DNA of 64,000 nt, taken from Halothermothrix sp. GTDB lineage: Bacteria > Bacillota > Halanaerobiia > DY22613. The translations under genes were made by a program, and so were the position numbers. Under the pieces are notes generated by a model. That model saw only the letters and a list, made by a program, of their open reading frames with translations. It was not told the origin of the DNA and made no database searches. The DNA is taken from assembly GCA_016841825.1 (NCBI GenBank), contig JAENYK010000002.1, positions 372,001 through 436,000 on the forward strand, written 5' to 3'. Of this stretch, positions 1 through 64,000 are shown in pieces; position 1 is the first letter of the stretch, and each line of letters begins with the position of its first letter.

Positions 1-2
1 GT

Positions 3-440
3 ACTATTCTGGCCCTGTTGGAACGATCGAAAATGGTAGTTGAGGCCGCAGGAGCTGCTGGATTGGCTGGAATGATTAGTGGTAAGACGAAGCTTCAAAA
101 TAAGATCGGTGTAGCTATAATAAGTGGTGGTAATATTGATACAACACTAATTTCAACGATTATTGAAAGAGGTCTGATTAAGGAAGGCAGACGAATTAAT
201 CTACAGACAATCTTACCTGATCTTCCGGGAGCATTATCTCGTCTATTGAAGATTATTGCTGAGGAAGGAGCTAATATTCTCTCTGTTTTACACAATCGTT
301 TAGATCCAGCTTTAACTTTGAGACGGGTTTCAGTTGATTTGAGTTTGGAGACACGGAACCGTGATCATTGTCAACAGATAATCTCCAGGCTCAAAACAGA
401 GAATTATCAGGTCAACGAAAGAAGTATATGGATAAAATAG
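3..440 (+). CDS. ilvA: threonine ammonia-lyase, C-terminal part (truncated by window start)
   Basis: The reading frame is open to the left edge, so the start lies outside the window. The visible part covers the end of the PLP-enzyme fold (EAAGAAGLAG, then AIISGGNID, the glycine-rich stretch typical of this fold) followed by one ACT domain (RINLQTILPDLPGALSRLL, about the last 75 residues). That layout fits the single-ACT form of threonine ammonia-lyase, which deaminates threonine to 2-oxobutanoate, the first step to isoleucine; the ACT domain would be the allosteric part. A serine/threonine dehydratase with another preference is the main alternative. It ends 34 bp before the preferred start of the next gene. 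Confidence 0.85.
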   Translation, partial: TILALLERSKMVVEAAGAAGLAGMISGKTKLQNKIGVAIISGGNIDTTLISTIIERGLIKEGRRINLQTILPDLPGALSRLLKIIAEEGANILSVLHNRLDPALTLRRVSVDLSLETRNRDHCQQIISRLKTENYQVNERSIWIK

Positions 441-474
441 GCAGTATATGTTCTGTCAGTGGGAGGGAAAGTGT

Positions 475-1311
475 ATGGATTTGGATGTGATTGCTGAAGA
501 TCTGTATCCACATAAATTAGCTACAATTTTGGGAAGGGGGAAAAGATTGCACAAGTTGTTAAAAGCATATCCCACGGAAAGTCGCTTTAAACAGGCTGCT
601 TTAGAGAATATTGGACAGGTTATTGGTATCAAAAATCATGAGTCAAAAATCATGCGTCAATTGGCTGATTTAGATCAGGTGTACTATGATCTGATAACCC
701 CAAGATTCACAAAAGAATTTAGCATTAGTCCTGGCGCCAGGACTATTATGGGGATAGATACAGAATATCTGTTGAGTCCTCTTGATTCCATTCAGTTTGT
801 GGTTTATCAGAATGAGAGTTTTTATACAGGTTTTATTTTCACTAATGAAAGATTAGCATCTGCTGTAGTTCCTAAACGGGGTATAGAATTGTTGCGGAAA
901 ATAATCGCTGATTTTAAGCCAGACATTATTGTAGGCCATAATTTCAATTGTGATATTTCGGTTTTAGAAAGGGTATATGAAAACGAGATTCCCGAATTAC
1001 ACCAGTATGATGATACTATGAAGATTGCACGAAAAAGCCATGTTGCCAATATTGTGGGAAGTGCGGCTTTAAAAAGTCTGATTCAACGTATTTTTTCGAT
1101 TAAAGTGATTGAAGTTCAAAAAGCATATAGGAATTTAACATCTTTCGTAGAATATGGTTTAATGGATGCGGTTTTTCCAATCCATCTTAGAGATTTTCTG
1201 CTTACAGGTGAAAAACCGTACTTTTTACGACCAACGGTTATTGATTATATGATTCTTGCCACAAACAAAATCGAATTAAGATACGAAAAAATTCATTTTC
1301 CTGTCGAATAA
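475..1311 (+). CDS. DEDD-family 3'-5' exonuclease-like (RNase H fold) protein
   Basis: The middle of the protein carries the three acidic motifs of a DnaQ/RNase H-like 3'-5' exonuclease: GIDTEYL (D-x-E), VGHNFNCDISVL (H-N-x-x-x-D) and YGLMDAVF (Y-x-x-x-D), which together would bind two catalytic metal ions. The N-terminal ~90 residues are helical and not recognised. ATG at 448 is also in frame, but ATG 475 is preferred because GGGAGG lies 8 bp before it. Its target (DNA or RNA) cannot be told from the sequence. Confidence 0.7.
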   Translation: MDLDVIAEDLYPHKLATILGRGKRLHKLLKAYPTESRFKQAALENIGQVIGIKNHESKIMRQLADLDQVYYDLITPRFTKEFSISPGARTIMGIDTEYLLSPLDSIQFVVYQNESFYTGFIFTNERLASAVVPKRGIELLRKIIADFKPDIIVGHNFNCDISVLERVYENEIPELHQYDDTMKIARKSHVANIVGSAALKSLIQRIFSIKVIEVQKAYRNLTSFVEYGLMDAVFPIHLRDFLLTGEKPYFLRPTVIDYMILATNKIELRYEKIHFPVE

Positions 1312-1357
1312 AAGAGGATAATTGGTCATTTGTATGGAAGATAACTAATTGGTCTCA

Positions 1358-1363
1358 TATAAT
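1358..1363 (+). promoter_or_regulatory. possible -10 box upstream of glmU
   Basis: TATAAT lies 32 bp before the glmU start, between the exonuclease-like gene and glmU. No good -35 hexamer is seen at 16-18 bp, so this is tentative. Confidence 0.3.
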
Positions 1364-1394
1364 AAGTGAGAGTGATTTTTAAAGGAGGATATGT

Positions 1395-2753
1395 ATGAGT
1401 GAACTAGCTACTGTTATTCTGGCTGCCGGTAAGGGAACACGGATGAAGTCTCAGATGATTAAAGTTTTGCATAAACTGGTTGGTAAACCGATGCTTCAAC
1501 ATTTAGTTAACACTGCGGTGAAGTTAAATTCAACGAAAACTATAATGGTTGTTGGCTACCAGAGTGAATTGGTGCAGAAGACTATTCAGGGAGAGAATTT
1601 GGCTTATGCTGATCAAATTGAGCAGAACGGAACAGGTCATGCAGTTCTACAGGCTAAAGATCTTCTTCGCGATTTTCAAGGAGATACATTAGTATTAGTA
1701 GGTGATGCTCCTTTGTTAACAGAAGAGACTCTGCAAAATTTGATTAATGTTCATCAACAATATAGGGCTGATGCTACTATTCTAACAACACATCTTGAAA
1801 ATCCTTATGGATATGGACGAATAATTCGGGATGAAGACGGAACTTTTTTAAAGATTGTTGAACAGTTTGATCTTACAGGTGAAGAGGTAGAGATTGATGA
1901 AATCAATACGGGAATTTATATTTTTAATAACCAAAAACTATTTCGGGCTTTAGAACAGATTACTCCTGATAACAACAAAGGTGAATATTATTTGACAGAT
2001 GTTTTTGCAATCCTCCTTAGAGATGGTGCGAAAGTAGAGCTTGTGGAGACTCTTGATGCTGACGAGACTATTGGCATTAATGACCGGGTGCGTTTGGCCA
2101 GGGCTGAAAAGATTTTGCGTCAGCGGATTAATGAGCGTTTGATGCGAGAAGGGGTTACCATCATCGATCCAACTGTCACTTATATAGATGAAGGTGTAGA
2201 TATTGGTCAAGATACGATAATTTATCCATTTACTTTTATTGAAGGTAAGACCAGTATTGGGAAGAATGTTGTCATAGGTTCTCACTGCAGGATAAAAGAC
2301 TGTAAAATCGGAGATGATGTAGATATTACCAGTTCGGTCGTTTTAGAAAGTGAGATTAAAGATCGGGTAAAGATTGGGCCTTATGCTCATATCCGTCCCG
2401 GTAATCTCATCTGTGAAGACGCTAAAGTAGGAGATTTTGTTGAGTTGAAAAAGACTACTGTTGGTGTAGGTAGCAAAGTGCCTCATCTGAGTTATGTTGG
2501 AGACGCGACATTGGGAGAAGGGTGTAACATAGGTGCTGGCACAATTACTGCTAATTATGACGGTGAAAATAAATATCCAACGATTTTGGGTAATGGTGTC
2601 TTCATAGGTAGTAACTCAACGCTGGTGGCTCCTGTAAAACTTGAAGATGGAGCCAGATCTGGTGCAGGATCTGTAGTAACTAAAGATGTTGACAAAGGTG
2701 AAACTGTTGTCGGAGTTCCTGCTCGTAAATTCGAAAAGAAGAAAAAAAATTAG
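1395..2753 (+). CDS. glmU: bifunctional N-acetylglucosamine-1-phosphate uridyltransferase / glucosamine-1-phosphate acetyltransferase
   Basis: At 452 residues it is full length for GlmU. The N-terminal pyrophosphorylase domain opens with AAGKGTRMKS, the nucleotide-binding loop, and the C-terminal half is a left-handed beta helix of hexapeptide repeats ending near IGAGTITANYDGENK and FIGSNSTLVAPV. The enzyme makes UDP-GlcNAc for peptidoglycan in the cytoplasm. AAAGGAGG lies just before ATG 1395. prs follows after 48 bp, the usual glmU-prs pairing in Firmicutes, so the two are probably co-transcribed. Confidence 0.97.
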   Translation: MSELATVILAAGKGTRMKSQMIKVLHKLVGKPMLQHLVNTAVKLNSTKTIMVVGYQSELVQKTIQGENLAYADQIEQNGTGHAVLQAKDLLRDFQGDTLVLVGDAPLLTEETLQNLINVHQQYRADATILTTHLENPYGYGRIIRDEDGTFLKIVEQFDLTGEEVEIDEINTGIYIFNNQKLFRALEQITPDNNKGEYYLTDVFAILLRDGAKVELVETLDADETIGINDRVRLARAEKILRQRINERLMREGVTIIDPTVTYIDEGVDIGQDTIIYPFTFIEGKTSIGKNVVIGSHCRIKDCKIGDDVDITSSVVLESEIKDRVKIGPYAHIRPGNLICEDAKVGDFVELKKTTVGVGSKVPHLSYVGDATLGEGCNIGAGTITANYDGENKYPTILGNGVFIGSNSTLVAPVKLEDGARSGAGSVVTKDVDKGETVVGVPARKFEKKKKN

Positions 2754-2801
2754 GCGTTTTGTCTTTATCAAGGTTTAAATTCAGGGGGAGGATGGTTAAA
2801 G

Positions 2802-3743
2802 ATGCAAGACAATGGGAACGCTTTAAAAATTTTTACCGGAAATGCTCATGAAGAGTTGGTAAAAGAGATCTGTGTGGATCTGGGATGTGCTTTAGGTGAT
2901 GCGGAGATCTCCAGGTTTAGTGATGGTGAGATTGCGGTTAAGATTAACGAAAGTGTGCGGGGGGCAGACACTTTTGTGGTGCAGCCAACTTGTCCACCAT
3001 GTAATGAGAATCTGATGGAGCTATTGTGTATGATTGATTCCCTTCGCCGGGCTTCTGCAAATCGAATTACTGCAGTTATCCCCTATTATGGGTATGCTCG
3101 TCAGGATAGAAAAGCTGCAGCGCGTGATCCAATCACAGCAAAACTGATTGCCAATCTTTTAACAACTGCAGGTGCTAACCGGGTTCTAACCCTCGACTTA
3201 CATGCACCACAGATTCAAGGATTTTTTGATATTCCTGTAGATCATTTGTATGGTGCGCCTATACTGGTAAAATATTTTAACGAAAAGGGGTTAGAAGACA
3301 TTACCGTTGTGGCTCCTGATGTCGGTGCTGTGCGGGATTCTAGATCTTTTGCACAACGTCTGGAGGCATCTCTGGCGATTATTGATAAGCGTCGTCCAAA
3401 ACCAAATGTATCAGAGGTTATGAACATTATCGGAGATGTGGAAGGTAGGAATCTGATCCTTTTTGATGACATGATTGATACTGCTGGTACGATTACTCAT
3501 GCAGCTAAAGCTTTGAAAGAGATGGGTGCTAAATCCATATATGCTTGCTGTACTCATCCAATTTTCTCAGGGCCAGCCGTGGGACGTTTGAACTCTGCTC
3601 CAATAGATGAGTTGATAGTTTTGAATACTATTCCACAGAATCCAGAGAGATTACCCAAGATGAAGATTCTGTCAGTAGCACCTTTAATTGCGGATGCTAT
3701 AGAACGGATACATCTTCATCAATCGGTAAGTGTACTTTTCTAA
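2802..3743 (+). CDS. prs: ribose-phosphate pyrophosphokinase
   Basis: At 313 residues it is full length. The PRPP-binding motif DDMIDTAGTI and the class I features RYGYARQDRK-like (YYGYARQDRK) and DLHAPQIQGFF are all present. It makes PRPP from ribose 5-phosphate and ATP for nucleotide, histidine and tryptophan synthesis. GGGGGAGG lies about 10 bp before the ATG. It follows glmU closely and is followed by a separate promoter for the L25 gene. Confidence 0.97.
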   Translation: MQDNGNALKIFTGNAHEELVKEICVDLGCALGDAEISRFSDGEIAVKINESVRGADTFVVQPTCPPCNENLMELLCMIDSLRRASANRITAVIPYYGYARQDRKAAARDPITAKLIANLLTTAGANRVLTLDLHAPQIQGFFDIPVDHLYGAPILVKYFNEKGLEDITVVAPDVGAVRDSRSFAQRLEASLAIIDKRRPKPNVSEVMNIIGDVEGRNLILFDDMIDTAGTITHAAKALKEMGAKSIYACCTHPIFSGPAVGRLNSAPIDELIVLNTIPQNPERLPKMKILSVAPLIADAIERIHLHQSVSVLF

Positions 3744-3759
3744 AAATGTTAAAGTTTAT

Positions 3760-3788
3760 TTGCTAAAAAGTAAGAGAAATGATATAAT
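3760..3788 (+). promoter_or_regulatory. sigma-A-type promoter of the L25/Ctc gene
   Basis: TTGCTA (3760-3765) and TATAAT (3783-3788) are spaced by 17 bp, directly after the prs stop codon and 39 bp before the L25 start. Both boxes and the spacing fit a vegetative promoter. Confidence 0.7.
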
Positions 3789-3826
3789 AATGGCTATGAG
3801 ACATTATTGAAAAAGGAGTGGATATA

Positions 3827-4453
3827 ATGGAAAGAATAAAGCTACAGGCCGCAGTGCGTCAAGGGAGAGGCACTAGTGCTTCCCGTCAACTCCGTGCCGA
3901 TGGTCGGATTCCGGCAGTAGTTTATGGAAAAGACCGTGAATCGAAGGCTTTATCTCTTGTTGAGAAGGAAACTAGAACAGTTATTGGGAAAAATAGTCTG
4001 ATTGATCTCATCTTTGATGGTGGTCAAGCTAGTGTGGTCTTAAAAGAGGTACAGAGAGAGCCTGTTTCGGGACGCCCAATTCATCTAGATTTTCAAGAGG
4101 TAGATTTAAACCAGAAGATTACGATTACTGTACCACTGCATCTTGAAGGTACTCCTGCTGGTATTAGTGAGGGTGGTATCCTACAACAAACTATGCGTGA
4201 GGTCGATCTGGAATGTCTTCCAACAGAGATGCCTGATTTTCTGAATGTGGATGTGAGTCATCTAAAAGTTGGAGAATCTCTCAGTGTTGCAGAGATTTCT
4301 GTTCCGGAGAACATGGAGATTTTAACCTCGGGTGAAGAAGTTATCGCAACCATTGTTACACCGACAATGCCTGTTGAAGAAGAAGAGGAAGAAGAAGAGG
4401 ATCTGGAGCCTGTTGTTATTGAATCTGCTGAAGATGCAGAAGAAGAGGCTTAG
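3827..4453 (+). CDS. rplY: 50S ribosomal protein L25 / general stress protein Ctc
   Basis: This is the long CTC form of L25: an N-terminal 5S-rRNA-binding domain (RQGRGTSASRQLRADGRIPAV) followed by the beta-rich TL5-type domain and a very acidic tail (a run of eight glutamates, then more Asp/Glu). It binds 5S rRNA in the large subunit. A GTG at 3818 is in frame but touches the AAAGGAG motif; ATG 3827 has 9 bp spacing and is preferred. The gene sits between prs and pth, as in many Firmicutes. Confidence 0.93.
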   Translation: MERIKLQAAVRQGRGTSASRQLRADGRIPAVVYGKDRESKALSLVEKETRTVIGKNSLIDLIFDGGQASVVLKEVQREPVSGRPIHLDFQEVDLNQKITITVPLHLEGTPAGISEGGILQQTMREVDLECLPTEMPDFLNVDVSHLKVGESLSVAEISVPENMEILTSGEEVIATIVTPTMPVEEEEEEEEDLEPVVIESAEDAEEEA

Positions 4454-4530
4454 ATTTTATATGATACTTAAAGCTTAACCTGATTCCGGTTTTGGAGGTT
4501 GTGCTTTTTTAAAAGTGGTAATACATTAGA

Positions 4531-4562
4531 ATGGCGTAATCAAACTGGTTACGTCATTTTAT
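4531..4562 (+). terminator. rho-independent terminator after the L25 gene
   Basis: An 11-bp stem (4531-4541 with 4547-4557, with G-T pairs) is followed by a T-rich run. It closes the L25 transcript. Confidence 0.75.
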
Positions 4563-4804
4563 TATTCAGTGGGTTTTTGGAGTTTAAGATAGAGATTAAG
4601 TGTTCACACCATGTTTATTGGTAATAGATTTATCTTTGGGGAGTACTAATCTGAATGTGAAGCAGTAATATTATCTTGATTTTAACATGTGTAAAAGAGG
4701 TAGAATATTTAATGGTAGAGAATTAGTTTAATTGAGTTCCCTATGGTTATTTTTAAAGGTTAAGGATGGATGAATATCTGCAGTTGTAAAGGGGGTAGTC
4801 AGAT
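4563..4804. other. intergenic region before pth
   Basis: No gene is seen. TTGATT (4676) and TAGAAT (4701) could be a weak promoter, but the 19-bp spacing is poor. Confidence 0.3.
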
Positions 4805-5374
4805 ATGTATTTGATTGTGGGATTGGGTAATCCCGGTAGAGAATATGCTGAAACCAGGCATAATATTGGTTTCTGGGTTATTCATGAATTGGCCAATAAG
4901 CATAATATTTCGGTTGCAGGAGTTAAATCTCGCGCGTTATATGGGCAAGGAATGATTAATGGAAGAAAGGTAATTCTTGCTCAACCTCAGACATATATGA
5001 ATCTAAGTGGAGAAGCAGTGGCGCCATTGATGAATTACTTCAAGATTCCTCTGGAAAATTTGCTGGTGATCTATGACGATTTAGATCTTGATCCTGGTAA
5101 GTTAAGAATGCGTAAAACTGGAGGTCATGGTGGGCATAATGGAATGCGTTCCTTAATTGATCGTTTGGGGACTAAAGATTTTTCCAGATTAAGAATAGGA
5201 ATCGGTAAACCTAATGAACACATACAGGGAAAAGATTTTGTCTTAGGTAAATTTGACAAAGAGGAACAGTCAGTAATGGAGGAAGCTGTGAAACGAAGTT
5301 GTCAGGGAATATTGCTCTGGTTAGATGAAGGGATCGATCAGGCGATGAATCAGATCAATCGAGATATGGAGTAA
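4805..5374 (+). CDS. pth: peptidyl-tRNA hydrolase
   Basis: At 189 residues it is full length. It starts with YLIVGLGNPGREY, then RHNIGFWV (catalytic His), QPQTYMNLSGE, YDDLDL (catalytic Asp) and GGHGGHNGMRSL. It frees tRNA from peptidyl-tRNAs that fall off the ribosome. AAAGGGGG precedes the ATG by about 10 bp. pth is commonly followed by fin and mfd in spore formers; here four other genes or units lie in between. Confidence 0.97.
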   Translation: MYLIVGLGNPGREYAETRHNIGFWVIHELANKHNISVAGVKSRALYGQGMINGRKVILAQPQTYMNLSGEAVAPLMNYFKIPLENLLVIYDDLDLDPGKLRMRKTGGHGGHNGMRSLIDRLGTKDFSRLRIGIGKPNEHIQGKDFVLGKFDKEEQSVMEEAVKRSCQGILLWLDEGIDQAMNQINRDME

Positions 5375-5439
5375 CTGGCTGCCATGGTTATATTGTTGGA
5401 ATAATCAGAGATGTTTCAGGGAGAGAGGGCAATAGTCGA

Positions 5440-6597
5440 ATGAAGAGAGAGATTACTATTTTGCGGGTTTATGGTTTTGTTATGTTTATGGGAGTTGGAG
5501 CATTTTTTCCATATATCTTTTTATATATGCGTGGGCTAGGATTTTCAAATGCTCAAATTGGGGTCTTGGGAGCGTTGGGTCCAATGGTGATGATGCTGGT
5601 GCAGCCTATCTGGGGATGGATCTGTGATAGTACCGAAAGACCGGAGAGAGTCTCATTCTGGCTGGCCCTGGGAGTCGCTGGATCATTAGGATTATTACTC
5701 ATTGGTAGATCGTTTATTTCTATTTTTATTTATTTGAGTTTATTTAATGTTTTTTATAGTTCTCTGATACCGACTTATGATAGTATTGTGATCAGAACTT
5801 TAGAAAACCAATCCCCTTTACAGGTTAGTTATGGGCAGGTACGGTGGTTAGGTTCTCTGGGTTATGCACTGACTGCTTTTAGTGTTGGTCGGATTATTGA
5901 AGGAACTAAGATGTCAGTTATTCTGTGGATTTATTTAGCTGTCGCTGTACTATCTGCTCTTTTGGCTACCAGGTTACCTAAAGTATCGGTGTATACAGGT
6001 ATTATTCGGGATAAGGTTAAAATTTGGCCACTTTTTAAAAACCGTGAATTTCTTATCTTTCTAATCGCTGGGGCATTGGTGATCGGCAGTAATGCAATTA
6101 ACTACACGTTTTTCCCTTTCTTATTTACTGAATTAGGTGGTGGAGAGGGATTATTAGGACTGGCTATGTTAATTTCTGCCTTTGCAGAGATCCCTTTTTT
6201 CTTTTTTTCTGCTAAGTTTCATAAACGCTTTAAATTATCGTATTTGTTGATCGCCGCTTTTGTGGTCACTGGTCTTAGATGGTATTTATATAGTGCTGCT
6301 AAATCCCCTCTTCAACTGCTGGTGCTACAGTTATTGCATGGTATTACTTATGGGTTGTTGTACTCTACATCTGTAATTTATGTTTCAAAATTGGCTCCTG
6401 AACGTTTGCGGGTTTCAGCCCAGAACCTCTTCTGGGCAGCTACTTTTGGTTTTGGAAATGTGATAGCTAATCTGGTTGGTGGTTGGGTATATGAATACTA
6501 TCCAGTTCAGATTCTCTTCAAATTGGCAAGTATAGCTGCTGTTGTAGGCACTATTGTATTCTTTGTGGGCATTGTATTACCTGATAGAAGAGTATGA
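5440..6597 (+). CDS. MFS transporter
   Basis: The 385-residue protein is almost entirely hydrophobic with about 12 predicted membrane helices and MFS-like loops (GWICDSTERPERV in loop 2-3, GQVRWLGSLGYAL in helix 5). It resembles the lactose-permease-like / nucleoside:H+ symporter branch, but the substrate cannot be named. GGGAGAGAGG precedes the ATG. A strong terminator follows at once, so it is the last gene of its transcript. Confidence 0.75.
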   Translation: MKREITILRVYGFVMFMGVGAFFPYIFLYMRGLGFSNAQIGVLGALGPMVMMLVQPIWGWICDSTERPERVSFWLALGVAGSLGLLLIGRSFISIFIYLSLFNVFYSSLIPTYDSIVIRTLENQSPLQVSYGQVRWLGSLGYALTAFSVGRIIEGTKMSVILWIYLAVAVLSALLATRLPKVSVYTGIIRDKVKIWPLFKNREFLIFLIAGALVIGSNAINYTFFPFLFTELGGGEGLLGLAMLISAFAEIPFFFFSAKFHKRFKLSYLLIAAFVVTGLRWYLYSAAKSPLQLLVLQLLHGITYGLLYSTSVIYVSKLAPERLRVSAQNLFWAATFGFGNVIANLVGGWVYEYYPVQILFKLASIAAVVGTIVFFVGIVLPDRRV

Positions 6598-6606
6598 ATG
6601 ATGAGT

Positions 6607-6631
6607 ACTCCCGATTGAAACGGGAGTTTTT
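6607..6631 (+). terminator. rho-independent terminator after the MFS gene
   Basis: ACTCCCG (6607-6613) pairs with CGGGAGT (6621-6627), followed by a T run. Confidence 0.85.
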
Positions 6632-6671
6632 ATATACATAATTTATAATTTAAATTTTTTTAAATTACCCC

Positions 6672-6700
6672 TTGCCAAACACTTGTTCGGGTGTTATAAT
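6672..6700 (+). promoter_or_regulatory. promoter of the flavin-reductase-like gene
   Basis: TTGCCA (6672-6677) and TATAAT (6695-6700) are spaced by exactly 17 bp, between the preceding terminator and the gene at 6772. Confidence 0.8.
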
Positions 6701-6706
6701 ACTAAT

Positions 6707-6720
6707 AGAACATATGTTCT
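6707..6720. promoter_or_regulatory. LexA/DinR-like palindromic operator
   Basis: AGAACATATGTTCT is a perfect 14-bp palindrome containing GAAC-N4-GTTC, the core of the Gram-positive SOS box. It lies 6 bp after the -10 box, where a bound repressor would cover the transcription start. Confidence 0.5.
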
Positions 6721-6771
6721 GTTGAGTGAGGCAACAGAGATACCTTATGGTACTGCAGAAGGGGGTTAAGG

Positions 6772-7371
6772 ATGTTGAGTGAGAAAGTGGTCATTGATCC
6801 AGATCGGTATACAGGTCACAACTTTTGGCGAAGGTTTCCGGGAGTAAGTCTGGCTACTTTGATATCTACCTTGAATTCTTCGAAAGAAGTTGAGGTCGCT
6901 TATTGGGGTATGGGGATGCCTTTTGCAGAAGATGCGTCATACTTTCTGTTAACCTGTTCAGCCAATTCTCCATTTTATAAAAATATATCACAATGGAGTG
7001 AGTTTGTGATTAATTATCCGGATAATAGTCTGGTAGAGACCCTATATTTTTGGGCCTTAAACTTTCCAAATCAACTGGTCAAGCCAGAGGAACTCGGGCT
7101 CAAAACCGAAAAGTCACAACTAGTAAAACCTTCGCGTATTCAGGAATGTTATGCACATCTTGAATGCCGTCTTGAGAGAGAGATGTATCATCAAGGTCAG
7201 ATGCTGATTGTGGCTAAAATTCTCGCAGGTTACCTTGATCAGACTCTGGCGGGGATATCTGGTGAAGGCGATCCGCTTGTGAATTTTAGTCAACAGATGG
7301 TGGGCTACATCTTCCCCTATAGGTGTAGTTTGGTTAATTGTGCCATAAATCCAAAAGCATGGCGTGATTAA
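6772..7371 (+). CDS. flavin reductase-like (FMN-binding split barrel) protein
   Basis: The 199-residue sequence has the layout of the flavin reductase / DIM6-NTAB family: a short opening segment (FPGVSLATLIST), a central QLVKPSRIQECYAHLECRL region and LIVAKILAGYLDQ, which in the family form the barrel that holds FMN. Family members reduce flavins or use FMN on small molecules in the cytoplasm. The similarity is by pattern only, so the substrate is unknown. The gene has its own promoter and a LexA-like operator, an odd pairing for this family. Confidence 0.55.
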   Translation: MLSEKVVIDPDRYTGHNFWRRFPGVSLATLISTLNSSKEVEVAYWGMGMPFAEDASYFLLTCSANSPFYKNISQWSEFVINYPDNSLVETLYFWALNFPNQLVKPEELGLKTEKSQLVKPSRIQECYAHLECRLEREMYHQGQMLIVAKILAGYLDQTLAGISGEGDPLVNFSQQMVGYIFPYRCSLVNCAINPKAWRD

Positions 7372-7480
7372 TGACCATCTTTTGCATTCCTTTGAGTAAA
7401 TTCCAAAGATGCTTAGAGGTATGCCAGTTTGCAACTTACAATTACACTTATGTATGAGTAAATTTTACCCCTAACGAAGG

Positions 7481-7520
7481 AAGTCCCGGTCTGGTAGAGA
7501 GCTGGGATTTCTTTCATTTT
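7481..7520 (+). terminator. terminator after the flavin-reductase-like gene
   Basis: A 10-bp stem (7481-7490 with 7501-7510, including G-T pairs) leads into a T-rich stretch. Confidence 0.65.
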
Positions 7521-7658
7521 AAAGTCTTTTTTAGTAGGCAATAGTGGATAACTTTATTTTAGCGAGATTAAGATATTCTACAATATCGTCTTTCCTATCG
7601 TATAAAATTCCTCTTAAGGATGTAAACTATGTAACAGAACAGGGAAGTGGGGATTCAA

Positions 7659-8045
7659 ATGTACCTATTGGCTGGTATTGTATCGGCGGTTCTAGCATAT
7701 ATTTTGAACAGAGTATTAGTTAGACGTTTTGGAGCGGGAGTGATAATTTTTATCACTCCAATTGTGGAAGAAGGTTTGAAGACAGGTCTGGCAATCTTAT
7801 TTAGAACTTTGATCTTACCAGTGCATGTGTTTTTTGGCATAATTGAAGGTATTTATGATCTTAAAACTTCCCGTTTGGGTACTACAGCAGGTTTATTGAG
7901 TGTGCTCTGGCATACAGTGTTTGGATTAGTGACGATTATGGTACAGCAGATAATGGGGCACATTGTATATGGATTATTGGCTGCCATTTTTTTGCATTAT
8001 ATAGGAAACAGCATAGTGGTCAAACCAAAGGAGGACAGTGAATGA
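7659..8045 (+). CDS. small PrsW-like membrane protein (possible intramembrane protease)
   Basis: This protein of about 128 residues has four predicted membrane helices. It carries PIVEEGLKTG (E-E-x-x-K), FFGIIEGIYD, LWHTVFGL and LHYIGN, the order of motifs seen in PrsW-type glutamic intramembrane proteases. A GTG at 7647 is in frame, but ATG 7659 fits the GGGG motif better. Its stop overlaps the start of fin (ATGA), so the two are translationally coupled, which hints at a sporulation or envelope role. Activity is not proven by sequence. Confidence 0.5.
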   Translation: MYLLAGIVSAVLAYILNRVLVRRFGAGVIIFITPIVEEGLKTGLAILFRTLILPVHVFFGIIEGIYDLKTSRLGTTAGLLSVLWHTVFGLVTIMVQQIMGHIVYGLLAAIFLHYIGNSIVVKPKEDSE

Positions 8046-8311
8046 GAATTCTGTATTATTGTCACAATTGTGGAGACTTTATTGATGAGCTAAGTGTTGA
8101 CAAAATTGATGAATCAAAGCTAGGTTTTGATCTCTTGACTCAAGAGGAGAAAAAAGATATAATGAAGTGGAACAAGTCTGGGGATATTTTATATGTTGGA
8201 AGTGTCTGTGATGCTTGTTATCAAGAATTAAGTAATATGTTAGGTGATGATCTTGAACCCTATCACGATCAGGGAGTTTATAGTGTCTACGATACTCCAA
8301 AACTCCATTAA
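8042..8311 (+). CDS. fin: anti-sigma-F factor Fin homologue
   Basis: This 89-residue protein begins RILYYCHNCGDFI and ends with CDACYQEL; the two CxxC pairs would bind zinc. LGFDLLTQEEKKDIM matches the conserved middle of Fin (YabK), which in Bacillus turns off sigma-F in the forespore so that sigma-G can take over. The position between pth and mfd is the same as in B. subtilis. It overlaps the preceding membrane-protein gene by 4 bp and ends before a strong hairpin. Confidence 0.85.
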   Translation: MRILYYCHNCGDFIDELSVDKIDESKLGFDLLTQEEKKDIMKWNKSGDILYVGSVCDACYQELSNMLGDDLEPYHDQGVYSVYDTPKLH

Positions 8312-8350
8312 GATTCTCACCTATCTCTGAGTAAAACAACATAGGAAGGC

Positions 8351-8402
8351 AAGGCCTTAAACCCCCTTCATCTAAGGGATAAGGGTTTTTTAAGGCCTTT
8401 TC
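8351..8402 (+). terminator. long hairpin terminator between fin and mfd
   Basis: AAGGCCTTAAA at 8351 pairs with the T-rich TTTAAGGCCTT near 8388-8398, with an inner CCC/GGG pairing, and a T run follows. It could work on both strands. Confidence 0.75.
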
Positions 8403-8415
8403 GTGTTGGGAAAGG

Positions 8416-11400
8416 ATGGAGACTGTGGATAGATTGACAAAGCTTTTGCATCATAACCAAAAATTTGAAGTAATTAGAGAGGCTATCTCTGCGGGGCAGA
8501 GAATTAGCTTGTTTGGTCTGGCTGATTCTCAGAGAAGATTCTTTTTGGCTAATCTTTATGAAAAGGTGGAGCATCCTGCATTAGTTATTACCCATGACTT
8601 GCAGGAAGCCAGTGCTATTTATGAGGATTTAACAAATCTTATAGGTGAAGAGCAGATACTCTTATTCCCTGAATTAGAAGTTTTACCACATGAGAGGTTG
8701 GTTAATGACCTAAGTCTCAGGGTTCAGCGTTTGCAGGTCTTCGAAGAGATTATCTTTAATCCGGGCGATAAATTTTTAGTAACTACAGTTCAGGCTTTGA
8801 TGCGCTGTGGGGTTTCTTTGCGTCATTTTAAAGAATGTTCCTTTGAATTAAGTTGGGGATCAGAAGTTGATTTGGAACAGATGACTGAGACATTAGTTGA
8901 GATTGGCTATGAACGGGTAGATATGGTTGAAGGTCGAGGTCAATTCAGTATTCGAGGTGGAATTATTGATATTTATCCAATGACCAGAGTTCATCCCCTC
9001 AGAATCGACTTATTTGGAGATGAAGTAGATACACTTAAGGAATTTGACTTGATTACTCAACGTTCTTTGAAGAATTTAGATAAGATAATCATTACTCCTG
9101 CAGAAGAGATTGTTTTTGATCAAAAGATTGGTCAAAAAGTCGCTACTGCAGTTCGCAAAGATGCACAGGAGTTACTGATTGCTTTGAAAAAAGTAGGTAA
9201 AGAGGAAGAGTTTATCACTTTTCAGCGAAAAATAAATGAAGATACAGAACGCCTATCAGAGGGGGTTCGTTTTGAGGGAATTGAACAGTACTTGCCTTAT
9301 TTTGATGTTCAATTGGGTACTATTTTGGATGTTTTTGACAAGCAGTTAGTTATCATTGATAGTCCAGAACGCACGCAAAGTCGAGCTGAGCATTACATTA
9401 AAGAGATTCAGGAAACTGAGCGAACATTAATGGAACAGGGAATTATTCTTCCTTCATATACTAAATTATTTAAGGAGTTTGCCGATATTCTCTGGATGTT
9501 ACAGGAGCGGCCGCTGTTAATGATGGACTATCGGGCGTACACATTGAATTGGATGTTCCCGGATCAAGTTGCGGAATTTCAGGCTAAAGATGTGGAGCCA
9601 TTCCATGGGAAAATAGATATTTTTGTTCAGGCTTTAAAAGATTGGGTCAGAGGAAAATACAAGATTATCCTTACTCTGGGTACAGATAGTAAATGTAAGC
9701 GTTTTGTTGAACATTTGCGGGAAGAAGAGATTGGTGCTATCTTCGTGCCGGAGATTAAAGATGAGATTAAAGTTGGCAATGTAGTTGTTACTCCCGGGAA
9801 TTTGGCCAGGGGGTTTATCTTTGAAGAATTAAAACTAGTCGTTTGTACGGAAATTGAGATTTTGGGTCGTCAGAAGAAGAGAAAACGCAAGATTAAAGAG
9901 TTTAATGAGGGAATTAGAATTGGTTCTTTTGAAGAACTGGAGATTGGCGATTATATTGTTCATGAAAACCATGGAATTGGTAAATATCTGGGGGTTAAGA
10001 CCTTAGAGATTCAAGGCAATCATCAAGACTATCTGGTTATCAAATATGCAGGTGAGGATAAACTATATGTACCCACTCACCAGGTCAATTTGATTCAAAA
10101 ATATATTGGTGTAGAAAATCAGCCGCCCAAACTCTTTAAATTGGGAGGCAGTGAGTGGAATAGAGTTAAAAAGAAAGTTAGAGAATCTGTACAGGAGATC
10201 GCTCTTGATCTATTAGAGTTATATGCAGAGCGTGAGTTGATTAAGGGTCATGCATTTCCAAATGATACACCATGGCAGAAAGAATTTGAGGATGCATTTC
10301 CATATGAAGAGACTCCAGATCAGACGAAAGCTATTGAAGAAGTGAAAAAGGATATGGAAGAAGCCCAGCCAATGGATCGACTGCTCTGTGGAGATGTTGG
10401 TTATGGGAAGACAGAGGTTGCTATTCGGGCAGCTTTTAAAGCTGTACAGGATGGGAAACAGGTGGCCATTCTGGTTCCAACTACTGTTCTCGCTCAACAG
10501 CATTACTCTACTTTTACAGACAGGTTTAAAGATTTTCCGGTAATAGTGGAGATGATAAGCCGTTTTCGTTCACCTGGAGAGCAGAAGAAAATCTTAGAGT
10601 TAGTTGGCATCGGAGGAGTAGATGTGATTATCGGAACCCATCGTCTGCTTTCAAAAGACGTGATTTTCCATGATCTAGGTCTGGTAATAGTTGATGAAGA
10701 GCAAAGATTTGGGGTTACTCATAAAGAAAGGCTTAAAGAACTTAAGAAAAACGTAGATGTGCTGACATTAACGGCGACTCCGATTCCCCGGACATTACAT
10801 ATGGCTCTGGTCGGTGCCAGAGATATGAGTGTTATCGAAACACCACCCGAAGATCGTTATCCAATTAGAACTTACGTCCGCGAATACAATGAAGAGTTAA
10901 TTAGAGATGCAGTCATTCGGGAGAAAAACCGTCATGGTCAGGTTTATTTTGTCCATAACAGGGTTGAAGATATTGACGAAATGGCAGCTAAGATTGTTCG
11001 TTTGGTTCCTGACGCCAGAGTAGCTGTAGCTCATGGTCAAATGAATGAGCGTCGTCTGGAAAAATTAATGATCAATTTTCTTCAGGGAGAGTATGATGTG
11101 CTGGTTTGCACTACTATTATCGAGACTGGTCTAGATATTCCCAATGTTAATACGATTATCATTAATGATTCTGATCGTATGGGGTTATCGCAATTGTATC
11201 AGTTAAGAGGGCGAGTAGGGAGATCTAGTAGGATAGCTTATGCTTACTTGTTGTATAAAAGAGGAAAAGTGCTTTCAGAGGTTGCCGAAAAACGATTACG
11301 GGCGATTAAGGAGTTTACCAATTTAGGTTCTGGGTTTAAAATAGCCATGCGGGATTTGGAGATTCGAGGTGCCGGGAATATTCTTGGACCTGAGCAGCAT

Positions 11401-11958
11401 GGGCATATTGCTTCAATAGGATTTTCACTATATTGTAAACTGTTGGAAGAATCAATTAATCAATTACAGGGCAAACTGAAAGATAAAGAGATCTTACCAT
11501 CTCTGGAGATGAAGATGGATGCCTATATACCGGAAGATTATATCCCTGATTCCAGGCAGAAGATTGAGATCTATAAAAAAATTGCGGGTTTAGAGAATCA
11601 ACATGATATTGAAGAACTAATAGATGAATTACACGATCGTTTTGGAGATCTACCATCTCCAGTATTAAACCTTATCGAGATTGCCAGATTGAAAATCCAT
11701 GCAGGTAATTTGAATATTGAAGAGATCAAAGCTAAAGGTGATGAGATTACCATTCAGTTCAGAAGTACAGATAATCTGGATGGGGAAAGAATCTTTGACT
11801 TAACCAATCTTTATCGGCGTCGGATAAAGATCAAAAATGACCCAGTAAAACCTTCACTGATCTGTCGTCGAACAGAGATGGACGATTCTACAACTTTAAA
11901 TTTTCTGCATAATGTTATGTCTTATCTAAAAGGTAATGAAATTTTAGCAAAAGAATAA
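8416..11958 (+). CDS. mfd: transcription-repair coupling factor
   Basis: At 1180 residues it is full length. Order: UvrB-like N-terminal region, CarD-type RNA-polymerase-interacting domain ([15 protein letters not shown] to [14 protein letters not shown]), SF2 helicase with Walker [16 protein letters not shown] box (VDEEQRFGV), [18 protein letters not shown], and the C-terminal TRCF domain. It removes stalled RNA polymerase from lesions and recruits UvrABC. The AAAGG motif touches ATG 8416; GTG 8425, 9 bp downstream, has better spacing and may be the true start. Confidence 0.97.
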
Positions 11959-12128
11959 AAATTGAACTAAAAGGTTAATATATAGTATAACTTGTACACA
12001 CATAAGCTGAATATGAACATTTTTTTGAGTTTTAGCCGATATTGACAATACAATCATCCAGGATGAGAATAATATTAGCGAGAATGTTATATACTAGCAT
12101 TAGAAGATACAGGACATTTTAAATCTTA

Positions 12129-12188
12129 AAGGAGGTGAAGGCTGGTCGCGAATGAACCTGCAAAGGTGAACTTGCAACCAGAAACTTT
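12129..12188 (+). promoter_or_regulatory. unusual spoVT leader: strong SD, 5-codon ORF and hairpin
   Basis: An AAAGGAGGTGA motif (12129-12139) lies about 50 bp before the spoVT ATG. It is followed at 12152-12169 by a tiny ORF (ATG + 4 codons + TGA), and CTGGT (12142) can pair with ACCAG (12177-12181). The spoVT ATG itself has no adjacent SD. Confidence 0.4.
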
Positions 12189-12749
12189 ATGAAAGCGACT
12201 GGTATTGTAAGAAGAATTGATGACCTGGGTCGTGTGGTCATTCCCAAAGAGATAAGACGTACGATGAGAATTCGCGAGGGAGAGCCATTGGAAATTTTTG
12301 TCGATAGGGAAGGGGAGGTAATTCTTAAAAAATACTCTCCAATTGGTGAATTGGCAGAATTTGCTCAGGAATATGCTGATTCTCTGGCAGAGGTTACTGA
12401 ACATGTTGCTTGTGTACTTGATAAAGATGTAGTTGTTGCAGTTGCTGGTGCTCCTCGTAAAGAATATTTAGAAAAACCTCTAAGTCAAGCCGCTAAAAAA
12501 GTATTGGAATCCAAAGAAACCACTATTATTAACGATCCGGGAGCCCATGCTTTTTGCGAAGGTTGTAAAAATGAGATAGAAAACTGTAAATTTAGTTCAA
12601 CAGTATTGGCTCCGATAATGGTATCGGAGGGTGAACCTGTTGGTCTGGTTGTTTTGAGTTCGAAAAATCCGGGGAAAAAGATGAGTGAACTGGAGAAAAA
12701 ATTAGCTAATACAGCTGCTGGATTTCTTGCTAAGCAGATGGAGAGTTAG
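12189..12749 (+). CDS. spoVT: stage V sporulation protein T (AbrB-type regulator)
   Basis: The 186-residue protein starts with a classic AbrB swapped-hairpin DNA-binding domain (TGIVRRIDDLGRVVIPKEIR). This is followed by a GAF-like C-terminal domain with a cysteine pair (HAFCEGCKNEIENC) and VLAPIMVSEGEPVGLVVL. SpoVT adjusts sigma-G-dependent forespore genes. Order and length match B. subtilis SpoVT, directly downstream of mfd. The start is fixed by conservation of the N terminus even though no SD lies next to it. Confidence 0.95.
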   Translation: MKATGIVRRIDDLGRVVIPKEIRRTMRIREGEPLEIFVDREGEVILKKYSPIGELAEFAQEYADSLAEVTEHVACVLDKDVVVAVAGAPRKEYLEKPLSQAAKKVLESKETTIINDPGAHAFCEGCKNEIENCKFSSTVLAPIMVSEGEPVGLVVLSSKNPGKKMSELEKKLANTAAGFLAKQMES

Positions 12750-12780
12750 ACTGCAATATTATTACCTATAACATATTTAA

Positions 12781-12813
12781 AAAAGGTCAAATCCATTGGG
12801 TTTGACCTTTTTT
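12781..12813 (+). terminator. terminator after spoVT
   Basis: AAAAGGTCAAA (12781-12791) pairs with TTTGACCTTTT (12801-12811), followed by T residues. Confidence 0.9.
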
Positions 12814-12982
12814 AATTCAAAATGTATCCAAAAATTACTGTATATCTAACTATAGATAATGGTTATTTGACGAGATTAGTATTACTTTTCCAAAAAAGCA
12901 GGATAATAAAGGAGAAAAGAGAATTAATACTAGTTGATGAAGGATGCTGTAGGATATAGGTTAGATAGAGGTGTAGAAGAAA

Positions 12983-14629
12983 ATGAATGAAAAAGCTAAA
13001 ACAAACTTTGTCAAAGGTGCTGCTATCTTAACTGCAGCAGGGATGACATCTCGATTTTTAGGATTGTTCTATAGGGTAATTATAACTCGTTTGATTGGGG
13101 CAGAGGGTGTAGGATTGTATCAGATGGCATATCCCATTTATACTATTCTTCTGGTTGTCTCTGTTTCGGGAATACCTGTCGCCCTGGCTCGTCTGGTCTC
13201 TGAGAGTATTGCTCTGGGACGCTGGGGAGATGCTTTTAGAATTTTTAGAGTTGCCAGAGGTTTGAGTTTGAGTATCGGCGGTTTAATAACATTTTCTCTA
13301 TTTATTTTGGCTAAACCATTGATTAGTCTTCTCCAATTAGATCCGCGAGTTTATTACACTGTTCTTGCTATCTCTCCGGCAATTCTAATTGTATCAGTAA
13401 TGGCTTCATATCGTGGATTCTTTCAGGGAATGCAGAATATGGTTCCAACAGCCTATTCACAGGTAATAGAACAGATTGTTAGAATGATTACGATGATTGG
13501 TCTGGCTTATATTTTATTACCGTACGGGATTGAACTTTCTGCAGCTGGGGCTACATTTAGTGCAGTTACTGGGTCAATAGCTGGCTTGTCTGTGCTGTTA
13601 ATCATATTTTATAAACAAAAAACCGCTCTGCATGTTAATCTGGCTCAAAGCCAGGTTTCTGATGAGCGAGTGGTAGATGTGATTAGACGTATCTCCAGTT
13701 ATGTAATACCTGTTACCATTGGAGCTCTGGTTTTGCCGTTAATGAGTTTAGTAGATTTGATTTTTGTACCTCAGCGTTTACTTGTGATAGGTTATACAGT
13801 GGAACAGGCTACATCCCTATATGGGGAATTGACAGGAGTGGCATTAGTATTGGTTCATTTTCCGGGGATAATTACATCTGCATTACAGACAAGTCTGATT
13901 CCATCAATATCCACTGCTTTTACTTTGAAGATGACCGAAGTTATCGAAAAACGGACCAGTACAGCTTTGCGTTATGCTCTTATAGTTGGCTTACCTTCAT
14001 CTGCAGGATTATACATTCTGGCAAAACCTTTATGTGGTGTAATCTTTGATGTTCCATCAGCGTATATAACTTTACAGATTGTAGCCTGGGGTGTATTGTT
14101 TATCTCAGTGCAGCAGATATCGGCCGGTATTTTGCAGGGGATTGGCCAGGTAAATTTACCAGCCCGTAATCTTTTGGTCGGTGCTTCTGTTAATGCGGTG
14201 ATTAATTATACATTGACCGCAATTCCTCAGTTTGGCATAAAAGGAGCAGCATTTGGAACTGTTATGGGTTTTGCTACTGCAGCGGTTTTAAATTTATTCT
14301 CTTTACGAAAGAGGGTACATTTTCCCGTCAGATTAGTTGATTTGTTTATAAAACCCTTAGTTTCTACGATTGTAATGACATTGGGAGTACATATTCTATT
14401 CCGCTGGATGTTGTGGTTGGGTAAAGCGATCTTACCCTTTGGAATTGAGCCCTTTGCTCTACTGATGTCTGTGGCGTTAGGAGCAGTTATCTTTTTAATA
14501 ACTATGATTTTGACCGGGGGTTTAACAGTAGATGATCTACGAGCTTTACCTGGAATGAAACGATTGATCAATCCATTACAGAAATTAGGCCTATTCAGGC
14601 ATAGGGGAAGGAGTAAGAGAAATGGATAA
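12983..14629 (+). CDS. SpoVB/YabM-family polysaccharide biosynthesis flippase
   Basis: The 548-residue protein has about 14 predicted membrane helices. Its start (FVKGAAILTAAGMTSRFLGLFYRV) and the GAEGVGLYQMAYPIY segment are typical of the SpoVB / MurJ-like MVF flippase group, which moves lipid-linked cell-wall or polysaccharide precursors across the membrane. In B. subtilis the paralogue yabM holds the same place between spoVT and the mazG-like yabN. The stop overlaps the mazG start by 8 bp, indicating one operon. Confidence 0.85.
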   Translation: MNEKAKTNFVKGAAILTAAGMTSRFLGLFYRVIITRLIGAEGVGLYQMAYPIYTILLVVSVSGIPVALARLVSESIALGRWGDAFRIFRVARGLSLSIGGLITFSLFILAKPLISLLQLDPRVYYTVLAISPAILIVSVMASYRGFFQGMQNMVPTAYSQVIEQIVRMITMIGLAYILLPYGIELSAAGATFSAVTGSIAGLSVLLIIFYKQKTALHVNLAQSQVSDERVVDVIRRISSYVIPVTIGALVLPLMSLVDLIFVPQRLLVIGYTVEQATSLYGELTGVALVLVHFPGIITSALQTSLIPSISTAFTLKMTEVIEKRTSTALRYALIVGLPSSAGLYILAKPLCGVIFDVPSAYITLQIVAWGVLFISVQQISAGILQGIGQVNLPARNLLVGASVNAVINYTLTAIPQFGIKGAAFGTVMGFATAAVLNLFSLRKRVHFPVRLVDLFIKPLVSTIVMTLGVHILFRWMLWLGKAILPFGIEPFALLMSVALGAVIFLITMILTGGLTVDDLRALPGMKRLINPLQKLGLFRHRGRSKRNG

Positions 14630-15482
14630 GCATGCATCAAAAGATTTTTGGGTAGACCTTGATGAAAAAGAATTGAACCGATTGTATCAATTTCACCGTC
14701 TTTTAAAGATAATGGCTCGTTTGAGGGGGAAATCTGGATGTCCCTGGGATAAAGAACAGACTCATGATAGTTTAAAGCCATATCTAATTGAAGAAGCTTA
14801 TGAAGTTTTAGAACAGTTGGAAGAGGAGAATCTGGTCGGTGTAGAAGAGGAGTTGGGTGATTTACTATTACAGATTGTCTTTCATGCACAGATTGCTGAT
14901 GAAGCCGGAAACTTTAGTATGGAAGAGATCGCCCGGGGAATAAGTGATAAATTAGTTAGACGTCATCCCCATATTTTTGGTGAGATAATGGTGGAAAATT
15001 CCCAGGATGTATTGATAAATTGGGAGAAGATCAAACAACAGGAGAAAGAAGAATCAGGAATTATTACTGAGGATACATCTCTATTAGATCAGGTTAATCC
15101 GTATCAACCAGCACTGATGGAAGCTCAGGAGATTCAGGAAAAAGCGGCCAAGGTTGGTTTTGATTGGAAAGATATTCAGGGAGCTTTAGCGAAAGTAGAA
15201 GAAGAGTTATCTGAGTTAGTCGAAGCATTTAGCGAAAATGATCAGGCTGCGATGACTGAAGAGGTTGGTGATCTGCTATTTGCAGTAGTAAATGTGGCGC
15301 GGTTTGTAAATTCGCACAGCGAACTGGCTCTAAGACAGACTAATCATAAATTTAGGCGACGTTTTCGTGCTATAGAGAAAAAAGTTCAGGATCAGGGAGC
15401 AAAGATGGAAGAATTATCTTTAGAGGTGTTGGATGGCTATTGGAATGCAGTCAAGGAAGATGAGAAGGCTTATAAAAAATAA
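14622..15482 (+). CDS. mazG: nucleoside triphosphate pyrophosphohydrolase MazG
   Basis: The 286-residue protein has two MazG halves: GCPWDKEQTHDSLKPYLIEE with the EEELGDLLLQIVFHA metal site, and a second copy (KVEEELSELVEA, then EEVGDLLFAVVNVAR). MazG hydrolyses non-canonical or excess NTPs to NMP and pyrophosphate. AGGGGAAGGAG precedes ATG 14622. It lacks the methyltransferase domain that precedes MazG in some YabN proteins. Confidence 0.92.
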   Translation: MDKHASKDFWVDLDEKELNRLYQFHRLLKIMARLRGKSGCPWDKEQTHDSLKPYLIEEAYEVLEQLEEENLVGVEEELGDLLLQIVFHAQIADEAGNFSMEEIARGISDKLVRRHPHIFGEIMVENSQDVLINWEKIKQQEKEESGIITEDTSLLDQVNPYQPALMEAQEIQEKAAKVGFDWKDIQGALAKVEEELSELVEAFSENDQAAMTEEVGDLLFAVVNVARFVNSHSELALRQTNHKFRRRFRAIEKKVQDQGAKMEELSLEVLDGYWNAVKEDEKAYKK

Positions 15483-15527
15483 AAGAACTTCAGGTCATTA
15501 TAATGGCCTGAAGTTCTTTTATTTTTT
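15481..15527 (+). terminator. terminator after mazG
   Basis: A stem of about 14 bp (15481-15494 with 15505-15518) ends in a long T-rich run. Confidence 0.9.
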
Positions 15528-15638
15528 TAGTTATAATCAACAATAGTAATTTAAGTTGTCGAAAACTATCTATGGATAATAAAATAGCAAGAAATTTGTA
15601 AATGATAAGGTAAAAAAAAGAAATGCAGGCAGGAATTT

Positions 15639-15668
15639 TGGACAAAACCCAGAATATATATTTATAAT
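15639..15668 (+). promoter_or_regulatory. promoter of the subtilisin gene
   Basis: TGGACA (15639-15644) and TATAAT (15663-15668) are spaced 18 bp apart. The leader is then about 130 bp. It holds an orphan AAGGAGG at 15700 that has no start codon at proper spacing. Confidence 0.6.
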
Positions 15669-15796
15669 AAAAAAGGTTTATTCCTATAAAAAGTAATGTA
15701 AGGAGGTAGAAGGAAAAATCTAAAAAAATGTGGGATGTGGTGAGTGGAGTGTTCACGGAGAAACAGAAAGCGAAAATCAAAAAAGGGGATGAGAAG

Positions 15797-18709
15797 ATGA
15801 GTAAAGGTTTTACAGGTTTTATTGCTAAGGCTTTGGTTTTGGCTCTGGTGATAGTACTGGTATTACCGATGGGAGTTTTCGCCAGTAATGGTAAGGTTCA
15901 AGTGAAAGGCACAGATGCAGTAACTATGGGTGGTTTTGAGCCTGAGATTCATTTAAAAGGCTTCAATTTGAAGGACAAAGACAAAGAAGAGATTCCTTTT
16001 GGTCTGAAGAAAAGATATAGAATGGGTGAAGTAGGGCCTTATCTGGTAGTTATGGATGGTCCTATTCAAAGACCTGTTAGTGCTGAGATGGCTAAATTGG
16101 GAGCTATTCTTGTAGAATATATACCTGATTTCTCCTTCCTGGTACTGATGACACCGGAAATTGCTAATCTGGTAGAGCAACTGCCATTTGTCGTGGATGT
16201 AATGGTCTATGAGCCAGCGTTTAAAATTAATCCTTCTCTAAAAGATGAAGAAGGTAAGATTAAAGGTTTTGGTGAAGTAGCTGTTAAGATTGTGACATTT
16301 GATGATGCTGCTGTATTGGATAATGAGATTAAAAATGCTCAAGCTGTAAAATTTACTGCTAAAAATACTGATAAAAAGCAGACTGTAGTAAAAATGGATC
16401 GGAGTCAACTTGCTAAGTTTGCTTATATGAACTCAGTAAAATATATCGAAGAAATTCCAGAATATGTTTTGATGAATGATATAGCCAAAGGTTATATGGA
16501 AGTTGACGACCTGTGGACTCTGGGTTATGAAGGTTCTGATCAGGTTGTAGGTATCTGTGACACTGGTCTAGATACCGGTGTTAACAACTCCAGTATGCAC
16601 TTAGACTTCCAGGGCAGAATTGATGCTATCTATGCATTGGGTAGATCAACTGCAGATGACCCTCATGGTCATGGTACTCATGTAGCGGGTTCTGTATTAG
16701 GTGATGGTGCAAGATCTAGTGGTCAGATTAAAGGTATGGCTCCAGAGGCACACGTGGTATTCCAATCCGTATTGGATAGCGGCGGTGGCTTAGGTGGTCT
16801 GCCATATGATTTATATGATCTTTTCGAGCAATCCTGGAATGCTGGAGCTCGAATTCATACTAACTCCTGGGGTGCAGCAGTTAACGGTGATTATAATACT
16901 GATGCCCGTTCAGTTGACGAATTTGTCTGGGATAATGATATGATTATCCTCTTTGCTGCAGGTAATGAAGGTAGTGGTTCTCAAACCATTAGTTCCCCTG
17001 GTACAGCTAAGAATGCAATTACTGTAGGTGCGTCTGAGAACTATCGCCCTTCCGAAGGTTCTTATGCAGATGATCCAACTGATATTGCTGTATTTTCTAG
17101 CCGTGGTCCTTGTGAAGATGGACGAATTAAGCCAGATATCGTAGCTCCTGGTACCTGGATTCTATCTACTAGATCTTCCCGGGCTCCGGACAGCAGTTTC
17201 TGGGATACATATAATTCTTATTATGCATACATGGGTGGTACTTCAATGGCAACTCCATTGACTGCTGGTGCAGTGGCAGTAGCCCGTGATTATATGCAAA
17301 ATGAATGGGGTCATACTCCAAGTCCAGCAATGATGAAAGCTGCTCTGATTAATGGTGGTACTGATCTGGGTTATGGTTTTCCGAGTAACAGTCAGGGTTG
17401 GGGTCGTGTTAATCTGATGGATTCTCTGGACTCTAAAGAATACGAATATGAGGATGAGAATTATAATTTAAGTACTGGTGGTTCCAGAACCTATACTTAT
17501 AATGTAGATTCAACTTATACTCCACTGAAGGTTACTTTGGTTTGGACCGACTATCCAGGTTCTACTTCTGCTTCTAAAGCACTGGTTAACGATCTGGACT
17601 TAGTAGTAACAGCTCCAAATGGTACCGTTTATTATGGTAATGACTTTACAAATCCTTATAATTCTACAGTTGACCGGACTAACAACGTAGAGAATGTGTT
17701 TATTGATACTCCTATGGTCGGTAGTTATACCGTTCAGGTAAGTGGTTATAACGTTCCTAATGGTCCTCAACCATTTGCACTGTTCAGTTCAGCTGACTTT
17801 GGTACTGGCGGCAGCAGTGACGTCATCGATCCAACCGTTTCTTTAACTGCGCCAAGTAGTGGTGCAACTGTAAGCGGTACTATTACAGTTAGTGCAACTG
17901 CTTCTGATAATGTTGGTGTTACAAGAGTAGATTTCTATGCAGGTAGTACTTTAATTGGTAATGACACTACTAGCCCATATAGCATTAGCTGGGATACTAC
18001 TACTATTGCAAATGGTACTTACTCTGTATATGCCAGAGCTTATGATGCAGCTGGTAATTTTGGTACTTCCAACAGTGCCACTGTAACTGTAAATAATCAA
18101 ATTAGTACAACTACTGCTACTACTCACTTCCTGGGTTATGTAAGTAAGAGTGGTACAGCTAATGAATATTTCTATATTGATGTAACTTCTCCTGGGGAGA
18201 TTAACCTAACTCTGGACTGGGCAAACTCAGCTGACCTGGATATGTTCCTATATAATCCATCGGGTTCTGAAGTTGCGAGAGCATACACTCTGAACAATCC
18301 GGAGACTATTAGCTACACAGCTTCAACTACTGGGCGCTATGAGATTAGAGTGAATGCTTATAGTTCTTCCGCTAACTATACTTTAACAGCACAATACCCA
18401 ATTAACCCAAGTCTGACTGGTTATGAGACCCATACTGACTACGTGAGTTCTTCTGGGACTAGTTACAATAATTATTATATAGATGTAACTGATACTGGGT
18501 ATATTAATGTGTATCTGACCTGGGCTACTTCTGCTGACCTAGATATCTTCCTGTATAACCCATCAGGAGTCGAGGTAGATCGGGCTTATACAACCAGTGA
18601 ACCTGAAAGCGTATATTATAATGCACTTACAACAGGTACCTACAGAGTTGTAATTGATGCTTACTCTGGTAGTGCTACTTACGACGTTGAAATTACTTTC
18701 CCTAAGTAA
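15797..18709 (+). CDS. secreted S8 (subtilisin-like) serine peptidase with Ig-like and PPC domains
   Basis: ATG 15797 has AAAAGGGG 8 bp upstream and opens a typical Sec signal peptide (~30 residues, ending VFASNG); the ORF extends 69 bp further up without an SD. The catalytic triad is visible: Asp255 (GICDTGLDTG), His292 (HGHGTHVAGS) and Ser483 (GGTSMATP), with AGNEGSG as the oxyanion site. A jelly-roll domain follows, then one bacterial Ig-like domain (TVSLTAPSSGATVSGTITV) and two pre-peptidase C-terminal repeats (SADLDMFLYNPSG; SADLDIFLYNPSG). It is likely exported and protein-degrading. It is the last backbone gene before the cassette array. Confidence 0.92.
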   Translation: MSKGFTGFIAKALVLALVIVLVLPMGVFASNGKVQVKGTDAVTMGGFEPEIHLKGFNLKDKDKEEIPFGLKKRYRMGEVGPYLVVMDGPIQRPVSAEMAKLGAILVEYIPDFSFLVLMTPEIANLVEQLPFVVDVMVYEPAFKINPSLKDEEGKIKGFGEVAVKIVTFDDAAVLDNEIKNAQAVKFTAKNTDKKQTVVKMDRSQLAKFAYMNSVKYIEEIPEYVLMNDIAKGYMEVDDLWTLGYEGSDQVVGICDTGLDTGVNNSSMHLDFQGRIDAIYALGRSTADDPHGHGTHVAGSVLGDGARSSGQIKGMAPEAHVVFQSVLDSGGGLGGLPYDLYDLFEQSWNAGARIHTNSWGAAVNGDYNTDARSVDEFVWDNDMIILFAAGNEGSGSQTISSPGTAKNAITVGASENYRPSEGSYADDPTDIAVFSSRGPCEDGRIKPDIVAPGTWILSTRSSRAPDSSFWDTYNSYYAYMGGTSMATPLTAGAVAVARDYMQNEWGHTPSPAMMKAALINGGTDLGYGFPSNSQGWGRVNLMDSLDSKEYEYEDENYNLSTGGSRTYTYNVDSTYTPLKVTLVWTDYPGSTSASKALVNDLDLVVTAPNGTVYYGNDFTNPYNSTVDRTNNVENVFIDTPMVGSYTVQVSGYNVPNGPQPFALFSSADFGTGGSSDVIDPTVSLTAPSSGATVSGTITVSATASDNVGVTRVDFYAGSTLIGNDTTSPYSISWDTTTIANGTYSVYARAYDAAGNFGTSNSATVTVNNQISTTTATTHFLGYVSKSGTANEYFYIDVTSPGEINLTLDWANSADLDMFLYNPSGSEVARAYTLNNPETISYTASTTGRYEIRVNAYSSSANYTLTAQYPINPSLTGYETHTDYVSSSGTSYNNYYIDVTDTGYINVYLTWATSADLDIFLYNPSGVEVDRAYTTSEPESVYYNALTTGTYRVVIDAYSGSATYDVEITFPK

Positions 18710-18735
18710 AATCAATATAAGTTATATGAGAGAAG

Positions 18736-18770
18736 GGGCTGTCTCAGAAAACTGAGGCAGCTCTTTTTTT
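18736..18770 (+). terminator. terminator after the subtilisin gene
   Basis: A 12-bp stem (18736-18747 with 18752-18763, one G-T and one mismatch) is followed by eight T residues. Confidence 0.85.
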
Positions 18771-19176
18771 CTCCAGGGGAAGAGTGGTAGAGGTGTGAGC
18801 TGCTAAATCTGGAACAGAGGAAGATGTGATAGTGAAATGCTGCATCTACTCTGTTCTGTTTTATTGGGCAAGCTTAACTTGTAGTTAAAATATAAATTAT
18901 TGTACTATTTTTGGGAATGATGCAGGACTTTGCCTAATGACAGGAGAATACTTAAGTATTTGGTGCTTTATGACTAAAATGTTGGAATAGATTAAATCGT
19001 TAATGTGCTAGAGGTAATCGGCATATCTGAAATTTTACATAAGAAGAAGGGTTTCGGATTAGGTGAAATTACGGATATGGGGATGTTAGGTGAAATTGGT
19101 CGTTTAGGTTTAATATGTTGGTAAAAAAAATATGAGAAAATGGTGAGTTGAATAATGAGCATTCTAGTAATGGAAG
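18771..19176. other. left boundary region of the cassette array
   Basis: No convincing gene is seen and no integrase gene is present. GTTAGGTGAAATT at 19085-19097 looks exactly like the R' core plus conserved cassette start found after the attC sites, so it is a candidate insertion point (attI-like or a worn attC). Confidence 0.45.
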
Positions 19177-20190
19177 ATGAAGAATACAACTTTATATGGG
19201 AGAATATATGTGACTTACAAATTATTTTTCATCCACTATTCTCAAGACGGAGAAGTTGATTACAAAGCGCTTTTAGAATTAAAAAGAATAAAAAACATTA
19301 TTGTTTTGCTTGATAGAAATCTTTTGAGCAGTTTACTAAATCTATCTCGTGATGGTTTTCTTAAGGATGAAAAGGAAATTCAAATAATTGCAATATTAAT
19401 GACTTGGGTGATTATGAATAACTTTCCCGCAAGTGCGGGACTTGCCTTGAAAGAGTACGCATCCAAATTTAATGACGAAAAAGAAACCCAAATTGAATTA
19501 AGAGAATTTAATAATATTTTTGATTATTATTCTAGTATGACCTGGTTAAGATTAGCAGAAGGAATAATCAAAAAAATTCCTATATGTCCTTTACCCGTGA
19601 AACCTTTTATTACAGAATTAAAATATAGTGAAGAAGATGACCATTTTTTAATGCACGTTGCAGAAATGTTACATGCTGTTTATTTATGTAGACGTGATGA
19701 TTTATCTGTAATGGAAAAAATGATGGATTATTTGGAATGGAATTATCAGTATTTATTAATATCAGAAAGTACCCTTTCATATATTGCAATGTTATTCACA
19801 AATCAGCATGGAATTAAAGCACCAAAGAATTCGAGAAGCAATAGTTTTAATAAAATACTAAAAGGTTGCAGAAATCAAGCTTGGGATCTTAATTATTTAT
19901 CAAATTGGAGTTGTTTTCATTATAAAGAAAAAGAAATGAATGATATCTATTTATTTGCAACCAATGATTATTTGCTAAAAAGAATATTTATAAACACATA
20001 TGCTGATGGTGGCGTTGGTGAATTAATTCAAACTATATTTTCTAAGGAAAACTCAAAGAAGATATTTGATGTGATTGAAGCAAATCAAGGGAGAGAAAAA
20101 CCTGATTTTGGTTCAAATCCTAAAAAATACTTTTATAATCTAATAGATAAAGAAAAACAAAGAATATTGAATTTAGGAGTCAAAGAATAA
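19177..20190 (+). CDS. hypothetical protein, first cassette
   Basis: This 337-residue protein is not recognised. It is soluble, rich in Lys, Glu and aromatic residues, with no signal peptide; a segment IKNIIVLLDRNLLSSLL near residue 40 is hydrophobic and a bit PIN-like, but the pattern of acidic residues is not convincing. Upstream GGAAG is a weak SD. The gene is the first one inside the array and is followed 33 bp later by a complete attC site. Its AT content is clearly higher than that of the backbone genes. Confidence 0.6.
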   Translation: MKNTTLYGRIYVTYKLFFIHYSQDGEVDYKALLELKRIKNIIVLLDRNLLSSLLNLSRDGFLKDEKEIQIIAILMTWVIMNNFPASAGLALKEYASKFNDEKETQIELREFNNIFDYYSSMTWLRLAEGIIKKIPICPLPVKPFITELKYSEEDDHFLMHVAEMLHAVYLCRRDDLSVMEKMMDYLEWNYQYLLISESTLSYIAMLFTNQHGIKAPKNSRSNSFNKILKGCRNQAWDLNYLSNWSCFHYKEKEMNDIYLFATNDYLLKRIFINTYADGGVGELIQTIFSKENSKKIFDVIEANQGREKPDFGSNPKKYFYNLIDKEKQRILNLGVKE

Positions 20191-20222
20191 TTCTTGCTGA
20201 ATACGGGGGTGCGACCAACTTC

Positions 20223-20333
20223 ACTTAACACAGGGTTTACGGTTCCATTCCTAACGTCGTTACACCCAAATTGATTCGCTAAACCAAGACTGGCTAAGGC
20301 TCATCAACTTCGTAAACTCATTTAACGTTATGT
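20223..20333 (+). repeat. integron attC site 1
   Basis: R'' ACTTAAC (20223-20229), R' GTTATGT (20327-20333). Arm GGGTTTACG pairs with CGTAAACTC; central segment CACCCAAATT as in most sites of the array. Confidence 0.9.
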
Positions 20334-20384
20334 GAAATAAATTTTAGTTTATGTCTAAAAAATAAAAGAAAAAGAGGTTTTATA

Positions 20385-21065
20385 ATGGATGAATTATATT
20401 TATTTTATAAAAATAAAATTACGCCATATCAAATAGTTTTTATTTACATAAAAAAATATATATAGCTTTTATATTATTAGGTATATTATCCGCATTATCG
20501 TTAACTTCTTTGATTTTAATAAAATTGAACATTCTTAAATATATAGCAGGCATCATTGCACCGAGTTTTGTGATTGTAGGATATTATTTGAATAAAAAAG
20601 CCAAAGAAATTTTAATACATAAATATAAAGAATTGTTTAGTAAGGATACATTGGAAGAATATAATTTTGTCGGTAAGATATGGTGGGGAGGCAACTTGTA
20701 TAATAGGGTACGAAAAAAATTATTTTAAAGAGAAAATAAAAAATAAATATAATATTGATAAATTAATTAAAATATCCTATATAAATGCTAAAAATAGTAA
20801 AAATTTTAATATTATTAAAACTGGAAGTATTTTAGCAGTATTGGTACCAATATGGGCATAATATTTAGGATGGATTTATAAAAGAATAGAAGATTTGGGA
20901 ACCGCAACAAAAATTTTTTTACAATTGTCTTTTATTATACTCTATATATTACTAATATTATATGGTATCAAAATGATATTAGTTGAATTGATGAACAATA
21001 AGAGTTCAAAGTATAATATGATTGCTGAATTTTTAGAAGAAATTGAGATGGAATTGGGTGAATGA
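20385..21065 (+). pseudogene. membrane protein gene, frameshifted and nonsense-mutated
   Basis: AAAGAGG precedes ATG 20385. The protein reads MDELYLFYKNKITPYQ, then stops at 20465; two other frames continue it (a membrane segment around 20470-20690, then CIIGYEKNYF to PIWA). A TAA at 20859-20861 is followed in the same frame by YLGWIYKRIEDLG and another membrane segment up to TGA 21065. Joined, it would be a ~220-residue protein with about four membrane helices. Its function is not recognised. An attC site follows directly. Confidence 0.65.
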
Positions 21066-21076
21066 AAATTTATATC

Positions 21077-21186
21077 GCTTAACAAAAAGTTTACGGTTTC
21101 ATTCCTTCGTCATTACACCCAAATTTCTGAAACTAAGCCAAGTCTGGCTAAGTTTCAGAAACTTCGTAAACTCGGTTACGTTATCT
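21077..21186 (+). repeat. integron attC site 2
   Basis: R'' GCTTAAC (21077-21083), R' GTTATCT (21180-21186). Arms GTTTACGG / CGTAAAC; apical hairpin GCCAAGTCTGGC. Confidence 0.93.
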
Positions 21187-21234
21187 GAAACCACAAAAAA
21201 TTTTTTAAAAGAATAAGGAAAGGGTAAGTGCCAA

Positions 21235-21360
21235 ATGCTCCCCACATTCCCTTCACAAAACAACAAGAGTAAAACCTTTATACGGATAAAGGAGCATTTG
21301 TGTGAAAAACAGTGGTATGTTGTATTGTTAAAAGGTGATGAATTCTTGTCCAATATATAA
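21235..21360 (+). CDS. possible 41-residue small protein
   Basis: A short ORF has an AAAGGG motif about 10 bp before ATG. The sequence includes RIKEHLCEKQWYVVLLKGDEF. It sits in the 340-bp gap after attC 2 and may be a remnant of a larger gene, since similar coding-like sequence continues past the stop. Confidence 0.3.
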   Translation: MLPTFPSQNNKSKTFIRIKEHLCEKQWYVVLLKGDEFLSNI

Positions 21361-21526
21361 GGGTGTACATGTCTAGTAAATCTTTTAAAAGTAAAAAATA
21401 CGAACACTTTAATAAAACAATTAAATAATGTAATTTGAATTTGATTTTATAGTTATAACAGGAAGGAAGATTAATTTAATTATAGAAATATTATTATTAA
21501 TACAAAAATAAAAAGGAGGAATTTTT

Positions 21527-22162
21527 ATGAAGAAAATTATAATTCTAGCCCTGTTGATGTGTTTTTTGTTTTCTGTGAACGTATGCTCTGAAGAGGTAAC
21601 CAAGGAAGAATTAATTAATCAACTTAAGATGATACAAAAAATATCTAATACTGAAGAAAGATTGAAGGAATATGATAAATTAGTAGACAAAATAAATGCT
21701 ATTGAACAAGATACTTCTATTAATATAGAAGATAAAGGTAAATGGAGTGTCGATGTAGAAACAGACCCTTTAACTGACGAAAAACAAATATATCTTATGC
21801 TTTCTGAAGAAGGTTCTTCATATTATGGAGGAAAATATTTGTCGATAAGAAAAATGGACCAAAAAATTGATTTGCTAATTAATTGGAATGATTATTTAGC
21901 TGATAACACTTTAGTTAAATACCGATTTGACAAGGGTGAAGTAGTTACTGCATATTGGGTTGGTTCTACAGATAATACCGCAACTTTTTTATCTGGTAAT
22001 ATAGAAGAATTTATTAAAAAGCTAATTGATGCAGAGCGATTTGTTGCTAGTATTACGCCTTATAGGTCTGGAGAGATAACTGTAGTTTTTGATGTAAGGG
22101 GTTTAAAAAATGCCTTACTACCTTATTTAGACGATTTTGGTTTAAGTTATTTTATCGACTAA
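21527..22162 (+). CDS. exported protein with VasI-like C-terminal domain
   Basis: The 211-residue protein begins with a clear signal peptide (KKIIILALLMCFLFSVNVCS). A coiled stretch follows (LINQLKMIQKI). The C-terminal half (VKYRFDKGEVVTAYWVGSTDNTATF, split here for brevity, then RSGEITVVFDVRGLKNAL) resembles the VasI/type-VI-associated domain that also occurs outside type VI systems. No other secretion genes are nearby, so a general periplasmic or cell-surface role is more likely. AAAGGAGG lies 8 bp before ATG. The next attC site is 260 bp downstream. Confidence 0.5.
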   Translation: MKKIIILALLMCFLFSVNVCSEEVTKEELINQLKMIQKISNTEERLKEYDKLVDKINAIEQDTSINIEDKGKWSVDVETDPLTDEKQIYLMLSEEGSSYYGGKYLSIRKMDQKIDLLINWNDYLADNTLVKYRFDKGEVVTAYWVGSTDNTATFLSGNIEEFIKKLIDAERFVASITPYRSGEITVVFDVRGLKNALLPYLDDFGLSYFID

Positions 22163-22421
22163 CCAAAATAACACGTCATATGAATAGGTAAAGAGAATAG
22201 TTTGCTAACTGATTATACAGGAGTTAGTTGAAAAGATATTTTTTTGATAAAAATAATTATTTATGCTCACTTTGAGAATATTGTTTCAAAAAATCTTAGT
22301 TAAAATTTATTGATATGCATAATTTTTTCAACAAATTAGGGAATATGTTGGGACATACCTAACTGAGTATGAGGTAGAAGCCAACGTAGTTTATTGAAGG
22401 TAATCTGGGAGTAGTGGCATC
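22163..22421. other. gene-free stretch before attC 3
   Basis: No gene is seen. A short inverted repeat CTAACT...AGTTAG lies near 22205-22230; otherwise featureless AT-rich sequence. Confidence 0.3.
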
Positions 22422-22521
22422 AGATAACGCGCGATAACAGATATAAGTCTGTATGTTAGATTACACTAATGGCAATAATTATAAGTTCAGACTTACATCG
22501 GTTATTGCGATCATGTTAGCC
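22422..22521 (+). repeat. integron attC site 3 (family F)
   Basis: R'' AGATAAC (22422-22428), R' GTTAGCC (22515-22521). Arms GCGCGATAAC / GGTTATTGCG and inner ATAAGTCTG / CAGACTTA. Same family as 38972-39070, unlike the main family. Confidence 0.85.
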
Positions 22522-22554
22522 GAAATACCGCAAAAAAATTTTGGGGGTAAAAAA

Positions 22555-23322
22555 ATGAAAATAAAATTAAAAAAAGCAACCATTGATTATGAAATAATCG
22601 GAACGGGAATTCCTATAGTTATGTTTAATGGCTTTGTAAATGATAAAAAAGTGATGAAAGAATGTATGGAGCCAATATTTAGTAATAAAAGTGGGTGGCA
22701 AAGAGTTTATCTTGATCATCCTGGGGTAGGAGAAACAGAAATAAATAATAATTACAATAATTTTCTAGATATTTTTGAAATAATTGAAGAATTCATAGAT
22801 AAAGTTATTAAAAATGAAAGATTTATATTAGTAGGATATTCATTTGGAGGCTTTTTAGCGAGGTATATTTTATCAAAAAATCTAGGTAATGTTGATGGAT
22901 TGTTGTTAATGTCTCCAGTAGTTTCTCCTGTTTTGGAAAATGCCACTATTGAAGATAATATAAATCCAGAAGTTATAAATAGAAGCAAAAGAATTTCGGA
23001 AAGGTTAGAAGAAGTTGAAAAATCAATACATAAATCAAATTTTAATTTTTTAGAAAATTTTCGGAATGAAGCAGAAGATTATATAAAAGTTAAAAATAAA
23101 AATATTATAAATGAAAAAATATTTAATAAACCTGTATTAATTCTTACAGGAAAACAAGATACGATAGTAGGATATAAAGATGCATTTAAATTATTAGATT
23201 ACTATCCAAGAGGAACATATTGTGTATTAGATAAGGCTGGTCATGATTTGCAAATTGAACAAGAAAAATTATTTAACGATTTAGTGAATGAATTTTTAAC
23301 GAGGATTGAAAAGGATAGATAA
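22555..23322 (+). CDS. alpha/beta-fold hydrolase
   Basis: The 255-residue protein has the alpha/beta hydrolase order: GTGIPIVMFNGF (oxyanion strand), DHPGVGET, LVGYSFGGFLARY (nucleophile Ser in GYSFGG), LTGKQDTIVGY (Asp) and DKAGHDLQIEQ (His). It would hydrolyse a small ester or similar bond in the cytoplasm; the substrate is unknown. ATG 22555 has GGGGG 6 bp upstream; the longer in-frame start at 22453 lies inside the attC site and is rejected. Confidence 0.85.
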   Translation: MKIKLKKATIDYEIIGTGIPIVMFNGFVNDKKVMKECMEPIFSNKSGWQRVYLDHPGVGETEINNNYNNFLDIFEIIEEFIDKVIKNERFILVGYSFGGFLARYILSKNLGNVDGLLLMSPVVSPVLENATIEDNINPEVINRSKRISERLEEVEKSIHKSNFNFLENFRNEAEDYIKVKNKNIINEKIFNKPVLILTGKQDTIVGYKDAFKLLDYYPRGTYCVLDKAGHDLQIEQEKLFNDLVNEFLTRIEKDR

Positions 23323-23337
23323 AAAATGAGGTACATC

Positions 23338-23448
23338 GGCTAACAATAAGTTTACGGTTTCACTTCTGACGTCGTTTCACCCAAATTTCTGAACCTAAGC
23401 CAAGTCTGGCTAAGGTTCAGAAACTTCGTAAACTCGGTTACGTTAACT
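23338..23448 (+). repeat. integron attC site 4
   Basis: R'' GGCTAAC (23338-23344), R' GTTAACT (23442-23448). Arms GTTTACGG / CGTAAAC; apical GCCAAGTCTGGC. Nearly identical to attC 2. Confidence 0.94.
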
Positions 23449-23590
23449 GACATGTTTAGCTTTTGGTTTTCAAAAAATCTTTTTAAAACATGTTCAAACA
23501 ACAGTTAACTAAATATGTTGTAGTAAAAATAATGTGTTTATGGTATAATAAATATGTTCAAATACATTGATTATGAATATATTTAAGAGA
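23449..23590 (+). promoter_or_regulatory. promoter-bearing cassette leader shared with 58010-58140
   Basis: TATAAT at 23544-23549 is preceded by TGG, an extended -10 box. The ~140-bp leader resembles the one in front of the flavodoxin cassette at 58158 (ACA-rich start, CAAACAACAG, ATGGTATAATAAA, ATTCAAATA-like). Confidence 0.65.
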
Positions 23591-23603
23591 GGATGAACAT
23601 ATT

Positions 23604-24650
23604 ATGATGTCTTTTCGAGATGATAGATTGAAGAAAGCAAATATTCCAATGAGAATAGTCAGGTTGATTAGCAAAATTAATGAATTTAAGGGTCAGCAAA
23701 ATCTCTATATTAATCAATCGCCGCAAATTTTAGAAACCTTACAGAAAGTGTCTATAGTTCAGAGTACAAAAGCTTCTAATAGTATTGAGGGTATTATTAT
23801 TACAGACAAGAGATTACAGGAGATTATGAAAGACAGTACCAGGCTAAAGGATAGGTCTGAAGGTGAAATTGCTGGATATAGAGATGTATTAACAACGGTT
23901 CATACTTCATACGAAGCTATTCCGATTAGTTCCAATATTATTCTACAACTTTATAGAGATTTATATAGATATATTTCTGCCACGGGCGGTGTCTGGAAGA
24001 ATCAAGATAATGTCATTGAAGAGATTTTGCCGGATGGAAGTCGGTATATTCGTTTCAAGCCAGTATCAGCAGTAGAAACCCCTGCTTCAATGGAAGAGCT
24101 TTGCTACTATTATAATAAGGAAGTAAGAGATGATGTTTTAGATCCATTGATTTTAATTGGAGCTTTCATCTTAGACTTTTTGTGTATCCATCCTTTCAAT
24201 GATGGTAATGGACGAATGGCGAGACTATTGACTTTACTATTGTTGTATAAAGCAGATTTTGAAGTTGGTAGGTATATAAGTTTAGAAAAAATCATTGAGG
24301 ATAGTAAGGAAAGCTATTATGAGAGTTTGAATAGGTCGTCAATAGGATGGCATGGAGGTAATCATGATATCTATAGTTGGATTGAGTATTGGTTAGGATC
24401 AATACTTGCAGCTTACAAAGAATTTGAAAGTAGAGTTGGTTTGATCGATAGTCGAAAAGGAAATAAGAGTTATAGAGTGGAACAAGCGATAATGAGCGTT
24501 TTGGGAACATTTACTAAAGAAGATATCCGGAATGCTTGTCCTGATGTTTCTTATTCAACCATAAACAGAGTATTTGCACAGTTAAAAGAGGATGGTGTGA
24601 TTGAATCCTTGGGTAAAGGTAGAAATGCAAAGTGGAAAAGATTACGGTAA
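23604..24650 (+). CDS. Fic family protein with winged-helix C terminus
   Basis: The 348-residue protein has the Fic active-site loop HPFNDGNGRMARL and, near residue 60, the N-terminal inhibitory helix motif S-N-S-I-E-G (S/T-x-x-x-E-G), so it is a self-inhibited class II Fic enzyme. Fic proteins AMPylate target proteins. The C-terminal ~90 residues look like a winged helix (SYSTINRVFAQLKEDGVIES). GAGAGG precedes ATG 23604/23607. Unlike most cassettes it has its own promoter leader. Confidence 0.9.
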   Translation: MMSFRDDRLKKANIPMRIVRLISKINEFKGQQNLYINQSPQILETLQKVSIVQSTKASNSIEGIIITDKRLQEIMKDSTRLKDRSEGEIAGYRDVLTTVHTSYEAIPISSNIILQLYRDLYRYISATGGVWKNQDNVIEEILPDGSRYIRFKPVSAVETPASMEELCYYYNKEVRDDVLDPLILIGAFILDFLCIHPFNDGNGRMARLLTLLLLYKADFEVGRYISLEKIIEDSKESYYESLNRSSIGWHGGNHDIYSWIEYWLGSILAAYKEFESRVGLIDSRKGNKSYRVEQAIMSVLGTFTKEDIRNACPDVSYSTINRVFAQLKEDGVIESLGKGRNAKWKRLR

Positions 24651-24674
24651 TCCTAAACTGGGATGACACACGTC

Positions 24675-24734
24675 AGTTAACACGTGATATGGTGAATTTT
24701 CTCCAAAACTCCGCATATCGCGATCATGTTAGAC
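24675..24734 (+). repeat. integron attC site 5 (short, 60 bp)
   Basis: R'' AGTTAAC (24675-24681), R' GTTAGAC (24728-24734). Arms CGTGATATGG / CCGCATATCGCG-like (ACGTGATATG with GCATATCGCG). It resembles the short attC sites of classical integrons. Confidence 0.85.
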
Positions 24735-24769
24735 AGACATTGGACTGGCGTGGTATTAAATCGAAGACT

Positions 24770-24797
24770 TAAAACAAAAAGCACCCACGAAGGTGCT
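24770..24797 (-). terminator. terminator of the phd-parE unit
   Basis: Read on the minus strand, AGCACC...GGTGCT is followed by a T-rich run, just after the toxin stop codon. Confidence 0.75.
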
Positions 24798-25101
24798 AGA
24801 CAAGAAAGTTGTATTTTCTTTTGCCGTGAAGGATTCTTTGAATTTCTACAGTATCATCATTTACTACATAGAAGACAAGATAGCTTTCAACAACTAACAT
24901 TCTATAATTGAGATACTGGAGACGAAAATCTTTCGGAATAATGCCCATAAATGGGAAGTCAGCCAATTGTGAAACTGCTTTATCAATTTGGTCAAGGAAT
25001 TTTAAAGCAGCACCTGGATTATCAGTTTGGATATATTCCAGGATTTCTTCAAGATCTTTCTGAGCGATAGGTAGATATTCAACATTATATTTTTTACTCA
25101 C
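24796..25101 (-). CDS. RelE/ParE family toxin
   Basis: This 101-residue protein has the ParE/RelE pattern: VEYLPIAQKDLEEILEYI near the start, NPGAALKFLDQI, then YRMLVVESYLVFYVVNDDTV and IQRILHGKRKY at the end. Members either block gyrase (ParE) or cut mRNA on ribosomes (RelE); which one is not clear. The gene is opposite to the array direction and overlaps the antitoxin gene by 8 bp, a standard antitoxin-first operon. Confidence 0.88.
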   Translation of the reverse strand: MSKKYNVEYLPIAQKDLEEILEYIQTDNPGAALKFLDQIDKAVSQLADFPFMGIIPKDFRLQYLNYRMLVVESYLVFYVVNDDTVEIQRILHGKRKYNFLV

Positions 25102-25360
25102 TATATTTTGCTCTTATTTGAGCCATTAGATTTTGGTGAGATTTACGTGGGGCATCTGATCTACTTTCAGTTTCTGCTTCAGCAAGTTTTTGATAGAGTT
25201 CGATTAGGGCACATTGTTTTTCATAAAGAGCCAGACTCATAACTACCATATCGCCTTGACCATTCTTAGTAAGGAAAACTGGTTCGCCTTCTTTGTGACA
25301 TATTTCCGAGATTTGAGCGAAGTTGTTGCGAAGATCGGAAACAGGTTTGATTATTGGCAT
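25094..25360 (-). CDS. Phd/YefM family antitoxin
   Basis: The 88-residue protein begins with IIKPVSDLRNNFAQISEIC and has EPVFLTKNGQGDMVVMSLALYE, the Phd/YefM DNA-binding half; the C-terminal tail (about residues 55-88) would bind and mask the toxin. GAGAGGAG precedes its ATG on the minus strand. It has its own promoter and palindromic operator, so the pair can be expressed regardless of its place in the array. Confidence 0.9.
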   Translation of the reverse strand: MPIIKPVSDLRNNFAQISEICHKEGEPVFLTKNGQGDMVVMSLALYEKQCALIELYQKLAEAETESRSDAPRKSHQNLMAQIRAKYSE

Positions 25361-25392
25361 TTATTTCAACTCCTCTCAATAGGATTACTATT

Positions 25393-25411
25393 ATTATATC
25401 ATAATTATGAT
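25393..25411 (-). promoter_or_regulatory. promoter and operator of the phd-parE unit
   Basis: On the minus strand TATAAT (25398-25393) directly abuts ATCATAATTATGAT (25398-25411), a perfect 14-bp palindrome, the likely Phd operator for autorepression. Confidence 0.6.
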
Positions 25412-25670
25412 AAGACTACTACAAAAAGTTGAGATGTGCAGAAATAAACAAAAGGATTATTTGAATTAATATTCCCTAGCCAACTAGCGAGGTTGAGAAA
25501 GCTTTTGATAACGTTCAAGCCAGATATCTTTGGACAGAAAAAAGGAGTGGCAAAAATCATACATTTAATGTTATTTCTAAATCAATAGGTACGTGAATGT
25601 TTCAAGAAATTATTTTATAATAGATTTAAAAATGTTTTGGATTGCGTCAAAGTTAAACCAGTTGTACGGC
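25412..25670. other. gene-free remnant between the toxin-antitoxin unit and attC 6
   Basis: No gene is recognised; AT-rich sequence with only very short ORFs. Confidence 0.3.
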
Positions 25671-25774
25671 GCATACATGAGGTTTAAGACTACACTATCG
25701 TTGTGTCCAAATTGATTTGCCAAGCCAAGTCTGGCTGAGGCTCATCAACTTCTTAAACCCCAGGAACGTTATAT
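25671..25774 (+). repeat. integron attC site 6 (worn R'')
   Basis: R'' has lost a base (GCATAC, 25671-25676); R' GTTATAT (25768-25774) is intact. Arms TTTAAGACT / TTCTTAAAC; apical GCCAAGTCTGGC. Confidence 0.8.
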
Positions 25775-25888
25775 GAAATATCACTATGGATGTTAGTAAC
25801 CGTTGATCTTCAGGATTGGTATAAGATAGTCTGTTATATGTTAAATTTGATTATTATGCAGCATAAAACAACAGGAGATGGGAGATAT

Positions 25889-26779
25889 ATGAATTTCAAA
25901 ATGTTTAATAAGGTTAAGATAGTGTACTTTTCTGGAACAGGTGGAACAACTCGTATTACTAATTTAGTATACAAGTTTTTAGCGGAACATGGCGTAACAG
26001 CCGAAAAAGAATTTTTAGAACATAACAATTACTTGAAGGATATTTACGATATAAAAGATATTGACTTAATAATCATTTTATTTCCAGTATATGCATTTGA
26101 TGCACCTGAACCAATATATAAGTGGACTAAAAGATTACCGAAAGGAGAAAGAACTCCTGTTGTTATTATTTCTGTATCTGGTGGAGGAGATATCTGGCCT
26201 AATAGTGCATGTAGAGTAGGAATAATAAAAAGGCTGCAAAAAAAAGATTTCAACATTATATATGAAAGAATGATGGTAATGCCTTCAAATTTTATGGTTT
26301 CTACTAATGAACATCTTGCAATACGATTATTAAAAGTATTACCTTCAAAAATGGCGAAAATCGTAAAAGAAATATTGGAAGGTAAAAAACGAAGAATAAA
26401 ACCCAAAATTGCTGGGAAAATTTTGACAACAATATGCAAATTAGAAAAGCCTTGTGCTAGAATATTTGCGAAAGGGTTAAAAGTGAGACTAAATTGTAAT
26501 GAGTGTAGATGGTGTGTAAATAATTGTCCTATGGATAATATTGAAATGCAAGAAAATAAGCCTATTTTTAAATGGAATTGTGTAGCCTGCCTTAGATGTA
26601 TTTATGGTTGTCCAAAAAATGCAATTTATACAAAAATATTTTCTTTCATAATTATTAAAAAAGGATATAATTTGAATAAATTACAAAAACAAATTGATGA
26701 TTTCGAATTAGAACCAATTGAAAATAGTAATGTTGGCTTTCTATTCAAAGGTGTAAAAGAATATTTAATGAAAAAATAG
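25889..26779 (+). CDS. EFR1-family flavodoxin-ferredoxin fusion protein
   Basis: The 296-residue protein has an N-terminal flavodoxin-like domain (IVYFSGTGGTTRITNLV; LFPVYAFDAPEP) and, at the C terminus, two 4Fe-4S motifs: CNECRWCVNNCP and CVACLRCIYGCP. It is likely an electron carrier or reductase in the cytoplasm of an anaerobe. The start ATG 25889 follows GGAGATGGGAG; the ORF extends 99 bp further up without an SD. A beta/gamma-type attC follows. Confidence 0.85.
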   Translation: MNFKMFNKVKIVYFSGTGGTTRITNLVYKFLAEHGVTAEKEFLEHNNYLKDIYDIKDIDLIIILFPVYAFDAPEPIYKWTKRLPKGERTPVVIISVSGGGDIWPNSACRVGIIKRLQKKDFNIIYERMMVMPSNFMVSTNEHLAIRLLKVLPSKMAKIVKEILEGKKRRIKPKIAGKILTTICKLEKPCARIFAKGLKVRLNCNECRWCVNNCPMDNIEMQENKPIFKWNCVACLRCIYGCPKNAIYTKIFSFIIIKKGYNLNKLQKQIDDFELEPIENSNVGFLFKGVKEYLMKK

Positions 26780-26823
26780 AGTAAAAATATGGACAAAATT
26801 AAATGTTGGTACCGTGATACTTC

Positions 26824-26925
26824 ATATAACATGGAATTTAAGATTCCACTACTCTCCATCCAAATTCATTCACCAAGGGCAGTCGCCCTAAGGTTCATGA
26901 ACTTCGGCAAACGGATACGTTATAT
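26824..26925 (+). repeat. integron attC site 7 (hybrid arms)
   Basis: R'' ATATAAC (26824-26830), R' GTTATAT (26919-26925). The left arm is the TTTAAGATTCC type, the right arm the GGCAA-ACGGATACG type, so the arms pair poorly; apical GGGCAGTCGCCC. Confidence 0.9.
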
Positions 26926-26971
26926 GCCATTCCTGCTTGAGCAGAGTGAATTATGTAAGAAAGAAATAAAG

Positions 26972-27070
26972 ATGGACAGGTTGACTCAAAAAGCATATGA
27001 AGATTGGTGTTTTGGAAGAACCCCATATTTAGAGAGAGTGTGTTCAGGAAACTTTCTAAACTGTCAATAA
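26972..27070 (+). pseudogene. truncated cassette gene, 32 residues left
   Basis: The ORF reads MDRLTQKAYEDWCFGRTPYL, then ERVCSGNFLNCQ and a stop. Shifted frames just downstream still read KLSIIIKEL, a stop, then KYAKESNLKSL, so this is the decayed start of a larger soluble protein that ran toward 27,270. The family is not recognised. AAAGAAATAAAG gives at best a weak SD. Confidence 0.5.
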
Positions 27071-27278
27071 TTATAAAAGAATTGTAGAAATATGCTAAAG
27101 AGAGTAATCTGAAATCATTGTAGTCGATTATGCAAGTAAAGGTGAGATTATTTATAAAGCCTCGTAGGTGAGAATTTTAACTCTTTGGTTTTAGGTTTTT
27201 AGATGAAGTTTTTAGTGAATTATATATGTCAGCTTTGCTAATGAAGGAAATTTTGTTGCTTTAAAGAGCCTGGTTATC

Positions 27279-27345
27279 GCTGAACAAACATTCTCTCCGC
27301 TGAGAAACGCTCCGAGAACGTCGGTTGATGTCCCGAATGTTATAT
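27279..27345 (+). repeat. integron attC site 8 (family D)
   Basis: R'' GCTGAAC (27279-27285), R' GTTATAT (27339-27345). Arm ACATTC pairs with GAATGT; inner part CTCTCCGCTGAGAAACG. Same family as 31772-31848. Confidence 0.85.
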
Positions 27346-27395
27346 GACATTGAACCGTGGGTATAGGAACTAATATAAAGGGGAATAAGTGGCTT

Positions 27396-28118
27396 ATGAT
27401 GATGAATATAACAATAATACATGGAAGTCAGAGAAGAGGTAACACAGAAAAAACTATTGAAATAGCTAAAAATCGGTTATCTACATATGATGATATTAAA
27501 TTTCATGATTTGTATTTACCAAAAGATTTACCATTGTTTTGTGTTGGGTGTTTTAGTTGTCTTCATAAAGGAACTTATGCTGGGGAATATTGCCCTCATG
27601 CTAAATATACACATCCTATTCTTGAAACATTAAAAATTTCAGATGGAATAATTATAACATCACCAGTTTATGCACTATCAGAAAGTGGACAAATTAAAGC
27701 TTTCCTTGATCATTATGCATGTATTTTTATTAGTCATAAACCAATACAGGAAATGTTTTCTAAGACAGCACTCGTAATATCTACGACTTATGGTGCTGGC
27801 ACAAACTATGTGATAAAGACAATTGTAAGAAATATAAAGTTTTGGGGCATAGCAAAAATATTTAAATGTGGTTTAAATTTATTTGCAGACAACTGGGATG
27901 ATATGACAATTAAGAATCGGAATAAAAATGAGAAGTTTTTGGAGAAAAAAATATATGGTTTTTATAACTCAATAAAACGTAAAAGATATCATATCCCATT
28001 AAGAACAAAGATATTATTTATTGTATTTAGAATTGTAATGAAAAGACATCCAGATGGTAATAAAGATAAGGAATATTGGAAAGAAAAAGGCTGGCTAGAT
28101 AAAAAACGACCATGGTGA
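27396..28118 (+). CDS. flavodoxin family / NADPH-dependent FMN reductase-like protein
   Basis: The 240-residue protein starts ITIIHGSQRRGNTEKTIEIA (phosphate-binding loop for FMN), has a CVGCFSCL cysteine motif and ITSPVYALSESGQIKAFLD, the usual flavin-site strand. It probably reduces quinones, nitro compounds or other small molecules. Three ATGs in a row (27396, 27399, 27402) follow AAAGGGGAA; the first has 10 bp spacing. The longer ORF start at 27357 has no SD. Confidence 0.82.
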   Translation: MMMNITIIHGSQRRGNTEKTIEIAKNRLSTYDDIKFHDLYLPKDLPLFCVGCFSCLHKGTYAGEYCPHAKYTHPILETLKISDGIIITSPVYALSESGQIKAFLDHYACIFISHKPIQEMFSKTALVISTTYGAGTNYVIKTIVRNIKFWGIAKIFKCGLNLFADNWDDMTIKNRNKNEKFLEKKIYGFYNSIKRKRYHIPLRTKILFIVFRIVMKRHPDGNKDKEYWKEKGWLDKKRPW

Positions 28119-28136
28119 GTATATATGTTCAACGTC

Positions 28137-28245
28137 ATATAACAGCAAGGTTTACGGCTCCACTATCGTTTCGCTCAAATTCAACGACCTAACATAAGAG
28201 CTATGTAAGGCCTCTTGGACTTCGTAAACCTACGGGACGTTAGCG
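28137..28245 (+). repeat. integron attC site 9
   Basis: R'' ATATAAC (28137-28143), R' GTTAGCG (28239-28245). Arms GTTTACGG / CGTAAAC; apical ACATAAGAGCTATGT, a variant not seen elsewhere. Confidence 0.92.
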
Positions 28246-28287
28246 GAAATTGCATCATGGGTATAATAAGAAAAAGAGGTGGAATAT

Positions 28288-29230
28288 TTGACTATTAATT
28301 TTGAAACAGTAACAGAAGATCATGTTAATGAAGCAGTTGATTTAGTATTAAATGCATACTATGAAGAAAAGAAAGCTATTCAATATCTCCCGGAAGATAA
28401 TTATGCAAATGTGTTTAAAAAAAGAATAAAGAACTTATTTGGAAATGGTTCAGGAATTGTTGCTATATTTGACAAAAGAATAGTAGGATTTTTAGCAGGA
28501 TATGAAATCAAAGAATTATGGGGTAAGTGTAAGGGAATTTATTGTCCAGTATATGGGCATGGAGCGATTAATAAAAAGCGAAGGGAAATATATCAACAAT
28601 TATATCAAAAAGCAGCAGAAATCTGGGTGGGAAATGGTATTACAACCCTATATGCACAAGATACAGAAACTATTGATACGTGGTTTTGGTTAGGATTTGG
28701 ACTTCGTTGTGTTGATGCAATTCGTGAAGTTTCTCTAATTTCAAAAATCAATCGAAGTATTGAGATTAAAAAAGTTAAAGAAAATGATATACCATTTTTA
28801 GCAAATGTTCAAAATGAGCTTCATATGTACTTTAGAAAGTCGCCTATTTTTATGCCAGTACAGGAAGAAAATCCAATCGATTATTTAAAGGAATGGTTAA
28901 GTAAAGATAACCATCATTTATGGATGGCATATGATAATGAGCAGACAAAAACTTTAGGCTTAATGAAAATTGAGCCATCAGGAGAGAGATTTATTACCGA
29001 GTCCTAAAATGATGAATATAACTGGTGCATATGTTGATAAAAACTCTAGACAAAAAAACATTGGGGTATCTTTGTTAGGAGCAATACAAAAATGGCTATT
29101 AGAAAATGATTATAAGTTTTGCGGAGTAGATTATGAGTCTTTTAATATTTTAGGAAGTAGTTTTTGGAATAAATATTTTACTCCATATACATATAGTTTA
29201 GTAAGACGTGTAGATGAGAGAATTTTATAG
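28288..29230 (+). pseudogene. two-domain GNAT acetyltransferase with one frameshift
   Basis: AAAGAGG lies 9 bp before TTG 28288, the likely start. The frame runs to a stop at 29007; the matching continuation (ITGAYVDKNSRQKNIGVSLL, the acetyl-CoA motif, then FGVDYES-like region FCGVDYESFNILGSSFW and YSLVRRVDERIL) is in another frame from about 28,990 to 29230. Joined, this is a ~310-residue tandem GNAT protein. One short indel near 28,995-29,010 explains it; a sequencing error is possible. Confidence 0.75.
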
Positions 29231-29268
29231 AAATAAATAAATTATTCGTAAGCGAAGCATGTGACTTA

Positions 29269-29378
29269 CGATAACAATATATTGCCGGTTCCATTCCTTC
29301 GTCACTGTATCCAAATTTATGAACCTAAGCCAAGTCTGACTAAGGTTCATAAATTTCGGCAATACGAATACGTTATGT
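29269..29378 (+). repeat. integron attC site 10
   Basis: R'' CGATAAC (29269-29275), R' GTTATGT (29372-29378). Arms TATTGCCGGTT / GGCAATACG; apical GCCAAGTCTGAC. Confidence 0.93.
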
Positions 29379-29452
29379 GCAATTGGGCTAAAAGTATGTA
29401 CGACTCTAAATTGAAAAAAATTAGGAGAATGATAAAAGGAGAATTGGTGTTT

Positions 29453-29866
29453 ATGGTAAATGGAGTAAATCATATAACATTTGCAGTTAGTAATTTAGAG
29501 ATATCTATAAATTTTTATACAAAATTATTAGAATTAAAATTAGTAGCACATTGGGATAGAGGAGCATATTTAATGGCAGGTAATATATGGATTGCTCTAA
29601 ATTTAGATGAAAAGGAAATAACTGAACGGAACCCTGATTATTCACATATTGCATTTAATGTTCTTTCAACAGAATATCCAAAATTAAAAAACCGACTTAT
29701 GGAAGCAGGAGTAAAGACATTTAAAAACAATACATCAGAAGGTGAGTCTTTTTATTTTCTTGATCCCGATGGCCATAAATTAGAATTACATTACAATTCA
29801 ATAGAAGATCGTTTGAAGTGGGCGAAAGAAAATAATTGGTCTTCTTTTGTACTTGAGCAGTACTAA
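29453..29866 (+). CDS. FosA-like fosfomycin thiol transferase (VOC family)
   Basis: The 137-residue protein aligns by eye with FosA along its whole length. The metal ligands are His7 (GVNHITF), His65 (YSHIAF) and Glu111 (HKLELH). The residues known in FosA for fosfomycin and K+ binding are also in place with a one-residue shift: Thr9, Lys91, Ser95, Ser99, Tyr101 and Arg120. FosA opens fosfomycin with glutathione; the thiol used here is unknown, as many anaerobic Firmicutes lack glutathione. AAAGGAG lies 11 bp before ATG 29453; an in-frame GTG at 29447 is the alternative. The gene sits alone in its cassette. Confidence 0.85.
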   Translation: MVNGVNHITFAVSNLEISINFYTKLLELKLVAHWDRGAYLMAGNIWIALNLDEKEITERNPDYSHIAFNVLSTEYPKLKNRLMEAGVKTFKNNTSEGESFYFLDPDGHKLELHYNSIEDRLKWAKENNWSSFVLEQY

Positions 29867-29956
29867 AATATTAGATCATTGAGTAGCAACTGGTTTTTTT
29901 ATAAAAGACATAGTTTATGTTTTTGAAAAATAAACTGATAGCTTAGGAGTAAGCCC

Positions 29957-30069
29957 GCCCAACTGCACATAACATGGGATTTAAGATTCCACTACCGTTC
30001 CATCCAAATTCATTCACCGGGTGCGTTGCGTTAATGTTCATGAACTTCTTAAATCCTGAAACGTTGGGC
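29957..30069 (+). repeat. integron attC site 11
   Basis: R'' GCCCAAC (29957-29963) and R' GTTGGGC (30063-30069) are perfectly complementary and fit RYYYAAC/GTTRRRY exactly. A second possible R'' (ACATAAC) lies at 29967. Arms TTTAAGATTCC / TTCTTAAATCC. Confidence 0.92.
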
Positions 30070-30094
30070 GACATGGCCGCGGGAGGTATATATA

Positions 30095-30625
30095 GTGATA
30101 AAACTTATGGAAGTTAATAAATTTAACAGTCATCATATCAATTCTTTCAATGGAGAATTTATAGTTAAATCAAAACTTATTTTAGATGTAACGGATGACG
30201 GTATAAGTTATACAGTCGAACCTGTAAAACCGTATAAGAAACGATATGAGGATAACCTAATTAATCCCGATGAATATATAAATAATTCAGAAAGACAAAT
30301 ATTTTTTGCTTTATTTGATAATAATTTTGCTGGACAAATTATATTACGAAGGAACTGGAATCAATATGCATATGTTGAAGATATATGTGTTGATGTTCAA
30401 TATAGAAAAATGCATATAGGAGAAAGATTGATATCAACTGCTATAAAGTGGGCTAAAGAAAAGGAATTAGCGGGAATTGTGCTTGAAACACAAAATAATA
30501 ATGTTACTGCATGTAAGTTTTATGAATCATGTGATTTTGAAATAGGTGGTTTTGATAAATATTTATATAAAGGAATAGATGCTGATACTGATGAAATAGC
30601 AATATATTGGTATTATTTTTTGTAA
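30095..30625 (+). CDS. streptothricin N-acetyltransferase-like GNAT protein
   Basis: The 176-residue protein matches the Sat/SatA group along its length: ISYTVEPVKPYKKRY, WNQYAYVEDICVDVQYRK, IVLETQNNNVTACKFYESC, EIGGFDKYLYKG and a closing AIYWYYF. Sat enzymes acetylate the beta-lysine of streptothricin. One oddity: the acetyl-CoA loop reads R-K-M-H-I-G where the family normally has R-G-K-G-V-A, so activity should not be assumed. GTG 30095 is the start, with GGGAGG 8 bp upstream. Confidence 0.85.
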   Translation: MIKLMEVNKFNSHHINSFNGEFIVKSKLILDVTDDGISYTVEPVKPYKKRYEDNLINPDEYINNSERQIFFALFDNNFAGQIILRRNWNQYAYVEDICVDVQYRKMHIGERLISTAIKWAKEKELAGIVLETQNNNVTACKFYESCDFEIGGFDKYLYKGIDADTDEIAIYWYYFL

Positions 30626-30650
30626 GCGAACATGACGAACATGTGACGTC

Positions 30651-30758
30651 ATATAACATGGCATTTACAGTTCCGCTGTCGCTGCACCCAAATTCATAAT
30701 ACCTAAGCCAAGTCCTGACTAAGGTTTATGAACTTCGTAAATGCCTGGTATGTTATGA
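30651..30758 (+). repeat. integron attC site 12
   Basis: R'' ATATAAC (30651-30657), R' GTTATGA (30752-30758). Arms GGCATTTACAG / CGTAAATGCC; apical GCCAAGTCCTGAC. Confidence 0.9.
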
Positions 30759-30790
30759 AATGGGAGGCAAAAAGATTAATTTTGAAAGCT

Positions 30791-31603
30791 ATGATAACTG
30801 AAGATAAAGAGGTGAGAAAAATAATAGACGGTCATATTCATATAGAAAAAGGCGAATATAATCTTAGTTGGATAAATGAATTTGTAAATTCAGCTATGTT
30901 AAAAGGACTAACTGAAATTTGGTTGTTAGAGCATTGCTACCGTTTTAAAGAATTTATTCCAATGTATGGTTCAGTATGTGATTATAGTGATTATATTAAT
31001 AGCTGGTTTCATCGTAAAGCAGGTATATATAGCTTAGATAAATATTTAAATTTAGTTGAAAATGTTAGGAATGCTGATTTTCCTATAACTATAAAATTCG
31101 GATTGGAAATATGCTATTTTAAAGATTGTAAGGATTTTGTTTATAAGAATACAAAAGATAAAGGATTGGATTTTCTAGTTGGTAGTGTTCATTTTGTTGA
31201 TAGTTTTGCTTTTGATCATAAAGCTGAATTTTGGAAAGATATTGATGTCAACCAAATATATCATCGATATTTTGAAACAAGTATTGATTTAGCGAAAAGT
31301 GGTATTTATAATGGTATAGCTCATCCTGATTGTATAAAACTTTTTGGTCACACGCCAACATTTTCACTATTGAAATATTATGATAATCTTGCTATCGAAC
31401 TAGCAAAGCAAGATATGTATGCTGAACAAAGTAGTGGTATAGCACGAAGATGCGATGCTGAGTTAGGCATGAATAAAGATATGTTAATTGCTATGAAAAA
31501 ACATAATGTAAATATTGTAACAGTTTCTGATGCTCATTGTCCTGAGGATGTTGGTTTATATATTAAAGATTTAAATGATATTTTATCTGAATGTAAATTG
31601 TGA
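30791..31603 (+). CDS. PHP domain protein (histidinol-phosphatase-like)
   Basis: The PHP metal motifs are in order: IIDGHIHIEKG, EHCYRF, GLEICYF, GSVHFVDS, IAHPDCIKLF and SDAHCPEDVG. Proteins of this type are phosphoesterases related to histidinol-phosphatase. The start is uncertain: ATG 30791 has no SD, whereas AAAGAGGTGAG ends a few bases before ATA 30821, exactly where the family normally begins (M-I-D-G-H). The true start may be that ATA, or a lost ATG. Confidence 0.8.
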   Translation: MITEDKEVRKIIDGHIHIEKGEYNLSWINEFVNSAMLKGLTEIWLLEHCYRFKEFIPMYGSVCDYSDYINSWFHRKAGIYSLDKYLNLVENVRNADFPITIKFGLEICYFKDCKDFVYKNTKDKGLDFLVGSVHFVDSFAFDHKAEFWKDIDVNQIYHRYFETSIDLAKSGIYNGIAHPDCIKLFGHTPTFSLLKYYDNLAIELAKQDMYAEQSSGIARRCDAELGMNKDMLIAMKKHNVNIVTVSDAHCPEDVGLYIKDLNDILSECKL

Positions 31604-31630
31604 ATAGTTGTGTCCTTTCAGGTTACATAT

Positions 31631-31707
31631 ACATAACAAGGCATATCTATAATTTTTTCCGCTTAGAAACGCTCCAAAAACTACGGATGATGCCACGGAT
31701 GTTATCG
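31631..31707 (+). repeat. integron attC site 13 (family D)
   Basis: R'' ACATAAC (31631-31637), R' GTTATCG (31701-31707). Arm AAGGCAT pairs with ATGCCACGG; inner TTCCGCTTAGAAACGCTCC. Confidence 0.85.
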
Positions 31708-31848
31708 GAAATTTGGCTAAAGGAGAAATCCTGCATATTTATTTATGGTTTTTTTACCACGGAGCGATTTAGTTCAACAAGGCATAACCTACATTCTCTC
31801 CGCTAAGAAACGCTCCGAGAACGTCGGTTGATGCCTCGAATGTTGCTA
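31708..31848 (+). other. ORF-less cassette (141 bp)
   Basis: Between two family-D cores lies a cassette with no ORF. Its middle (GGAGAAATCCTGCATATTT, then a T-rich run) recurs at 38923-38977 in front of another attC. Confidence 0.6.
31772..31848 (+). repeat. integron attC site 14 (family D)
   Basis: R'' GTTCAAC (31772-31778), R' GTTGCTA (31842-31848). Arm AAGGCATAAC with GATGCCTCGAATG; inner CTCTCCGCTAAGAAACG. Confidence 0.82.
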
Positions 31849-31898
31849 TATGAAATTTTTGCAGATGGTTTAATGAGTAAGCAAAGGGGGAAAAACAA

Positions 31899-32510
31899 AT
31901 GCATATTAACGGGAGTATAAATTGTAATCATTTTTCGTGTAGTGATATAAATGAAGGTGGATTTTTAGTTCCGACGAAGAATATAAAGAAGGAAAAAATA
32001 AGAATTTTGATGATATCCGAAGTTCCTCCAGAAAAAAAAGAAGATTATTTTTATTCATCCGATAAATCTAACTATATGAATACTACTATTCGGGCTTTCA
32101 AAGATGCAGGTATAGAAGTTAATAGTTTAAATGAATTAGAAGAATTAGGTGTGTATTTGACAACGGCTGTAAAATGTCCTAAACTTCAATATCGAATATC
32201 AGCTAAAACAATAAAAAATTGTTCGAAAATTCTAGAAAAAGAAATAAGTTATTTCCCGGATGTTCAAGTATATTTATTAATGGGGGATGTGGCTATCAAA
32301 GCTATGAATTATATATGGAAAAGGAAAAGTGGTGAGAAAGTAATTCCTAATGGTTCAACTTATAAGATAAGAGAAACTGAATATTTTTATGAAAATAGAA
32401 AAGCAATACCTTCATATTTGCAAACAGGAAAGAATTATCTTATTGAGAAATCAAAAAGACAAATGATTGCTGATGATATAAAAAAAGCATTTGAGTATGT
32501 GAATAAGTAA
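31899..32510 (+). CDS. uracil-DNA glycosylase superfamily-like protein
   Basis: The 203-residue protein has KIRILMISEVPPEKKEDYF at the place of UDG motif I, LGVYLTTAVKCPK in the middle (like the NVVKCRP strand of family 4/5 UDGs), VYLLMGDVAIKAM and a closing IPSYLQTGKNYLIEKS, where motif II lies. The catalytic water-activating residue is not clearly conserved, so it may be a UDG-fold protein with another role. AAAGGGGG precedes ATG by about 9 bp. Confidence 0.5.
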   Translation: MHINGSINCNHFSCSDINEGGFLVPTKNIKKEKIRILMISEVPPEKKEDYFYSSDKSNYMNTTIRAFKDAGIEVNSLNELEELGVYLTTAVKCPKLQYRISAKTIKNCSKILEKEISYFPDVQVYLLMGDVAIKAMNYIWKRKSGEKVIPNGSTYKIRETEYFYENRKAIPSYLQTGKNYLIEKSKRQMIADDIKKAFEYVNK

Positions 32511-32525
32511 GTGCGCAAAAACTTC

Positions 32526-32628
32526 ATATAACATGGGATTTGAGATTCCACTACGTTTCATCCAAATTCATTTACCAAGCACTTCGCATTGAGGTTCATG
32601 AATTTCTTAAATCTCTGGTACGTTAGAT
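32526..32628 (+). repeat. integron attC site 15
   Basis: R'' ATATAAC (32526-32532), R' GTTAGAT (32622-32628). Arms GGATTTGAGATTCC / TTCTTAAATC; apical AAGCACTTCGCATTGAGG. Confidence 0.92.
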
Positions 32629-32672
32629 GAAATATAATGCTAAGATAATTATTTTAAAGGGAGGTAAAAAAC

Positions 32673-32729
32673 ATGCATTTTACATTAGCATTTTTTCCGA
32701 TAAAAATCAGACAATTATTCTTTCTCTAG
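32673..32729 (+). CDS. possible 18-codon leader peptide
   Basis: AAAGGGAGGT lies 7 bp before ATG 32673, one of the strongest SD sites in the array. The ORF codes MHFTLAFFPIKIRQLFFL and stops 25 bp before the kinase-like gene. Its role, if any, is unknown. Confidence 0.35.
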   Translation: MHFTLAFFPIKIRQLFFL

Positions 32730-32754
32730 ACTAAAAATAAGGAGAGGATAATTC

Positions 32755-33396
32755 ATGATGATAGCGGATAATGTTTTAGAACATCATTTAAAAGATGTAT
32801 ATTGGATTGGTGGTAGTGCTTGTAGTGGGAAAACTACGATGAGTAAAATTATTTCTAAAAAATATGGTTTCACTTTGTATAATTCTGATGCAAAAATGTT
32901 AGAACATAAAAAAAACGCTTCTTTCTGGGAACAATCAGCAATGAAGAGACACTTCGTAGATTGGGAATGGTATTTCAATCGCCCAATTAATGAATATACA
33001 AAATGGTTGAATGATATAATGAAAGAACAAATGAGTATGATAATAGTTGATTTACTTAAAATTTCACAGAACAAACCAGTAATTGTTGAAGGAGTTTTTT
33101 CAGCAGATATGATCAAAAATATAGTTCACTATAATAACGCTATTTTTCTATACGCAGAAAAACATTTGATAAGGAAAGATTATTTTAATCGAGAGGATAA
33201 AAAAGATATGTTAAGTGTTATTAATAGTCTTTCTGATTCAGTTAAATCATTAAATAATGTTTTAAATACAGTAATAACTGGGTCTGAACAAAGTTTAGAA
33301 ATAACTAAAAACAATAATATGAAATATTTAATAAGAAATGATAAAAGTAGTATAGAGAAAACATTAAAATGTATGGAAAACTATTTTGATCTTTAA
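32755..33396 (+). CDS. P-loop kinase-like protein
   Basis: The 213-residue protein has a Walker A loop, IGGSACSGKTTMSKIISKK, near residue 18 and VIVEGVFSADMI in the position of a Walker B / lid segment, as in small nucleoside or adenylate-type kinases. The substrate cannot be named. AAGGAGAGG precedes ATGATG at 32755. No attC follows; a decayed kinase gene comes next, so the cassette border has been lost. Confidence 0.65.
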   Translation: MMIADNVLEHHLKDVYWIGGSACSGKTTMSKIISKKYGFTLYNSDAKMLEHKKNASFWEQSAMKRHFVDWEWYFNRPINEYTKWLNDIMKEQMSMIIVDLLKISQNKPVIVEGVFSADMIKNIVHYNNAIFLYAEKHLIRKDYFNREDKKDMLSVINSLSDSVKSLNNVLNTVITGSEQSLEITKNNNMKYLIRNDKSSIEKTLKCMENYFDL

Positions 33397-33464
33397 GTAT
33401 GAGATTGGGGGAAGATAACCCTTCCCTCCCCTCCCCCTTAAAGTTCCCAGGGAGGATTATTTTT

Positions 33465-34062
33465 ATGGAAGAGTTCATTAGGAAAGACATTAGAAATAAC
33501 ATATATGCTGAATTATAAGATAGATACAATCTTAGTAATTTAAAAGAATTAAATGGATATCAGAATTTTGTTTATTAAGGAAATATAGATAATACCAGAT
33601 ACATATTACGTATAAGCCATGCTTTGCATAGAAGCAAACCTGAGCCGGAAGAAGAAATAAGATTCATGAATATATTAGATAGAGATAATGTACCACTTGC
33701 TAGACCAGTAAAAATATCATCCCATAAATTAGAATAAATTGAAAGTGATGAACTCTATTTTATCTCTATTTTTGAGAAAGCTGAAGGTGTTGATTGGGAT
33801 AAAAAAGAACATACTAGCCAGAACTTTTTTAATGCAGGGAAAGCATTAGGAAAAATATATAGGATTTCTCAAAATACAGATACAACCAGTACTTAGAAAT
33901 AGCTGAGAGTGTCATACCAGATAAAATAATTATTAATTATATGGAGGAATTTAAAGATGAATTGACTAGTTAACCTATAACTAAGAAATCTTATGGATTA
34001 ACTCATGGTGATTATTTTTATGGGAATTTGATATATGATAATGATAGAGCTATGTTAGGCAC
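33465..34062 (+). pseudogene. decayed aminoglycoside phosphotransferase-family gene
   Basis: AGGGAGG precedes ATG 33465. With several TAA/TAG codons and at least one frameshift, the reading still shows an APH-type kinase: ILRISHALHRSKPEPEEEI, FISIFEKAEGVDW, then YGLTHGDYFYGNLIYDND (the Brenner-like H-G-D-x-x-x-x-N catalytic loop). It ends abruptly at a half attC site, so the 3' end is lost. Confidence 0.75.
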
Positions 34063-34093
34063 TGAAACTTCGTAAACCTGCGGGACGTTATGT
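34063..34093 (+). repeat. attC site 16, right half only
   Basis: Only GAAACTTCGTAAACCTGCGG and R' GTTATGT (34087-34093) remain; the left half is missing, fused to the APH pseudogene. Confidence 0.75.
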
Positions 34094-34165
34094 GAAATAC
34101 ACCTAAAGTAAAATTCTGTTTACAAAAATATGAAACTTTAAAAAAGTATATGGAAGGTTTTATTA

Positions 34166-34609
34166 TTGTATAAAATAGATGCAGTTAAGTTTGGAGACAT
34201 ACTATGGGATCGTCTTATTAATTATGCAGAAAATTGTTCATGGAGAGCAGGAGTTAATCTTGCTAAACAAATGAAAGAAAAGGCATTTACTGACTGGGAG
34301 AGAGTTTTTATTGCAACAAAAGATTCAAAGATTTGTGGATATTGTACTTTGGCAAAAACTGATTGTATTCCTGATGTTGATTATAAACCTTATATAGGAT
34401 ATATATTTGTCGGAGAGGAATATCGTGGTAATCGTTTAAGTCAAAAAATGATAAAGCAAGTACTAAATTATGCTAAAGAATTAAAATTTTCAAAAGTTTA
34501 TATTGTAAGTGGAGAAAAAGGATTGTATGAGAAATATGGGTTTTTAAAAATAGCGGATAAAAAAGATTTTTGGGGAAGAGATGAGCAAATTTTTAACATC
34601 GCTATATAA
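34166..34609 (+). CDS. GNAT family N-acetyltransferase
   Basis: The 147-residue protein has the GNAT core: WERVFIATKDSKICGYCTL, YIGYIFVGEEYRGNRLSQKM (acetyl-CoA loop R-G-N-R-L-S) and a closing VSGEKGLYEKYGFLKI. The target is unknown. TTG 34166 is the start, with GGAAGG 8 bp upstream. No attC is seen before the next gene. Confidence 0.85.
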   Translation: MYKIDAVKFGDILWDRLINYAENCSWRAGVNLAKQMKEKAFTDWERVFIATKDSKICGYCTLAKTDCIPDVDYKPYIGYIFVGEEYRGNRLSQKMIKQVLNYAKELKFSKVYIVSGEKGLYEKYGFLKIADKKDFWGRDEQIFNIAI

Positions 34610-34782
34610 AAACCAGTATAATTATATGTTATAAATGCAAGAAAGGATTTTCGCGAAAGTTGGTGTACTTCACATGATCATTGCTCCTTTTCCACAGATG
34701 GGACATAGTGTAATATCTAAACCTGTAGCTCTAAACAGACATTCTCGCCAGGAATACGAAATAATTAAGGGGAGGAATAAAT
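34610..34782. other. gap with possible family-D attC remnant
   Basis: No gene. AAACAGACATTCTCGCCAGG near 34733 resembles the left part of family-D attC sites, but no R' partner follows. Confidence 0.3.
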
Positions 34783-35307
34783 GTGAAGACTTATAGCTTG
34801 GAGAAAAACAATATTTCTTATGTTGCGAAGCTAATGGCACATATCAAACCTGATTGGTGGGATTATGAGAGTGGAGTCGAACAGTTAAGTGATATTAGTA
34901 ATTCGGCAAAAAATATAGGCTGGTTCCTGGGAGAAGATGAGCAACATCCTAAAGGCTGGATTTTGTGTACCGAATATAAAGGATATTCTTGTTTGAGTAT
35001 AGAATGCCTTGGTTATGATGAGAACGGAAGATTTGTAATGGAACAACAACTCCAACCATTAATAGAAAAAGCAGAAAAATATGCTCGAAATAAGGGTTTT
35101 CGTATAATGAGATATATTATTAGTTCAATTGATATGTCATGTCACGAAAGAGAATTGAATGATCTTTGGAAAGAGTTAAGAGATTTAAAATCTTATAATC
35201 GAGAGCATTTTGATTATTTTGTTGAATATGGATTTAAGCCAGCTGGATTTATGCCTAATTGTTATGGTGAAAGTTATCATGGTATAATAATGATAAAAGA
35301 ATTATAG
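34783..35307 (+). CDS. GNAT-like acetyltransferase
   Basis: The 174-residue protein looks like a GNAT relative: KGWILCTEYKGYSCLSIECL, LIEKAEKYARNKGFRIMRYI and a C-terminal FVEYGFKPAGFMPNCYGESY. The usual acetyl-CoA R-x-x-G-x-G/A loop is replaced by DENGRFVMEQQL, so the assignment rests on overall pattern. GTG 34783 has GGGGAGG 7 bp before it. A half attC follows 68 bp downstream. Confidence 0.6.
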   Translation: MKTYSLEKNNISYVAKLMAHIKPDWWDYESGVEQLSDISNSAKNIGWFLGEDEQHPKGWILCTEYKGYSCLSIECLGYDENGRFVMEQQLQPLIEKAEKYARNKGFRIMRYIISSIDMSCHERELNDLWKELRDLKSYNREHFDYFVEYGFKPAGFMPNCYGESYHGIIMIKEL

Positions 35308-35375
35308 AATCTAATAATTCATAATGATATTAAAATCGGAAAATATGAGCTTATTAACGCGGGACATGCGACATC

Positions 35376-35425
35376 AGATAACAAGATATACTCCTTCGTC
35401 GCTTCGCCCGAATTCATGAATCCAA
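35376..35425 (+). repeat. attC site 17, left half only
   Basis: R'' AGATAAC (35376-35382) and TCGTCGCTTCGCCCGAATTC are recognisable; the right half and R' are gone. Confidence 0.65.
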
Positions 35426-35730
35426 CTTGCGGGGCAAAATTGGAGAGCAATGTACTAAGGTGAAGAAGAACGGCAGACATGTAGAACGAGCTCATTGTTG
35501 AACACCTATCTGGAACTATTAAAAGGGGGTATGATTCCTATTATATGCTTACTAAAGGATTTGAATCAGTAAGTGTTGAAATAGGTCTTGTGCCTATAAT
35601 TTGAAAATGGTAAGTAATATCTTGGGAATTAGTGATATTATGAGAAGATTGAGGGAGCTATGTTTTTGTTATTCGACTAAAATATAATTATTGGTTAGAA
35701 AACTTGTTTTTACTGTAAAAAAAGGTGTAC
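35426..35730. other. gene-free stretch after half attC 17
   Basis: No gene is recognised; there are several short frames only, probably decayed cassette sequence. Confidence 0.3.
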
Positions 35731-35775
35731 TGGTAACTGATTTTTAGTGAGTTTCCACACACTCTGATGTTAAGC
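35731..35775 (+). repeat. short attC-like site 18 (family E)
   Basis: TGGTAAC (35731-35737) and GTTAAGC (35769-35775) flank GAGT...ACTC. A near-identical element occurs at 48250-48293. Confidence 0.5.
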
Positions 35776-35810
35776 GACATTGCACAAATAGGTTAAAGGA
35801 GATAGTAAAT

Positions 35811-36548
35811 ATGATTAAAAAAATAGAAGAAGTATCTATAAATGCATGGCCTTCTTTACAAACTAATATTTACGATGGTTGGATTATTCGCTATGCAAAT
35901 GGATATACAAAGCGCGCTAATTCTATTAATCCGTTATATAACTCGGAAGAAGACTTAGAGAAGAAAATTAAGTATTGTGAAACACTATTTATAAACAGAG
36001 GTTTACCGATAGTTTATAAATTAACTCAAGAATCAAAGCCAACTGACTTAGATAATGAATTAGCAAAGAAAGAATATAAAAAAATAGATTTAACCTCAGT
36101 TCAAATATTAGACTTGAATAAATTTAATAATGTAAAAGATGACAGGTGTATTGTTGATACTAATTTGACGGATACCTGGTTAGAAGCTTTTTGCAAATTT
36201 TCTAAAATAAAAGATAAAGAAAGGCTTACATTAAAAAAGATGTTAACAAAAAGTACTGTAGATAATTATTATTTCAAATTGATCAGAGATGGTCATATCA
36301 TAGCTTGTGGATTAGGAGTAAAGGAAAATATATATTTTGGTTTGTTTGATATTATTGTTGAAGAAAATTATCGGGATAAGGGATATGGTATAAAATTATT
36401 AAATGAAATATTAACTTTTGCAAAGATAAATCTAGTCCAAAAAGCATATTTACAAGTTGTCGCAAATAATTATCCAGCAATAAAATTATACGAAAAAGTA
36501 GGTTTTAAGGAAATTTATAAATATTGGTATAGGGTAAAAGAAATTTAA
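35811..36548 (+). CDS. GNAT family N-acetyltransferase (double-domain type)
   Basis: The 245-residue protein starts INAWPSLQTNIYDGWIIRYA and YTKRANSINPLY, the N-terminal half typical of a tandem GNAT group. The C-terminal half has the active acetyl-CoA loop EENYRDKGYGIKLL and NNYPAIKLYEKVGF. AAAGGAG lies 10 bp before ATG. The target molecule is unknown. Confidence 0.88.
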   Translation: MIKKIEEVSINAWPSLQTNIYDGWIIRYANGYTKRANSINPLYNSEEDLEKKIKYCETLFINRGLPIVYKLTQESKPTDLDNELAKKEYKKIDLTSVQILDLNKFNNVKDDRCIVDTNLTDTWLEAFCKFSKIKDKERLTLKKMLTKSTVDNYYFKLIRDGHIIACGLGVKENIYFGLFDIIVEENYRDKGYGIKLLNEILTFAKINLVQKAYLQVVANNYPAIKLYEKVGFKEIYKYWYRVKEI

Positions 36549-36565
36549 AGCAAAGTGCAAAGATT

Positions 36566-36675
36566 GTATAACACTGTATTGCCGGTTCCATTCTTTCGTC
36601 ATTTCACCCAAGTTTCTGAACCTTAGTCATGACTGACTGAGGTTCAGAAACTTTGGCAATACGGATACGTTACCT
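36566..36675 (+). repeat. integron attC site 19
   Basis: R'' GTATAAC (36566-36572), R' GTTACCT (36669-36675). Arms TATTGCCGGTT / GGCAATACGGATACG; apical TAGTCATGACTGACTGAGG. Confidence 0.93.
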
Positions 36676-36820
36676 GCCATTGAGCTAGCTTTTCATATAA
36701 AATTTTTTTCAAATTATAAGCCTTCATTATGGCAATTATTTTAAAAATACAGTATAATATTTGTTAGGGTTAGGAAAACATGCTTTGAGTCAAATAGTTG
36801 CAAAGGGTGGTAAATAAATA

Positions 36821-37159
36821 TGAAGCAATTGGAAGATATAATCGAATGAAAAACATGTACTTTTAATTGCAAAAAAACTGTTGATGAAGAAGTATGATGT
36901 TTCGAAATTAATTTTGTTTGGTTCAAAAGCTAGGGGTGATGCTGATGATGAATCGCTGGCTATGCTAAATATGTTCTCCGAAACTACATGCAATAGTCGC
37001 GATGTTCTGTCGCGGATTACAAAAACGAAGCTATGGAGATTTGAACATTCATATTTGAAGAATAATGGGCACATGAATTACTATAAACAATTTGACAAAT
37101 CAGAATTTGTTTTGGGGTGTCTTTGGAGAATACAGCGAACAAGAGATTATTTATATTAG
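36821..37159 (+). pseudogene. truncated MNT-type nucleotidyltransferase
   Basis: ATG 36821 opens a short frame that stops after 9 codons. In a shifted frame (from about 36881) comes KKYDVSKLILFGSKARGDAD, the nucleotidyltransferase G-S-x-A-R-G-x-A motif, after which the sequence turns into unrelated residues (NMFSETTCNSRD) and stops at 37159. The gene has lost its C-terminal part. MNT proteins often pair with HEPN toxins, but none is present. Confidence 0.6.
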
Positions 37160-37174
37160 GTATGGGAGGTAAAT

Positions 37175-37771
37175 ATGCAAGTAGGAGATAAAATATCATT
37201 TGGCCGTTACGATTGGCGAGTGCTTGATATACAAAAAAATGTGGCATTGATTATAACCGAATGTATTATAGAACAGCGTGCTTACCACGACGCTTATAAA
37301 GATATAACATGGGCAGACTGCTCGTTAAGAAAATATCTTAACGGTGAATTTTATAACAAATTTGATGCAATTGATAAAGCTAGAATAATACCAGTATTAA
37401 ATAAAAATCCCGACAATCAGTGGTATGGTTCAAAAGGTGGAGAAGATACGCAAGACAGGATATTTTTATTAAGTATTGAGGAAGCAGTGTGCCAATATTT
37501 CGGTGATAGCAGTTCAAAACTGCTAAATCCGGGGAAAAATCAAAGATATTGGTTCGAAAGAAAAGACCAAAATAATAGCAAGCGAATTGCCATGTATAAG
37601 AGTGGAATATGGTGGTGGTGGCTTCGATCGCCCGGACGCGTTAATGTGAAGGCCGTATACGTCCACGGTGACGGTAATATAGGTATTCAAGGAAACAATA
37701 TATTGAAAGGCAACATCAGCGAAGGCATGTGTAGAGGCGGTGTGCGCCCTGCTTTGTGGCTGAAGCTGTAA
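37175..37771 (+). CDS. DUF6273 domain protein
   Basis: The 198-residue protein has the pattern of DUF6273: GDKISFGRYDWRVLDIQ at the start, WADCSLRKYLNGEFYNKF, DRIFLLSIEEA, WWWWLRSPG and a closing GGVRPALWLKL. The function of the family is unknown. GGGAGG precedes ATG by 6-8 bp. It shares its cassette with the PPOX-family gene that follows 49 bp later. Base composition is more GC-rich than in neighbouring cassettes. Confidence 0.8.
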   Translation: MQVGDKISFGRYDWRVLDIQKNVALIITECIIEQRAYHDAYKDITWADCSLRKYLNGEFYNKFDAIDKARIIPVLNKNPDNQWYGSKGGEDTQDRIFLLSIEEAVCQYFGDSSSKLLNPGKNQRYWFERKDQNNSKRIAMYKSGIWWWWLRSPGRVNVKAVYVHGDGNIGIQGNNILKGNISEGMCRGGVRPALWLKL

Positions 37772-37820
37772 TATAATTCACCATACTATAATGACGAAAA
37801 ATTTAGAGGAGGAGTTAAAG

Positions 37821-38306
37821 ATGAGCAGATATGAAGAAGGATTAAGATTAATCGAAGAAAGTTGCGGCAACGGAAAAGATAATGTCATTGCCCTCTCAAC
37901 CATCGCAATGGAACCAGGTGCTGACGGAGTCCCCCATCCTTATGTCCGTGATGTGGACGCTTATTATGAAGACGGCGTGTTTTATGTTACTACTTGGGCA
38001 AAATCAAATAAAATGCAGCAGATAGCTCAAAACAAAGAGGTTGCATTTGCGGTTTGCTTCGAGGGGATTTCCGGAAGTGGAATTGGCGAAAACCTCGGAT
38101 GGGTTTTAGACCCAAAAAATGCTGAAATAAGGGCTAAACTTCGCAAAGCATTTATCGATTGGTACGACCAGGCAAACAATGAACAGGATGAAAACTGCGT
38201 TATTTTGGCAATCCGCATAACGAAATGTACAATATTTAGAGACCACGGTGCTGTGCGTTACAATATGGATTTTGTGAATAAGTTAGAGAGTGAAGAAGGA
38301 AAATAG
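37821..38306 (+). CDS. pyridoxamine 5'-phosphate oxidase family protein
   Basis: The 161-residue protein has the split-barrel pattern of small PPOX/FMN proteins: NVIALSTIAMEPGADGVPHP, VDAYYEDGVFYVTTWAKSNK, then KMQQIAQNKEVAFAVCFEG. The substrate is unknown. ATG 37821 has GAGGAGG 8 bp upstream; the longer ORF start at 37791 has none. The gene ends before a strongly folded element rather than a normal attC. Confidence 0.8.
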   Translation: MSRYEEGLRLIEESCGNGKDNVIALSTIAMEPGADGVPHPYVRDVDAYYEDGVFYVTTWAKSNKMQQIAQNKEVAFAVCFEGISGSGIGENLGWVLDPKNAEIRAKLRKAFIDWYDQANNEQDENCVILAIRITKCTIFRDHGAVRYNMDFVNKLESEEGK

Positions 38307-38331
38307 AGTAAAGAATTAAACGATATTTAAA

Positions 38332-38405
38332 TGAACATTCTCCGTAGTGCACTTTATTAGCATAAAGTGCACTTGACAAATTCCAATTTGTCAAGACGAA
38401 TGTAA
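38332..38405. repeat. cloverleaf-like palindromic element, family-D attC relative
   Basis: A 12-bp perfect hairpin (38346-38357 with 38362-38373) and a second perfect hairpin (38372-38381 with 38386-38395) sit inside an outer stem (ACATT 38335 with AATGT 38399, CGT with ACG). The ACATTC/GAATGT arm and CTCCG match family-D attC sites. Confidence 0.7.
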
Positions 38406-38525
38406 CAGATGTTTTAACATTAGTTATGTCACATCTTTATATACATTATGAAGTAATGAAGTGAAGAATAATTATCAAAGGGTGCGACGTCCTGTCGCAC
38501 TCTGAGTTAGGAGACGTATGGTTTC

Positions 38526-38601
38526 GGAGAACAAAGTACTCCTGATCAAGATAAGAGTTATCTGAGATTATGGAACATCAGGAGTATGTGGGACGTTCTC
38601 C
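38526..38601 (+). repeat. attC-like site 21
   Basis: GGAGAAC (38526-38532) pairs with GTTCTCC (38595-38601); inner ACTCCTGAT with ATCAGGAGT and AAGATAAGAGTTATCT in the middle as in main-family sites. Cores deviate from RYYYAAC. Confidence 0.6.
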
Positions 38602-38971
38602 ACCATTGCGCCGATTAAGTAATGCGATCTATGAAGGAAGGTTATATTATGAATATTGGAGTAAGTATCGCCTAACATGTTAGGACTATATCGGAAATCT
38701 TAATCAAAATAGAGTCTACTATTGTGATAAATTTTCAAAATGTCTGTAAGTTTTCAATCATGCTCTAGTTAAATTACGTATAGTCTGTTGAACGAGACCA
38801 CTGTTCGCTAAGCTTATGGGGAATAAATTAAGACTATCTTAACTGATACCTGTTTTTTAGGTTTAATTAGGAAGATTTATGCATAAAATCTAACTTTTCA
38901 ATGATTATTATGTCTTTGTGTATTGGAGGAATCTTGCATATTTATGGTTTTTTCTGTCGTGGAGTGGTTTA
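38602..38971. other. gene-free stretch with cassette remnants
   Basis: No gene is seen. CCTAACATGTTAGG at 38673-38686 looks like two cores joined without an inner part. From 38923 the sequence repeats the ORF-less cassette of 31726-31778. Confidence 0.35.
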
Positions 38972-39070
38972 GTTTAACACGTAATAACTGACATAAGTCT
39001 GCACAGATTGTCAACACAAGTATAATTTGTAGTACAGACTTACATGGTTAATCACGCGGTCATGTCATAT
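38972..39070 (+). repeat. integron attC site 22 (family F, mutated R')
   Basis: R'' GTTTAAC (38972-38978); R' reads GTCATAT (39064-39070) instead of GTTATAT. Arms CGTAATAAC / GGTTAATCACG and CATAAGTCTG / CAGACTTA. Confidence 0.78.
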
Positions 39071-39145
39071 GGCATCCCCTAGTTTCCCGATTTTGTAGAA
39101 AAGAAATAATGAAAATTTTTAGGCTAGAATTAAAGGAGTGATGGA

Positions 39146-39523
39146 ATGATAACAGCCTGGATAGGAAGTATAGTCTTTTTATTTGCTACAATATTGTATG
39201 TGTTATTAGCTTTAGGATTACCATATGGAGAGTTTGCTATGGGTGGGAAATATAAAACAATGCCAAAGCAAATGAGAATTATTTGTTTTGTATCAATTTT
39301 CCTACAATTGTTTGGTATCTTATCTCTTTTACAGACGGGTAATATAATTTATATTGATTTACTAGAACCCATTTCTAGAGGTGTTACTTTCTTTTTTGCA
39401 GTATATTTAACTTTAAATACTATTATGAATGCATTATCAAAGAGTAAAAAAGAAAGATGTGTAATGACACCATTATCATTATTAGCAACAATTTGTTTTT
39501 GGTTCACAGCAATATATGGTTAA
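39146..39523 (+). CDS. small four-helix membrane protein
   Basis: The 125-residue protein has four predicted membrane helices with a conserved-looking loop (LGLPYGEFAMGGKYKTMPKQ) between helices 1 and 2. Similar small membrane proteins are common in Firmicutes; the function is unknown. AAAGGAG lies 6 bp before ATG. The stretch to the next attC (39524-39764) holds only fragments of a decayed frame. Confidence 0.65.
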   Translation: MITAWIGSIVFLFATILYVLLALGLPYGEFAMGGKYKTMPKQMRIICFVSIFLQLFGILSLLQTGNIIYIDLLEPISRGVTFFFAVYLTLNTIMNALSKSKKERCVMTPLSLLATICFWFTAIYG

Positions 39524-39764
39524 ATTGATATTGTTGTGTCTGCCCATGTTCTTGGTGTAGATTATGAACAAAAACTTTCTAATTTAGAAAAGAGTCGTAA
39601 AAAATGGTGGATATATTATTGATTGCATGGGATTTGAATATTCACATTATGTAAGTAAACTCGGTGACAGGGTTTATAGATTGGAAAAAGGTTTATAAAT
39701 AAAAAAAGGAGTGATTATGGTTAATGCCCTTTCCTTGGTAAATTACGATGGCGCGCTTCACTTC

Positions 39765-39818
39765 CTATAACTCAGGGTTTAAGGATTGCTGGACTTTGGC
39801 AATACGGATACGTTATAT
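39765..39818 (+). repeat. integron attC site 23 (internal deletion)
   Basis: R'' CTATAAC (39765-39771), R' GTTATAT (39812-39818), but only 54 bp long: left part GGGTTTAAGG, right part GGCAATACGGATACG, with the centre missing. Confidence 0.75.
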
Positions 39819-39855
39819 GAAAGAGCAGGCTTAGTTTACTAGAACGGAGGAAATA

Positions 39856-40536
39856 ATGAATAATTTATTAGGTGATTTATCAGTTTTTCTTTCTGGTTCT
39901 GGTTTTAGTTGGTTTATTTGTGGTGGAGATGCTATAGATCTATTTGTGGGAAAATTGACTAGAAAACATAAAGATTTAGATGTTGGATTGTTTTGGGACC
40001 AACGAAAAGAAATTATTGAATTTATGTTAGCGAGGAATTGGAGAGTGTTTGAACCTGATAAAGGCAGATTATATGAAGTATCTAACTCATCTTCAGATAA
40101 AAAGATAGAAGATAACTTATGGTGTATTAAACCTGATAATCCCAGTTATATATTAAAAGAGATAAAAAACAATCAATACAGAGTAGTTGATAAGTCAGTT
40201 CATCAAGAGGATCTAGACTTTATAGAATATTTATTTAATAGCAAGAAGAATGGGTACTTTCTATATAAAAGAAATCATGATATTAAAAGAGAAATGAAAA
40301 AAGCAATAATAGAAAAAGAAGGAATAGAATTTTTAGCTCCTGAAATTGTTTTATTATATAAATCAATCTTTGTGAAAAATAATTATAATTTTACAAAAGA
40401 AGTTATTAATAATTATAAACATGATTTTAATGTTGCCTACCCTGTGATGGATGCTGAACAAAAAAGCTGGTTAAAATCAGCATTACATAAAGAATATCCA
40501 AATGGACATTTATGGTTGGATATGTTTAAAATATAA
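39856..40536 (+). CDS. nucleotidyltransferase, ANT(2'')/AadB-like
   Basis: The 226-residue protein has the short nucleotidyltransferase motif FICGGDAIDLFVGKLTRKHK followed by DLDVGLFW (G-G-x-A-I-D-L ... R-x-H-x-D-L-D). This is the layout of ANT(2'')-type and lincosamide nucleotidyltransferases. Transfer of AMP to an antibiotic is possible but not shown by sequence; many cassette members of this family have unknown substrates. CGGAGG precedes ATG by 7 bp. It shares a stretch without attC with the next gene. Confidence 0.75.
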   Translation: MNNLLGDLSVFLSGSGFSWFICGGDAIDLFVGKLTRKHKDLDVGLFWDQRKEIIEFMLARNWRVFEPDKGRLYEVSNSSSDKKIEDNLWCIKPDNPSYILKEIKNNQYRVVDKSVHQEDLDFIEYLFNSKKNGYFLYKRNHDIKREMKKAIIEKEGIEFLAPEIVLLYKSIFVKNNYNFTKEVINNYKHDFNVAYPVMDAEQKSWLKSALHKEYPNGHLWLDMFKI

Positions 40537-40733
40537 AAAAACAAAATATATAAAGATTTTAGCCTGGTCTGCTCCATTAAAGAAACCATAATTATCTGGG
40601 TTACATGTTGCGTGTTGATGGGAAAATAGGTCAAAATTACAGAGTCTTTACAGTGGTAATTGGTAAAGTTACCCAATCAAAATTTGACTTCAGCTGTGGT
40701 GAAGTAAATCTATATTTGGAAAGTGGTGTCTGA

Positions 40734-41546
40734 ATGGACAAAAAATCGGGTAATAGAACAAACATTATAGGCGCTAGCGAGGTTGGCTATGCCATCTCGG
40801 CTGGAATGGACAAGAATTCTGTTTATAAAACAAACAGTTTCTATTGGGATACAACAAGAAATGACTTCTTAGGAGCAATTGTGCTTCCTTTTTATGGAGC
40901 ATTTGTCTCAGAAGAAAGCTGGCAACTTTTTGGCGATGTCTCAGGAAAAAAGATGCTGGAGATAGGCTGTGGAAACGGTCGATCCTTGCAATATCATGGA
41001 GAACGCAAAGCATCTGAACTATGGGGTTTGGATATTTCAAAAAAACAAATTGAAAAGGCAACGCAACATCTGAGGACATGCGGTCTTTCAGCAAAGTTAA
41101 TCTGTTCTCCCATGGAAGAAGAATGTGGTATACCAGTGGATTATTTTGACTTTGTTTATTCGATTTATGCCATAGGTTGGACCACTGACCTTGAGGGTAC
41201 TTTTTGTCGGATTGCTTCTTATCTTAAAAAAGACAGTGTATTTATTTTCAGTTGGTCTCACCCTATACACAAATGTGTTGTTGCAGAAAATAATATGCTT
41301 GCTTTTAAAAAATGTTATTTCGATGAATCTTGGTACTCAGTATCTCTTGATGAAGGGTCTCTAACATTATCGGACCGTAAACTTTCAACCTATGTGAACG
41401 CGTTGGCAAAAGCGGGATTTGTAATAGAGCAATTGATTGAGCAATCTGATGATAAAATTATACAATCGTGGGAAGATAACAGTGATTTTGCGAAAAAAGC
41501 AAAGATGCTTCCTGTAACTTTTGTAGTTAAAGCAAGAAAACTTTAA
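40734..41546 (+). CDS. class I SAM-dependent methyltransferase
   Basis: The 270-residue protein has SAM motif I KKMLEIGCGNGRSLQYHG, the acidic ribose-binding end ELWGLDISKKQ and motif YFDFVYSIYAIGWTTD. The substrate is unknown; the family includes small-molecule and ubiquinone-like methyltransferases. GGAAAG precedes ATG. It is followed by a normal attC. Confidence 0.88.
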   Translation: MDKKSGNRTNIIGASEVGYAISAGMDKNSVYKTNSFYWDTTRNDFLGAIVLPFYGAFVSEESWQLFGDVSGKKMLEIGCGNGRSLQYHGERKASELWGLDISKKQIEKATQHLRTCGLSAKLICSPMEEECGIPVDYFDFVYSIYAIGWTTDLEGTFCRIASYLKKDSVFIFSWSHPIHKCVVAENNMLAFKKCYFDESWYSVSLDEGSLTLSDRKLSTYVNALAKAGFVIEQLIEQSDDKIIQSWEDNSDFAKKAKMLPVTFVVKARKL

Positions 41547-41646
41547 GAGTAGTGTAAGCATAATTTGTAGTTAAGTTATAGCACATTTTTATATAATTTG
41601 AAAGAGCTGTCTATGCTTCATTTGGATCCGTAGGGCATGAAACTTC

Positions 41647-41751
41647 ACCCAACCTAGGATTTCCAACTCTACTATCGTTTCGTCCAAATTTATTCGGTAA
41701 TGGCAGTCGCCCTAAGCCTTACGAACTTCGGAAATCCCCGGTACGTTATAT
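41647..41751 (+). repeat. integron attC site 24
   Basis: R'' ACCCAAC (41647-41653, exact RYYYAAC), R' GTTATAT (41745-41751). Arms GGATTTCC / GGAAATCC; apical GGCAGTCGCC. Confidence 0.92.
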
Positions 41752-41805
41752 AACATGTTGCCAAGATATATTTAATTTTTATGAAAAGTAAAGGAGATGA
41801 GGATA

Positions 41806-42768
41806 TTGAAAAAAGTTTTTTGTGTTTTAGTGATTTTTGTTTTTTGTCTTAGCACTACTGGTTGGGCAAATGAATATTTTGGTAACATTGAATTGGAGTT
41901 ACCATATGAGTACAATTTTGATCAACAGTTTATTGTAGCTGGTGAGCGAGTTTTGAATATTAACATCAAAAATAACACTGACCATAATGTCCAGGCAATT
42001 GAGTTAGAGATTAGACTTATGAATGCTTTTAGAGAAGATATTTCAGATTGGACTACTTATTTAGATCCTGAGTTTATTTTACCAGCTAATTCTGAAAATA
42101 GATTATCTTTGAAACTAACAAAGCAAAATATTCTTGGACAAAAAGTGGAAAACGTATTAGATAATGCAAAATATATTGAAATTAGATATAAAAGAATATT
42201 GTTAGATAATGATGTCGTATTGACAAAACGAGAACTATACCCGGAATTAAAGAATGTTTATGGATCATTTAGTATTGATGCAATATTAATAGATGATGAT
42301 TCACTATTAGAAATCGGAGATAAAGAATATAACTTTCTTTTATCGAGTTATAGTAATGATAGCCATGCTTATTCAAAAACTAAGGAAACTGTTCAAGGTA
42401 TGTGGGGGTCTGAAAAAAAAGATAGAGAATTTAACTATCTTGGTGACTTTGCAAAAATTTTTGATAGTGAATACGTTCTTTACATTAAAGTAACAAACAT
42501 TGCAGAGAATTTTATTGAAAAAAACTGGACAACGAATTATAAGCCAGTATTTACATTGATTGATAGTGATAATAACCAATATATTAATATAGCTTTACTT
42601 TATGAACCGCAAAATTTAAAGGGCATAGCTTTAGGATATGCTCCTTTATATCCAAAATCTAGCGCGATTTTAATTTTAATATATGATAAGATCAAAGATT
42701 CAGAACCTGAGTGGATTCAACTTTATATTAATGGTGAACCATATGTGGAGAGGTTTTACGTTAAATAA
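41806..42768 (+). CDS. secreted hypothetical protein
   Basis: TTG 41806 is preferred (AAAGGAG 9 bp upstream) over ATG 41797, which touches the SD. A signal peptide follows (KKVFCVLVIFVFCLSTTGWA). The mature part of about 300 residues is beta-rich and resembles the DUF4352/Ig-like secreted proteins of Firmicutes (VLNINIKNNTDHNVQAIELE; YVLYIKVTNIAENFI), but no family is certain. No neighbours explain its role. Confidence 0.65.
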   Translation: MKKVFCVLVIFVFCLSTTGWANEYFGNIELELPYEYNFDQQFIVAGERVLNINIKNNTDHNVQAIELEIRLMNAFREDISDWTTYLDPEFILPANSENRLSLKLTKQNILGQKVENVLDNAKYIEIRYKRILLDNDVVLTKRELYPELKNVYGSFSIDAILIDDDSLLEIGDKEYNFLLSSYSNDSHAYSKTKETVQGMWGSEKKDREFNYLGDFAKIFDSEYVLYIKVTNIAENFIEKNWTTNYKPVFTLIDSDNNQYINIALLYEPQNLKGIALGYAPLYPKSSAILILIYDKIKDSEPEWIQLYINGEPYVERFYVK

Positions 42769-42813
42769 TTGTTTAAAGTAAGAAAAATTAAACGACACGT
42801 CATTCCAAGTCCA

Positions 42814-42879
42814 AAATAACATCTGGCTTGACAATCTAGACGGTAAAGCCTCAATGGATTGCTATTTTCAATGTTATGA
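42814..42879 (+). repeat. possible attC site between decayed sequences
   Basis: AAATAAC (42814-42820) and GTTATGA (42873-42879) with inner GGCTT / AAGCC; weaker than the main sites. Confidence 0.35.
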
Positions 42880-42906
42880 TTTATTATCTACGTACGGTTC
42901 ACGTTT

Positions 42907-43083
42907 GATGGCATAATTGATTGGTCTGTAGCCATGGGAAAAATCGCGGAAATAGGTTATTCGGGTGCGACTGCAATAGAGGTCATGAATTGGGGTTATA
43001 AGGATTTATCGGCAGAGGAATTTTTGCACGAAGCGTTTGAGCGAGCAAAATGGTTGGAAGCATTAAAACCCTATAATCCATGA
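42907..43083 (+). pseudogene. C-terminal remnant of a sugar phosphate isomerase/epimerase
   Basis: One frame reads DGIIDWSVAMGKIAEIGYSG, ATAIEVMNWGYKDLSAEEFL, HEAFERAKWL and a stop: the last strands and helices of a TIM-barrel xylose-isomerase-like protein. The rest of the gene is absent and there is no start with an SD. Confidence 0.65.
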
Positions 43084-43211
43084 AAGTAGAAATAATTTGC
43101 AACAAACTTTGAAATATGAAGGATACCCTAATTAGCAGCATCTTTGCCTTATTTATATTGTGAAACATCAGAATCATTAAGGGCTCAAAACCTGTGGTGA
43201 GCATTGAAAAG

Positions 43212-43309
43212 GAGGTCTGGTTTACTCTACTATTGTCGCGTTTAAATTCTTTTTCTAAAGGCAGTAGCCCTAAAGTTCAGGAATTTCTTAAGCCCCTGGT
43301 ACGTTATGT
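43212..43309 (+). repeat. integron attC site 25 (left arm eroded)
   Basis: R' GTTATGT (43303-43309) and the right arm TTTCTTAAGCCCCTGGTACG are clear; R'' is lost. Apical GGCAGTAGCCC. Confidence 0.7.
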
Positions 43310-43427
43310 GAAAAACTTCTTGAAAGAAGAATAAGGTGGTCAAAAATATAATATCTGCATTATTGGGCATATTTAAAATGATTATTATAATAATTGGTAT
43401 TATAAAATAGAAAAAGGTGACTAATGT

Positions 43428-44123
43428 ATGATAGCGTGTTTTGGTGATAGTATTACTGCTGGGATTCCTGGAGTTTCATATTTTAGGTATCTTGAAAGTA
43501 AGGAAAAGTATCGAAATTTAGGAGTTGGCGGAGATACACTTTTTGGTCTTTCAAAAAGAGTTGATAAATTTTTATCTGAATCTTCATGTGATGAAATGAT
43601 TATTCAAATTGGTGCTAATGATATTTTATTACCGTTTTTAAAACAAAGATCTAGGATTTGGGATAAAATTACTTATAGACTTAATTTACGAGGCAGTGTC
43701 CCGATAAACAATATTGAAACATTCATAAAGAAGTTTGAAATTTTAATAAAAAAAATATTAGATTTTAAAATAAGGGTAATAAGTATTCCTTGTATTGGAG
43801 AGAACGTTGAAAGTGATTTAAATAAAAAAGTAGATATATATAATGAGGCAATTTATAATTTATGTAATAAATATAATATTAAATATATAGATTTTAATAA
43901 GTGGCAAAAGGGAATTATTAGGCAATCTGATATCGAGAGTGAATATATTATATCTAAATATTTTATTAAAATACTTATTGATACAATTTTAACAACTTAT
44001 CTTGGATTTTCAAAATATATTAGCCAAAAAAGAAAGCTAGTTGTTACGGTCGATGGTGTTCACTTAAATAAACTTGGCGCAAAAGGGTTGGCAGAATTAA
44101 TTACTACAGAATATTTTAACTAA
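43428..44123 (+). CDS. SGNH/GDSL hydrolase
   Basis: The 231-residue protein carries the four SGNH blocks: FGDSITAG (Ser), LGVGGDT (Gly), IQIGANDILL (Asn) and VDGVHLNKLG (Asp-His). These are esterases or lipases of small or sugar-linked substrates. No signal peptide is seen, so it should be cytoplasmic. AAAAAGGTG precedes ATG at 12 bp. A half attC follows. Confidence 0.88.
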   Translation: MIACFGDSITAGIPGVSYFRYLESKEKYRNLGVGGDTLFGLSKRVDKFLSESSCDEMIIQIGANDILLPFLKQRSRIWDKITYRLNLRGSVPINNIETFIKKFEILIKKILDFKIRVISIPCIGENVESDLNKKVDIYNEAIYNLCNKYNIKYIDFNKWQKGIIRQSDIESEYIISKYFIKILIDTILTTYLGFSKYISQKRKLVVTVDGVHLNKLGAKGLAELITTEYFN

Positions 44124-44157
44124 TATTAAAGAAATATTACGTGGGCAGCTGGACATC

Positions 44158-44207
44158 GCCTAACAAAATATTTCCGATTTCGTTCTTACGTCACTACACT
44201 CAAATAA
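44158..44207 (+). repeat. attC site 26, left half only
   Basis: R'' GCCTAAC (44158-44164) and TATTTCCGATTTCGTTC are recognisable; the right half has been replaced by unrelated AT-rich sequence. Confidence 0.65.
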
Positions 44208-44308
44208 TAAATGGTTTGACGAATATTACTTTCAAATATTATCAAAAAATTTTAAATCTGATTACTTAAATATTTTTTTACTAGACTGAGAAAGCAAGGC
44301 ACAACTAC

Positions 44309-44414
44309 GTATAACATGGAATTTAAGATTCTGCTATGCTGCATCTAAATTTCTTCGTTAGAGCAGCCAGCCACCCTAAACTCGGGAACTTCTTAAATTT
44401 CCAGTACGTTATAT
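44309..44414 (+). repeat. integron attC site 27
   Basis: R'' GTATAAC (44309-44315), R' GTTATAT (44408-44414). Arms TTTAAGATTC / TTCTTAAAT. The opposite-strand doc gene reads into this site. Confidence 0.9.
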
Positions 44415-44841
44415 ACAATTTTGCGGAGAGGTTTTTCCTTAAAGAATCACTCAATATAGAGGACTTCGTTTTGACCCATTCAGTTAATTCTTCTTTTGTA
44501 AGTTGTCCAGTCGATTGTCTCATTATTGCTTCATCGGCATTATATTCAGAAGCAACAAGTTGATGGCTATTTCTTTGGAGAAAAATGTCTATGGCAACTA
44601 ATGAAATCCGTTTATTACCATCAATAAAAGGATGGTTTTTGCATAGGTGGAATCCATAAGCTGCAGCCATTTTATATATGGAATCATGTAGATAGTGTTC
44701 TCCAAAAGTAGTTTTTGGTTGTTTCAAAGCAGAATCTAGGAGATTTTCATCTCTAATACCTGGAGTCCCACCATATTGTTGGATCAGTTGATCATGAATA
44801 ATATAAATTACATTTTTAGGAATGAAGTTAATAACGTTCAT
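44323..44841 (-). CDS. death-on-curing (Doc/Fic) family toxin
   Basis: The 172-residue protein has the Doc pattern: FIPKNVIYIIHDQLIQQYGG, KMAAAYGFHLCKNHPFIDGN and the K-R after it, i.e. the H-P-F-x-D-G-N-K-R active loop. Doc phosphorylates EF-Tu. The last ~35 residues are read through the attC site, so the normal C terminus (near EELTEWVKTKSSIL) has probably been extended by cassette joining. No Phd antitoxin gene lies upstream. It is on the strand opposite to the array. Confidence 0.85.
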   Translation of the reverse strand: MNVINFIPKNVIYIIHDQLIQQYGGTPGIRDENLLDSALKQPKTTFGEHYLHDSIYKMAAAYGFHLCKNHPFIDGNKRISLVAIDIFLQRNSHQLVASEYNADEAIMRQSTGQLTKEELTEWVKTKSSILSDSLRKNLSAKLYITYWKFKKFPSLGWLAALTKKFRCSIAES

Positions 44842-44892
44842 TTTGATGAACTAACGCCCGCAAACTAGTGACTTCAGTCATGAGTAAGGGCG

Positions 44893-44918
44893 TTTCTCTT
44901 AACATATGTTAAGAGAAA
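44893..44918. repeat. perfect 26-bp palindrome
   Basis: Both halves are complementary without mismatch around AACATATGTT. It lies 75-100 bp before the tnpA remnant and may be the left-end hairpin of that IS200/IS605 element. Confidence 0.6.
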
Positions 44919-44990
44919 TATCTCTTTTAAGTACTGGTCTCACTTGCATCTACCTTTTACATATTTTATAATAAATGTAGGAGGGATAAT

Positions 44991-45480
44991 ATGACAGAAA
45001 TACATACGGGAAGAGGGTGTGTATATTCGATTTAATATCATGTAGTATGGTGTGTTAAATACCGTCATAAAGTTTTAGTAGTGCTGTAGAAAAACGTTTC
45101 AAAGAGATGCTCTATGAGATAGCAGACAAAAATAATTTTTCGATTATAACTATGGAAAGCGTAACGATTTTTTGAACAGACTTTCTTTTAGACTGATCAA
45201 CGAAAACCAAGTAATCTGTCGGGAAAGTTTGGATATTAAGGATATGCTACAAGATTCGAAATATGCTAAGTCTATAAGTGACATTTCCTGGTCTGAATTT
45301 GGTAGAATGATAGATTACAAAGCAGATTGGTATGGTCGTATTGCGGTAAAGATCGACCAGTACTATCCTTCCAGCCAAATCTGTTATGTATGTAATGAAA
45401 AAAATCCAGAAATTAAAGATCTCAAAATCCGCGAATGGGTTCAGAACACCGAGGAGAAAGTATTGGCAAGCTCTTTTTAA
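44991..45480 (+). pseudogene. IS200/IS605 element remnant (tnpA start joined to tnpB end)
   Basis: GTAGGAGGG precedes ATG 44991, which reads TEIHTGRGCVYSI, a stop, then YHVVWCVKYRHKVL and RFKEMLYEIADKNNFSII: the start of the Y1 transposase TnpA. From 45172 the frame is the C-terminal part of TnpB (INENQVICRESLDIKDML; ISDISWSEFGRMIDYKADWY; YPSSQICYVC). The catalytic Tyr of TnpA and most of TnpB are missing, and the end is worn. The element is dead. Confidence 0.8.
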
Positions 45481-45539
45481 GAAAGTAGTTGAATGGTCCA
45501 GGGAAAGAAGATAGACCAGGCGGAATTTTTGAGAAAATT

Positions 45540-45573
45540 GCTCAAAAACTTCGCATATTCGAACCTGTTATCT
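45540..45573 (+). repeat. attC site 28, right half only
   Basis: AAAAACTTCGCATATTCG and R' GTTATCT (45567-45573) remain next to the IS remnant. Confidence 0.6.
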
Positions 45574-45618
45574 GAAATAGTTTTAATAGGTTTATTAAAT
45601 TAAAAGGAGAGATTAATT

Positions 45619-46127
45619 ATGGCTATAAAAAAAGTATTAATGATTGGTAATCAAAAATTAAGAGAAAAATCATTAAATGTGACTGATTTTACTGGAGAAT
45701 TACTAGAAGTTACTCAAGATTTGAAGAATACATTACTTTATCTTCAAAAGGAAAAGAACATAGGTAGAGCATTAGCAGCTCCACAAATAGGTCATATGAA
45801 AAAGGTAGTCTACTATAATTCAAATTATGAAGAGATAATTATGTTAATCCTGAAATTATATGGAAGAGTGAAGAGATGTTTGATGTTTGGGACAGTTGTT
45901 ATAGCTTTGATGTTGCTTTTTTTGTAAATATTGCAAGGCATAAAAGTATAAAAGTTAAATATCAAGATGAAAAAGGAAAAGAAAAAACTAAGCAATTTAA
46001 TGATGATTTATCTGAATTATTTCAACATGAAATTGATCATCTTTATGGTAAGTTGGCAACTGATTATTTAGTTGATAATAAAAAAATTATAATGAGAGAT
46101 GAATGGGAAAGGAGATACAATAGATGA
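45619..46127 (+). pseudogene. peptide deformylase with one frameshift
   Basis: AAAGGAGAG precedes ATG 45619. The first frame has RALAAPQIGHMKKVVYY (motif I, normally G-x-G-L-A-A-P-Q). Near 45,840 the frame shifts to NPEIIWKSEEMFDVWDSCYS (motif II region, D-S-C-Y-S for E-G-C-L-S) and ends with LFQHEIDHLYG (motif III H-E-x-D-H). Joined, it is a ~170-residue deformylase that would remove the N-formyl group from new proteins. It overlaps the next gene by ATGA. Confidence 0.8.
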
Positions 46128-46808
46128 AGAAGAAAATTGGAATTCTTGGTGGGATCAGTCATGAATCAACAATGAAATATTATGAAATAAAAGTATTATG
46201 GGTTAAATAATGATTATTATTATCCTGAAGTAGTTATATATAGTCTAGATTTTCAAAAATTTACTGATTTTGAAGATAACAATGATATGGAAGGTTATAT
46301 AGAATACATATCTTCTGGAATATTGTCTTTAACTAATGCAGGAGCGGATTTTATTATTATGGCTGCGAATTCTCCTCATTCTGTTTATGAGGAAATAGAA
46401 AAATATTCAGAAGTTCCAATGATAAATATAGCAGAAGTAACAGTAAAAAATGCAAAAAAAAGAGGAGTTAAAAAGCTATTATTATTGGGGATAAAATATA
46501 CTATGCAATCTTCATTTTATCAAAACGTATGTAAAAAATATGGTATTGAAATTGTAGTTCCAGTAGAAAAGGAGCAGGATAGAGTAAATGAGATTATATT
46601 TGATGAATTGACTATTGGAATGATAAAAGATGAAAGCAAAGCAGAGTTATTGCAGATTATAAAGAATTATAATGTAGAAGGAGTAATTTTAGGTTGTACT
46701 GAATTACCATTAATTATAAAAGCAGAAGATACTAGTTTAAAAATTTTTAATACTTTAGAACTGCATGTAGAAGCAGCATTAAATTATGCAATGGAATCTG
46801 AGTGCTAA
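46124..46808 (+). pseudogene. Asp/Glu racemase family gene with an early frameshift
   Basis: ATG 46124 overlaps the deformylase stop. It reads KKKIGILGGISHESTMKYYE, then stops at 46210; a shifted frame continues YYGLNNDYYYPEVVIYSLDF and runs to 46808. Cysteine motif 2 (LGCTELPLI) is intact, but motif 1 reads AANSPHSVY where the family has A-x-x-C-N-T, so one catalytic Cys is missing. A related, unbroken gene lies at 57186. Confidence 0.78.
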
Positions 46809-46818
46809 AAACTACATC

Positions 46819-46932
46819 AGATAACACAGTATTGCCAATTTCACTCCTGGCGTCGTTCCACCCAAATTTAGCAATCTAAGATAAGAACTATCTGAGGGTG
46901 CTGAACTTTGGTAATACACGGATGCGTTAGGG
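46819..46932 (+). repeat. integron attC site 29
   Basis: R'' AGATAAC (46819-46825), R' GTTAGGG (46926-46932). Arms TATTGCC / GGTAATACACGG; apical AAGATAAGAACTATCT. Confidence 0.92.
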
Positions 46933-47048
46933 GAAAGACCATGCAAAAACTGCTTTTTATGTGGCGTGGATTAATTGGATAGAACTTAGAAGGAAATATT
47001 AAGCCTTACTTTTTATGTACTTATTAATTTTTATCAAGGAGGTATGAT

Positions 47049-47936
47049 ATGCGTTCTGAAAATGAAATGATGCATATAATTTTGGGTTTTGCTAAAGCAG
47101 ATGACCGTATAAGAGCAGTTTATATGAATGGTTCTCGTACGAATTTAAATGTGCCAAAGGATATTTTTCAGGATTATGATATAGTATATGTTGTTACTGA
47201 AACAGAATCGTTTTTAAAGGATAAAAGTTGGATTACAATATTCGGTAGTCCTATAATTATACAAGAGCCAGATCGGAATGATGTACAAACAGGCATAGCC
47301 GACGGGAAGTTTGATTTTTCTCGAAGGTATGTGTGGCTTATGTTGTTTAATGATGGTAACCGAATTGATTTGAGTATTGAAATCAAGGAAGAAGCAGAAA
47401 AAAATTTTCTTGATGATAAATTGACTATACTTCTGCTAGATAAAGATAATTTTTTACCCGAAATAAAACCACCTACAGATGAAGATTATCATATAAAAAA
47501 GCCAAACAAAAATCAATATTATGCTTGTTGTAATGAATTTTGGTGGTGCTTAAACAATGTGGCTAAGGGTATAGCAAGAGATGAATTACCTTATGCTATG
47601 AAAATGTTTAACCATTATGTACGCGATATGCTGAATAAAATGATAGAGTGGTATATTGGTATTAACACAAACTTTTCTGTTTCAGCAGGAAAAATGGGTA
47701 AATATTATAAAAAATTTCTTCCATCTGAATTTTATGAATTATATACTAAAACGTATTGCGACAGTAATTATGACAATTTTTGGGAGGCGATATTTATATC
47801 TTGTGATCTTTTTCGCAAAACAGCTCTTACAGTTGCTAGTTACTTTGATTACACCTATAATAACCAAGAAGGCATAAATATGGTCGAATATTTAAATAAT
47901 GTTAAAAATAATAAATACAACTTTGATGAATGTTAG
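47049..47936 (+). CDS. aminoglycoside 6-adenylyltransferase-like protein, ANT(6)
   Basis: The 295-residue protein matches ANT(6) (AadE/AadK) from end to end: RIRAVYMNGSRTNLNVPKD, then FQDYDIVYVVTE, which form the nucleotidyltransferase site (G-S-R ... D-Y-D), FGSPIIIQEPDRND and a helical C-terminal half. ANT(6) adenylates streptomycin. It is about the family's full length and looks intact. AAGGAGG lies 6-8 bp before ATG. It sits alone between two attC sites. Confidence 0.9.
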   Translation: MRSENEMMHIILGFAKADDRIRAVYMNGSRTNLNVPKDIFQDYDIVYVVTETESFLKDKSWITIFGSPIIIQEPDRNDVQTGIADGKFDFSRRYVWLMLFNDGNRIDLSIEIKEEAEKNFLDDKLTILLLDKDNFLPEIKPPTDEDYHIKKPNKNQYYACCNEFWWCLNNVAKGIARDELPYAMKMFNHYVRDMLNKMIEWYIGINTNFSVSAGKMGKYYKKFLPSEFYELYTKTYCDSNYDNFWEAIFISCDLFRKTALTVASYFDYTYNNQEGINMVEYLNNVKNNKYNFDEC

Positions 47937-47956
47937 TAAGTGGGGCATTGCCCATC

Positions 47957-48022
47957 GTCTAACAATATATCTAAGTTCGATGACTCCCACTTTAAGCTTT
48001 GGAAATCCCTGGTACGTTAGGT
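47957..48022 (+). repeat. integron attC site 30 (shortened)
   Basis: R'' GTCTAAC (47957-47963), R' GTTAGGT (48016-48022), 66 bp. Right arm GGAAATCCCTGGTACG is like attC 24; the left arm does not match it. Confidence 0.75.
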
Positions 48023-48249
48023 CAAATTGTGCTGGCTTTGTTTTAACGAAAAGAGATTTTATCCAAATAGAAAATATTGCTATTCTTCATATGAATTGCA
48101 GACTTACTATATTGTTGTGGGTGTTCGTCTATTCACTAGGATAGTTATAATGAAGCAATCTATAGGGAGAAGGGGTTATAGATGAATCGAGGAACTAAAG
48201 AAGAAAACTAGAGTGACCGCAGAAACATTGGTCTATGAAAAAGGGTTGT
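48023..48249. other. ORF-less cassette
   Basis: No gene longer than about 13 codons with an SD. It lies between attC 30 and the family-E site. Confidence 0.4.
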
Positions 48250-48293
48250 TGGTAACTGATTTTTATGAGTTTTCACATACTCTGTTGTTATGT
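48250..48293 (+). repeat. short attC-like site 31 (family E)
   Basis: TGGTAAC (48250-48256) and GTTATGT (48287-48293) flank GAGT...ACTC. It matches 35731-35775 almost base for base and is followed by the GAAA cassette start. Confidence 0.6.
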
Positions 48294-48332
48294 GAAACAT
48301 TGAAACTCTAATATCAAGAGAGGGAAACAATA

Positions 48333-48800
48333 ATGGAAAAACAGGTAATATTTGCCCCGAACAAACAAGATAAAGTGGAGTTAGAATTAGTTGATGTGTA
48401 TCAACCAAAACTCATGACAAGTAAAGTAGATAATTTTATACCTTATTATAAAATAGCAATAAATCAAAAGAAAATTAGGGCCAGATATTTTTCCAGTAAT
48501 TATAAATGGTCTTTATGTTCAAGATATTTTATTATTGAGGAATGGTTTACTAATAATTCAAGTACTAATGAACTTATAAATGCTTTAGAAAATATCATTG
48601 TAAGGCTAACAATTTTTGATTTAATTGATAATATGAGTGGGTTAGTAGCAATAAATAAAAATGGAAGAATTACTCCAAAAGAAATAAACGAAAAACAGAT
48701 AATATATATTAAAGATAATAAAGGACTTTATAGAGAATTGGAAGTAAAGATGGTCGATATTAATTGGAGATCTGAAACCCCGAGGTTCAGCTTTAGCTGA
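48333..48800 (+). CDS. hypothetical protein
   Basis: This 155-residue protein is not recognised. It is soluble and mixed alpha/beta (KLMTSKVDNFIPYYKIAINQ; LVAINKNGRITPKEINEKQI). GAGAGGGAAA precedes ATG. It is the only gene after the family-E site, and the sequence behind it (48801-48890) folds weakly but shows no clear attC. Confidence 0.55.
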   Translation: MEKQVIFAPNKQDKVELELVDVYQPKLMTSKVDNFIPYYKIAINQKKIRARYFSSNYKWSLCSRYFIIEEWFTNNSSTNELINALENIIVRLTIFDLIDNMSGLVAINKNGRITPKEINEKQIIYIKDNKGLYRELEVKMVDINWRSETPRFSFS

Positions 48801-48899
48801 ACGAGTTCACTTTCATTTAGATCCGACATATTTGTACACGAAATATCGGGCGAAAAAGTATCATTTCCTATATATTTATAATTGGAAGGACTGATTAAT

Positions 48900-49742
48900 G
48901 TGAATTGGCTTGAACAAGTAAATAAAGTAATGGATTATATTGAAGAAAACTTAACAAATGAGATTAATTATGAGGAGTTAGCTTAACTAGCTTGTTGTTC
49001 CAGGTATCATTTTTCCAAGATGTTTACAACTATAATGGGAGTCACTCTATCTGAATATATTCGAAGAAGGAGACTGTCATCTGCAGCTTTTGAATTACAA
49101 AATAGTAATATTAAAGTAATTGATCTAGCATTAAAATATGGTTATATATCTTCAGATGCATTTGCCCGTGCTTTTCAAAATCTTCATGGTGTTAATCCTT
49201 CTGAAGCACGTGATAGTGGAATATCTTTAAAAGCCTTTCCGAGAATGTCCTTTCAAATATTAATTAAGGGAGATGTTGAAATGGAGTACAGAATTGAAAG
49301 ACTAGATTTTGAGTTTACAGTTGTAGGAGTAAAGAATACTATTCTTACTGAAAAGTCATTTGAGATAGTTCCTAAAATATGGGAAGAAGCTAGCAAGACA
49401 GGTTTAGTACAGAGATTAATTGATATGGCATGGGAAGATCCTCAATGTAAGCTAGAAAGTCTATTAGGAATTGTTGGTGAACAAGCTTCTATTACTGATG
49501 AAAAGTTTGATTATATGATAGGAGTTCGTTATAAAAACAAAGTACCTAAAGACATGGAAAAGATAGTAATTCCTAAAAGTACATGGGCAGTATTCCCAGA
49601 TACAGTCAATGCCTGGAAACGTCTATATACTGAATGGTTACCTACTTCAGGTTATGAATTAGCTGATTTACCATGTATTGAGTGCTTTTATGCTCCAGAT
49701 CATGAACCTAAAGATGAATTGTGGGTTCCAATTATAGCTTAA
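48900..49742 (+). pseudogene. AraC-type regulator with GyrI-like domain, broken by one stop codon
   Basis: GGAAGG precedes GTG 48900. The frame NWLEQVNKVMDYIEENLTNE begins an AraC HTH domain, has TAA at 48984-48986, then goes on in the same frame: CCSRYHFSKMFTTIMGVTLS, RRRRLSSAAFEL, FARAFQNLHGVNPSEAR. A GyrI-like effector-binding domain follows (YRIERLDFEFTVVGVKNT to ELWVPIIA). Only one base change separates it from an intact gene. Confidence 0.82.
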
Positions 49743-49799
49743 ATTTTTATTTTATTAATAGTGAAAAATGGTAGTTTGAACTATGGGACACGATAAGTC

Positions 49800-49905
49800 G
49801 TATAACAAAATATTGCTGGTTTCGCCATCGCTGCACTCAAATCCAGCAGATTAAGATAAGAACTATCTGAGTCTGCTGGACTTCGGCAATACGAATATGT
49901 TGTTG
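49800..49905 (+). repeat. integron attC site 32
   Basis: R'' GTATAAC (49800-49806), R' GTTGTTG (49899-49905). Arms TATTGCTGG / GGCAATACGAATATG; apical AAGATAAGAACTATCT. Confidence 0.9.
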
Positions 49906-49957
49906 GACGTAATTGGACTAGTTTGGAAAAATCATTATCTTTAGTTAGGGGAAAGCT

Positions 49958-50128
49958 ATGCAACTTGGAAGGAAAATTACGATATTTATGATAGATACTA
50001 ATGCATATGTATCTAGAACTGCAGAAATAGGTAATTGGACTGGCAAAAAAATGTATTCATCTGGAGCAAAAATTGAAAAAATATTGGCAAGAGATGAATT
50101 ATATAAGTCTGGAGGTAGAATTTTATGA
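49958..50128 (+). CDS. small 56-residue protein coupled to the MBL-fold gene
   Basis: AGGGGAAAG lies 4-8 bp before ATG 49958, and the stop overlaps the next start (ATGA). The sequence (MIDTNAYVSRTAEIGNWTGK near residue 11) is not recognised. It may be a real small protein or a leader that couples translation of the hydrolase. Confidence 0.5.
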   Translation: MQLGRKITIFMIDTNAYVSRTAEIGNWTGKKMYSSGAKIEKILARDELYKSGGRIL

Positions 50129-50865
50129 AAAATGAATTTGTGACTTTGAGTCCTGGAAAAACTAATTGTTACTTAATACAGGTTAATAATGGTTATTTGT
50201 TAATAGATACAGGATACGAGAAAGATTATAGTAATTTTTTAAAGGAACTTGATGAGAGAGAAATTGAAGTTAGTGAAATTAATTATATTCTTTTAACACA
50301 TCATCATGATGATCATTCTGGTTTTACAAATAATTTATTAAAAGAGACAGAAGTTAAAATTATTGCCCATGAATACGCAGAAGCCCTGTTAAAGATTGGT
50401 GAAAATGATAAAACAAGAGGTGGAGGATATATAAATAGAAGGGTACATTATTTATCAAAAATATATAAATTGCTTAATCCGGATTGGGATTTAACATTTC
50501 CACCAGTAAGACTTAGAGATAATGATATTTTAATTAGTGGTGACAATAAGGGAATTTTGAGAAAGATAGGGATTGATGGAACAATATTATATACACCTGG
50601 ACATACTATTGATTCAATTTCTGTACTATTAGATAATGGAGTTATATTTTGTGGGGATGCAGCTATGAGTTGGCCTTTATGGGCTGGAATAAAGTATTGT
50701 ACTATCTTCATTACTGATATAAATAAGTTTTATGGAAGTTGGGAAAAAATAATTGAAAATGGAGCTAAAGAAGTATATCCCTCACATGGGAAGCCATTTG
50801 AAATAAAAAAATTAAAAGAAAACATATGGGAATATAGTAATGATTCTTTAGTTGAATTTTTTTAA
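50125..50865 (+). CDS. MBL-fold metallo-hydrolase
   Basis: The 246-residue protein has the metallo-beta-lactamase fold motifs: GYLLIDTGYEKDYSNF, LLTHHHDDHSGF (H-x-H-x-D-H), LYTPGHTIDSI (His), IFCGDAAMS (Asp) and YPSHGKPFE (His). It resembles the glyoxalase II-like/MBL hydrolases rather than true beta-lactamases; the substrate is unknown. TCTGGAGG precedes ATG by about 9 bp. It overlaps the 56-residue ORF by 4 bp. Confidence 0.88.
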   Translation: MKNEFVTLSPGKTNCYLIQVNNGYLLIDTGYEKDYSNFLKELDEREIEVSEINYILLTHHHDDHSGFTNNLLKETEVKIIAHEYAEALLKIGENDKTRGGGYINRRVHYLSKIYKLLNPDWDLTFPPVRLRDNDILISGDNKGILRKIGIDGTILYTPGHTIDSISVLLDNGVIFCGDAAMSWPLWAGIKYCTIFITDINKFYGSWEKIIENGAKEVYPSHGKPFEIKKLKENIWEYSNDSLVEFF

Positions 50866-50866
50866 A

Positions 50867-51004
50867 AAGGAGTTGCCAGGATTAGGTAATTTCTTTATGA
50901 TTGGCAAATGGGTAGAACCGGGTGGGGGTGTATCAACTGCATTTAGAAGTAGAAGAGCTTGGCACAAATTATCTGTAAAAAAGGCAAAAAAAGTTTATTA
51001 TTAA
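50867..51004 (+). pseudogene. C-terminal remnant of a phytoene-desaturase-like oxidoreductase
   Basis: Right after the MBL stop, one frame reads KELPGLGNFFMIGKWVEPGG and GVSTAFRSRRAW to a stop at 51004, the closing FAD-binding segment of CrtI/CrtN-like NAD(P)/FAD oxidoreductases. The rest of that gene is missing. Confidence 0.65.
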
Positions 51005-51051
51005 ATAAAATATATAGAAATAGAATTGGAGCTTAATGAAGTTCGTACATC

Positions 51052-51155
51052 AGATAGCATAGCATTTATAGTTCCACTATGTTCCGCCTAAATTCATTCA
51101 GCAAGCCAAGTCTGGCTAAGTTTTGTGAACTTCGTAAATGCCTAATACGTTATGT
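51052..51155 (+). repeat. integron attC site 33
   Basis: R'' AGATAGC (51052-51058, one change from AGATAAC), R' GTTATGT (51149-51155). Arms GCATTTATAG / CGTAAATGC; apical GCCAAGTCTGGC. Confidence 0.87.
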
Positions 51156-51234
51156 GAAATTATGTTAACATATTCATATTAATAAATTATTAAATATTTA
51201 ATAATATTTCTTATATCAAAAGAGGGGGGAAATA

Positions 51235-51717
51235 ATGATTAAATATGAGATTAGAAAGCTTAAAATAAATGAGATACCTTTACTCGAAGATTTTTTATAT
51301 GAAGCTATTTCCCAAAGAGGTGAAGAAAATATTTTGTCCAAAAAAATTATTAATGAACCTAAATTAAAGATATATATCGAAAATTTTGGTAAATCGGATG
51401 ATTATTGTCTTTTTGATATTGAAGGAAAAGTTGTTGGTGCAGTATGGTGTAGAATTTTTTCTGGTGAAATTAAAGGATTTGGATATATTGATGAGCAAAC
51501 TCCTGAATTTGCAATATCTTTATATAAAGATTATAGAAATATGGGTATAGGTACTTCACTCATGAAAAACATGTTAAAATTATTAAAAGAACAGGGTTAT
51601 AAGAAAACTTCCCTGGCTGTACAAAAAGATAATTATGCAGTTGAAATGTATGAAAAAGTTGGTTTTAAAGTAGAGAAAGAATTAGATGAGGAGTATCTTA
51701 TGATCTGCAAATTATAA
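51235..51717 (+). CDS. GNAT family N-acetyltransferase
   Basis: The 160-residue protein has the GNAT core: YCLFDIEGKVVGAVWCRIF, LYKDYRNMGIGTSLMKNML (acetyl-CoA loop R-N-M-G-I-G) and AVQKDNYAVEMYEKVGFKV. It is similar in plan to ribosomal-protein or small-molecule acetyltransferases; the target is unknown. GAGGGGGG precedes ATG by 6 bp. Confidence 0.9.
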   Translation: MIKYEIRKLKINEIPLLEDFLYEAISQRGEENILSKKIINEPKLKIYIENFGKSDDYCLFDIEGKVVGAVWCRIFSGEIKGFGYIDEQTPEFAISLYKDYRNMGIGTSLMKNMLKLLKEQGYKKTSLAVQKDNYAVEMYEKVGFKVEKELDEEYLMICKL

Positions 51718-51767
51718 TATATTGAAATATAAAGCGAAGGTTTTTAGCACATATCGTGTACAACAGC

Positions 51768-51871
51768 ACATAACATGGGATTTAAGATTCCGCTACGCTC
51801 CATCCAAATTCATTCGGTAAGGGCAGTTGCTCTAAACTTCACGAATTTCTTAAATCTCTGTTCTGTTTTAT
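51768..51871 (+). repeat. integron attC site 34
   Basis: R'' ACATAAC (51768-51774), R' GTTTTAT (51865-51871, worn). Arms TTTAAGATTCC / TTTCTTAAATC; apical GGGCAGTTGCTC. Confidence 0.88.
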
Positions 51872-51912
51872 ATAAAATTGCTTTCAATAATGGATAGGGA
51901 GGGTTTTCAGAA

Positions 51913-52575
51913 ATGCTAACAGAAGAAGTGTTTTGGAATCAAATAGGAAGTTTTAACATTAAATTTTTTTATCTACACATTATTTGGATTGCTATTTCTA
52001 TAGTAATACTATTAGCTTTATATACAGAAAAGGGCGATAGGCTGAATGATATAGTAAAAATTTTTTTATCTTTAACTTTTCTTTTTAATAGTATCGTTTT
52101 TTTTGGGCTATTTACAGAGGGTCTAGTGTCCAGATATATATATGGTGGTATATTTTTAGGAGTAGGGATTTCGTTTTTTTATGATTTATTTAATCGCGAA
52201 ATAAAATTTATTTGGCCAAAACGCAAGTATATAAAAATAACAACTATTATTGGACTAGTTTTAGTTTATGCATATCCGTTTCTTGGTGTTTTATTGGGAA
52301 GAAATTTTCCCTATATCTGTATGCCTATGAATCCCTGTCCTTCAACTGTGTTAGCGATCGTATTAGTTATTGCAGCATTACCTAAAACAAATAAAACTAC
52401 TTTGATTTTATTATTGCCATGGGCTTTATTGGGTTTGCCAAAGGCATTTGGTTTATTCGGTTGCTACGAAGATATTATATTATTTTTAGCTGGGTTATAT
52501 GGATTAGTCAACTTATTAGTATATTGGAAAATTATAGGGAAAGAGAAAAACGTTGAAGAAAGCAACTTCATATAA
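51913..52575 (+). CDS. DUF6064 family membrane protein
   Basis: The 220-residue protein has about six predicted membrane helices. The start LTEEVFWNQIGSFNIKFF and the loop CMPMNPCPSTVLAIVL fit DUF6064, a membrane family of unknown function. GGGAGGG precedes ATG. The TAA stop lies inside the R'' core of the next attC, so the gene end is formed by the recombination site. Confidence 0.78.
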   Translation: MLTEEVFWNQIGSFNIKFFYLHIIWIAISIVILLALYTEKGDRLNDIVKIFLSLTFLFNSIVFFGLFTEGLVSRYIYGGIFLGVGISFFYDLFNREIKFIWPKRKYIKITTIIGLVLVYAYPFLGVLLGRNFPYICMPMNPCPSTVLAIVLVIAALPKTNKTTLILLLPWALLGLPKAFGLFGCYEDIILFLAGLYGLVNLLVYWKIIGKEKNVEESNFI

Positions 52576-52655
52576 CATGAGATTTAAGATTCGGCTTCGC
52601 TGTCCCCAAATTGATTCGCCAGGGGCAGTCGTCCTAAGACTTATCAACTTCTTAA
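52570..52655 (+). repeat. integron attC site 35 (right end lost)
   Basis: R'' ATATAAC (52570-52576), left arm TTTAAGATTC and apical GGGGCAGTCGTCC are clear; after TTCTTAAA the R' core is missing. Confidence 0.8.
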
Positions 52656-52753
52656 AATAGAATCGCACAAGACAATAAAGATCCTACAAAAAAATATTAA
52701 ATTGTTGTTTATTAAGTTTGAATAAAAATATTTAGTTAATGGAGATGAGATTA

Positions 52754-53221
52754 TTGGATTTAAAATTTAAATGGATAGACTCTTTTTACATTTGTGGATA
52801 TTTTGTGGAAACGAGTTTAGATACTTGCGATGAAGATCTGTCTAAATTATGGAGTGATTTTGAATTTAAGAAAGAAGAATTATTTAATATTTATGGTTAC
52901 AAAGAGGATTTTTATGGGCTTATGTGGTACACAGATAATCACCGATATTGTTACCTTATTGGTATTGAAGTAGATAACATAGATAAAATGTTGGAAGGAG
53001 CTATATATAAATACATATCAGGAACAGATTATGCTATAGCATATGTTTCAGCAGATATTTCTGCAATAGATGCCTGGACAGATTATTTTGATAAAATATT
53101 ACCAGATGCAGGATATATCCCTAATACTAAACATGGATATAATTTTGAGTATTATCCAAATGGTCACACAGGAGAATATGAATTATGGACACCTGTAATA
53201 AGGAGTGGTAAAAATGGCTGA
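52754..53221 (+). CDS. GyrI-like / AraC effector-binding domain protein
   Basis: TTG 52754 has GGAGATGAG just upstream; ATG 52739 is the alternative but lacks an SD. The 155-160-residue protein has the GyrI/effector-binding pattern: FYICGYFVETSLDTCDEDLS, YCYLIGIEVDNIDKMLEGAI, DAWTDYFDKILPDAGY and a closing EYELWTPVI. Such stand-alone domains bind small hydrophobic cations or inhibit gyrase. It overlaps the DUF3788 gene by 8 bp. Confidence 0.72.
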   Translation: MDLKFKWIDSFYICGYFVETSLDTCDEDLSKLWSDFEFKKEELFNIYGYKEDFYGLMWYTDNHRYCYLIGIEVDNIDKMLEGAIYKYISGTDYAIAYVSADISAIDAWTDYFDKILPDAGYIPNTKHGYNFEYYPNGHTGEYELWTPVIRSGKNG

Positions 53222-53660
53222 AAATCAAGCAGGAAGATTAATGGACAAGACAATTGTACCTTTATCAGTACAAATAAAAAACTTGCTCGGGAAAGAAGCT
53301 ACTAAAAGATTATTAAAATTTGAAAGTTTTTTGCAAAAAAATTATGATTTAGAGCGTGAACTCAAATTTCCATTTGGTAACAAATATGGTTGGGGATATA
53401 GATATAGTCATAAAAACAAGCTTTTATGTTATGTATTTTTCGAGCGAAATTCATTCACTGTTACGATAACAATAGGTAAAAGTGAAGTGCACAGGTTGTA
53501 TAAAGAATTAAATAATCTGCTTCCCAAAACAAAAGAATTGTGGGAAAATCGATATCCTTGTGGGGATGGTGGCTGGATGCATTATCAAGTGGAAAATGAA
53601 GATGAAATTTGTGACATAAAAAAACTTATTAGTATTAAGAAGAAACCCAGACAAAGATAA
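53214..53660 (+). CDS. DUF3788 domain protein
   Basis: The 148-residue protein fits DUF3788: KYGWGYRYSHKNKLLCYVFF, FTVTITIGKSEV, YPCGDGGWMHYQVENEDEIC and a closing ISIKKKPRQR. The family's function is unknown. AAGGAG lies 8 bp before ATG 53214; the GTG at 53205 touches it. It is coupled to the GyrI-like gene, forming a two-gene cassette. Confidence 0.82.
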   Translation: MAENQAGRLMDKTIVPLSVQIKNLLGKEATKRLLKFESFLQKNYDLERELKFPFGNKYGWGYRYSHKNKLLCYVFFERNSFTVTITIGKSEVHRLYKELNNLLPKTKELWENRYPCGDGGWMHYQVENEDEICDIKKLISIKKKPRQR

Positions 53661-53743
53661 CTGATTGTAAAAAATAATTTTAATTAATTGGAAAAATACT
53701 TAGCAAATTATTTCAGATTGATAATAGAAGTGTGTGTGACTTT

Positions 53744-53846
53744 ATGTAATACAGTGCTTCCAACTCCGTTATACTGTGTCAAAATTGATTCACCAATCCA
53801 GATCTGACTAAGGCTTCTCAAATTAGGAAATACATAAACGTTAAGT
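53744..53846 (+). repeat. integron attC site 36 (worn R'')
   Basis: R' GTTAAGT (53840-53846) is intact; R'' reads about ATGTAAT (53744-53750). Central CAAAATTGATTC and apical AATCCAGATCTGACTAAGG remain. Confidence 0.78.
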
Positions 53847-53872
53847 GATATTGGCCAAAAAGGGGGTTAATC

Positions 53873-54640
53873 ATGGACAATAAAGGAATATTGGAAATTG
53901 CTATGTATCAATCAGCAATAGATGAGAGCTGCAATGTTGATGATTTCCGCAAAAATAAAAATGTAGTTGTCACATCTAGAGTTAACCCAGATGCTCGTAA
54001 ATATTTAGAACTTCCTTTTTATTGTAATTTGGTGTCTTACGGAAATAACATTGTTGCATCTGTAAATGGTGAAATTGTTGATATTGTTGAAAATTATATT
54101 AATAAATATTCTGTTGAGCATTGCTTTGAAACACCCAATATACATATTCTAAACGATGAGTTGCAAAAAAGAAAAATGCGAATTTGTTTTATGGCAGAAT
54201 ATTTTTTGCCAGATATAAATTTACTTAAAATACTTACTTGTGCATTTAAAATTAAAAATCTTACACCGGATGATTTTGCAAACTTATATCTTCCACAATG
54301 GAGTAATGCTTTATGTGAAAAACGCAAACATTTAGATGTGATGGCAGTAGCAGCTTTTGATGGAGATAAAATAATTGGATTGGCAGGTTGTTCTGAAGAT
54401 TGTGATACCATGTGGCAAATTGGTGTAGATGTTTTACCTGAGTATAGGAGGAACGGAATTGCTGCTGCATTAACAAGTAGGCTTGCAGTCGAAACAATTA
54501 ATAAAGGAAAAGTGCCATTTTATTGCGCTGCATGGTCAAATATAAAATCAGTTAGAAATGCGATAAAAAGCGGTTTTAAACCAGCATGGGTAGAAATGAC
54601 AGCCAAAAGCTTTGAATTTGTATCTAAGATGAATTTATAG
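53873..54640 (+). CDS. GNAT family N-acetyltransferase
   Basis: The 255-residue protein has a ~110-residue N-terminal part of unknown fold and a C-terminal GNAT domain: AVAAFDGDKIIGLAGCSED, WQIGVDVLPEYRRNGIAAAL (acetyl-CoA loop R-R-N-G-I-A) and NIKSVRNAIKSGFKPAW. AAAGGGGG lies 8 bp before ATG. Confidence 0.88.
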   Translation: MDNKGILEIAMYQSAIDESCNVDDFRKNKNVVVTSRVNPDARKYLELPFYCNLVSYGNNIVASVNGEIVDIVENYINKYSVEHCFETPNIHILNDELQKRKMRICFMAEYFLPDINLLKILTCAFKIKNLTPDDFANLYLPQWSNALCEKRKHLDVMAVAAFDGDKIIGLAGCSEDCDTMWQIGVDVLPEYRRNGIAAALTSRLAVETINKGKVPFYCAAWSNIKSVRNAIKSGFKPAWVEMTAKSFEFVSKMNL

Positions 54641-54715
54641 TGTATGTATTCTATAAAACAAAGAATTAATGAAGAATAATTTTGTGGTTCTAAGGATTGG
54701 GGGACGGCTAACTTC

Positions 54716-54754
54716 ACTTAACAAAATATTTCGGATGTAGTCTGGATGTTAATA
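54716..54754 (+). repeat. attC site 37 (mostly deleted)
   Basis: R'' ACTTAAC (54716-54722) and TATTTCGG are followed after 25 bp by GTTAATA (54748-54754); the centre is missing. Confidence 0.55.
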
Positions 54755-54766
54755 AGGAGATAACAA

Positions 54767-55408
54767 ATGAAAAAAAACATAATTTTAAAAGAAATTTCTC
54801 AAAAAGATTTTGATCGTGATTATTTTGTAAAGCTAATAAATAGTGATAGTAATATTAGAGAATTGATTATAAATGAATTATTTTCGAATACCAATATCAT
54901 GATATATTACCATTGCTATTATGTGGTCTCGGATGCTAGTAAGAAAGTACCTATTTTATATTACAATTATTGGGATAAATTTGTAAAATTATTAGATCAC
55001 GATAATTCTTATCATAGAGATATTGGGTTAACACTAATTGCGAACTTAGTACAAGTTGATGAGGAAGATCGTTTATCGTTAATATGGACAAAATATCTAG
55101 AATATATTAATGACGAAAAGTTTATGACTGGAGAATGTTGCATAAATAATATAAGAATTATTTTAAAAACCAGAATTGACTTGATAGACGAAGTTATTAA
55201 CATTCTTTTAAAACTTGATAAAGTATGTGATTATACTGAAAAACAGATTGCGCTCCTGGAATATAGCGTTTTAAATATATTTGATGATGTGTTTTTCAAG
55301 AGCAATTATAAGGATGAAATTGTTTGTTTTATTAAAAAAAGAACTACAAGTATAAGTCCTAAAACAAGAAAAAAGGCTAAGCAACTTATTAAAAAGTATA
55401 AGATATAA
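54767..55408 (+). CDS. HEAT-like repeat protein
   Basis: The 213-residue protein is all-helical with repeating pairs of amphipathic helices (WDKFVKLLDHDNSYHRDIGL; LLKLDKVCDYTEKQIALLEY; SPKTRKKAKQLIKKYKI), as in HEAT/ARM repeat proteins that serve as binding platforms. The partner is unknown. AAGGAG lies 8 bp before ATG. A main-family attC follows. Confidence 0.6.
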   Translation: MKKNIILKEISQKDFDRDYFVKLINSDSNIRELIINELFSNTNIMIYYHCYYVVSDASKKVPILYYNYWDKFVKLLDHDNSYHRDIGLTLIANLVQVDEEDRLSLIWTKYLEYINDEKFMTGECCINNIRIILKTRIDLIDEVINILLKLDKVCDYTEKQIALLEYSVLNIFDDVFFKSNYKDEIVCFIKKRTTSISPKTRKKAKQLIKKYKI

Positions 55409-55422
55409 CGCATATCAGCGGC

Positions 55423-55519
55423 GTATTGCAAGGGATTTAAGATTCCGCTATCCAAATTCATTCGGTGAGAGCAGTTGCCATAAGCTTCATGAACTTCGTA
55501 AACCTGCGGGACGTTATAC
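55423..55519 (+). repeat. integron attC site 38
   Basis: R'' GTATTGC (55423-55429, altered from GTATAAC), R' GTTATAC (55513-55519). Left arm TTTAAGATTCC with right arm CGTAAACCTGCGG: a hybrid pair. Confidence 0.85.
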
Positions 55520-55562
55520 GCAATCTCTTAAGTAAAAAATTTTAAAAAAAAAGGTGTTGAGA

Positions 55563-56261
55563 TTGAAATTTATTTTTCTAATTGTTTTATTATTAACATA
55601 TAGGTTTATTATTAAAAAAGTTGGATTGATTATTGATAAAAAAATGAATGTAAAAAGATTTAAAAAACTAGTTTTTTTAGTTCCTGTTAGTATATTAATT
55701 TCTATAATATTGATGAAACTAATTGGTTTATCATTTGAAAATGCAGGCTTTATTTTAGGTAATGTTAATGCTGGTATAAAATCCATATTTTATATTGGCT
55801 TACCATTAGCCATAATTAGTGCTGGATTAGTATTTACCATACCTAATGATAAACTCGAAACGGTTAAATATGGCGAAAGAAAAAATAAATGGCAATTTAT
55901 TTATGTGTGGATATTTGTGGGATTTGTTGAAGAGATATTATATAGAGGATTTATTCAAGGAACATTAAATACAATATTTGATGGAGACGTATTTTTTTTC
56001 ACCTACGCAACAATTTTATCAAGTGTTATTTTTGTCATAATTCATATTGATAATGTTTTAAATGGAGATGAGACCTGGGAAATATATATAAGTATGATAC
56101 CGACAAGATTAATTGCAGCATTAGTATTAGGATACAGTTTTCAAGTATCAAAAAGTTTAATATTTCCAATAATAATCCATAATTTAATTGATGGACTTAA
56201 TTTGAGTATAATATATTACAGAAAGAAACTGCTGATTAGCAATAATGATATTAATGTATAA
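55563..56261 (+). CDS. CPBP family intramembrane glutamic protease
   Basis: The protein of about 232 residues has six or more predicted membrane helices and the CPBP (Abi) motifs: FVGFVEEILYRGFIQG (E-E-x-x-x-R), VIFVIIHIDNV (His) and FPIIIHNLIDGLN (His). In Bacteria this family includes bacteriocin self-immunity proteins and CAAX-like proteases. TTG 55563 has AAGG 8 bp upstream; GTG 55554 is in frame as well. Confidence 0.85.
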   Translation: MKFIFLIVLLLTYRFIIKKVGLIIDKKMNVKRFKKLVFLVPVSILISIILMKLIGLSFENAGFILGNVNAGIKSIFYIGLPLAIISAGLVFTIPNDKLETVKYGERKNKWQFIYVWIFVGFVEEILYRGFIQGTLNTIFDGDVFFFTYATILSSVIFVIIHIDNVLNGDETWEIYISMIPTRLIAALVLGYSFQVSKSLIFPIIIHNLIDGLNLSIIYYRKKLLISNNDINV

Positions 56262-56284
56262 GTAATAAATAGTCCGGGGAAAGC

Positions 56285-56396
56285 GTATAACAAAGTATTG
56301 TCAGTTTTGCTTCTGCCATCACTCCACTTAGATCCAGTAACCTAAGATAAGAGCTATCTAAGGTTGTTAGGCTTCAGCAATACGGATACGTTCTTT
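56285..56396 (+). repeat. integron attC site 39 (altered R')
   Basis: R'' GTATAAC (56285-56291), R' GTTCTTT (56390-56396). Arms TATTGTCAG / CAGCAATACGGATACG; apical AAGATAAGAGCTATCT. Confidence 0.87.
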
Positions 56397-56510
56397 GACA
56401 GTTTTAGTGATGTTTTTTCAATAACTAAACATCTTTTCGTAGTATTACTAATAAGGTAAAACGATTGTCTGACTTTAACTGGGGGACTATGCTAGGAAAG
56501 AGGTAAATAA

Positions 56511-56972
56511 ATGAGAAGATTGGATACTTATTGTGGATTATATTGTGGTAGTTGCAAAATATTTTTAGTTAATCAGAAAGGGTTAGTAGAAGAAACTGCA
56601 GAGGAATGGAAAATGAACTTAGAAGATTTATATTGTAACGGATGTAAGACAGATACTAATTCATTATATTGCAAAAATTGTCAAATCAAATTATGCGCAG
56701 AAAGTAAAGAACTAGATTATTGTTTTCAATGTGAAGATTTTCCTTGTGCGGATTTAATAAATTTTAACTATGATGAAAACCCACATCATTCAATAGTTCT
56801 ACATAATTTAGATGACATAAAAAATATCGGAACGAAAAAATGGTTAAAGGAGCAGAAAAAAAGATGGAGTTGCCCAGAATGTGGAGAAAATTATTCATGG
56901 TATGATGAGAAGTGTCCAAACTGTGATAGTTCAGTTAGAAGTTGTATTGATGATGAAAAAGAAATAAAATAG
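56511..56972 (+). CDS. DUF3795 cysteine-rich protein
   Basis: The 153-residue protein starts DTYCGLYCGSCKIFLVN and has CNGCKTDTNSLYCKNCQIKL and CFQCEDFPCADL, the DUF3795 pattern of paired cysteines that likely bind zinc. A zinc ribbon at the end (CPECGENYSWYDEKCPNC) is an extra domain. The function is unknown. AAAGAGG precedes ATG. Confidence 0.85.
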   Translation: MRRLDTYCGLYCGSCKIFLVNQKGLVEETAEEWKMNLEDLYCNGCKTDTNSLYCKNCQIKLCAESKELDYCFQCEDFPCADLINFNYDENPHHSIVLHNLDDIKNIGTKKWLKEQKKRWSCPECGENYSWYDEKCPNCDSSVRSCIDDEKEIK

Positions 56973-56994
56973 TAATATTTATGGCCGCTCGAGT

Positions 56995-57088
56995 GCATAA
57001 CAAAATATTCTCGATTTCATTCCAAATTTCTTTGTTAAGAGCAGTCGCCCTAAAACTCAAAAACTTTGGTAATACGAATGCGTTAGGC
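56995..57088 (+). repeat. integron attC site 40
   Basis: R'' GCATAAC (56995-57001), R' GTTAGGC (57082-57088). Apical GAGCAGTCGCCC; right arm TTTGGTAATACGAATGCG. Confidence 0.9.
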
Positions 57089-57185
57089 GAAATTGTGATG
57101 CCAGTACTCAAACGCATTTGTCAAAATATAAAAAAGCAGGCAATAATCGAATATCTATTTGGGCACCCAGGAGGGGGGACATTAA

Positions 57186-57872
57186 ATGAACAAAAAGATT
57201 GGAATATTAGCTGGAATGGGGCCAAGGTCTACGTCACCATTTCTCGAATTAGTATTAGATCAATGTCAAATTCAGTATGGTGCAAAATATGATATTGATT
57301 TTCCACCAATTATAATTTACTCTCTTCCAACACCATTTTATTTAGATCGACCAATCAAGCATAAAGAGATGAAAGATACTATTACAAAAGGCCTTCAACA
57401 TCTTGAGTCAACAGGAGTTAATTTTATAGCAATGCCATGTAATTCTGCACATATATACTTTGATGAGTTTAAAGATAAAATAAATATCCCGTTATTACAT
57501 ATTGTAAATGAAACAATAAAAAAGATATCTAGCCCAAAAAAGAAAATAACAATTTTATCAACTGGATTAACTTTTAATTCAAACCTTTATCAAGAAGGAA
57601 TTATAAAATCGGATAATGAATTTGTTTTTATAAACAATTGGCAGAAGGAGATAAATAAAATAATTCAAATGATAAAAGAGAAAGAGGATATGAGCGAAAT
57701 ATATTTACACTGGGATAGTTTGATTGAAGAGATAATAACCAAAGATATTGATGATATTATTATAGCTTGTACGGATTTAAGTGTTTTAGATAACAATTTT
57801 AATGAAAAGGTAAACATTATAGATTCATCTAAAGCCTTGGCTGAATCTGTAGTAAAACAATATTTAAGTTAA
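57186..57872 (+). CDS. aspartate/glutamate racemase family protein
   Basis: The 228-residue protein is intact: KKIGILAGMGPRSTSPFLEL at the start, FIAMPCNSAHIYFDEF with the first catalytic Cys, and IIACTDLSVL with the second. It would interconvert D- and L-forms of aspartate, glutamate or a related amino acid without a cofactor. GGAGGGGGG precedes ATG by 6-9 bp. It is a diverged relative of the broken gene at 46124. Confidence 0.88.
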   Translation: MNKKIGILAGMGPRSTSPFLELVLDQCQIQYGAKYDIDFPPIIIYSLPTPFYLDRPIKHKEMKDTITKGLQHLESTGVNFIAMPCNSAHIYFDEFKDKINIPLLHIVNETIKKISSPKKKITILSTGLTFNSNLYQEGIIKSDNEFVFINNWQKEINKIIQMIKEKEDMSEIYLHWDSLIEEIITKDIDDIIIACTDLSVLDNNFNEKVNIIDSSKALAESVVKQYLS

Positions 57873-57908
57873 TCAGGAATAGTTTAGTTAAGAAGGCATC
57901 TCACGGTC

Positions 57909-58009
57909 GTATAAAAGTATACGGCTTCGTTAAGCTGCACCCAAATTCATTCGTCAAGGGTAGTCGCTCTAAAAACTCATGAACTTTGTAAACCTCAGGA
58001 ATGTTAACT
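57909..58009 (+). repeat. integron attC site 41
   Basis: R'' GTATAAA (57909-57915, one change), R' GTTAACT (58003-58009). Arms GTATACGG / TTTGTAAACC; apical GGGTAGTCGCTC. Confidence 0.87.
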
Positions 58010-58140
58010 GATATGCTTATCTTCTAGGTTAAAAAAACTTTTACAAACATATTTAAACAACAGGTAAATTAACTGAACGTGCTGTGGTAAAATTAATATG
58101 TTCATGGTATAATAAACATATTCAAATAATTGGTGTATGA
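58010..58140 (+). promoter_or_regulatory. promoter-bearing cassette leader shared with 23449-23590
   Basis: TATAAT at 58108-58113 with TGG in front (extended -10) lies between AATATGTT and AACATATT, an inverted repeat that could be an operator. The block resembles the leader of the Fic cassette. Confidence 0.65.
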
Positions 58141-58157
58141 GTAAAGGAGAGGATAAG

Positions 58158-58628
58158 ATGAGAGAAACAACCCCAAATGTGTTAATCGTTTGTCAGTCAA
58201 TTCATCATGGAAATACTATGAAAATTGCAAAAGTAATTTCAGAAAAATTAAATGCAAGTATTAAAAAGCCTTCCGAAGTTAAAGTTAGTGATATTAATAA
58301 ATATGATTTAATAGGTTTTGGTTCAGGAATTTATAATCAGAAACACCATGTCAGTATTTTTAAATTAATTAAAAATATTGAAATGCAAAACAAGAAAAAA
58401 GCATTTATTTTTTCTACTGCATCTATTAATTATAAAAAAATGCATAAGGATTTAAGAGAAGAACTTATTTCTAAAGGATTTGTCATTATTGATGAATTTA
58501 TGTGTAAAGGTTTTATGAATCATAGTTTTATAAAATATTTCTTTGGTGGTCTAAATAAAAAAAGACCAAATGAAAAAGATTTATCAAAAGCTAAAGAGTT
58601 TGCACTTAAGATTAAAGAGGGAATGTAA
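58158..58628 (+). CDS. flavodoxin family protein
   Basis: The 156-residue protein has a flavodoxin phosphate loop CQSIHHGNTMKIAKVISEKL and the FMN-ring strand LIGFGSGIYNQKHH. It is short like flavodoxins and probably carries electrons or acts as a small reductase. AAAGGAG lies 8 bp before ATG 58158; the longer ORF start at 58137 lacks an SD. It has its own promoter. Confidence 0.85.
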   Translation: MRETTPNVLIVCQSIHHGNTMKIAKVISEKLNASIKKPSEVKVSDINKYDLIGFGSGIYNQKHHVSIFKLIKNIEMQNKKKAFIFSTASINYKKMHKDLREELISKGFVIIDEFMCKGFMNHSFIKYFFGGLNKKRPNEKDLSKAKEFALKIKEGM

Positions 58629-58639
58629 ATTTTTTGTGT

Positions 58640-59560
58640 AAATGTTTTTTCTCCATAATAAGCTACACTGCCAATTCAGGTTGAAGCCTGTCGTGAAAGT
58701 ATATAGCAAACTGAGAATACAGTTCTTCCATTCTTTGATTGGCATAGTTCACTTTTTGGATATGCCTAATGTAGCCAGATAAATTTTTTTGTTTAGAGCT
58801 TCATCTGAGGGATACGCAGTCCTGGTTTTCGTCACTTTATGAATCTGCCTGTGGTATCCCTCAATCGTATTTGTATTGTAGATTGTTCTTCTCATCTCGT
58901 AAAGATATTTAAAATATGTAGTTAGTTCTAACCAATTATTTTTCCATGAGCGGATAACAATTGAGTATTTTCTTTCTTACTTTTCTTTAAACTGTTCAAA
59001 AGCCAGTTCTGCTTCAGCCAGGGTTAAAGCTTGCTACACTCTCTTGAGATCAATCATTAATATAACACGTATTTGAGAGTATTGCGTATTTGGTGGTTGT
59101 ATCTCTGTCTCTGGAAACGCTGCGTTAATAGCTTTAGAAAAGCCAGATAGACCATCCTTACAAGCAATGAGAATGTCTTCTACGCCGTGATTTTTCAAAT
59201 CATTACATACTCCAAGCCAGAAACTAGAACTTTCACTTTCACCAATCCAGATTCCCAAAATATCTTTAAGTCCAGCCATGTTAATTCCAAGAACACTATA
59301 AGCTGTCTTATTTATAATCTGATTGTCTTTTCTTACTTTGAAATGGATAGCATCTAGATATACTATTGGATAAACTCTTTCCAATGATCTTGACTGCCAT
59401 TTAGCTATTGTTGGCAATATTTTGTCTGTAATCTTACTAACCATTGCTGTTGATACTCCGATTCCATAAATATCGTTCATGTGATCTTTAAACACAAAGA
59501 GTTTTTTGTTATTTGGATTATATGGATGAATAGATGTAATATTGTGCAAGAAAATATTTT
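58640..59560 (-). pseudogene. IS256 (mutator) family transposase remnant
   Basis: On the minus strand the central part reads MNDIYGIGVSTAMVSKITDK, RVYPIVYLDAIHFKVRKDNQ (catalytic D) and DILIACKDGLSGFSKAINAA. After a deletion near 59,035 come ELAFEQFKEK, a stop, and RTIYNTNTIEGYHRQIHKVT, the C-terminal part. Start, end and part of the centre are damaged. No terminal repeats are evident. It divides the array near its right end. Confidence 0.82.
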
Positions 59561-59601
59561 GAAGAAATATAAAATAAAAGAAAATGGAGAGATGAAGCAG
59601 A

Positions 59602-60480
59602 ATGCATTCCAATGAGTTTGACATTAATCTCAATTTTGTTAGAAACTTAATCAATGAGCAGTTCCCTGAATTCTCTAGTCTACCAGTAACTCCAGTAAAT
59701 TCAATTGGAACAGTAAATTACATTTACCGGCTAGGTCAAGAGCTTTATATTCGTCTACCTAGAGTTATGGACTGGGCGAATATAGAAATGGAATGGAAAT
59801 GGCTTTCATATCTTGCTCCCCATTTGACATTGAAGATACCCGAACCTGTTGCTTTAGGTCAACCCAATGCTTCGTACCCTGTTAACTGGGCAATCTACAA
59901 ATGGATTAACGGCAATAATTATTCTGATGAGTTAATTCATAATGAAAGAGAAGCTGCAAAGGATTTGTCAAATTTTATAAATGAGTTGCATTCAATAGAT
60001 GTGCCAATTGATGCGCCTAAGGCAGGCCGCTTACCGTTACTCGAGTTAAACAAAAGAACGTTAGAATCTATTGATGCGGCTGATTTGTTGGATAGAGATA
60101 TATTATTAACAGTATGGGAAGATTCATGCAAAGCTTCTGTATGGAACGGTCATGCAGTATGGATACATGCTGATTTACTCAGAACAAATCTTTTGATACA
60201 TTCCGGGAATTTGTCTGCAGTTATTGACTTTGGCTCAGCAGGGATTGGAGACCCGGCGTTTGATCTAATACCTGCTTGGAGTATATTCAACTCCAAAGGG
60301 CGAAAGGTTTTTCAAAATTCCATCCATGCTGATAAGGATACATGGCTTCGCGCCAGGGGGTATGCACTTCACCAGGCAGTACTTATTATTCCATATTATC
60401 GAGAAACGAACCCACAATTTGTCGCTCTGGCAAAAAGAACGCTGGATCAAATATTGATGAACTTTGATTCGGCAGAATAG
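59602..60480 (+). CDS. APH-family phosphotransferase (possible aminoglycoside or macrolide kinase)
   Basis: The 292-residue protein has the APH fold motifs: VNYIYRLGQELYIRLPRVMD (ATP-binding Lys/Arg strand), VWIHADLLRTNLLIH (catalytic H-x-D-x-x-x-x-N) and VIDFGSAGIGDPAFDL (D-F-G-like metal site). Length and layout fit antibiotic kinases, but the substrate cannot be told. GGAGAGATG precedes ATG 59602. No attC is found around it; the region was disturbed by the IS256 insertion. Confidence 0.85.
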   Translation: MHSNEFDINLNFVRNLINEQFPEFSSLPVTPVNSIGTVNYIYRLGQELYIRLPRVMDWANIEMEWKWLSYLAPHLTLKIPEPVALGQPNASYPVNWAIYKWINGNNYSDELIHNEREAAKDLSNFINELHSIDVPIDAPKAGRLPLLELNKRTLESIDAADLLDRDILLTVWEDSCKASVWNGHAVWIHADLLRTNLLIHSGNLSAVIDFGSAGIGDPAFDLIPAWSIFNSKGRKVFQNSIHADKDTWLRARGYALHQAVLIIPYYRETNPQFVALAKRTLDQILMNFDSAE

Positions 60481-60653
60481 AATAGTGTTCCTTTTGCCAC
60501 ATATGAAATTTTAAAAGAATAAATTAATTAAGTATGTCTTCCAGGTTACTATAATTTAATTTATAAAATGTTATAATATAGCCAGGAATGGTAACTAAAG
60601 AGTTAATACATATTAATTTGTTATAATAGATAAGAATTCATCTGAAGGAGGTA

Positions 60654-60830
60654 ATGTTGATTGGTGGAATGAAGCTCGAGATAATTATCTTTCTCAATGA
60701 AGCAATTGATACAAAAGCAGAAAATATAAAGAGAATCATTAAGGAGATAACAGTAATTGATACGTTTATTGAGAATAATGAAGCGTTGAAAAAGTATATT
60801 CACTTAACTGAGTCGCATCCAAATTGTTAG
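60654..60830 (+). CDS. possible 58-residue small protein
   Basis: GAAGGAGG lies 4-8 bp before ATG 60654. The sequence (KLEIIIFLNEAIDTKAENIK) is lysine- and glutamate-rich and not recognised. The last codons overlap a stub that looks like joined attC cores (CACTTAAC ... GTTAG), so the true end may be altered. Confidence 0.45.
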   Translation: MLIGGMKLEIIIFLNEAIDTKAENIKRIIKEITVIDTFIENNEALKKYIHLTESHPNC

Positions 60831-60832
60831 AG
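60802..60832 (+). repeat. possible attC stub 42
   Basis: ACTTAAC (60802-60808), CATCCAAATT and GTTAGAG (60826-60832) are present, but only 31 bp in all, so this is at best a deletion product. Confidence 0.35.
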
Positions 60833-61225
60833 GAGATCAGCTCTGATAATTATAGAGTGTAGGAGGGTGCCATGGATTACAGTTTTAAAACGATGGGATT
60901 ACTGGTATGAACTTCTTAGTAGCGAATAGAGTAATAATTAACATAGGAGAATTACAATTGGCATAGCACCTAATATTTTGGTATATTTTTTTTAGCCTAT
61001 CAAGCAATTATACGTTAAGTTTCACAGTTAATTAAAAATAGTAAAAATACTTGTTGATATTGTAAACTTGTCTGTTCAAAGAGTATGACGTTGAATATTG
61101 AATATCCTAATTTTCTTTGCTATCGCCACGAGAACTCCGGATGATATCAACTATGCCAGTAGAAAATTGGGCTGGGCCAGATATAAGGTGAAAAAATCTT
61201 TTGGAGTGAAGTCAGGAGATTGGTT
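60833..61225. other. gene-free stretch before the GNAT gene
   Basis: No gene is recognised. GAGAACTCCGGATGATATC at 61130 resembles the right part of family-D attC sites without a core. Confidence 0.35.
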
Positions 61226-61687
61226 ATGATAATACGATTTCGCACATTTAGTCAAGATGATGATTTGGAAGTACGAGAGATGATCTTTGCTCTATACAGG
61301 GAAGATTCAGAGGGTGAACCTATCACCAACGAAAAGATAAGTAGGACATTATCTGTACTAGAGGAGAATTCTCAACGAGGAGAACTTATTATTTTTGATA
61401 TGGAAGGAACAGTAGTTGGTTATTCGATCCTAATTTATTATTGGAGTAATGAGTTCGGTGGCGATTTATTAACTATTGATGAGCTATATGTAAAACCCGA
61501 GTGGCGAAGTAACGGAATTAGTACTGCTTTTTTTAATCACATAGTTAATAAATATAAAGAAACAGTGGTGGGTTTTAAACTAGAAGTAACGCCATCAAAT
61601 AGCAGAGCAATGCAGCATTATCAAAATTTAGGCTTTACAGCGATAATGAATAAGGGTTTTGTAAAGCTAGTGGAAAGGGATTCATAA
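61226..61687 (+). CDS. GNAT family N-acetyltransferase
   Basis: The 153-residue protein has ELIIFDMEGTVVGYSILIYY, DELYVKPEWRSNGISTAFFN (acetyl-CoA loop R-S-N-G-I-S) and VTPSNSRAMQHYQNLGFTAI, in the order of GNAT enzymes. ATG 61226 has AGGAG 7 bp upstream; TTG 61220 is the alternative. The target is unknown. Confidence 0.88.
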   Translation: MIIRFRTFSQDDDLEVREMIFALYREDSEGEPITNEKISRTLSVLEENSQRGELIIFDMEGTVVGYSILIYYWSNEFGGDLLTIDELYVKPEWRSNGISTAFFNHIVNKYKETVVGFKLEVTPSNSRAMQHYQNLGFTAIMNKGFVKLVERDS

Positions 61688-61854
61688 TCTTTTCATTCTA
61701 TTATGGCTAAATAGGGCATGTCCAGATCTGTTGCGGGAGATGTTGAGTAATTGGCTTTTCTACCGTGATTATGAAACCGTACACAAGCCAGTGTTCATTA
61801 TGTATATATTCGGAGATTGTGTTATTTTCTTATAACTTCAAGAGGAGGGCTAAA

Positions 61855-62337
61855 ATGAAAACAGTAATAATAAAAGAATGTGGAGATATCAAAACCTCAG
61901 ATGTCTATACTTTTGACTTAAATAAAAAGGTTGTAAAGGATTGTATTGGTTGTTGGTCTTGTTGGTGGAAAACACCTGGCAGATGCTCTTTCAATGATTT
62001 AAATGAATTTTATCATCGTTATATAACAGCAGACAAAGCTATTTATTTTGTGAGGGTTACAAAAGAATTTGTCAGTGGTAATTTGAAAACTCTTTTTGAT
62101 AGAATGATACCACTTTATCTACCATATACTGTCTATACGTCAGGTGAATCCATGCATGTTCCCAGATACGAAAAGTATCCTGATATTGAATTTTACTATG
62201 AAGGCAAATTTGAAACACATTCCGGTCGTCAGATTTTTGTAGATTATATTAATCGTGTATTTTACCAGTTTTACTCAAAGAATATTATCATAAAGCCTAT
62301 TGGGGAATTTATTGCAGAAGGAGATGATAACACATGA
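61855..62337 (+). CDS. flavodoxin family protein, FMN reductase-like
   Basis: The 160-residue protein contains KDCIGCWSCWWKTPGRC, the C-x-x-C motif of a group of iron-sulfur or FMN reductases, and YFVRVTKEFVSGNLKTLFDR, the flavin-site region; the usual N-terminal phosphate loop is weak. GAGGAGG lies 6 bp before ATG 61855. It overlaps the next gene by 4 bp (ATGA), forming a two-gene unit. Confidence 0.75.
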   Translation: MKTVIIKECGDIKTSDVYTFDLNKKVVKDCIGCWSCWWKTPGRCSFNDLNEFYHRYITADKAIYFVRVTKEFVSGNLKTLFDRMIPLYLPYTVYTSGESMHVPRYEKYPDIEFYYEGKFETHSGRQIFVDYINRVFYQFYSKNIIIKPIGEFIAEGDDNT

Positions 62338-62978
62338 ATACAATTATTTTAAATGGTTCACCTAAGGGAAATTCTGAAAAATGTAATTCTCAAATTTTTG
62401 CGGAACAATTTGTAAAAGACATGAAAAATCCGTGCGAAATAAAATGTATTGCCCAAAATGTCCCTAAAGAACTCGCCCAGTATGTTGCAGACTTTGATGC
62501 TATAATACTTATATTACCGCTTTATATTCATGCTATGCCGGGAATTGTCATGAAATTCATTGAAGAATTGGAACCAGCTACTTCAAAAGGTAAATCTATA
62601 GGATTTATTATACAGGCAGGATTTATAGAAACTGCTCAACATAAGTATGTTGGACGATATCTTGAAAATTTAGCAGAGCGACTTAATTACAGCTATTTGG
62701 GCACAGTTTCAAAGGGAGAGGCAGCTGCCATTTATATGTATCCGAAAATGTTTAAAAAGGTATTAAAATTACTTTCTGAGTTAGGTGTTGCATATGAAAA
62801 AAATCATGCTTTTGACGATGAGGTTGTGAAAAAGTTAACTAACCCATATGAGCTATCAAAGTTTAAATTGTGGCTCCTTAGATTAGTTAATAAAGTAGGA
62901 TTAGGTAATATAGGGTGGCATAAAGTTTTAAGGGAAAACGATGTCATGGATAAAAGATTGGATAGACCATTTTTATAA
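62334..62978 (+). CDS. NAD(P)H-dependent oxidoreductase, flavodoxin fold
   Basis: The 214-residue protein has an intact phosphate loop, ILNGSPKGNSEKCNSQIFAE, and ILILPLYIHAMPGIVMKFIE, the flavin-site strand. It belongs to the NADPH-dependent FMN reductase group and is coupled to the preceding gene, so the two may work together as partners in one redox reaction. Confidence 0.82.
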   Translation: MNTIILNGSPKGNSEKCNSQIFAEQFVKDMKNPCEIKCIAQNVPKELAQYVADFDAIILILPLYIHAMPGIVMKFIEELEPATSKGKSIGFIIQAGFIETAQHKYVGRYLENLAERLNYSYLGTVSKGEAAAIYMYPKMFKKVLKLLSELGVAYEKNHAFDDEVVKKLTNPYELSKFKLWLLRLVNKVGLGNIGWHKVLRENDVMDKRLDRPFL

Positions 62979-63185
62979 TAGTGAATGATTTTTTTGGTAT
63001 GTATCTGTGGTTATAGATGTTTTACATAATAGTATAATATTCATATAGGTTGGGGTTAGCTGGTTTTCCGTTGACGGAATTTAAATTCTAACACGCTATA
63101 TGTGCTTTGCCCTGGGCTTTTTTTTAAGTATAATGGACTTTTAAGAAAAAAATAATCGAGTTTCACCAGATTGAACCGGTACTTC
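62979..63185. other. gap before the last attC
   Basis: No gene. TTCCGT / ACGGAA form a small hairpin near 63070, and GCCCTGGGC followed by eight T (63109-63124) may act as a terminator. Confidence 0.35.
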
Positions 63186-63259
63186 ATAGAACATAGTATT
63201 CCTTTATTTTTTGCTAAGGAATACTTTAATAAAGACAGATGATACCTTGGATGTTAGCG
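63186..63259 (+). repeat. integron attC site 43 (family D-like)
   Basis: ATAGAAC (63186-63192) and R' GTTAGCG (63253-63259). GTATTCCTT pairs with AAGGAATAC; the right arm GATGATACCTTGGATG matches family D (GATGATGCCACGGATG). Confidence 0.72.
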
Positions 63260-63294
63260 ACATTTCGCAAAAGTTTAAAAAGGAGGTAATTGTA

Positions 63295-64000
63295 ATAAAA
63301 AAGTATGGTTGGTTATTAATCATTGTCATTATTCTTTCAGTAGGTTTTAATGTTTTTCTGGTTACTTATATAGGTAAAATGAAAACGGAAGAAGCTAAAT
63401 ATCCCAATAGTTTAATTTTTAAAAATGCAAATTCACGTGATACAATTTTTTCGATGCATAATATTAAGAAAGCACAGCAGATTACTCAAGGAAAAGGAAT
63501 TAAAGTTGGTGTAATTGATAAGTTTTTTGGGTATAATAAACATTCCGATTTATATAGTGGTGGAATGGATTTTTCAAAAAGCTCCAATTCGTTTTATGAA
63601 ATTGATGAACATGGTTATTGGATGTCATTAATATTGAAGGAAATTGCTCCGAAAGCTGATCTATATGCCCTCAATATAGAATGGGAAGATGAAAATTCAA
63701 AAGTTGAAAGTATGATCGAAGCTATTAATTGGGCTATAAAAAATGATATTGATGTTTTAACATATTCTTCGAGCAAATTTTCCGAAGAAAATAAACAAAG
63801 GCTGGATAACGCCGTAAAGAGGGCTATAGAGCATAATATAGTAACTACATTTATACACTATTCTTATGGCGAAAATATATTACCAGATGGGTTTTTTGAA
63901 TATAAGGGAGCTACAGATTATAATCGTAGAGAACCAGATATAAATATTTACCATTTCGATTATAATGTTTTGTTTATAAAGAATTACAATGTATATAATA
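63295..64000 (+). CDS. membrane-anchored subtilisin-like protein (cut by window end)
   Basis: AAAGGAGG (63278-63285) is followed after about 9 bp by ATA, which starts the frame; no ATG, GTG or TTG fits. The protein begins KKYGWLLIIVIILSVGFNVF, a membrane anchor or signal, then ITQGKGIKVGVIDKFFGYNK (Asp motif of S8) and IDEHGYWMSLILKEIAPKAD (His motif), ending at the window edge before the Ser motif. Both motifs deviate from classical subtilisins, so it may be a degenerate or specialised S8 protein. Confidence 0.65.
   Translation, partial: MKKYGWLLIIVIILSVGFNVFLVTYIGKMKTEEAKYPNSLIFKNANSRDTIFSMHNIKKAQQITQGKGIKVGVIDKFFGYNKHSDLYSGGMDFSKSSNSFYEIDEHGYWMSLILKEIAPKADLYALNIEWEDENSKVESMIEAINWAIKNDIDVLTYSSSKFSEENKQRLDNAVKRAIEHNIVTTFIHYSYGENILPDGFFEYKGATDYNRREPDINIYHFDYNVLFIKNYNVYN

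Follow-up and report, generated by a model that had tools for sequence, protein, structure and literature searches.

The locus described here raises the question of how an array of integron-type cassettes arose in a genome where no integrase is found with it, and of what lies at the point where that array begins. The window, i.e. the whole stretch of 64,000 nucleotides that was analysed, covers positions 372001-436000 of contig C38 in a 5.08-Mb genome of 43 contigs. The R'' end of an integron cassette is complementary to the bases with which that cassette begins. The original prediction placed a possible attI-like point at the left edge of the array. In the reading proposed here, position 19085 is probably the left boundary of an orphan (CALIN-type) array that came from a non-canonical integron platform and was assembled, we infer, by recombination.

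The attC-like sites

At least 24 attC-like sites, all on the + strand and each scoring 56.7 bits or more with a model termed R1, occupy 20221-58011. R1 was built from 19 sites of this same array, with ends set by script, and thus 19 of the 24 sites are training members and five are independent. Weaker R1 hits on both strands (17.6-24.9 bits) were left out of the count. The first site (20221..20335, +, 104.4 bits), itself a training member, is followed on the + strand by sites starting at 21075, 23336, 25669, 26822, 28135, 29267, 29965, 30649, 32524, 36564 and 41645, and further on at 43201, 44307, 46817, 49798, 51050, 51766, 52568, 53742, 55421, 56283, 56993 and 57907. No site of this score was found by R1 in the 20 kb preceding the window or in the stretch adjoining it on the right (L011). 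The right part of the island (58012..64000) is not array-like as far as seen, and continues for about 4.6 kb into L011 up to a gene that, from its sequence, we take to be dacF-like.

In the R1 alignment, 14 of the 20 predicted pairs show changes on both sides that preserve pairing, and the L and stem pairs are conserved. Seven sites from the window or its relatives were folded as bottom-strand DNA, of which four gave z values of -4.2 to -4.9 and one gave -2.5; the folds of the window sites at 20221 and 51050 were no better than those of shuffled sequences. R1 matches 27 of 61 genomes.

Other elements were observed in and around the array. A second, shorter attC-like type of about 70 bases occurs at 27283, 31645 and 31786. 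One cassette (23505-24650) contains a Fic-like ORF with an HPFNDGNGR motif recognised by eye; DNA about 71% identical to it is present twice in the array of G026, a genome of another family, and a 75-nt stretch upstream of it is repeated at 58069. To the right of the array, 59034-60480 holds a leftward ORF that by eye resembles a transposase remnant, as well as a 292-aa APH-family phosphotransferase (PF01636).

The left edge of the array

The island is flanked on the left by a backbone subtilisin-like gene (15728..18709, +), a 993-aa ORF whose orthologue in G001, the one same-family genome used for comparison (a single contig), is 69% identical. As originally predicted, the gene ends just before the edge, at 18709, and is followed by a terminator-like hairpin with a T-run (about 18736..18771, +), a by-eye reading that carries no program score. 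The GC content is about 39% in the backbone up to 18.7 kb and falls to about 30% from about 19 kb. The next 309 bases (18776..19084) form a spacer without an ORF, an integrase remnant or detectable relatives, in which the palindromic attI box is at background level; it could be either an attI-side relic or native intergenic DNA. A search of 59 genomes of the same class with 18776-19176 returned no relative, only pieces of 24-44 nt.

The GTTAGGT and GAAATT text noticed at 19085 is indeed present there as GTTAGGTGAAATT (19085..19097, +), the left boundary of the array and the start of its first cassette, where exchange would be expected at G|TT. By eye, TTAGGTGAAATT occurs twice on the + strand, once at 19059..19070 with A before it instead of G, and again at 19086-19097. 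The first-cassette ORF (19177..20190, +, 337 aa) has no Pfam match. The ORFs run rightwards from 19085, in agreement with the view that cassette genes point away from this edge. The bare 7-mer GTTAGGT did not hold up as a mark of cassettes: eight copies were found versus 5.5 expected, at least as many occur in 20 of 100 shuffles, and the majority of the copies lie elsewhere than at cassette starts. The actual signal is the longer form GTTANNNGNNAT.

Two measures support 19085 as the first cassette boundary. With a 12-nt matrix derived from 18 relatives, it scores 15.0 and ranks 11 among the 1233 GTT sites of the window, and the ten sites that rank higher are mostly attC ends. The first attC has TCACTTAAC as its R'', whose best partner within 18710-20150 is 19085 (eight Watson-Crick pairs and one G-T). 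Equally good partners number three in the 18.7 kb to the left and two in 19.1-60 kb; at the rate of three in 18.7 kb, a match would fall by chance inside the 375-bp spacer in roughly 6% of cases.

A longer attI matrix, comprising 30 nt upstream and 12 nt downstream of the attI junctions of the 18 relatives, ranks 19085 first among the 1233 GTT sites (14.7 bits, the next being 8.7). The score derives almost wholly from the cassette side; with the upstream half alone, 19085 scores -0.3 and ranks 30 of 1233, and the palindromic box there does not rise above background. The upstream half is not attC-like (-8.2, rank 145 of 1213). Position 19085 may be either a decayed attI or a genomic insertion point (attG).

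According to the second of these options, to which somewhat less than an even chance is given, 19085 was never an attI. The integrase would have placed the first cassette in an ordinary genomic site (attG-like, G|TT), more cassettes would have joined it, and the integrase gene would never have been at this position. This keeps the orphan-array part of the proposed reading and differs about 19085 alone. It agrees with the spacer that lacks an integrase remnant, with the missing palindromic box and the rank of the upstream half, with the absence of an integrase from both same-family genomes and with a lone attC hit in G001; such sites have also been described for IntI1 (PMC12901181). It has to contend with 19085 being the best attI candidate in the window and with the 39-kb length of the array, which is great for one formed by successive insertions where no attI is present.

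The comparison with G001 bears on the state of the site before insertion. To the left of the array, genes stand in the same order in G001, where the proteins are 63-86% identical and about 1 kb separates the subtilisin gene from the homologue of the dacF-like gene. The array is absent between these two genes; in the window's genome, the dacF-like gene lies 49.9 kb further right (L011 4579-5748). The relative that the original prediction proposed to look for, with the same edge sequence and no array, is absent among the class genomes: G001 is array-free, yet its spacer is unrelated to that of the window and supplies no pre-insertion version of it, which lends the attG reading no support. From this one relative, G001 could either have lost the island or never had it.

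Search for an integrase in the genome

The claim that the integrase is missing from the array's expected end was confirmed. No integrase gene lies between the subtilisin gene and the first cassette, and the searches with PF00589 and TIGR02249 and those for remnants found nothing there. PF00589 has five matches in the genome, none of them on C38, and nowhere in the assembly does a match to TIGR02249 (IntI) exceed the cut-off of that model. The profile made from the relatives' integrases gave a best E of 0.84 when run against six-frame pieces of four kinds of sequence, namely the window, its two flanks, the G001 stretches and contig C34 of the same assembly. Remnants of the integrase family described below (P0003) were not found in the window, L011, L012 or L224.

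Two other places for an integrase were considered and rejected. The gene is not hidden to the right, where the contig ends 7.3 kb past the window and carries the dacF-like gene. The genome's other tyrosine recombinases are all off C38 and fall outside the P0003 family, the best relative being 35% identical with E 7.6e-21. Because the integrase is absent from the genome, the array is probably frozen.

A tyrosine recombinase linked to arrays in relatives

Among the 59 class genomes, TIGR02249 reaches E 1e-30 or better in 15 and exceeds its cut-off in none. By coordinates, 14 of these 15 best hits belong to one family, represented by P0003 of G017 (371 aa), which a count from the table places in 28 of the 59 genomes at E 1e-30 or better. 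P0003 has the Pfam domains PF00589 and PF13495, with about 95 extra N-terminal residues before the SAM-like domain. It scores below the XerC and XerD cut-offs and passes NF040815 ("site-specific tyrosine recombinase/integron integrase") with 228 versus 220 bits. A PDB search found IntI4 (2a3v) to be its best solved relative, the matches flanking a gap where IntI has 42 more residues. When aligned, all 86 family proteins (8 of 8 from the class, 78 of 78 among the named relatives) have 58-63 residues separating KDR from HxLRH, whereas IntI1, IntI2 and a Shewanella phage IntI have 100, 100 and 99 there. The named relatives are the 78 that gave an ORF out of 80 loci listed in a scan of genome contigs (see below). 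A regex-based measure of the insert was discarded, since its 13 long values among the 78 were all gone in the alignment. Foldseek ranks 2a3v first among the matches to an AlphaFold model of the P0003-type integrase (mean pLDDT 75.8, pTM 0.47); TM-scores are about 0.5 and the rmsd is large, which makes the placement of domains uncertain. In phylogenies, the three IntI branch within the insert-less family in the FastTree result, a placement of weak support, and the IQ-TREE result was unresolved (family node 29.3/77).

The gene for this recombinase (int) is linked to attC arrays in the relatives. Nineteen stretches around int were taken, and int or a remnant of it is present in 18, L128 being treated as the continuation of L129. 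By hand count, 53 of 55 attC hits lie downstream of int and on its strand; the exceptions are a site in L121 that lies upstream and an overlap on the opposite strand in L122. A GTTA junction is found about 80-300 bases 3' of int in 18 of 18 loci, reading GTTANNNG in 17 and differing in L132; its position was picked by eye in four (L131, L132, L137 and L138). The junction 9-mer was compared with the R'' of the nearest R1 site in ten loci, and it pairs at nine of nine positions in L120, L121, L122, L123, L126, L127 and L129 and at eight of nine in L124. L125 and L135 fall outside this test because the first R1 site there is not the first attC, nearer sites having been missed. A palindrome such as ACGACATATGTCGT precedes the junction with 0-3 mismatches in L120, L122, L130, L132, L133 and L137, and is not above background in the remaining int loci. 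One further candidate, G026:C1:1596208, adjoins transposase-like ORFs; it was rejected as an array integrase and kept out of the 18 loci.

Remnants of int stand beside surviving arrays in L121, L122 and L129, and decay of the integrase next to a lasting array thus happens in the class. By hand count, a P0003-type integrase is lacking in 10 of the 27 class genomes that are R1-positive, both genomes of the window's family among them, and 11 int-positive class genomes have no R1 hit. In G025, G031 and G033, R1 sites lie apart from the integrase. Such mismatches between R1 hits and integrase, together with the weak end pairing of the window cassettes (see below), count against the reading proposed here.

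The most likely history of the window array is that an insert-less platform built it and that the integrase has since gone. The window cassettes would be of the same attC-bearing kind that follows the tyrosine recombinase, on the same strand, in the class relatives. That recombinase would act as an integron integrase without the IntI-specific insert (I2), strand exchange would take place at G|TT between the attI just 3' of int and the attC of a circular cassette, and cassettes would be stacked rightward. The P0003-type recombinase would then have built the arrays of the class, and the window array would have come from such a platform.

It is unlikely that the arrays instead owe their formation and movement to a canonical IntI, working in trans or at an earlier time, with the insert-less recombinase as a bystander such as a resident Xer-like enzyme. 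Known attC recombination is reported to depend on I2 (PMC7790495), and canonical IntI does exist elsewhere: as a positive control, it was found in one piece (365 bits) in one of seven genomes reached via the named loci, that of G063 (Nitrospirae). Against this stand the class genomes themselves, where TIGR02249 found nothing over its cut-off and nearly all of its best hits are of the P0003 type, the insert-less gene directly 5' of the junction in all 18 loci with almost every attC hit downstream on its strand, and the same layout suggested in other phyla. G063, the genome that contains L143, carries the canonical IntI and a member of the insert-less family together.

Pairing of cassette ends and past mobility

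Pairing of each R'' with the start of its own cassette was compared with permuted assignments. With model-defined ends, the 24 window cassettes give a pairing sum of 158.0 versus 150.4 permuted, which 532 of 20000 permutations reach; with the first cassette removed, 1153 of 20000 reach the observed value. With boundaries from a generic pattern (12 cassettes, the first boundary mis-set at 19117 instead of 19085), the result is not significant (3043 of 20000). From this weak pairing, the window array looks eroded. The 100-kb array of G026, which lies on one contig, contains 32 cassettes with a mean pairing of 8.09 of 9 versus 7.19 permuted (0 of 20000), and 14 of the 32 pair perfectly. The arrays thus have the attC features of canonical integrons, R''/R' and L''/L' pairing and an R'' complementary to the start of its own cassette, this end complementarity being clear in G026 and weaker in the window alone.

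A 1057-bp unit, 94% identical, is common to G026 and contig C34 of the window's assembly; both of its ends are at GTT and the flanks differ. The C34 copy is a lone cassette (L224 3820-4874, G000:C34) beside a transposase-like ORF, and starts with GTTAGGTGAAAT, as does the window's edge. C34 is a contig of 14.5 kb in an assembly with an estimated contamination of 4.72%, and might therefore belong to another organism. The pairing in G026 and the unit shared with C34 indicate, at the level of sequence, that the arrays have been mobile in the past. The idea that the repeats are ordinary interspersed hairpins (terminators or repeat-type non-coding elements) and not recombination sites is very improbable: they are intergenic, fold into hairpins and match no Rfam family in the window (0 matches), but all sites share a single orientation, R'' matches the start of its own cassette in G026, and the shared unit ends at GTT between different flanks.

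Near-identical elements of about 1.9 kb (98-99%) were observed inside several attC sites, at the hairpin apex, in L219-L223 (G026:C1:1544001-1644000) and L122. In L121, the copy is matched by RF02005 and RF00029, two Rfam models of group II introns, and contains an ORF of 431 aa that resembles a reverse transcriptase.

Distribution beyond the class

A scan of genome contigs with eight class proteins gave at least 80 loci, including Paenibacillus, Bacteroidota, Nitrospirae, Spirochaetes and archaea. In these loci, a GTT 9-mer within 300 bases after int was sought together with its complement 250-4500 bases further on. Among the matches listed, 41 loci have 1.5 kb or more downstream, and 30 of these have a GTT 9-mer that recurs as an exact complement, although some of the 30 are probably fortuitous, given that TTA, one of the AT-rich controls, recurs at 31 of 302. 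Counted per 9-mer over the loci among the matches listed, recurrence is 32 of 214 for GTT versus 455 of 11266 for other 9-mers. Clear cases by eye include L143 (Nitrospirae), L185 (Flavobacterium limicola), L199 (Methanoperedenaceae) and L153 (Paenibacillus). These matches suggest an int-junction-array layout in other phyla, as a lead and not a census. The insert-less integrase is also present on a Chryseobacterium plasmid (L230 5971-7014), where its annotation reads "site-specific tyrosine recombinase/integron integrase" and short ORFs pointing rightward come after it.

More broadly, it is given somewhat better than an even chance that insert-less integron integrases form a wide family, present at least in Bacillota, Bacteroidota, Nitrospirota, Spirochaetota and some archaea, which operates complete same-strand integrons with int, attI and attC cassettes. 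Such enzymes would recognise folded attC with no I2 helix, and the I2-bearing IntI may have originated inside this pool or next to it.

Relation to known systems and significance

By the IntegronFinder definition, CALIN have at least two attC-like sites in one orientation and no integrase. The window shares these features, its 24 attC-like sites by R1, a model from this array, being close together with no integrase among them. In Firmicutes, a few CALIN and one complete integron (Limnochorda pilosa) have been reported (PMC9024848). The IntI-specific domain is described as part of the test for calling an integrase IntI (PMC9668308); since the class arrays are linked to a recombinase that would fail this test, some such CALIN clusters would not be integrase-less.

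The class loci share with canonical integrons (class 1, class 2 and Vibrio) an attI-like junction by the integrase, the R''/L''/L'/R' pairs, an expected G|TT exchange point and one cassette direction, and the canonical IntI4 is the closest solved protein to P0003. Unlike in canonical integrons, the integrase beside the junction in all 18 loci lacks the IntI-specific insert, with 0 of 59 class genomes over the TIGR02249 cut-off; it is also longer at the N-terminus by the residues noted above, and lies on the same strand as the cassettes. In this last respect the class loci resemble the integrons of Treponema, where intI is reported to be transcribed toward attI in the same direction as the cassettes, with GTTAGGT between intI and attC in T. 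brennaborense and attC retained after loss of intI in T. phagedenis (PMC3607928). The Treponema genes differ in being reported as intI. XerC/XerD and archaeal XerA have the same fold as P0003, which passes NF040815; the P0003 type differs from XerC/XerD in its link to attI-like junctions and cassette arrays and in scoring under their cut-offs.

The array alone is of a known kind (CALIN), and the part that would be surprising is attC arrays tied to an integrase without I2. PMC7790495 describes cassette capture as requiring the I2 helix, and this helix as found in no other protein, and for this reason such a link would surprise a specialist. No earlier description of attC arrays with an insert-less integrase was recognised in the titles and abstract openings of the open-licence PMC literature.

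For the window itself the point is a modest one: relatives allow a platform to be named for this orphan array. If it is true that insert-less enzymes move attC cassettes, the requirement for I2 would not be general, and an integrase may exist for some of the clusters currently counted as integrase-less. The transition between double- and single-strand recombination would then be open to study in living, not reconstructed, enzymes.

Follow-up and report, generated by a model that had tools for sequence, protein, structure and literature searches.

A predicted FosA-type fosfomycin thiol transferase on a gene cassette in Halothermothrix

FosA enzymes are described as using glutathione and residing chiefly on the chromosomes of Gram-negative bacteria, with FosB filling the corresponding role in Gram-positives by means of bacillithiol. 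To our knowledge, integrons have hardly been recorded in halophilic anaerobes. A fos gene with FosA-like residues in a Halothermothrix contig raises three questions: to which branch of the Fos family does it belong, is it part of a gene cassette, and which thiol could its product use? We address these for a window of 64,000 nucleotides, the whole stretch of DNA that was analysed. Computation covers the family of the protein, its diagnostic residues, the anatomy of the cassette, its occurrence across genera, purifying selection on the gene and the thiol genes of the hosts; fosfomycin as the substrate, the identity of the thiol, and expression are what we infer.

The family of the encoded enzyme

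The gene and its translation signal are placed as follows.

29453..29866, + strand: fos gene, predicted fosfomycin thiol-S-transferase, a FosA-type VOC metalloenzyme (ATG to stop, 137 aa)
29437..29441, + strand: ribosome-binding site AGGAG, 11 nt ahead of the fos ATG (GGAG at 29438-29441)

The highest-scoring NCBIfam model for the product is Fos_GSH (NF000496; 162.7 bits, E 4.6e-48), followed by FosA-group models, and its Pfam match is Glyoxalase (PF00903). This score misses the curated Fos_GSH cut-off of 180 bits, as do those of all six tested relatives from its Bacillota clade (148.7-173.9 bits). The best FosB models reach 104.8-114.8 bits, about 48 bits or more under Fos_GSH and short of the FosB cut-off of 171, and the FosB loop residues are likewise absent. 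When the PDB was searched with phmmer, the first six matches were FosA proteins (E 1.8e-35 to 1.5e-31), with FosB next (E 4.7e-26). The match to solved FosA is far beyond chance (E = 1.8e-35). An AlphaFold2 model from a two-sequence input was poor (pLDDT 55).

The preliminary description had rested its FosA assignment on nine residues known for metal, substrate and K+ binding. All nine (H7, T9, H65, K91, S95, S99, Y101, E111 and R120) are indeed in place in the family alignment. However, H7, H65, E111, S99, R120 and mostly Y101 are also common to FosB and FosX, and consequently these indicate the Fos family rather than FosA. The decision falls instead to W34, G37 and the loop residues K91, N93 and S95, which are FosA-specific. 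The K+ loop reads K91-N-N93-T-S95-E-G97 and is FosA-like, with Thr at position 94 where FosA usually has Lys or Arg, whereas FosB carries mostly G34, L/T37, D93 and R95 at the same positions. The general base Glu of the FosX type is absent, position 37 being Gly here and Glu in Listeria FosX-like and FosI-like sequences.

Several positions depart from the FosA pattern. A48 and N50 match FosB (ALN) and not FosA (C48, S50), F90 stands where most FosA carry Trp, and in the alignment the loop at the dimer interface lacks two residues relative to K. pneumoniae FosA. FosZ and FosL1 have been reported to show the same shortening (PMC12888890). In FosA12, mutation of T9, Y39, H64, K90 or S94 abolishes resistance (PMC13148022), and the equivalents of these residues are all kept in the fos product.

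An initial tree, which included a long-branch VOC outgroup, had poor resolution; it was rebuilt with the long branches removed and FosX as the outgroup. Here, proteobacterial and cyanobacterial FosA form one group with the Bacillota clade of the fos product, to the exclusion of FosB and FosX (support 99/100), and the nine Bacillota sequences are themselves a clade (97/92). Placement in a non-fosfomycin VOC group, the outcome that the preliminary description had raised against itself, did not occur. Constraining the clade to FosB cost 9.7 log units and was not rejected by the AU test (p 0.23), so that placement on the FosA side is well supported, not closed. Identity to the product is 43-47% for named FosA, 33-43% for FosB and 32-34% for the FosX type, and thus at most 47% for any enzyme known to act on fosfomycin. 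Closer relatives are found in Orenia (84%), G285 (62%), genomes G002-G006 (56-60%) and G437 (57%).

It is very unlikely that the protein is a FosB-type bacillithiol transferase made FosA-like through convergence. A48 and N50, a bacillithiol host and the AU result would all suit such an origin, but W34, G37, N93 and S95 are absent from FosB, the FosB models fall about 48 bits or more under Fos_GSH, and the FosA side is supported at 99/100. The earlier claim of a FosA-type rather than FosB-type enzyme in a Bacillota host is thus upheld by profile (162.7 against 104.8-114.8 bits), residues (W34, G37, K91, N93, S95) and tree. By these measures, and by solved structures, the gene encodes a Fos-family VOC enzyme closest to FosA.

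The cassette, its array and its neighbours

Around the gene, the window holds the following elements.

29373..30063, + strand: fos gene cassette, 691 bp, from the G^TT of the upstream attC to the G^TT of its own attC
29265..29382, + strand: attC-like site of the preceding cassette (98.1 bits, E 4.8e-20)
29963..30073, + strand: attC-like site of the fos cassette (102.2 bits, E 5e-21)
20219..58013, + strand: cassette array, in which the covariance model places 24 attC-like sites scoring 58 bits or more, each in + orientation; integrase not found
30095..30625, + strand: next cassette directly after fos, a GNAT acetyltransferase closest to the streptothricin acetyltransferases Sat4/Sat3 (114.8 bits, under the curated cut-off)
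47049..47936, + strand: further cassette gene of the array, a relative of ANT(6)-type aminoglycoside 6-adenylyltransferases (264 bits, cut-off 420)

A strict attC pattern search did no better than on shuffles, and an Rfam search gave no match; a looser stem-based scan and a covariance model succeeded. Fourteen intergenic repeats could be aligned; of the 20 pairs in the consensus structure, 15 show compensatory changes in at least one sequence. Across the whole genome, the covariance model finds 27 sites, 24 of them in 20219-58013. A lone site of the same type (97 bits) lies on a 14.5-kb contig behind a 301-aa ORF (G000:C34:4765-4881), and two weak sites lie on contig C18 of the host genome.

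The description of the gene as a cassette is confirmed, since its reading frame lies between two attC-like sites of the same orientation (29265-29382, 98.1 bits, and 29963-30073, 102.2 bits) with G^TT cores and cognate ends, as in an integron gene cassette. Outside the core, the two cassette ends (GTTATGTGCAATTG / CAACTGCACATAAC) pair at 10 of 11 positions. This is the highest value among 16 pairs of ends, and less than 1% of mismatched cassette-end pairs reach 9 or more complementary positions. Such pairing would follow from closure of the cassette circle on its own attC. The test is relied on for the fos cassette alone; an array-wide excess of end complementarity was not significant (permutation p 0.29, with some cassette boundaries not located). 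No promoter or terminator stood out within the fos cassette.

The word 'integron' survives only in part: the array of 24 attC-like sites is there, but the genome yielded no integron integrase. None exceeded the cut-off in the 43 contigs of the host genome, nor in 59 genomes of its class. The tyrosine recombinases that turned up (C22, C2 and C31; L042-L044 in other genomes) score well below the integron-integrase cut-off, and are read as XerC/D-like or other recombinases. The IntI beside attI that marks a complete integron was likewise not found, and on present evidence the array, with no integrase over the cut-off, counts as a CALIN. Its integrase could be absent, divergent, or supplied in trans. 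Integron records from Firmicutes are few: IntegronFinder 2.0 reported one complete integron, in Limnochorda pilosa, and only a few CALIN (PMC9024848). Relics of other elements also occur here: a TnpB (IS200/IS605) protein fragment inside the array (45172-45480) and, just past its end on the minus strand (59034-59654), an ORF resembling part of a mutator-type transposase.

The neighbouring cassettes are reminiscent of antibiotic resistance. The Sat4-like acetyltransferase (30095-30625) is 45% identical to plasmid sat4, and the cassette before fos in Orenia encodes an AAC(3)-like acetyltransferase (L003:4922-5743, 192.8 bits, under the curated cut-off). The attC of this Orenia cassette is of the type found in the present window. 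Because the Sat4-like, ANT(6)-like and AAC(3)-like scores all fall below curated cut-offs, these are family resemblances, not resistance calls. What makes them of interest is the setting: halophilic anaerobes carry antibiotic-resistance-like cassettes (fos, sat-like and ant(6)-like here, aac(3)-like in Orenia).

The neighbours also bear on the substrate. The product might be a VOC enzyme whose substrate is a different epoxide or a phosphonate, given that no relative known to be active on fosfomycin comes within 50% identity and that some FosA homologues sit in phosphonate operons (Nostoc). We regard this as highly unlikely, since the fosfomycin, metal and K+ contacts are all kept, and the gene adjoins a streptothricin-acetyltransferase-like cassette in the host and an AAC(3)-like one in Orenia.

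Copies in other genomes and the thiols of their hosts

A second copy of the fos gene lies in a cassette of Orenia metallireducens (Halanaerobiales; NZ_PVNB01000010), a member of the host's class, and encodes a protein 84% identical. The attC site ahead of the Orenia cassette scores 94 bits with the covariance model built from the present window, and the two cassettes have in common the start GTTATGTGCAATTGGGC and the attC end motif CGCCCAACTGCACATAAC. The Orenia cassette differs in an extra second ORF of 162 aa, missing from that of the host. Over aligned coding DNA, the genes are 87% identical, with dN 0.080, dS 0.558 (dN/dS 0.14) and changes by codon position of 14/8/34; the two copies are therefore under purifying selection. 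A third genus (G012) holds a decayed copy, covering residues 36-99 only at 88% identity, which adjoins a transposase relic and itself lies upstream of an attC site.

Beyond these, chromosomal homologues of 56-62% identity occur in other Bacillota. Four of the five genomes G002-G006 carry the gene on the chromosome, beside a conserved aminotransferase-like gene, and none of the five loci showed an attC. In G285 and G437, from outside the host's class, its surroundings are ordinary genes. It is likely that a Bacillota chromosomal gene was captured into a cassette. Separately, a Nostoc plasmid (L052) carries a FosA homologue within a C-P lyase (phn) gene row. Carriage by phages or viruses was considered and rejected, as phage records hold FosB and FosX relatives only and viral contigs none.

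The preliminary description further proposed that such a cassette could be a source reservoir of clinical fos cassettes. This finds no support: among 859 Fos relatives in plasmid records, none reaches 60% protein identity (the best is about 50%), and a search of these records for DNA similarity to the gene found none. With nothing nearer than about 50%, the present gene does not point to the source of any fos gene known from the clinic.

The thiol donor, which that description had left open, can be narrowed from the gene contents of the hosts. The host genome encodes BshA (533.9 bits), BshB1 (273.5) and BshC (541), all over curated cut-offs. Three families of glutamate-cysteine ligase were sought in it, and neither PF04262 nor PF04107 nor a full GshF was found; the GshF model matches only with its ATP-grasp half, on an 896-aa frame. 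These absences speak against glutathione as the thiol in this genome, and the host appears, from its gene content, to make bacillithiol and not glutathione. Bacillithiol or cysteine would thus be the likeliest donor in the host. A separate chromosomal FosB lies on another contig (L002:1477-1959; C14:140993-141385) and exceeds its cut-off (184.4 against 171 bits), so that a need for a second Fos enzyme is not evident.

The other hosts of the cassette gene have different thiol genes. Orenia is without BshC, has no BshA over the cut-off, and encodes a relative of GCS2-type glutamate-cysteine ligase (258 bits, cut-off 463), while G012, also without BshC, has a GshA-type ligase at 457 bits. Both look to be of the gamma-glutamylcysteine/glutathione type. 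Judged by the Bsh and ligase genes of host, Orenia and G012, the fos cassette gene has passed between hosts whose thiols differ. Among the genomes with chromosomal fos homologues, G003, G005, G006 and G285 encode BshC.

We consider it probable that the locus encodes a FosA-type enzyme on a mobile cassette which opens fosfomycin with a thiol, most likely bacillithiol or cysteine in this host. H7, H65 and E111 would form the metal site of the VOC fold, with N93 and S95 in the K+ loop; T9, K91, S99, Y101 and R120 would bind fosfomycin, and the thiol would open its epoxide. The cassette would be excised and inserted through its own attC, and would have moved in this way among Halanaerobiales and their kin. 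In the other hosts of the cassette family, the thiol would have to be gamma-glutamylcysteine or glutathione.

More tentatively, the enzyme could be of FosA ancestry and yet use bacillithiol or show no preference among thiols, its cassette moving between bacillithiol- and glutathione-making Bacillota. If so, the divide between FosA and FosB would be one of ancestry, not of thiol.

Alternatively, the enzyme may be a strictly glutathione-dependent FosA that works in glutathione/gamma-glutamylcysteine hosts of the Orenia type, and is an idle or weak passenger in the bacillithiol host. Its closest named relatives by tree are glutathione-type FosA, Orenia and G012 have glutamate-cysteine ligases and lack BshC, the host already has FosB, and the cassette shows no promoter of its own. 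Nevertheless, we think this unlikely: several of the closest chromosomal homologues (G003, G005, G006, G285) are in BshC-encoding genomes, positions 48 and 50 are FosB-like, and the reading frame is intact.

A FosA-type enzyme that would open fosfomycin with a thiol remains our preferred reading. The gene and its cassette are both genuine, and the gene represents a new, little described branch of the known Fos family. A well-supported Bacillota branch on the FosA side, present in genomes that encode bacillithiol synthesis and mobilised into genomes with other thiol genes, makes the evolution of thiol choice directly testable.

Comparison with known systems

As an array, the locus resembles CALIN, the clusters of attC sites without an integron integrase, in its 24 attC-like sites with no IntI found, and differs from reported ones in being long and in occurring in the Orenia class. 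As a FosA-type enzyme on a gene cassette, the closest parallel is FosC2, a fos cassette of class 1 integrons; unlike the present protein, to which it is 46% identical, FosC2 belongs to Gammaproteobacterial plasmids and a class 1 integron context (PMC10352792).

With FosB, the bacillithiol transferase, the product shares the fold, the metal site, A48/N50 and a bacillithiol host, but identity is 33-43%, and FosB has mostly G34, L/T37, D93 and R95 and is without the FosA K+ loop. With the FosA family (K. pneumoniae FosA, FosA3, FosA8, P. aeruginosa FosA and Tn2921 FosA), it shares length, metal ligands, fosfomycin and K+ contacts, W34, G37, the DPDGH motif and the same side of the tree. It differs from that family in identity (43-47%), in having A48/N50 for C48/S50, F90 for W90 and T94 for K/R, and in sitting in a bacillithiol host.
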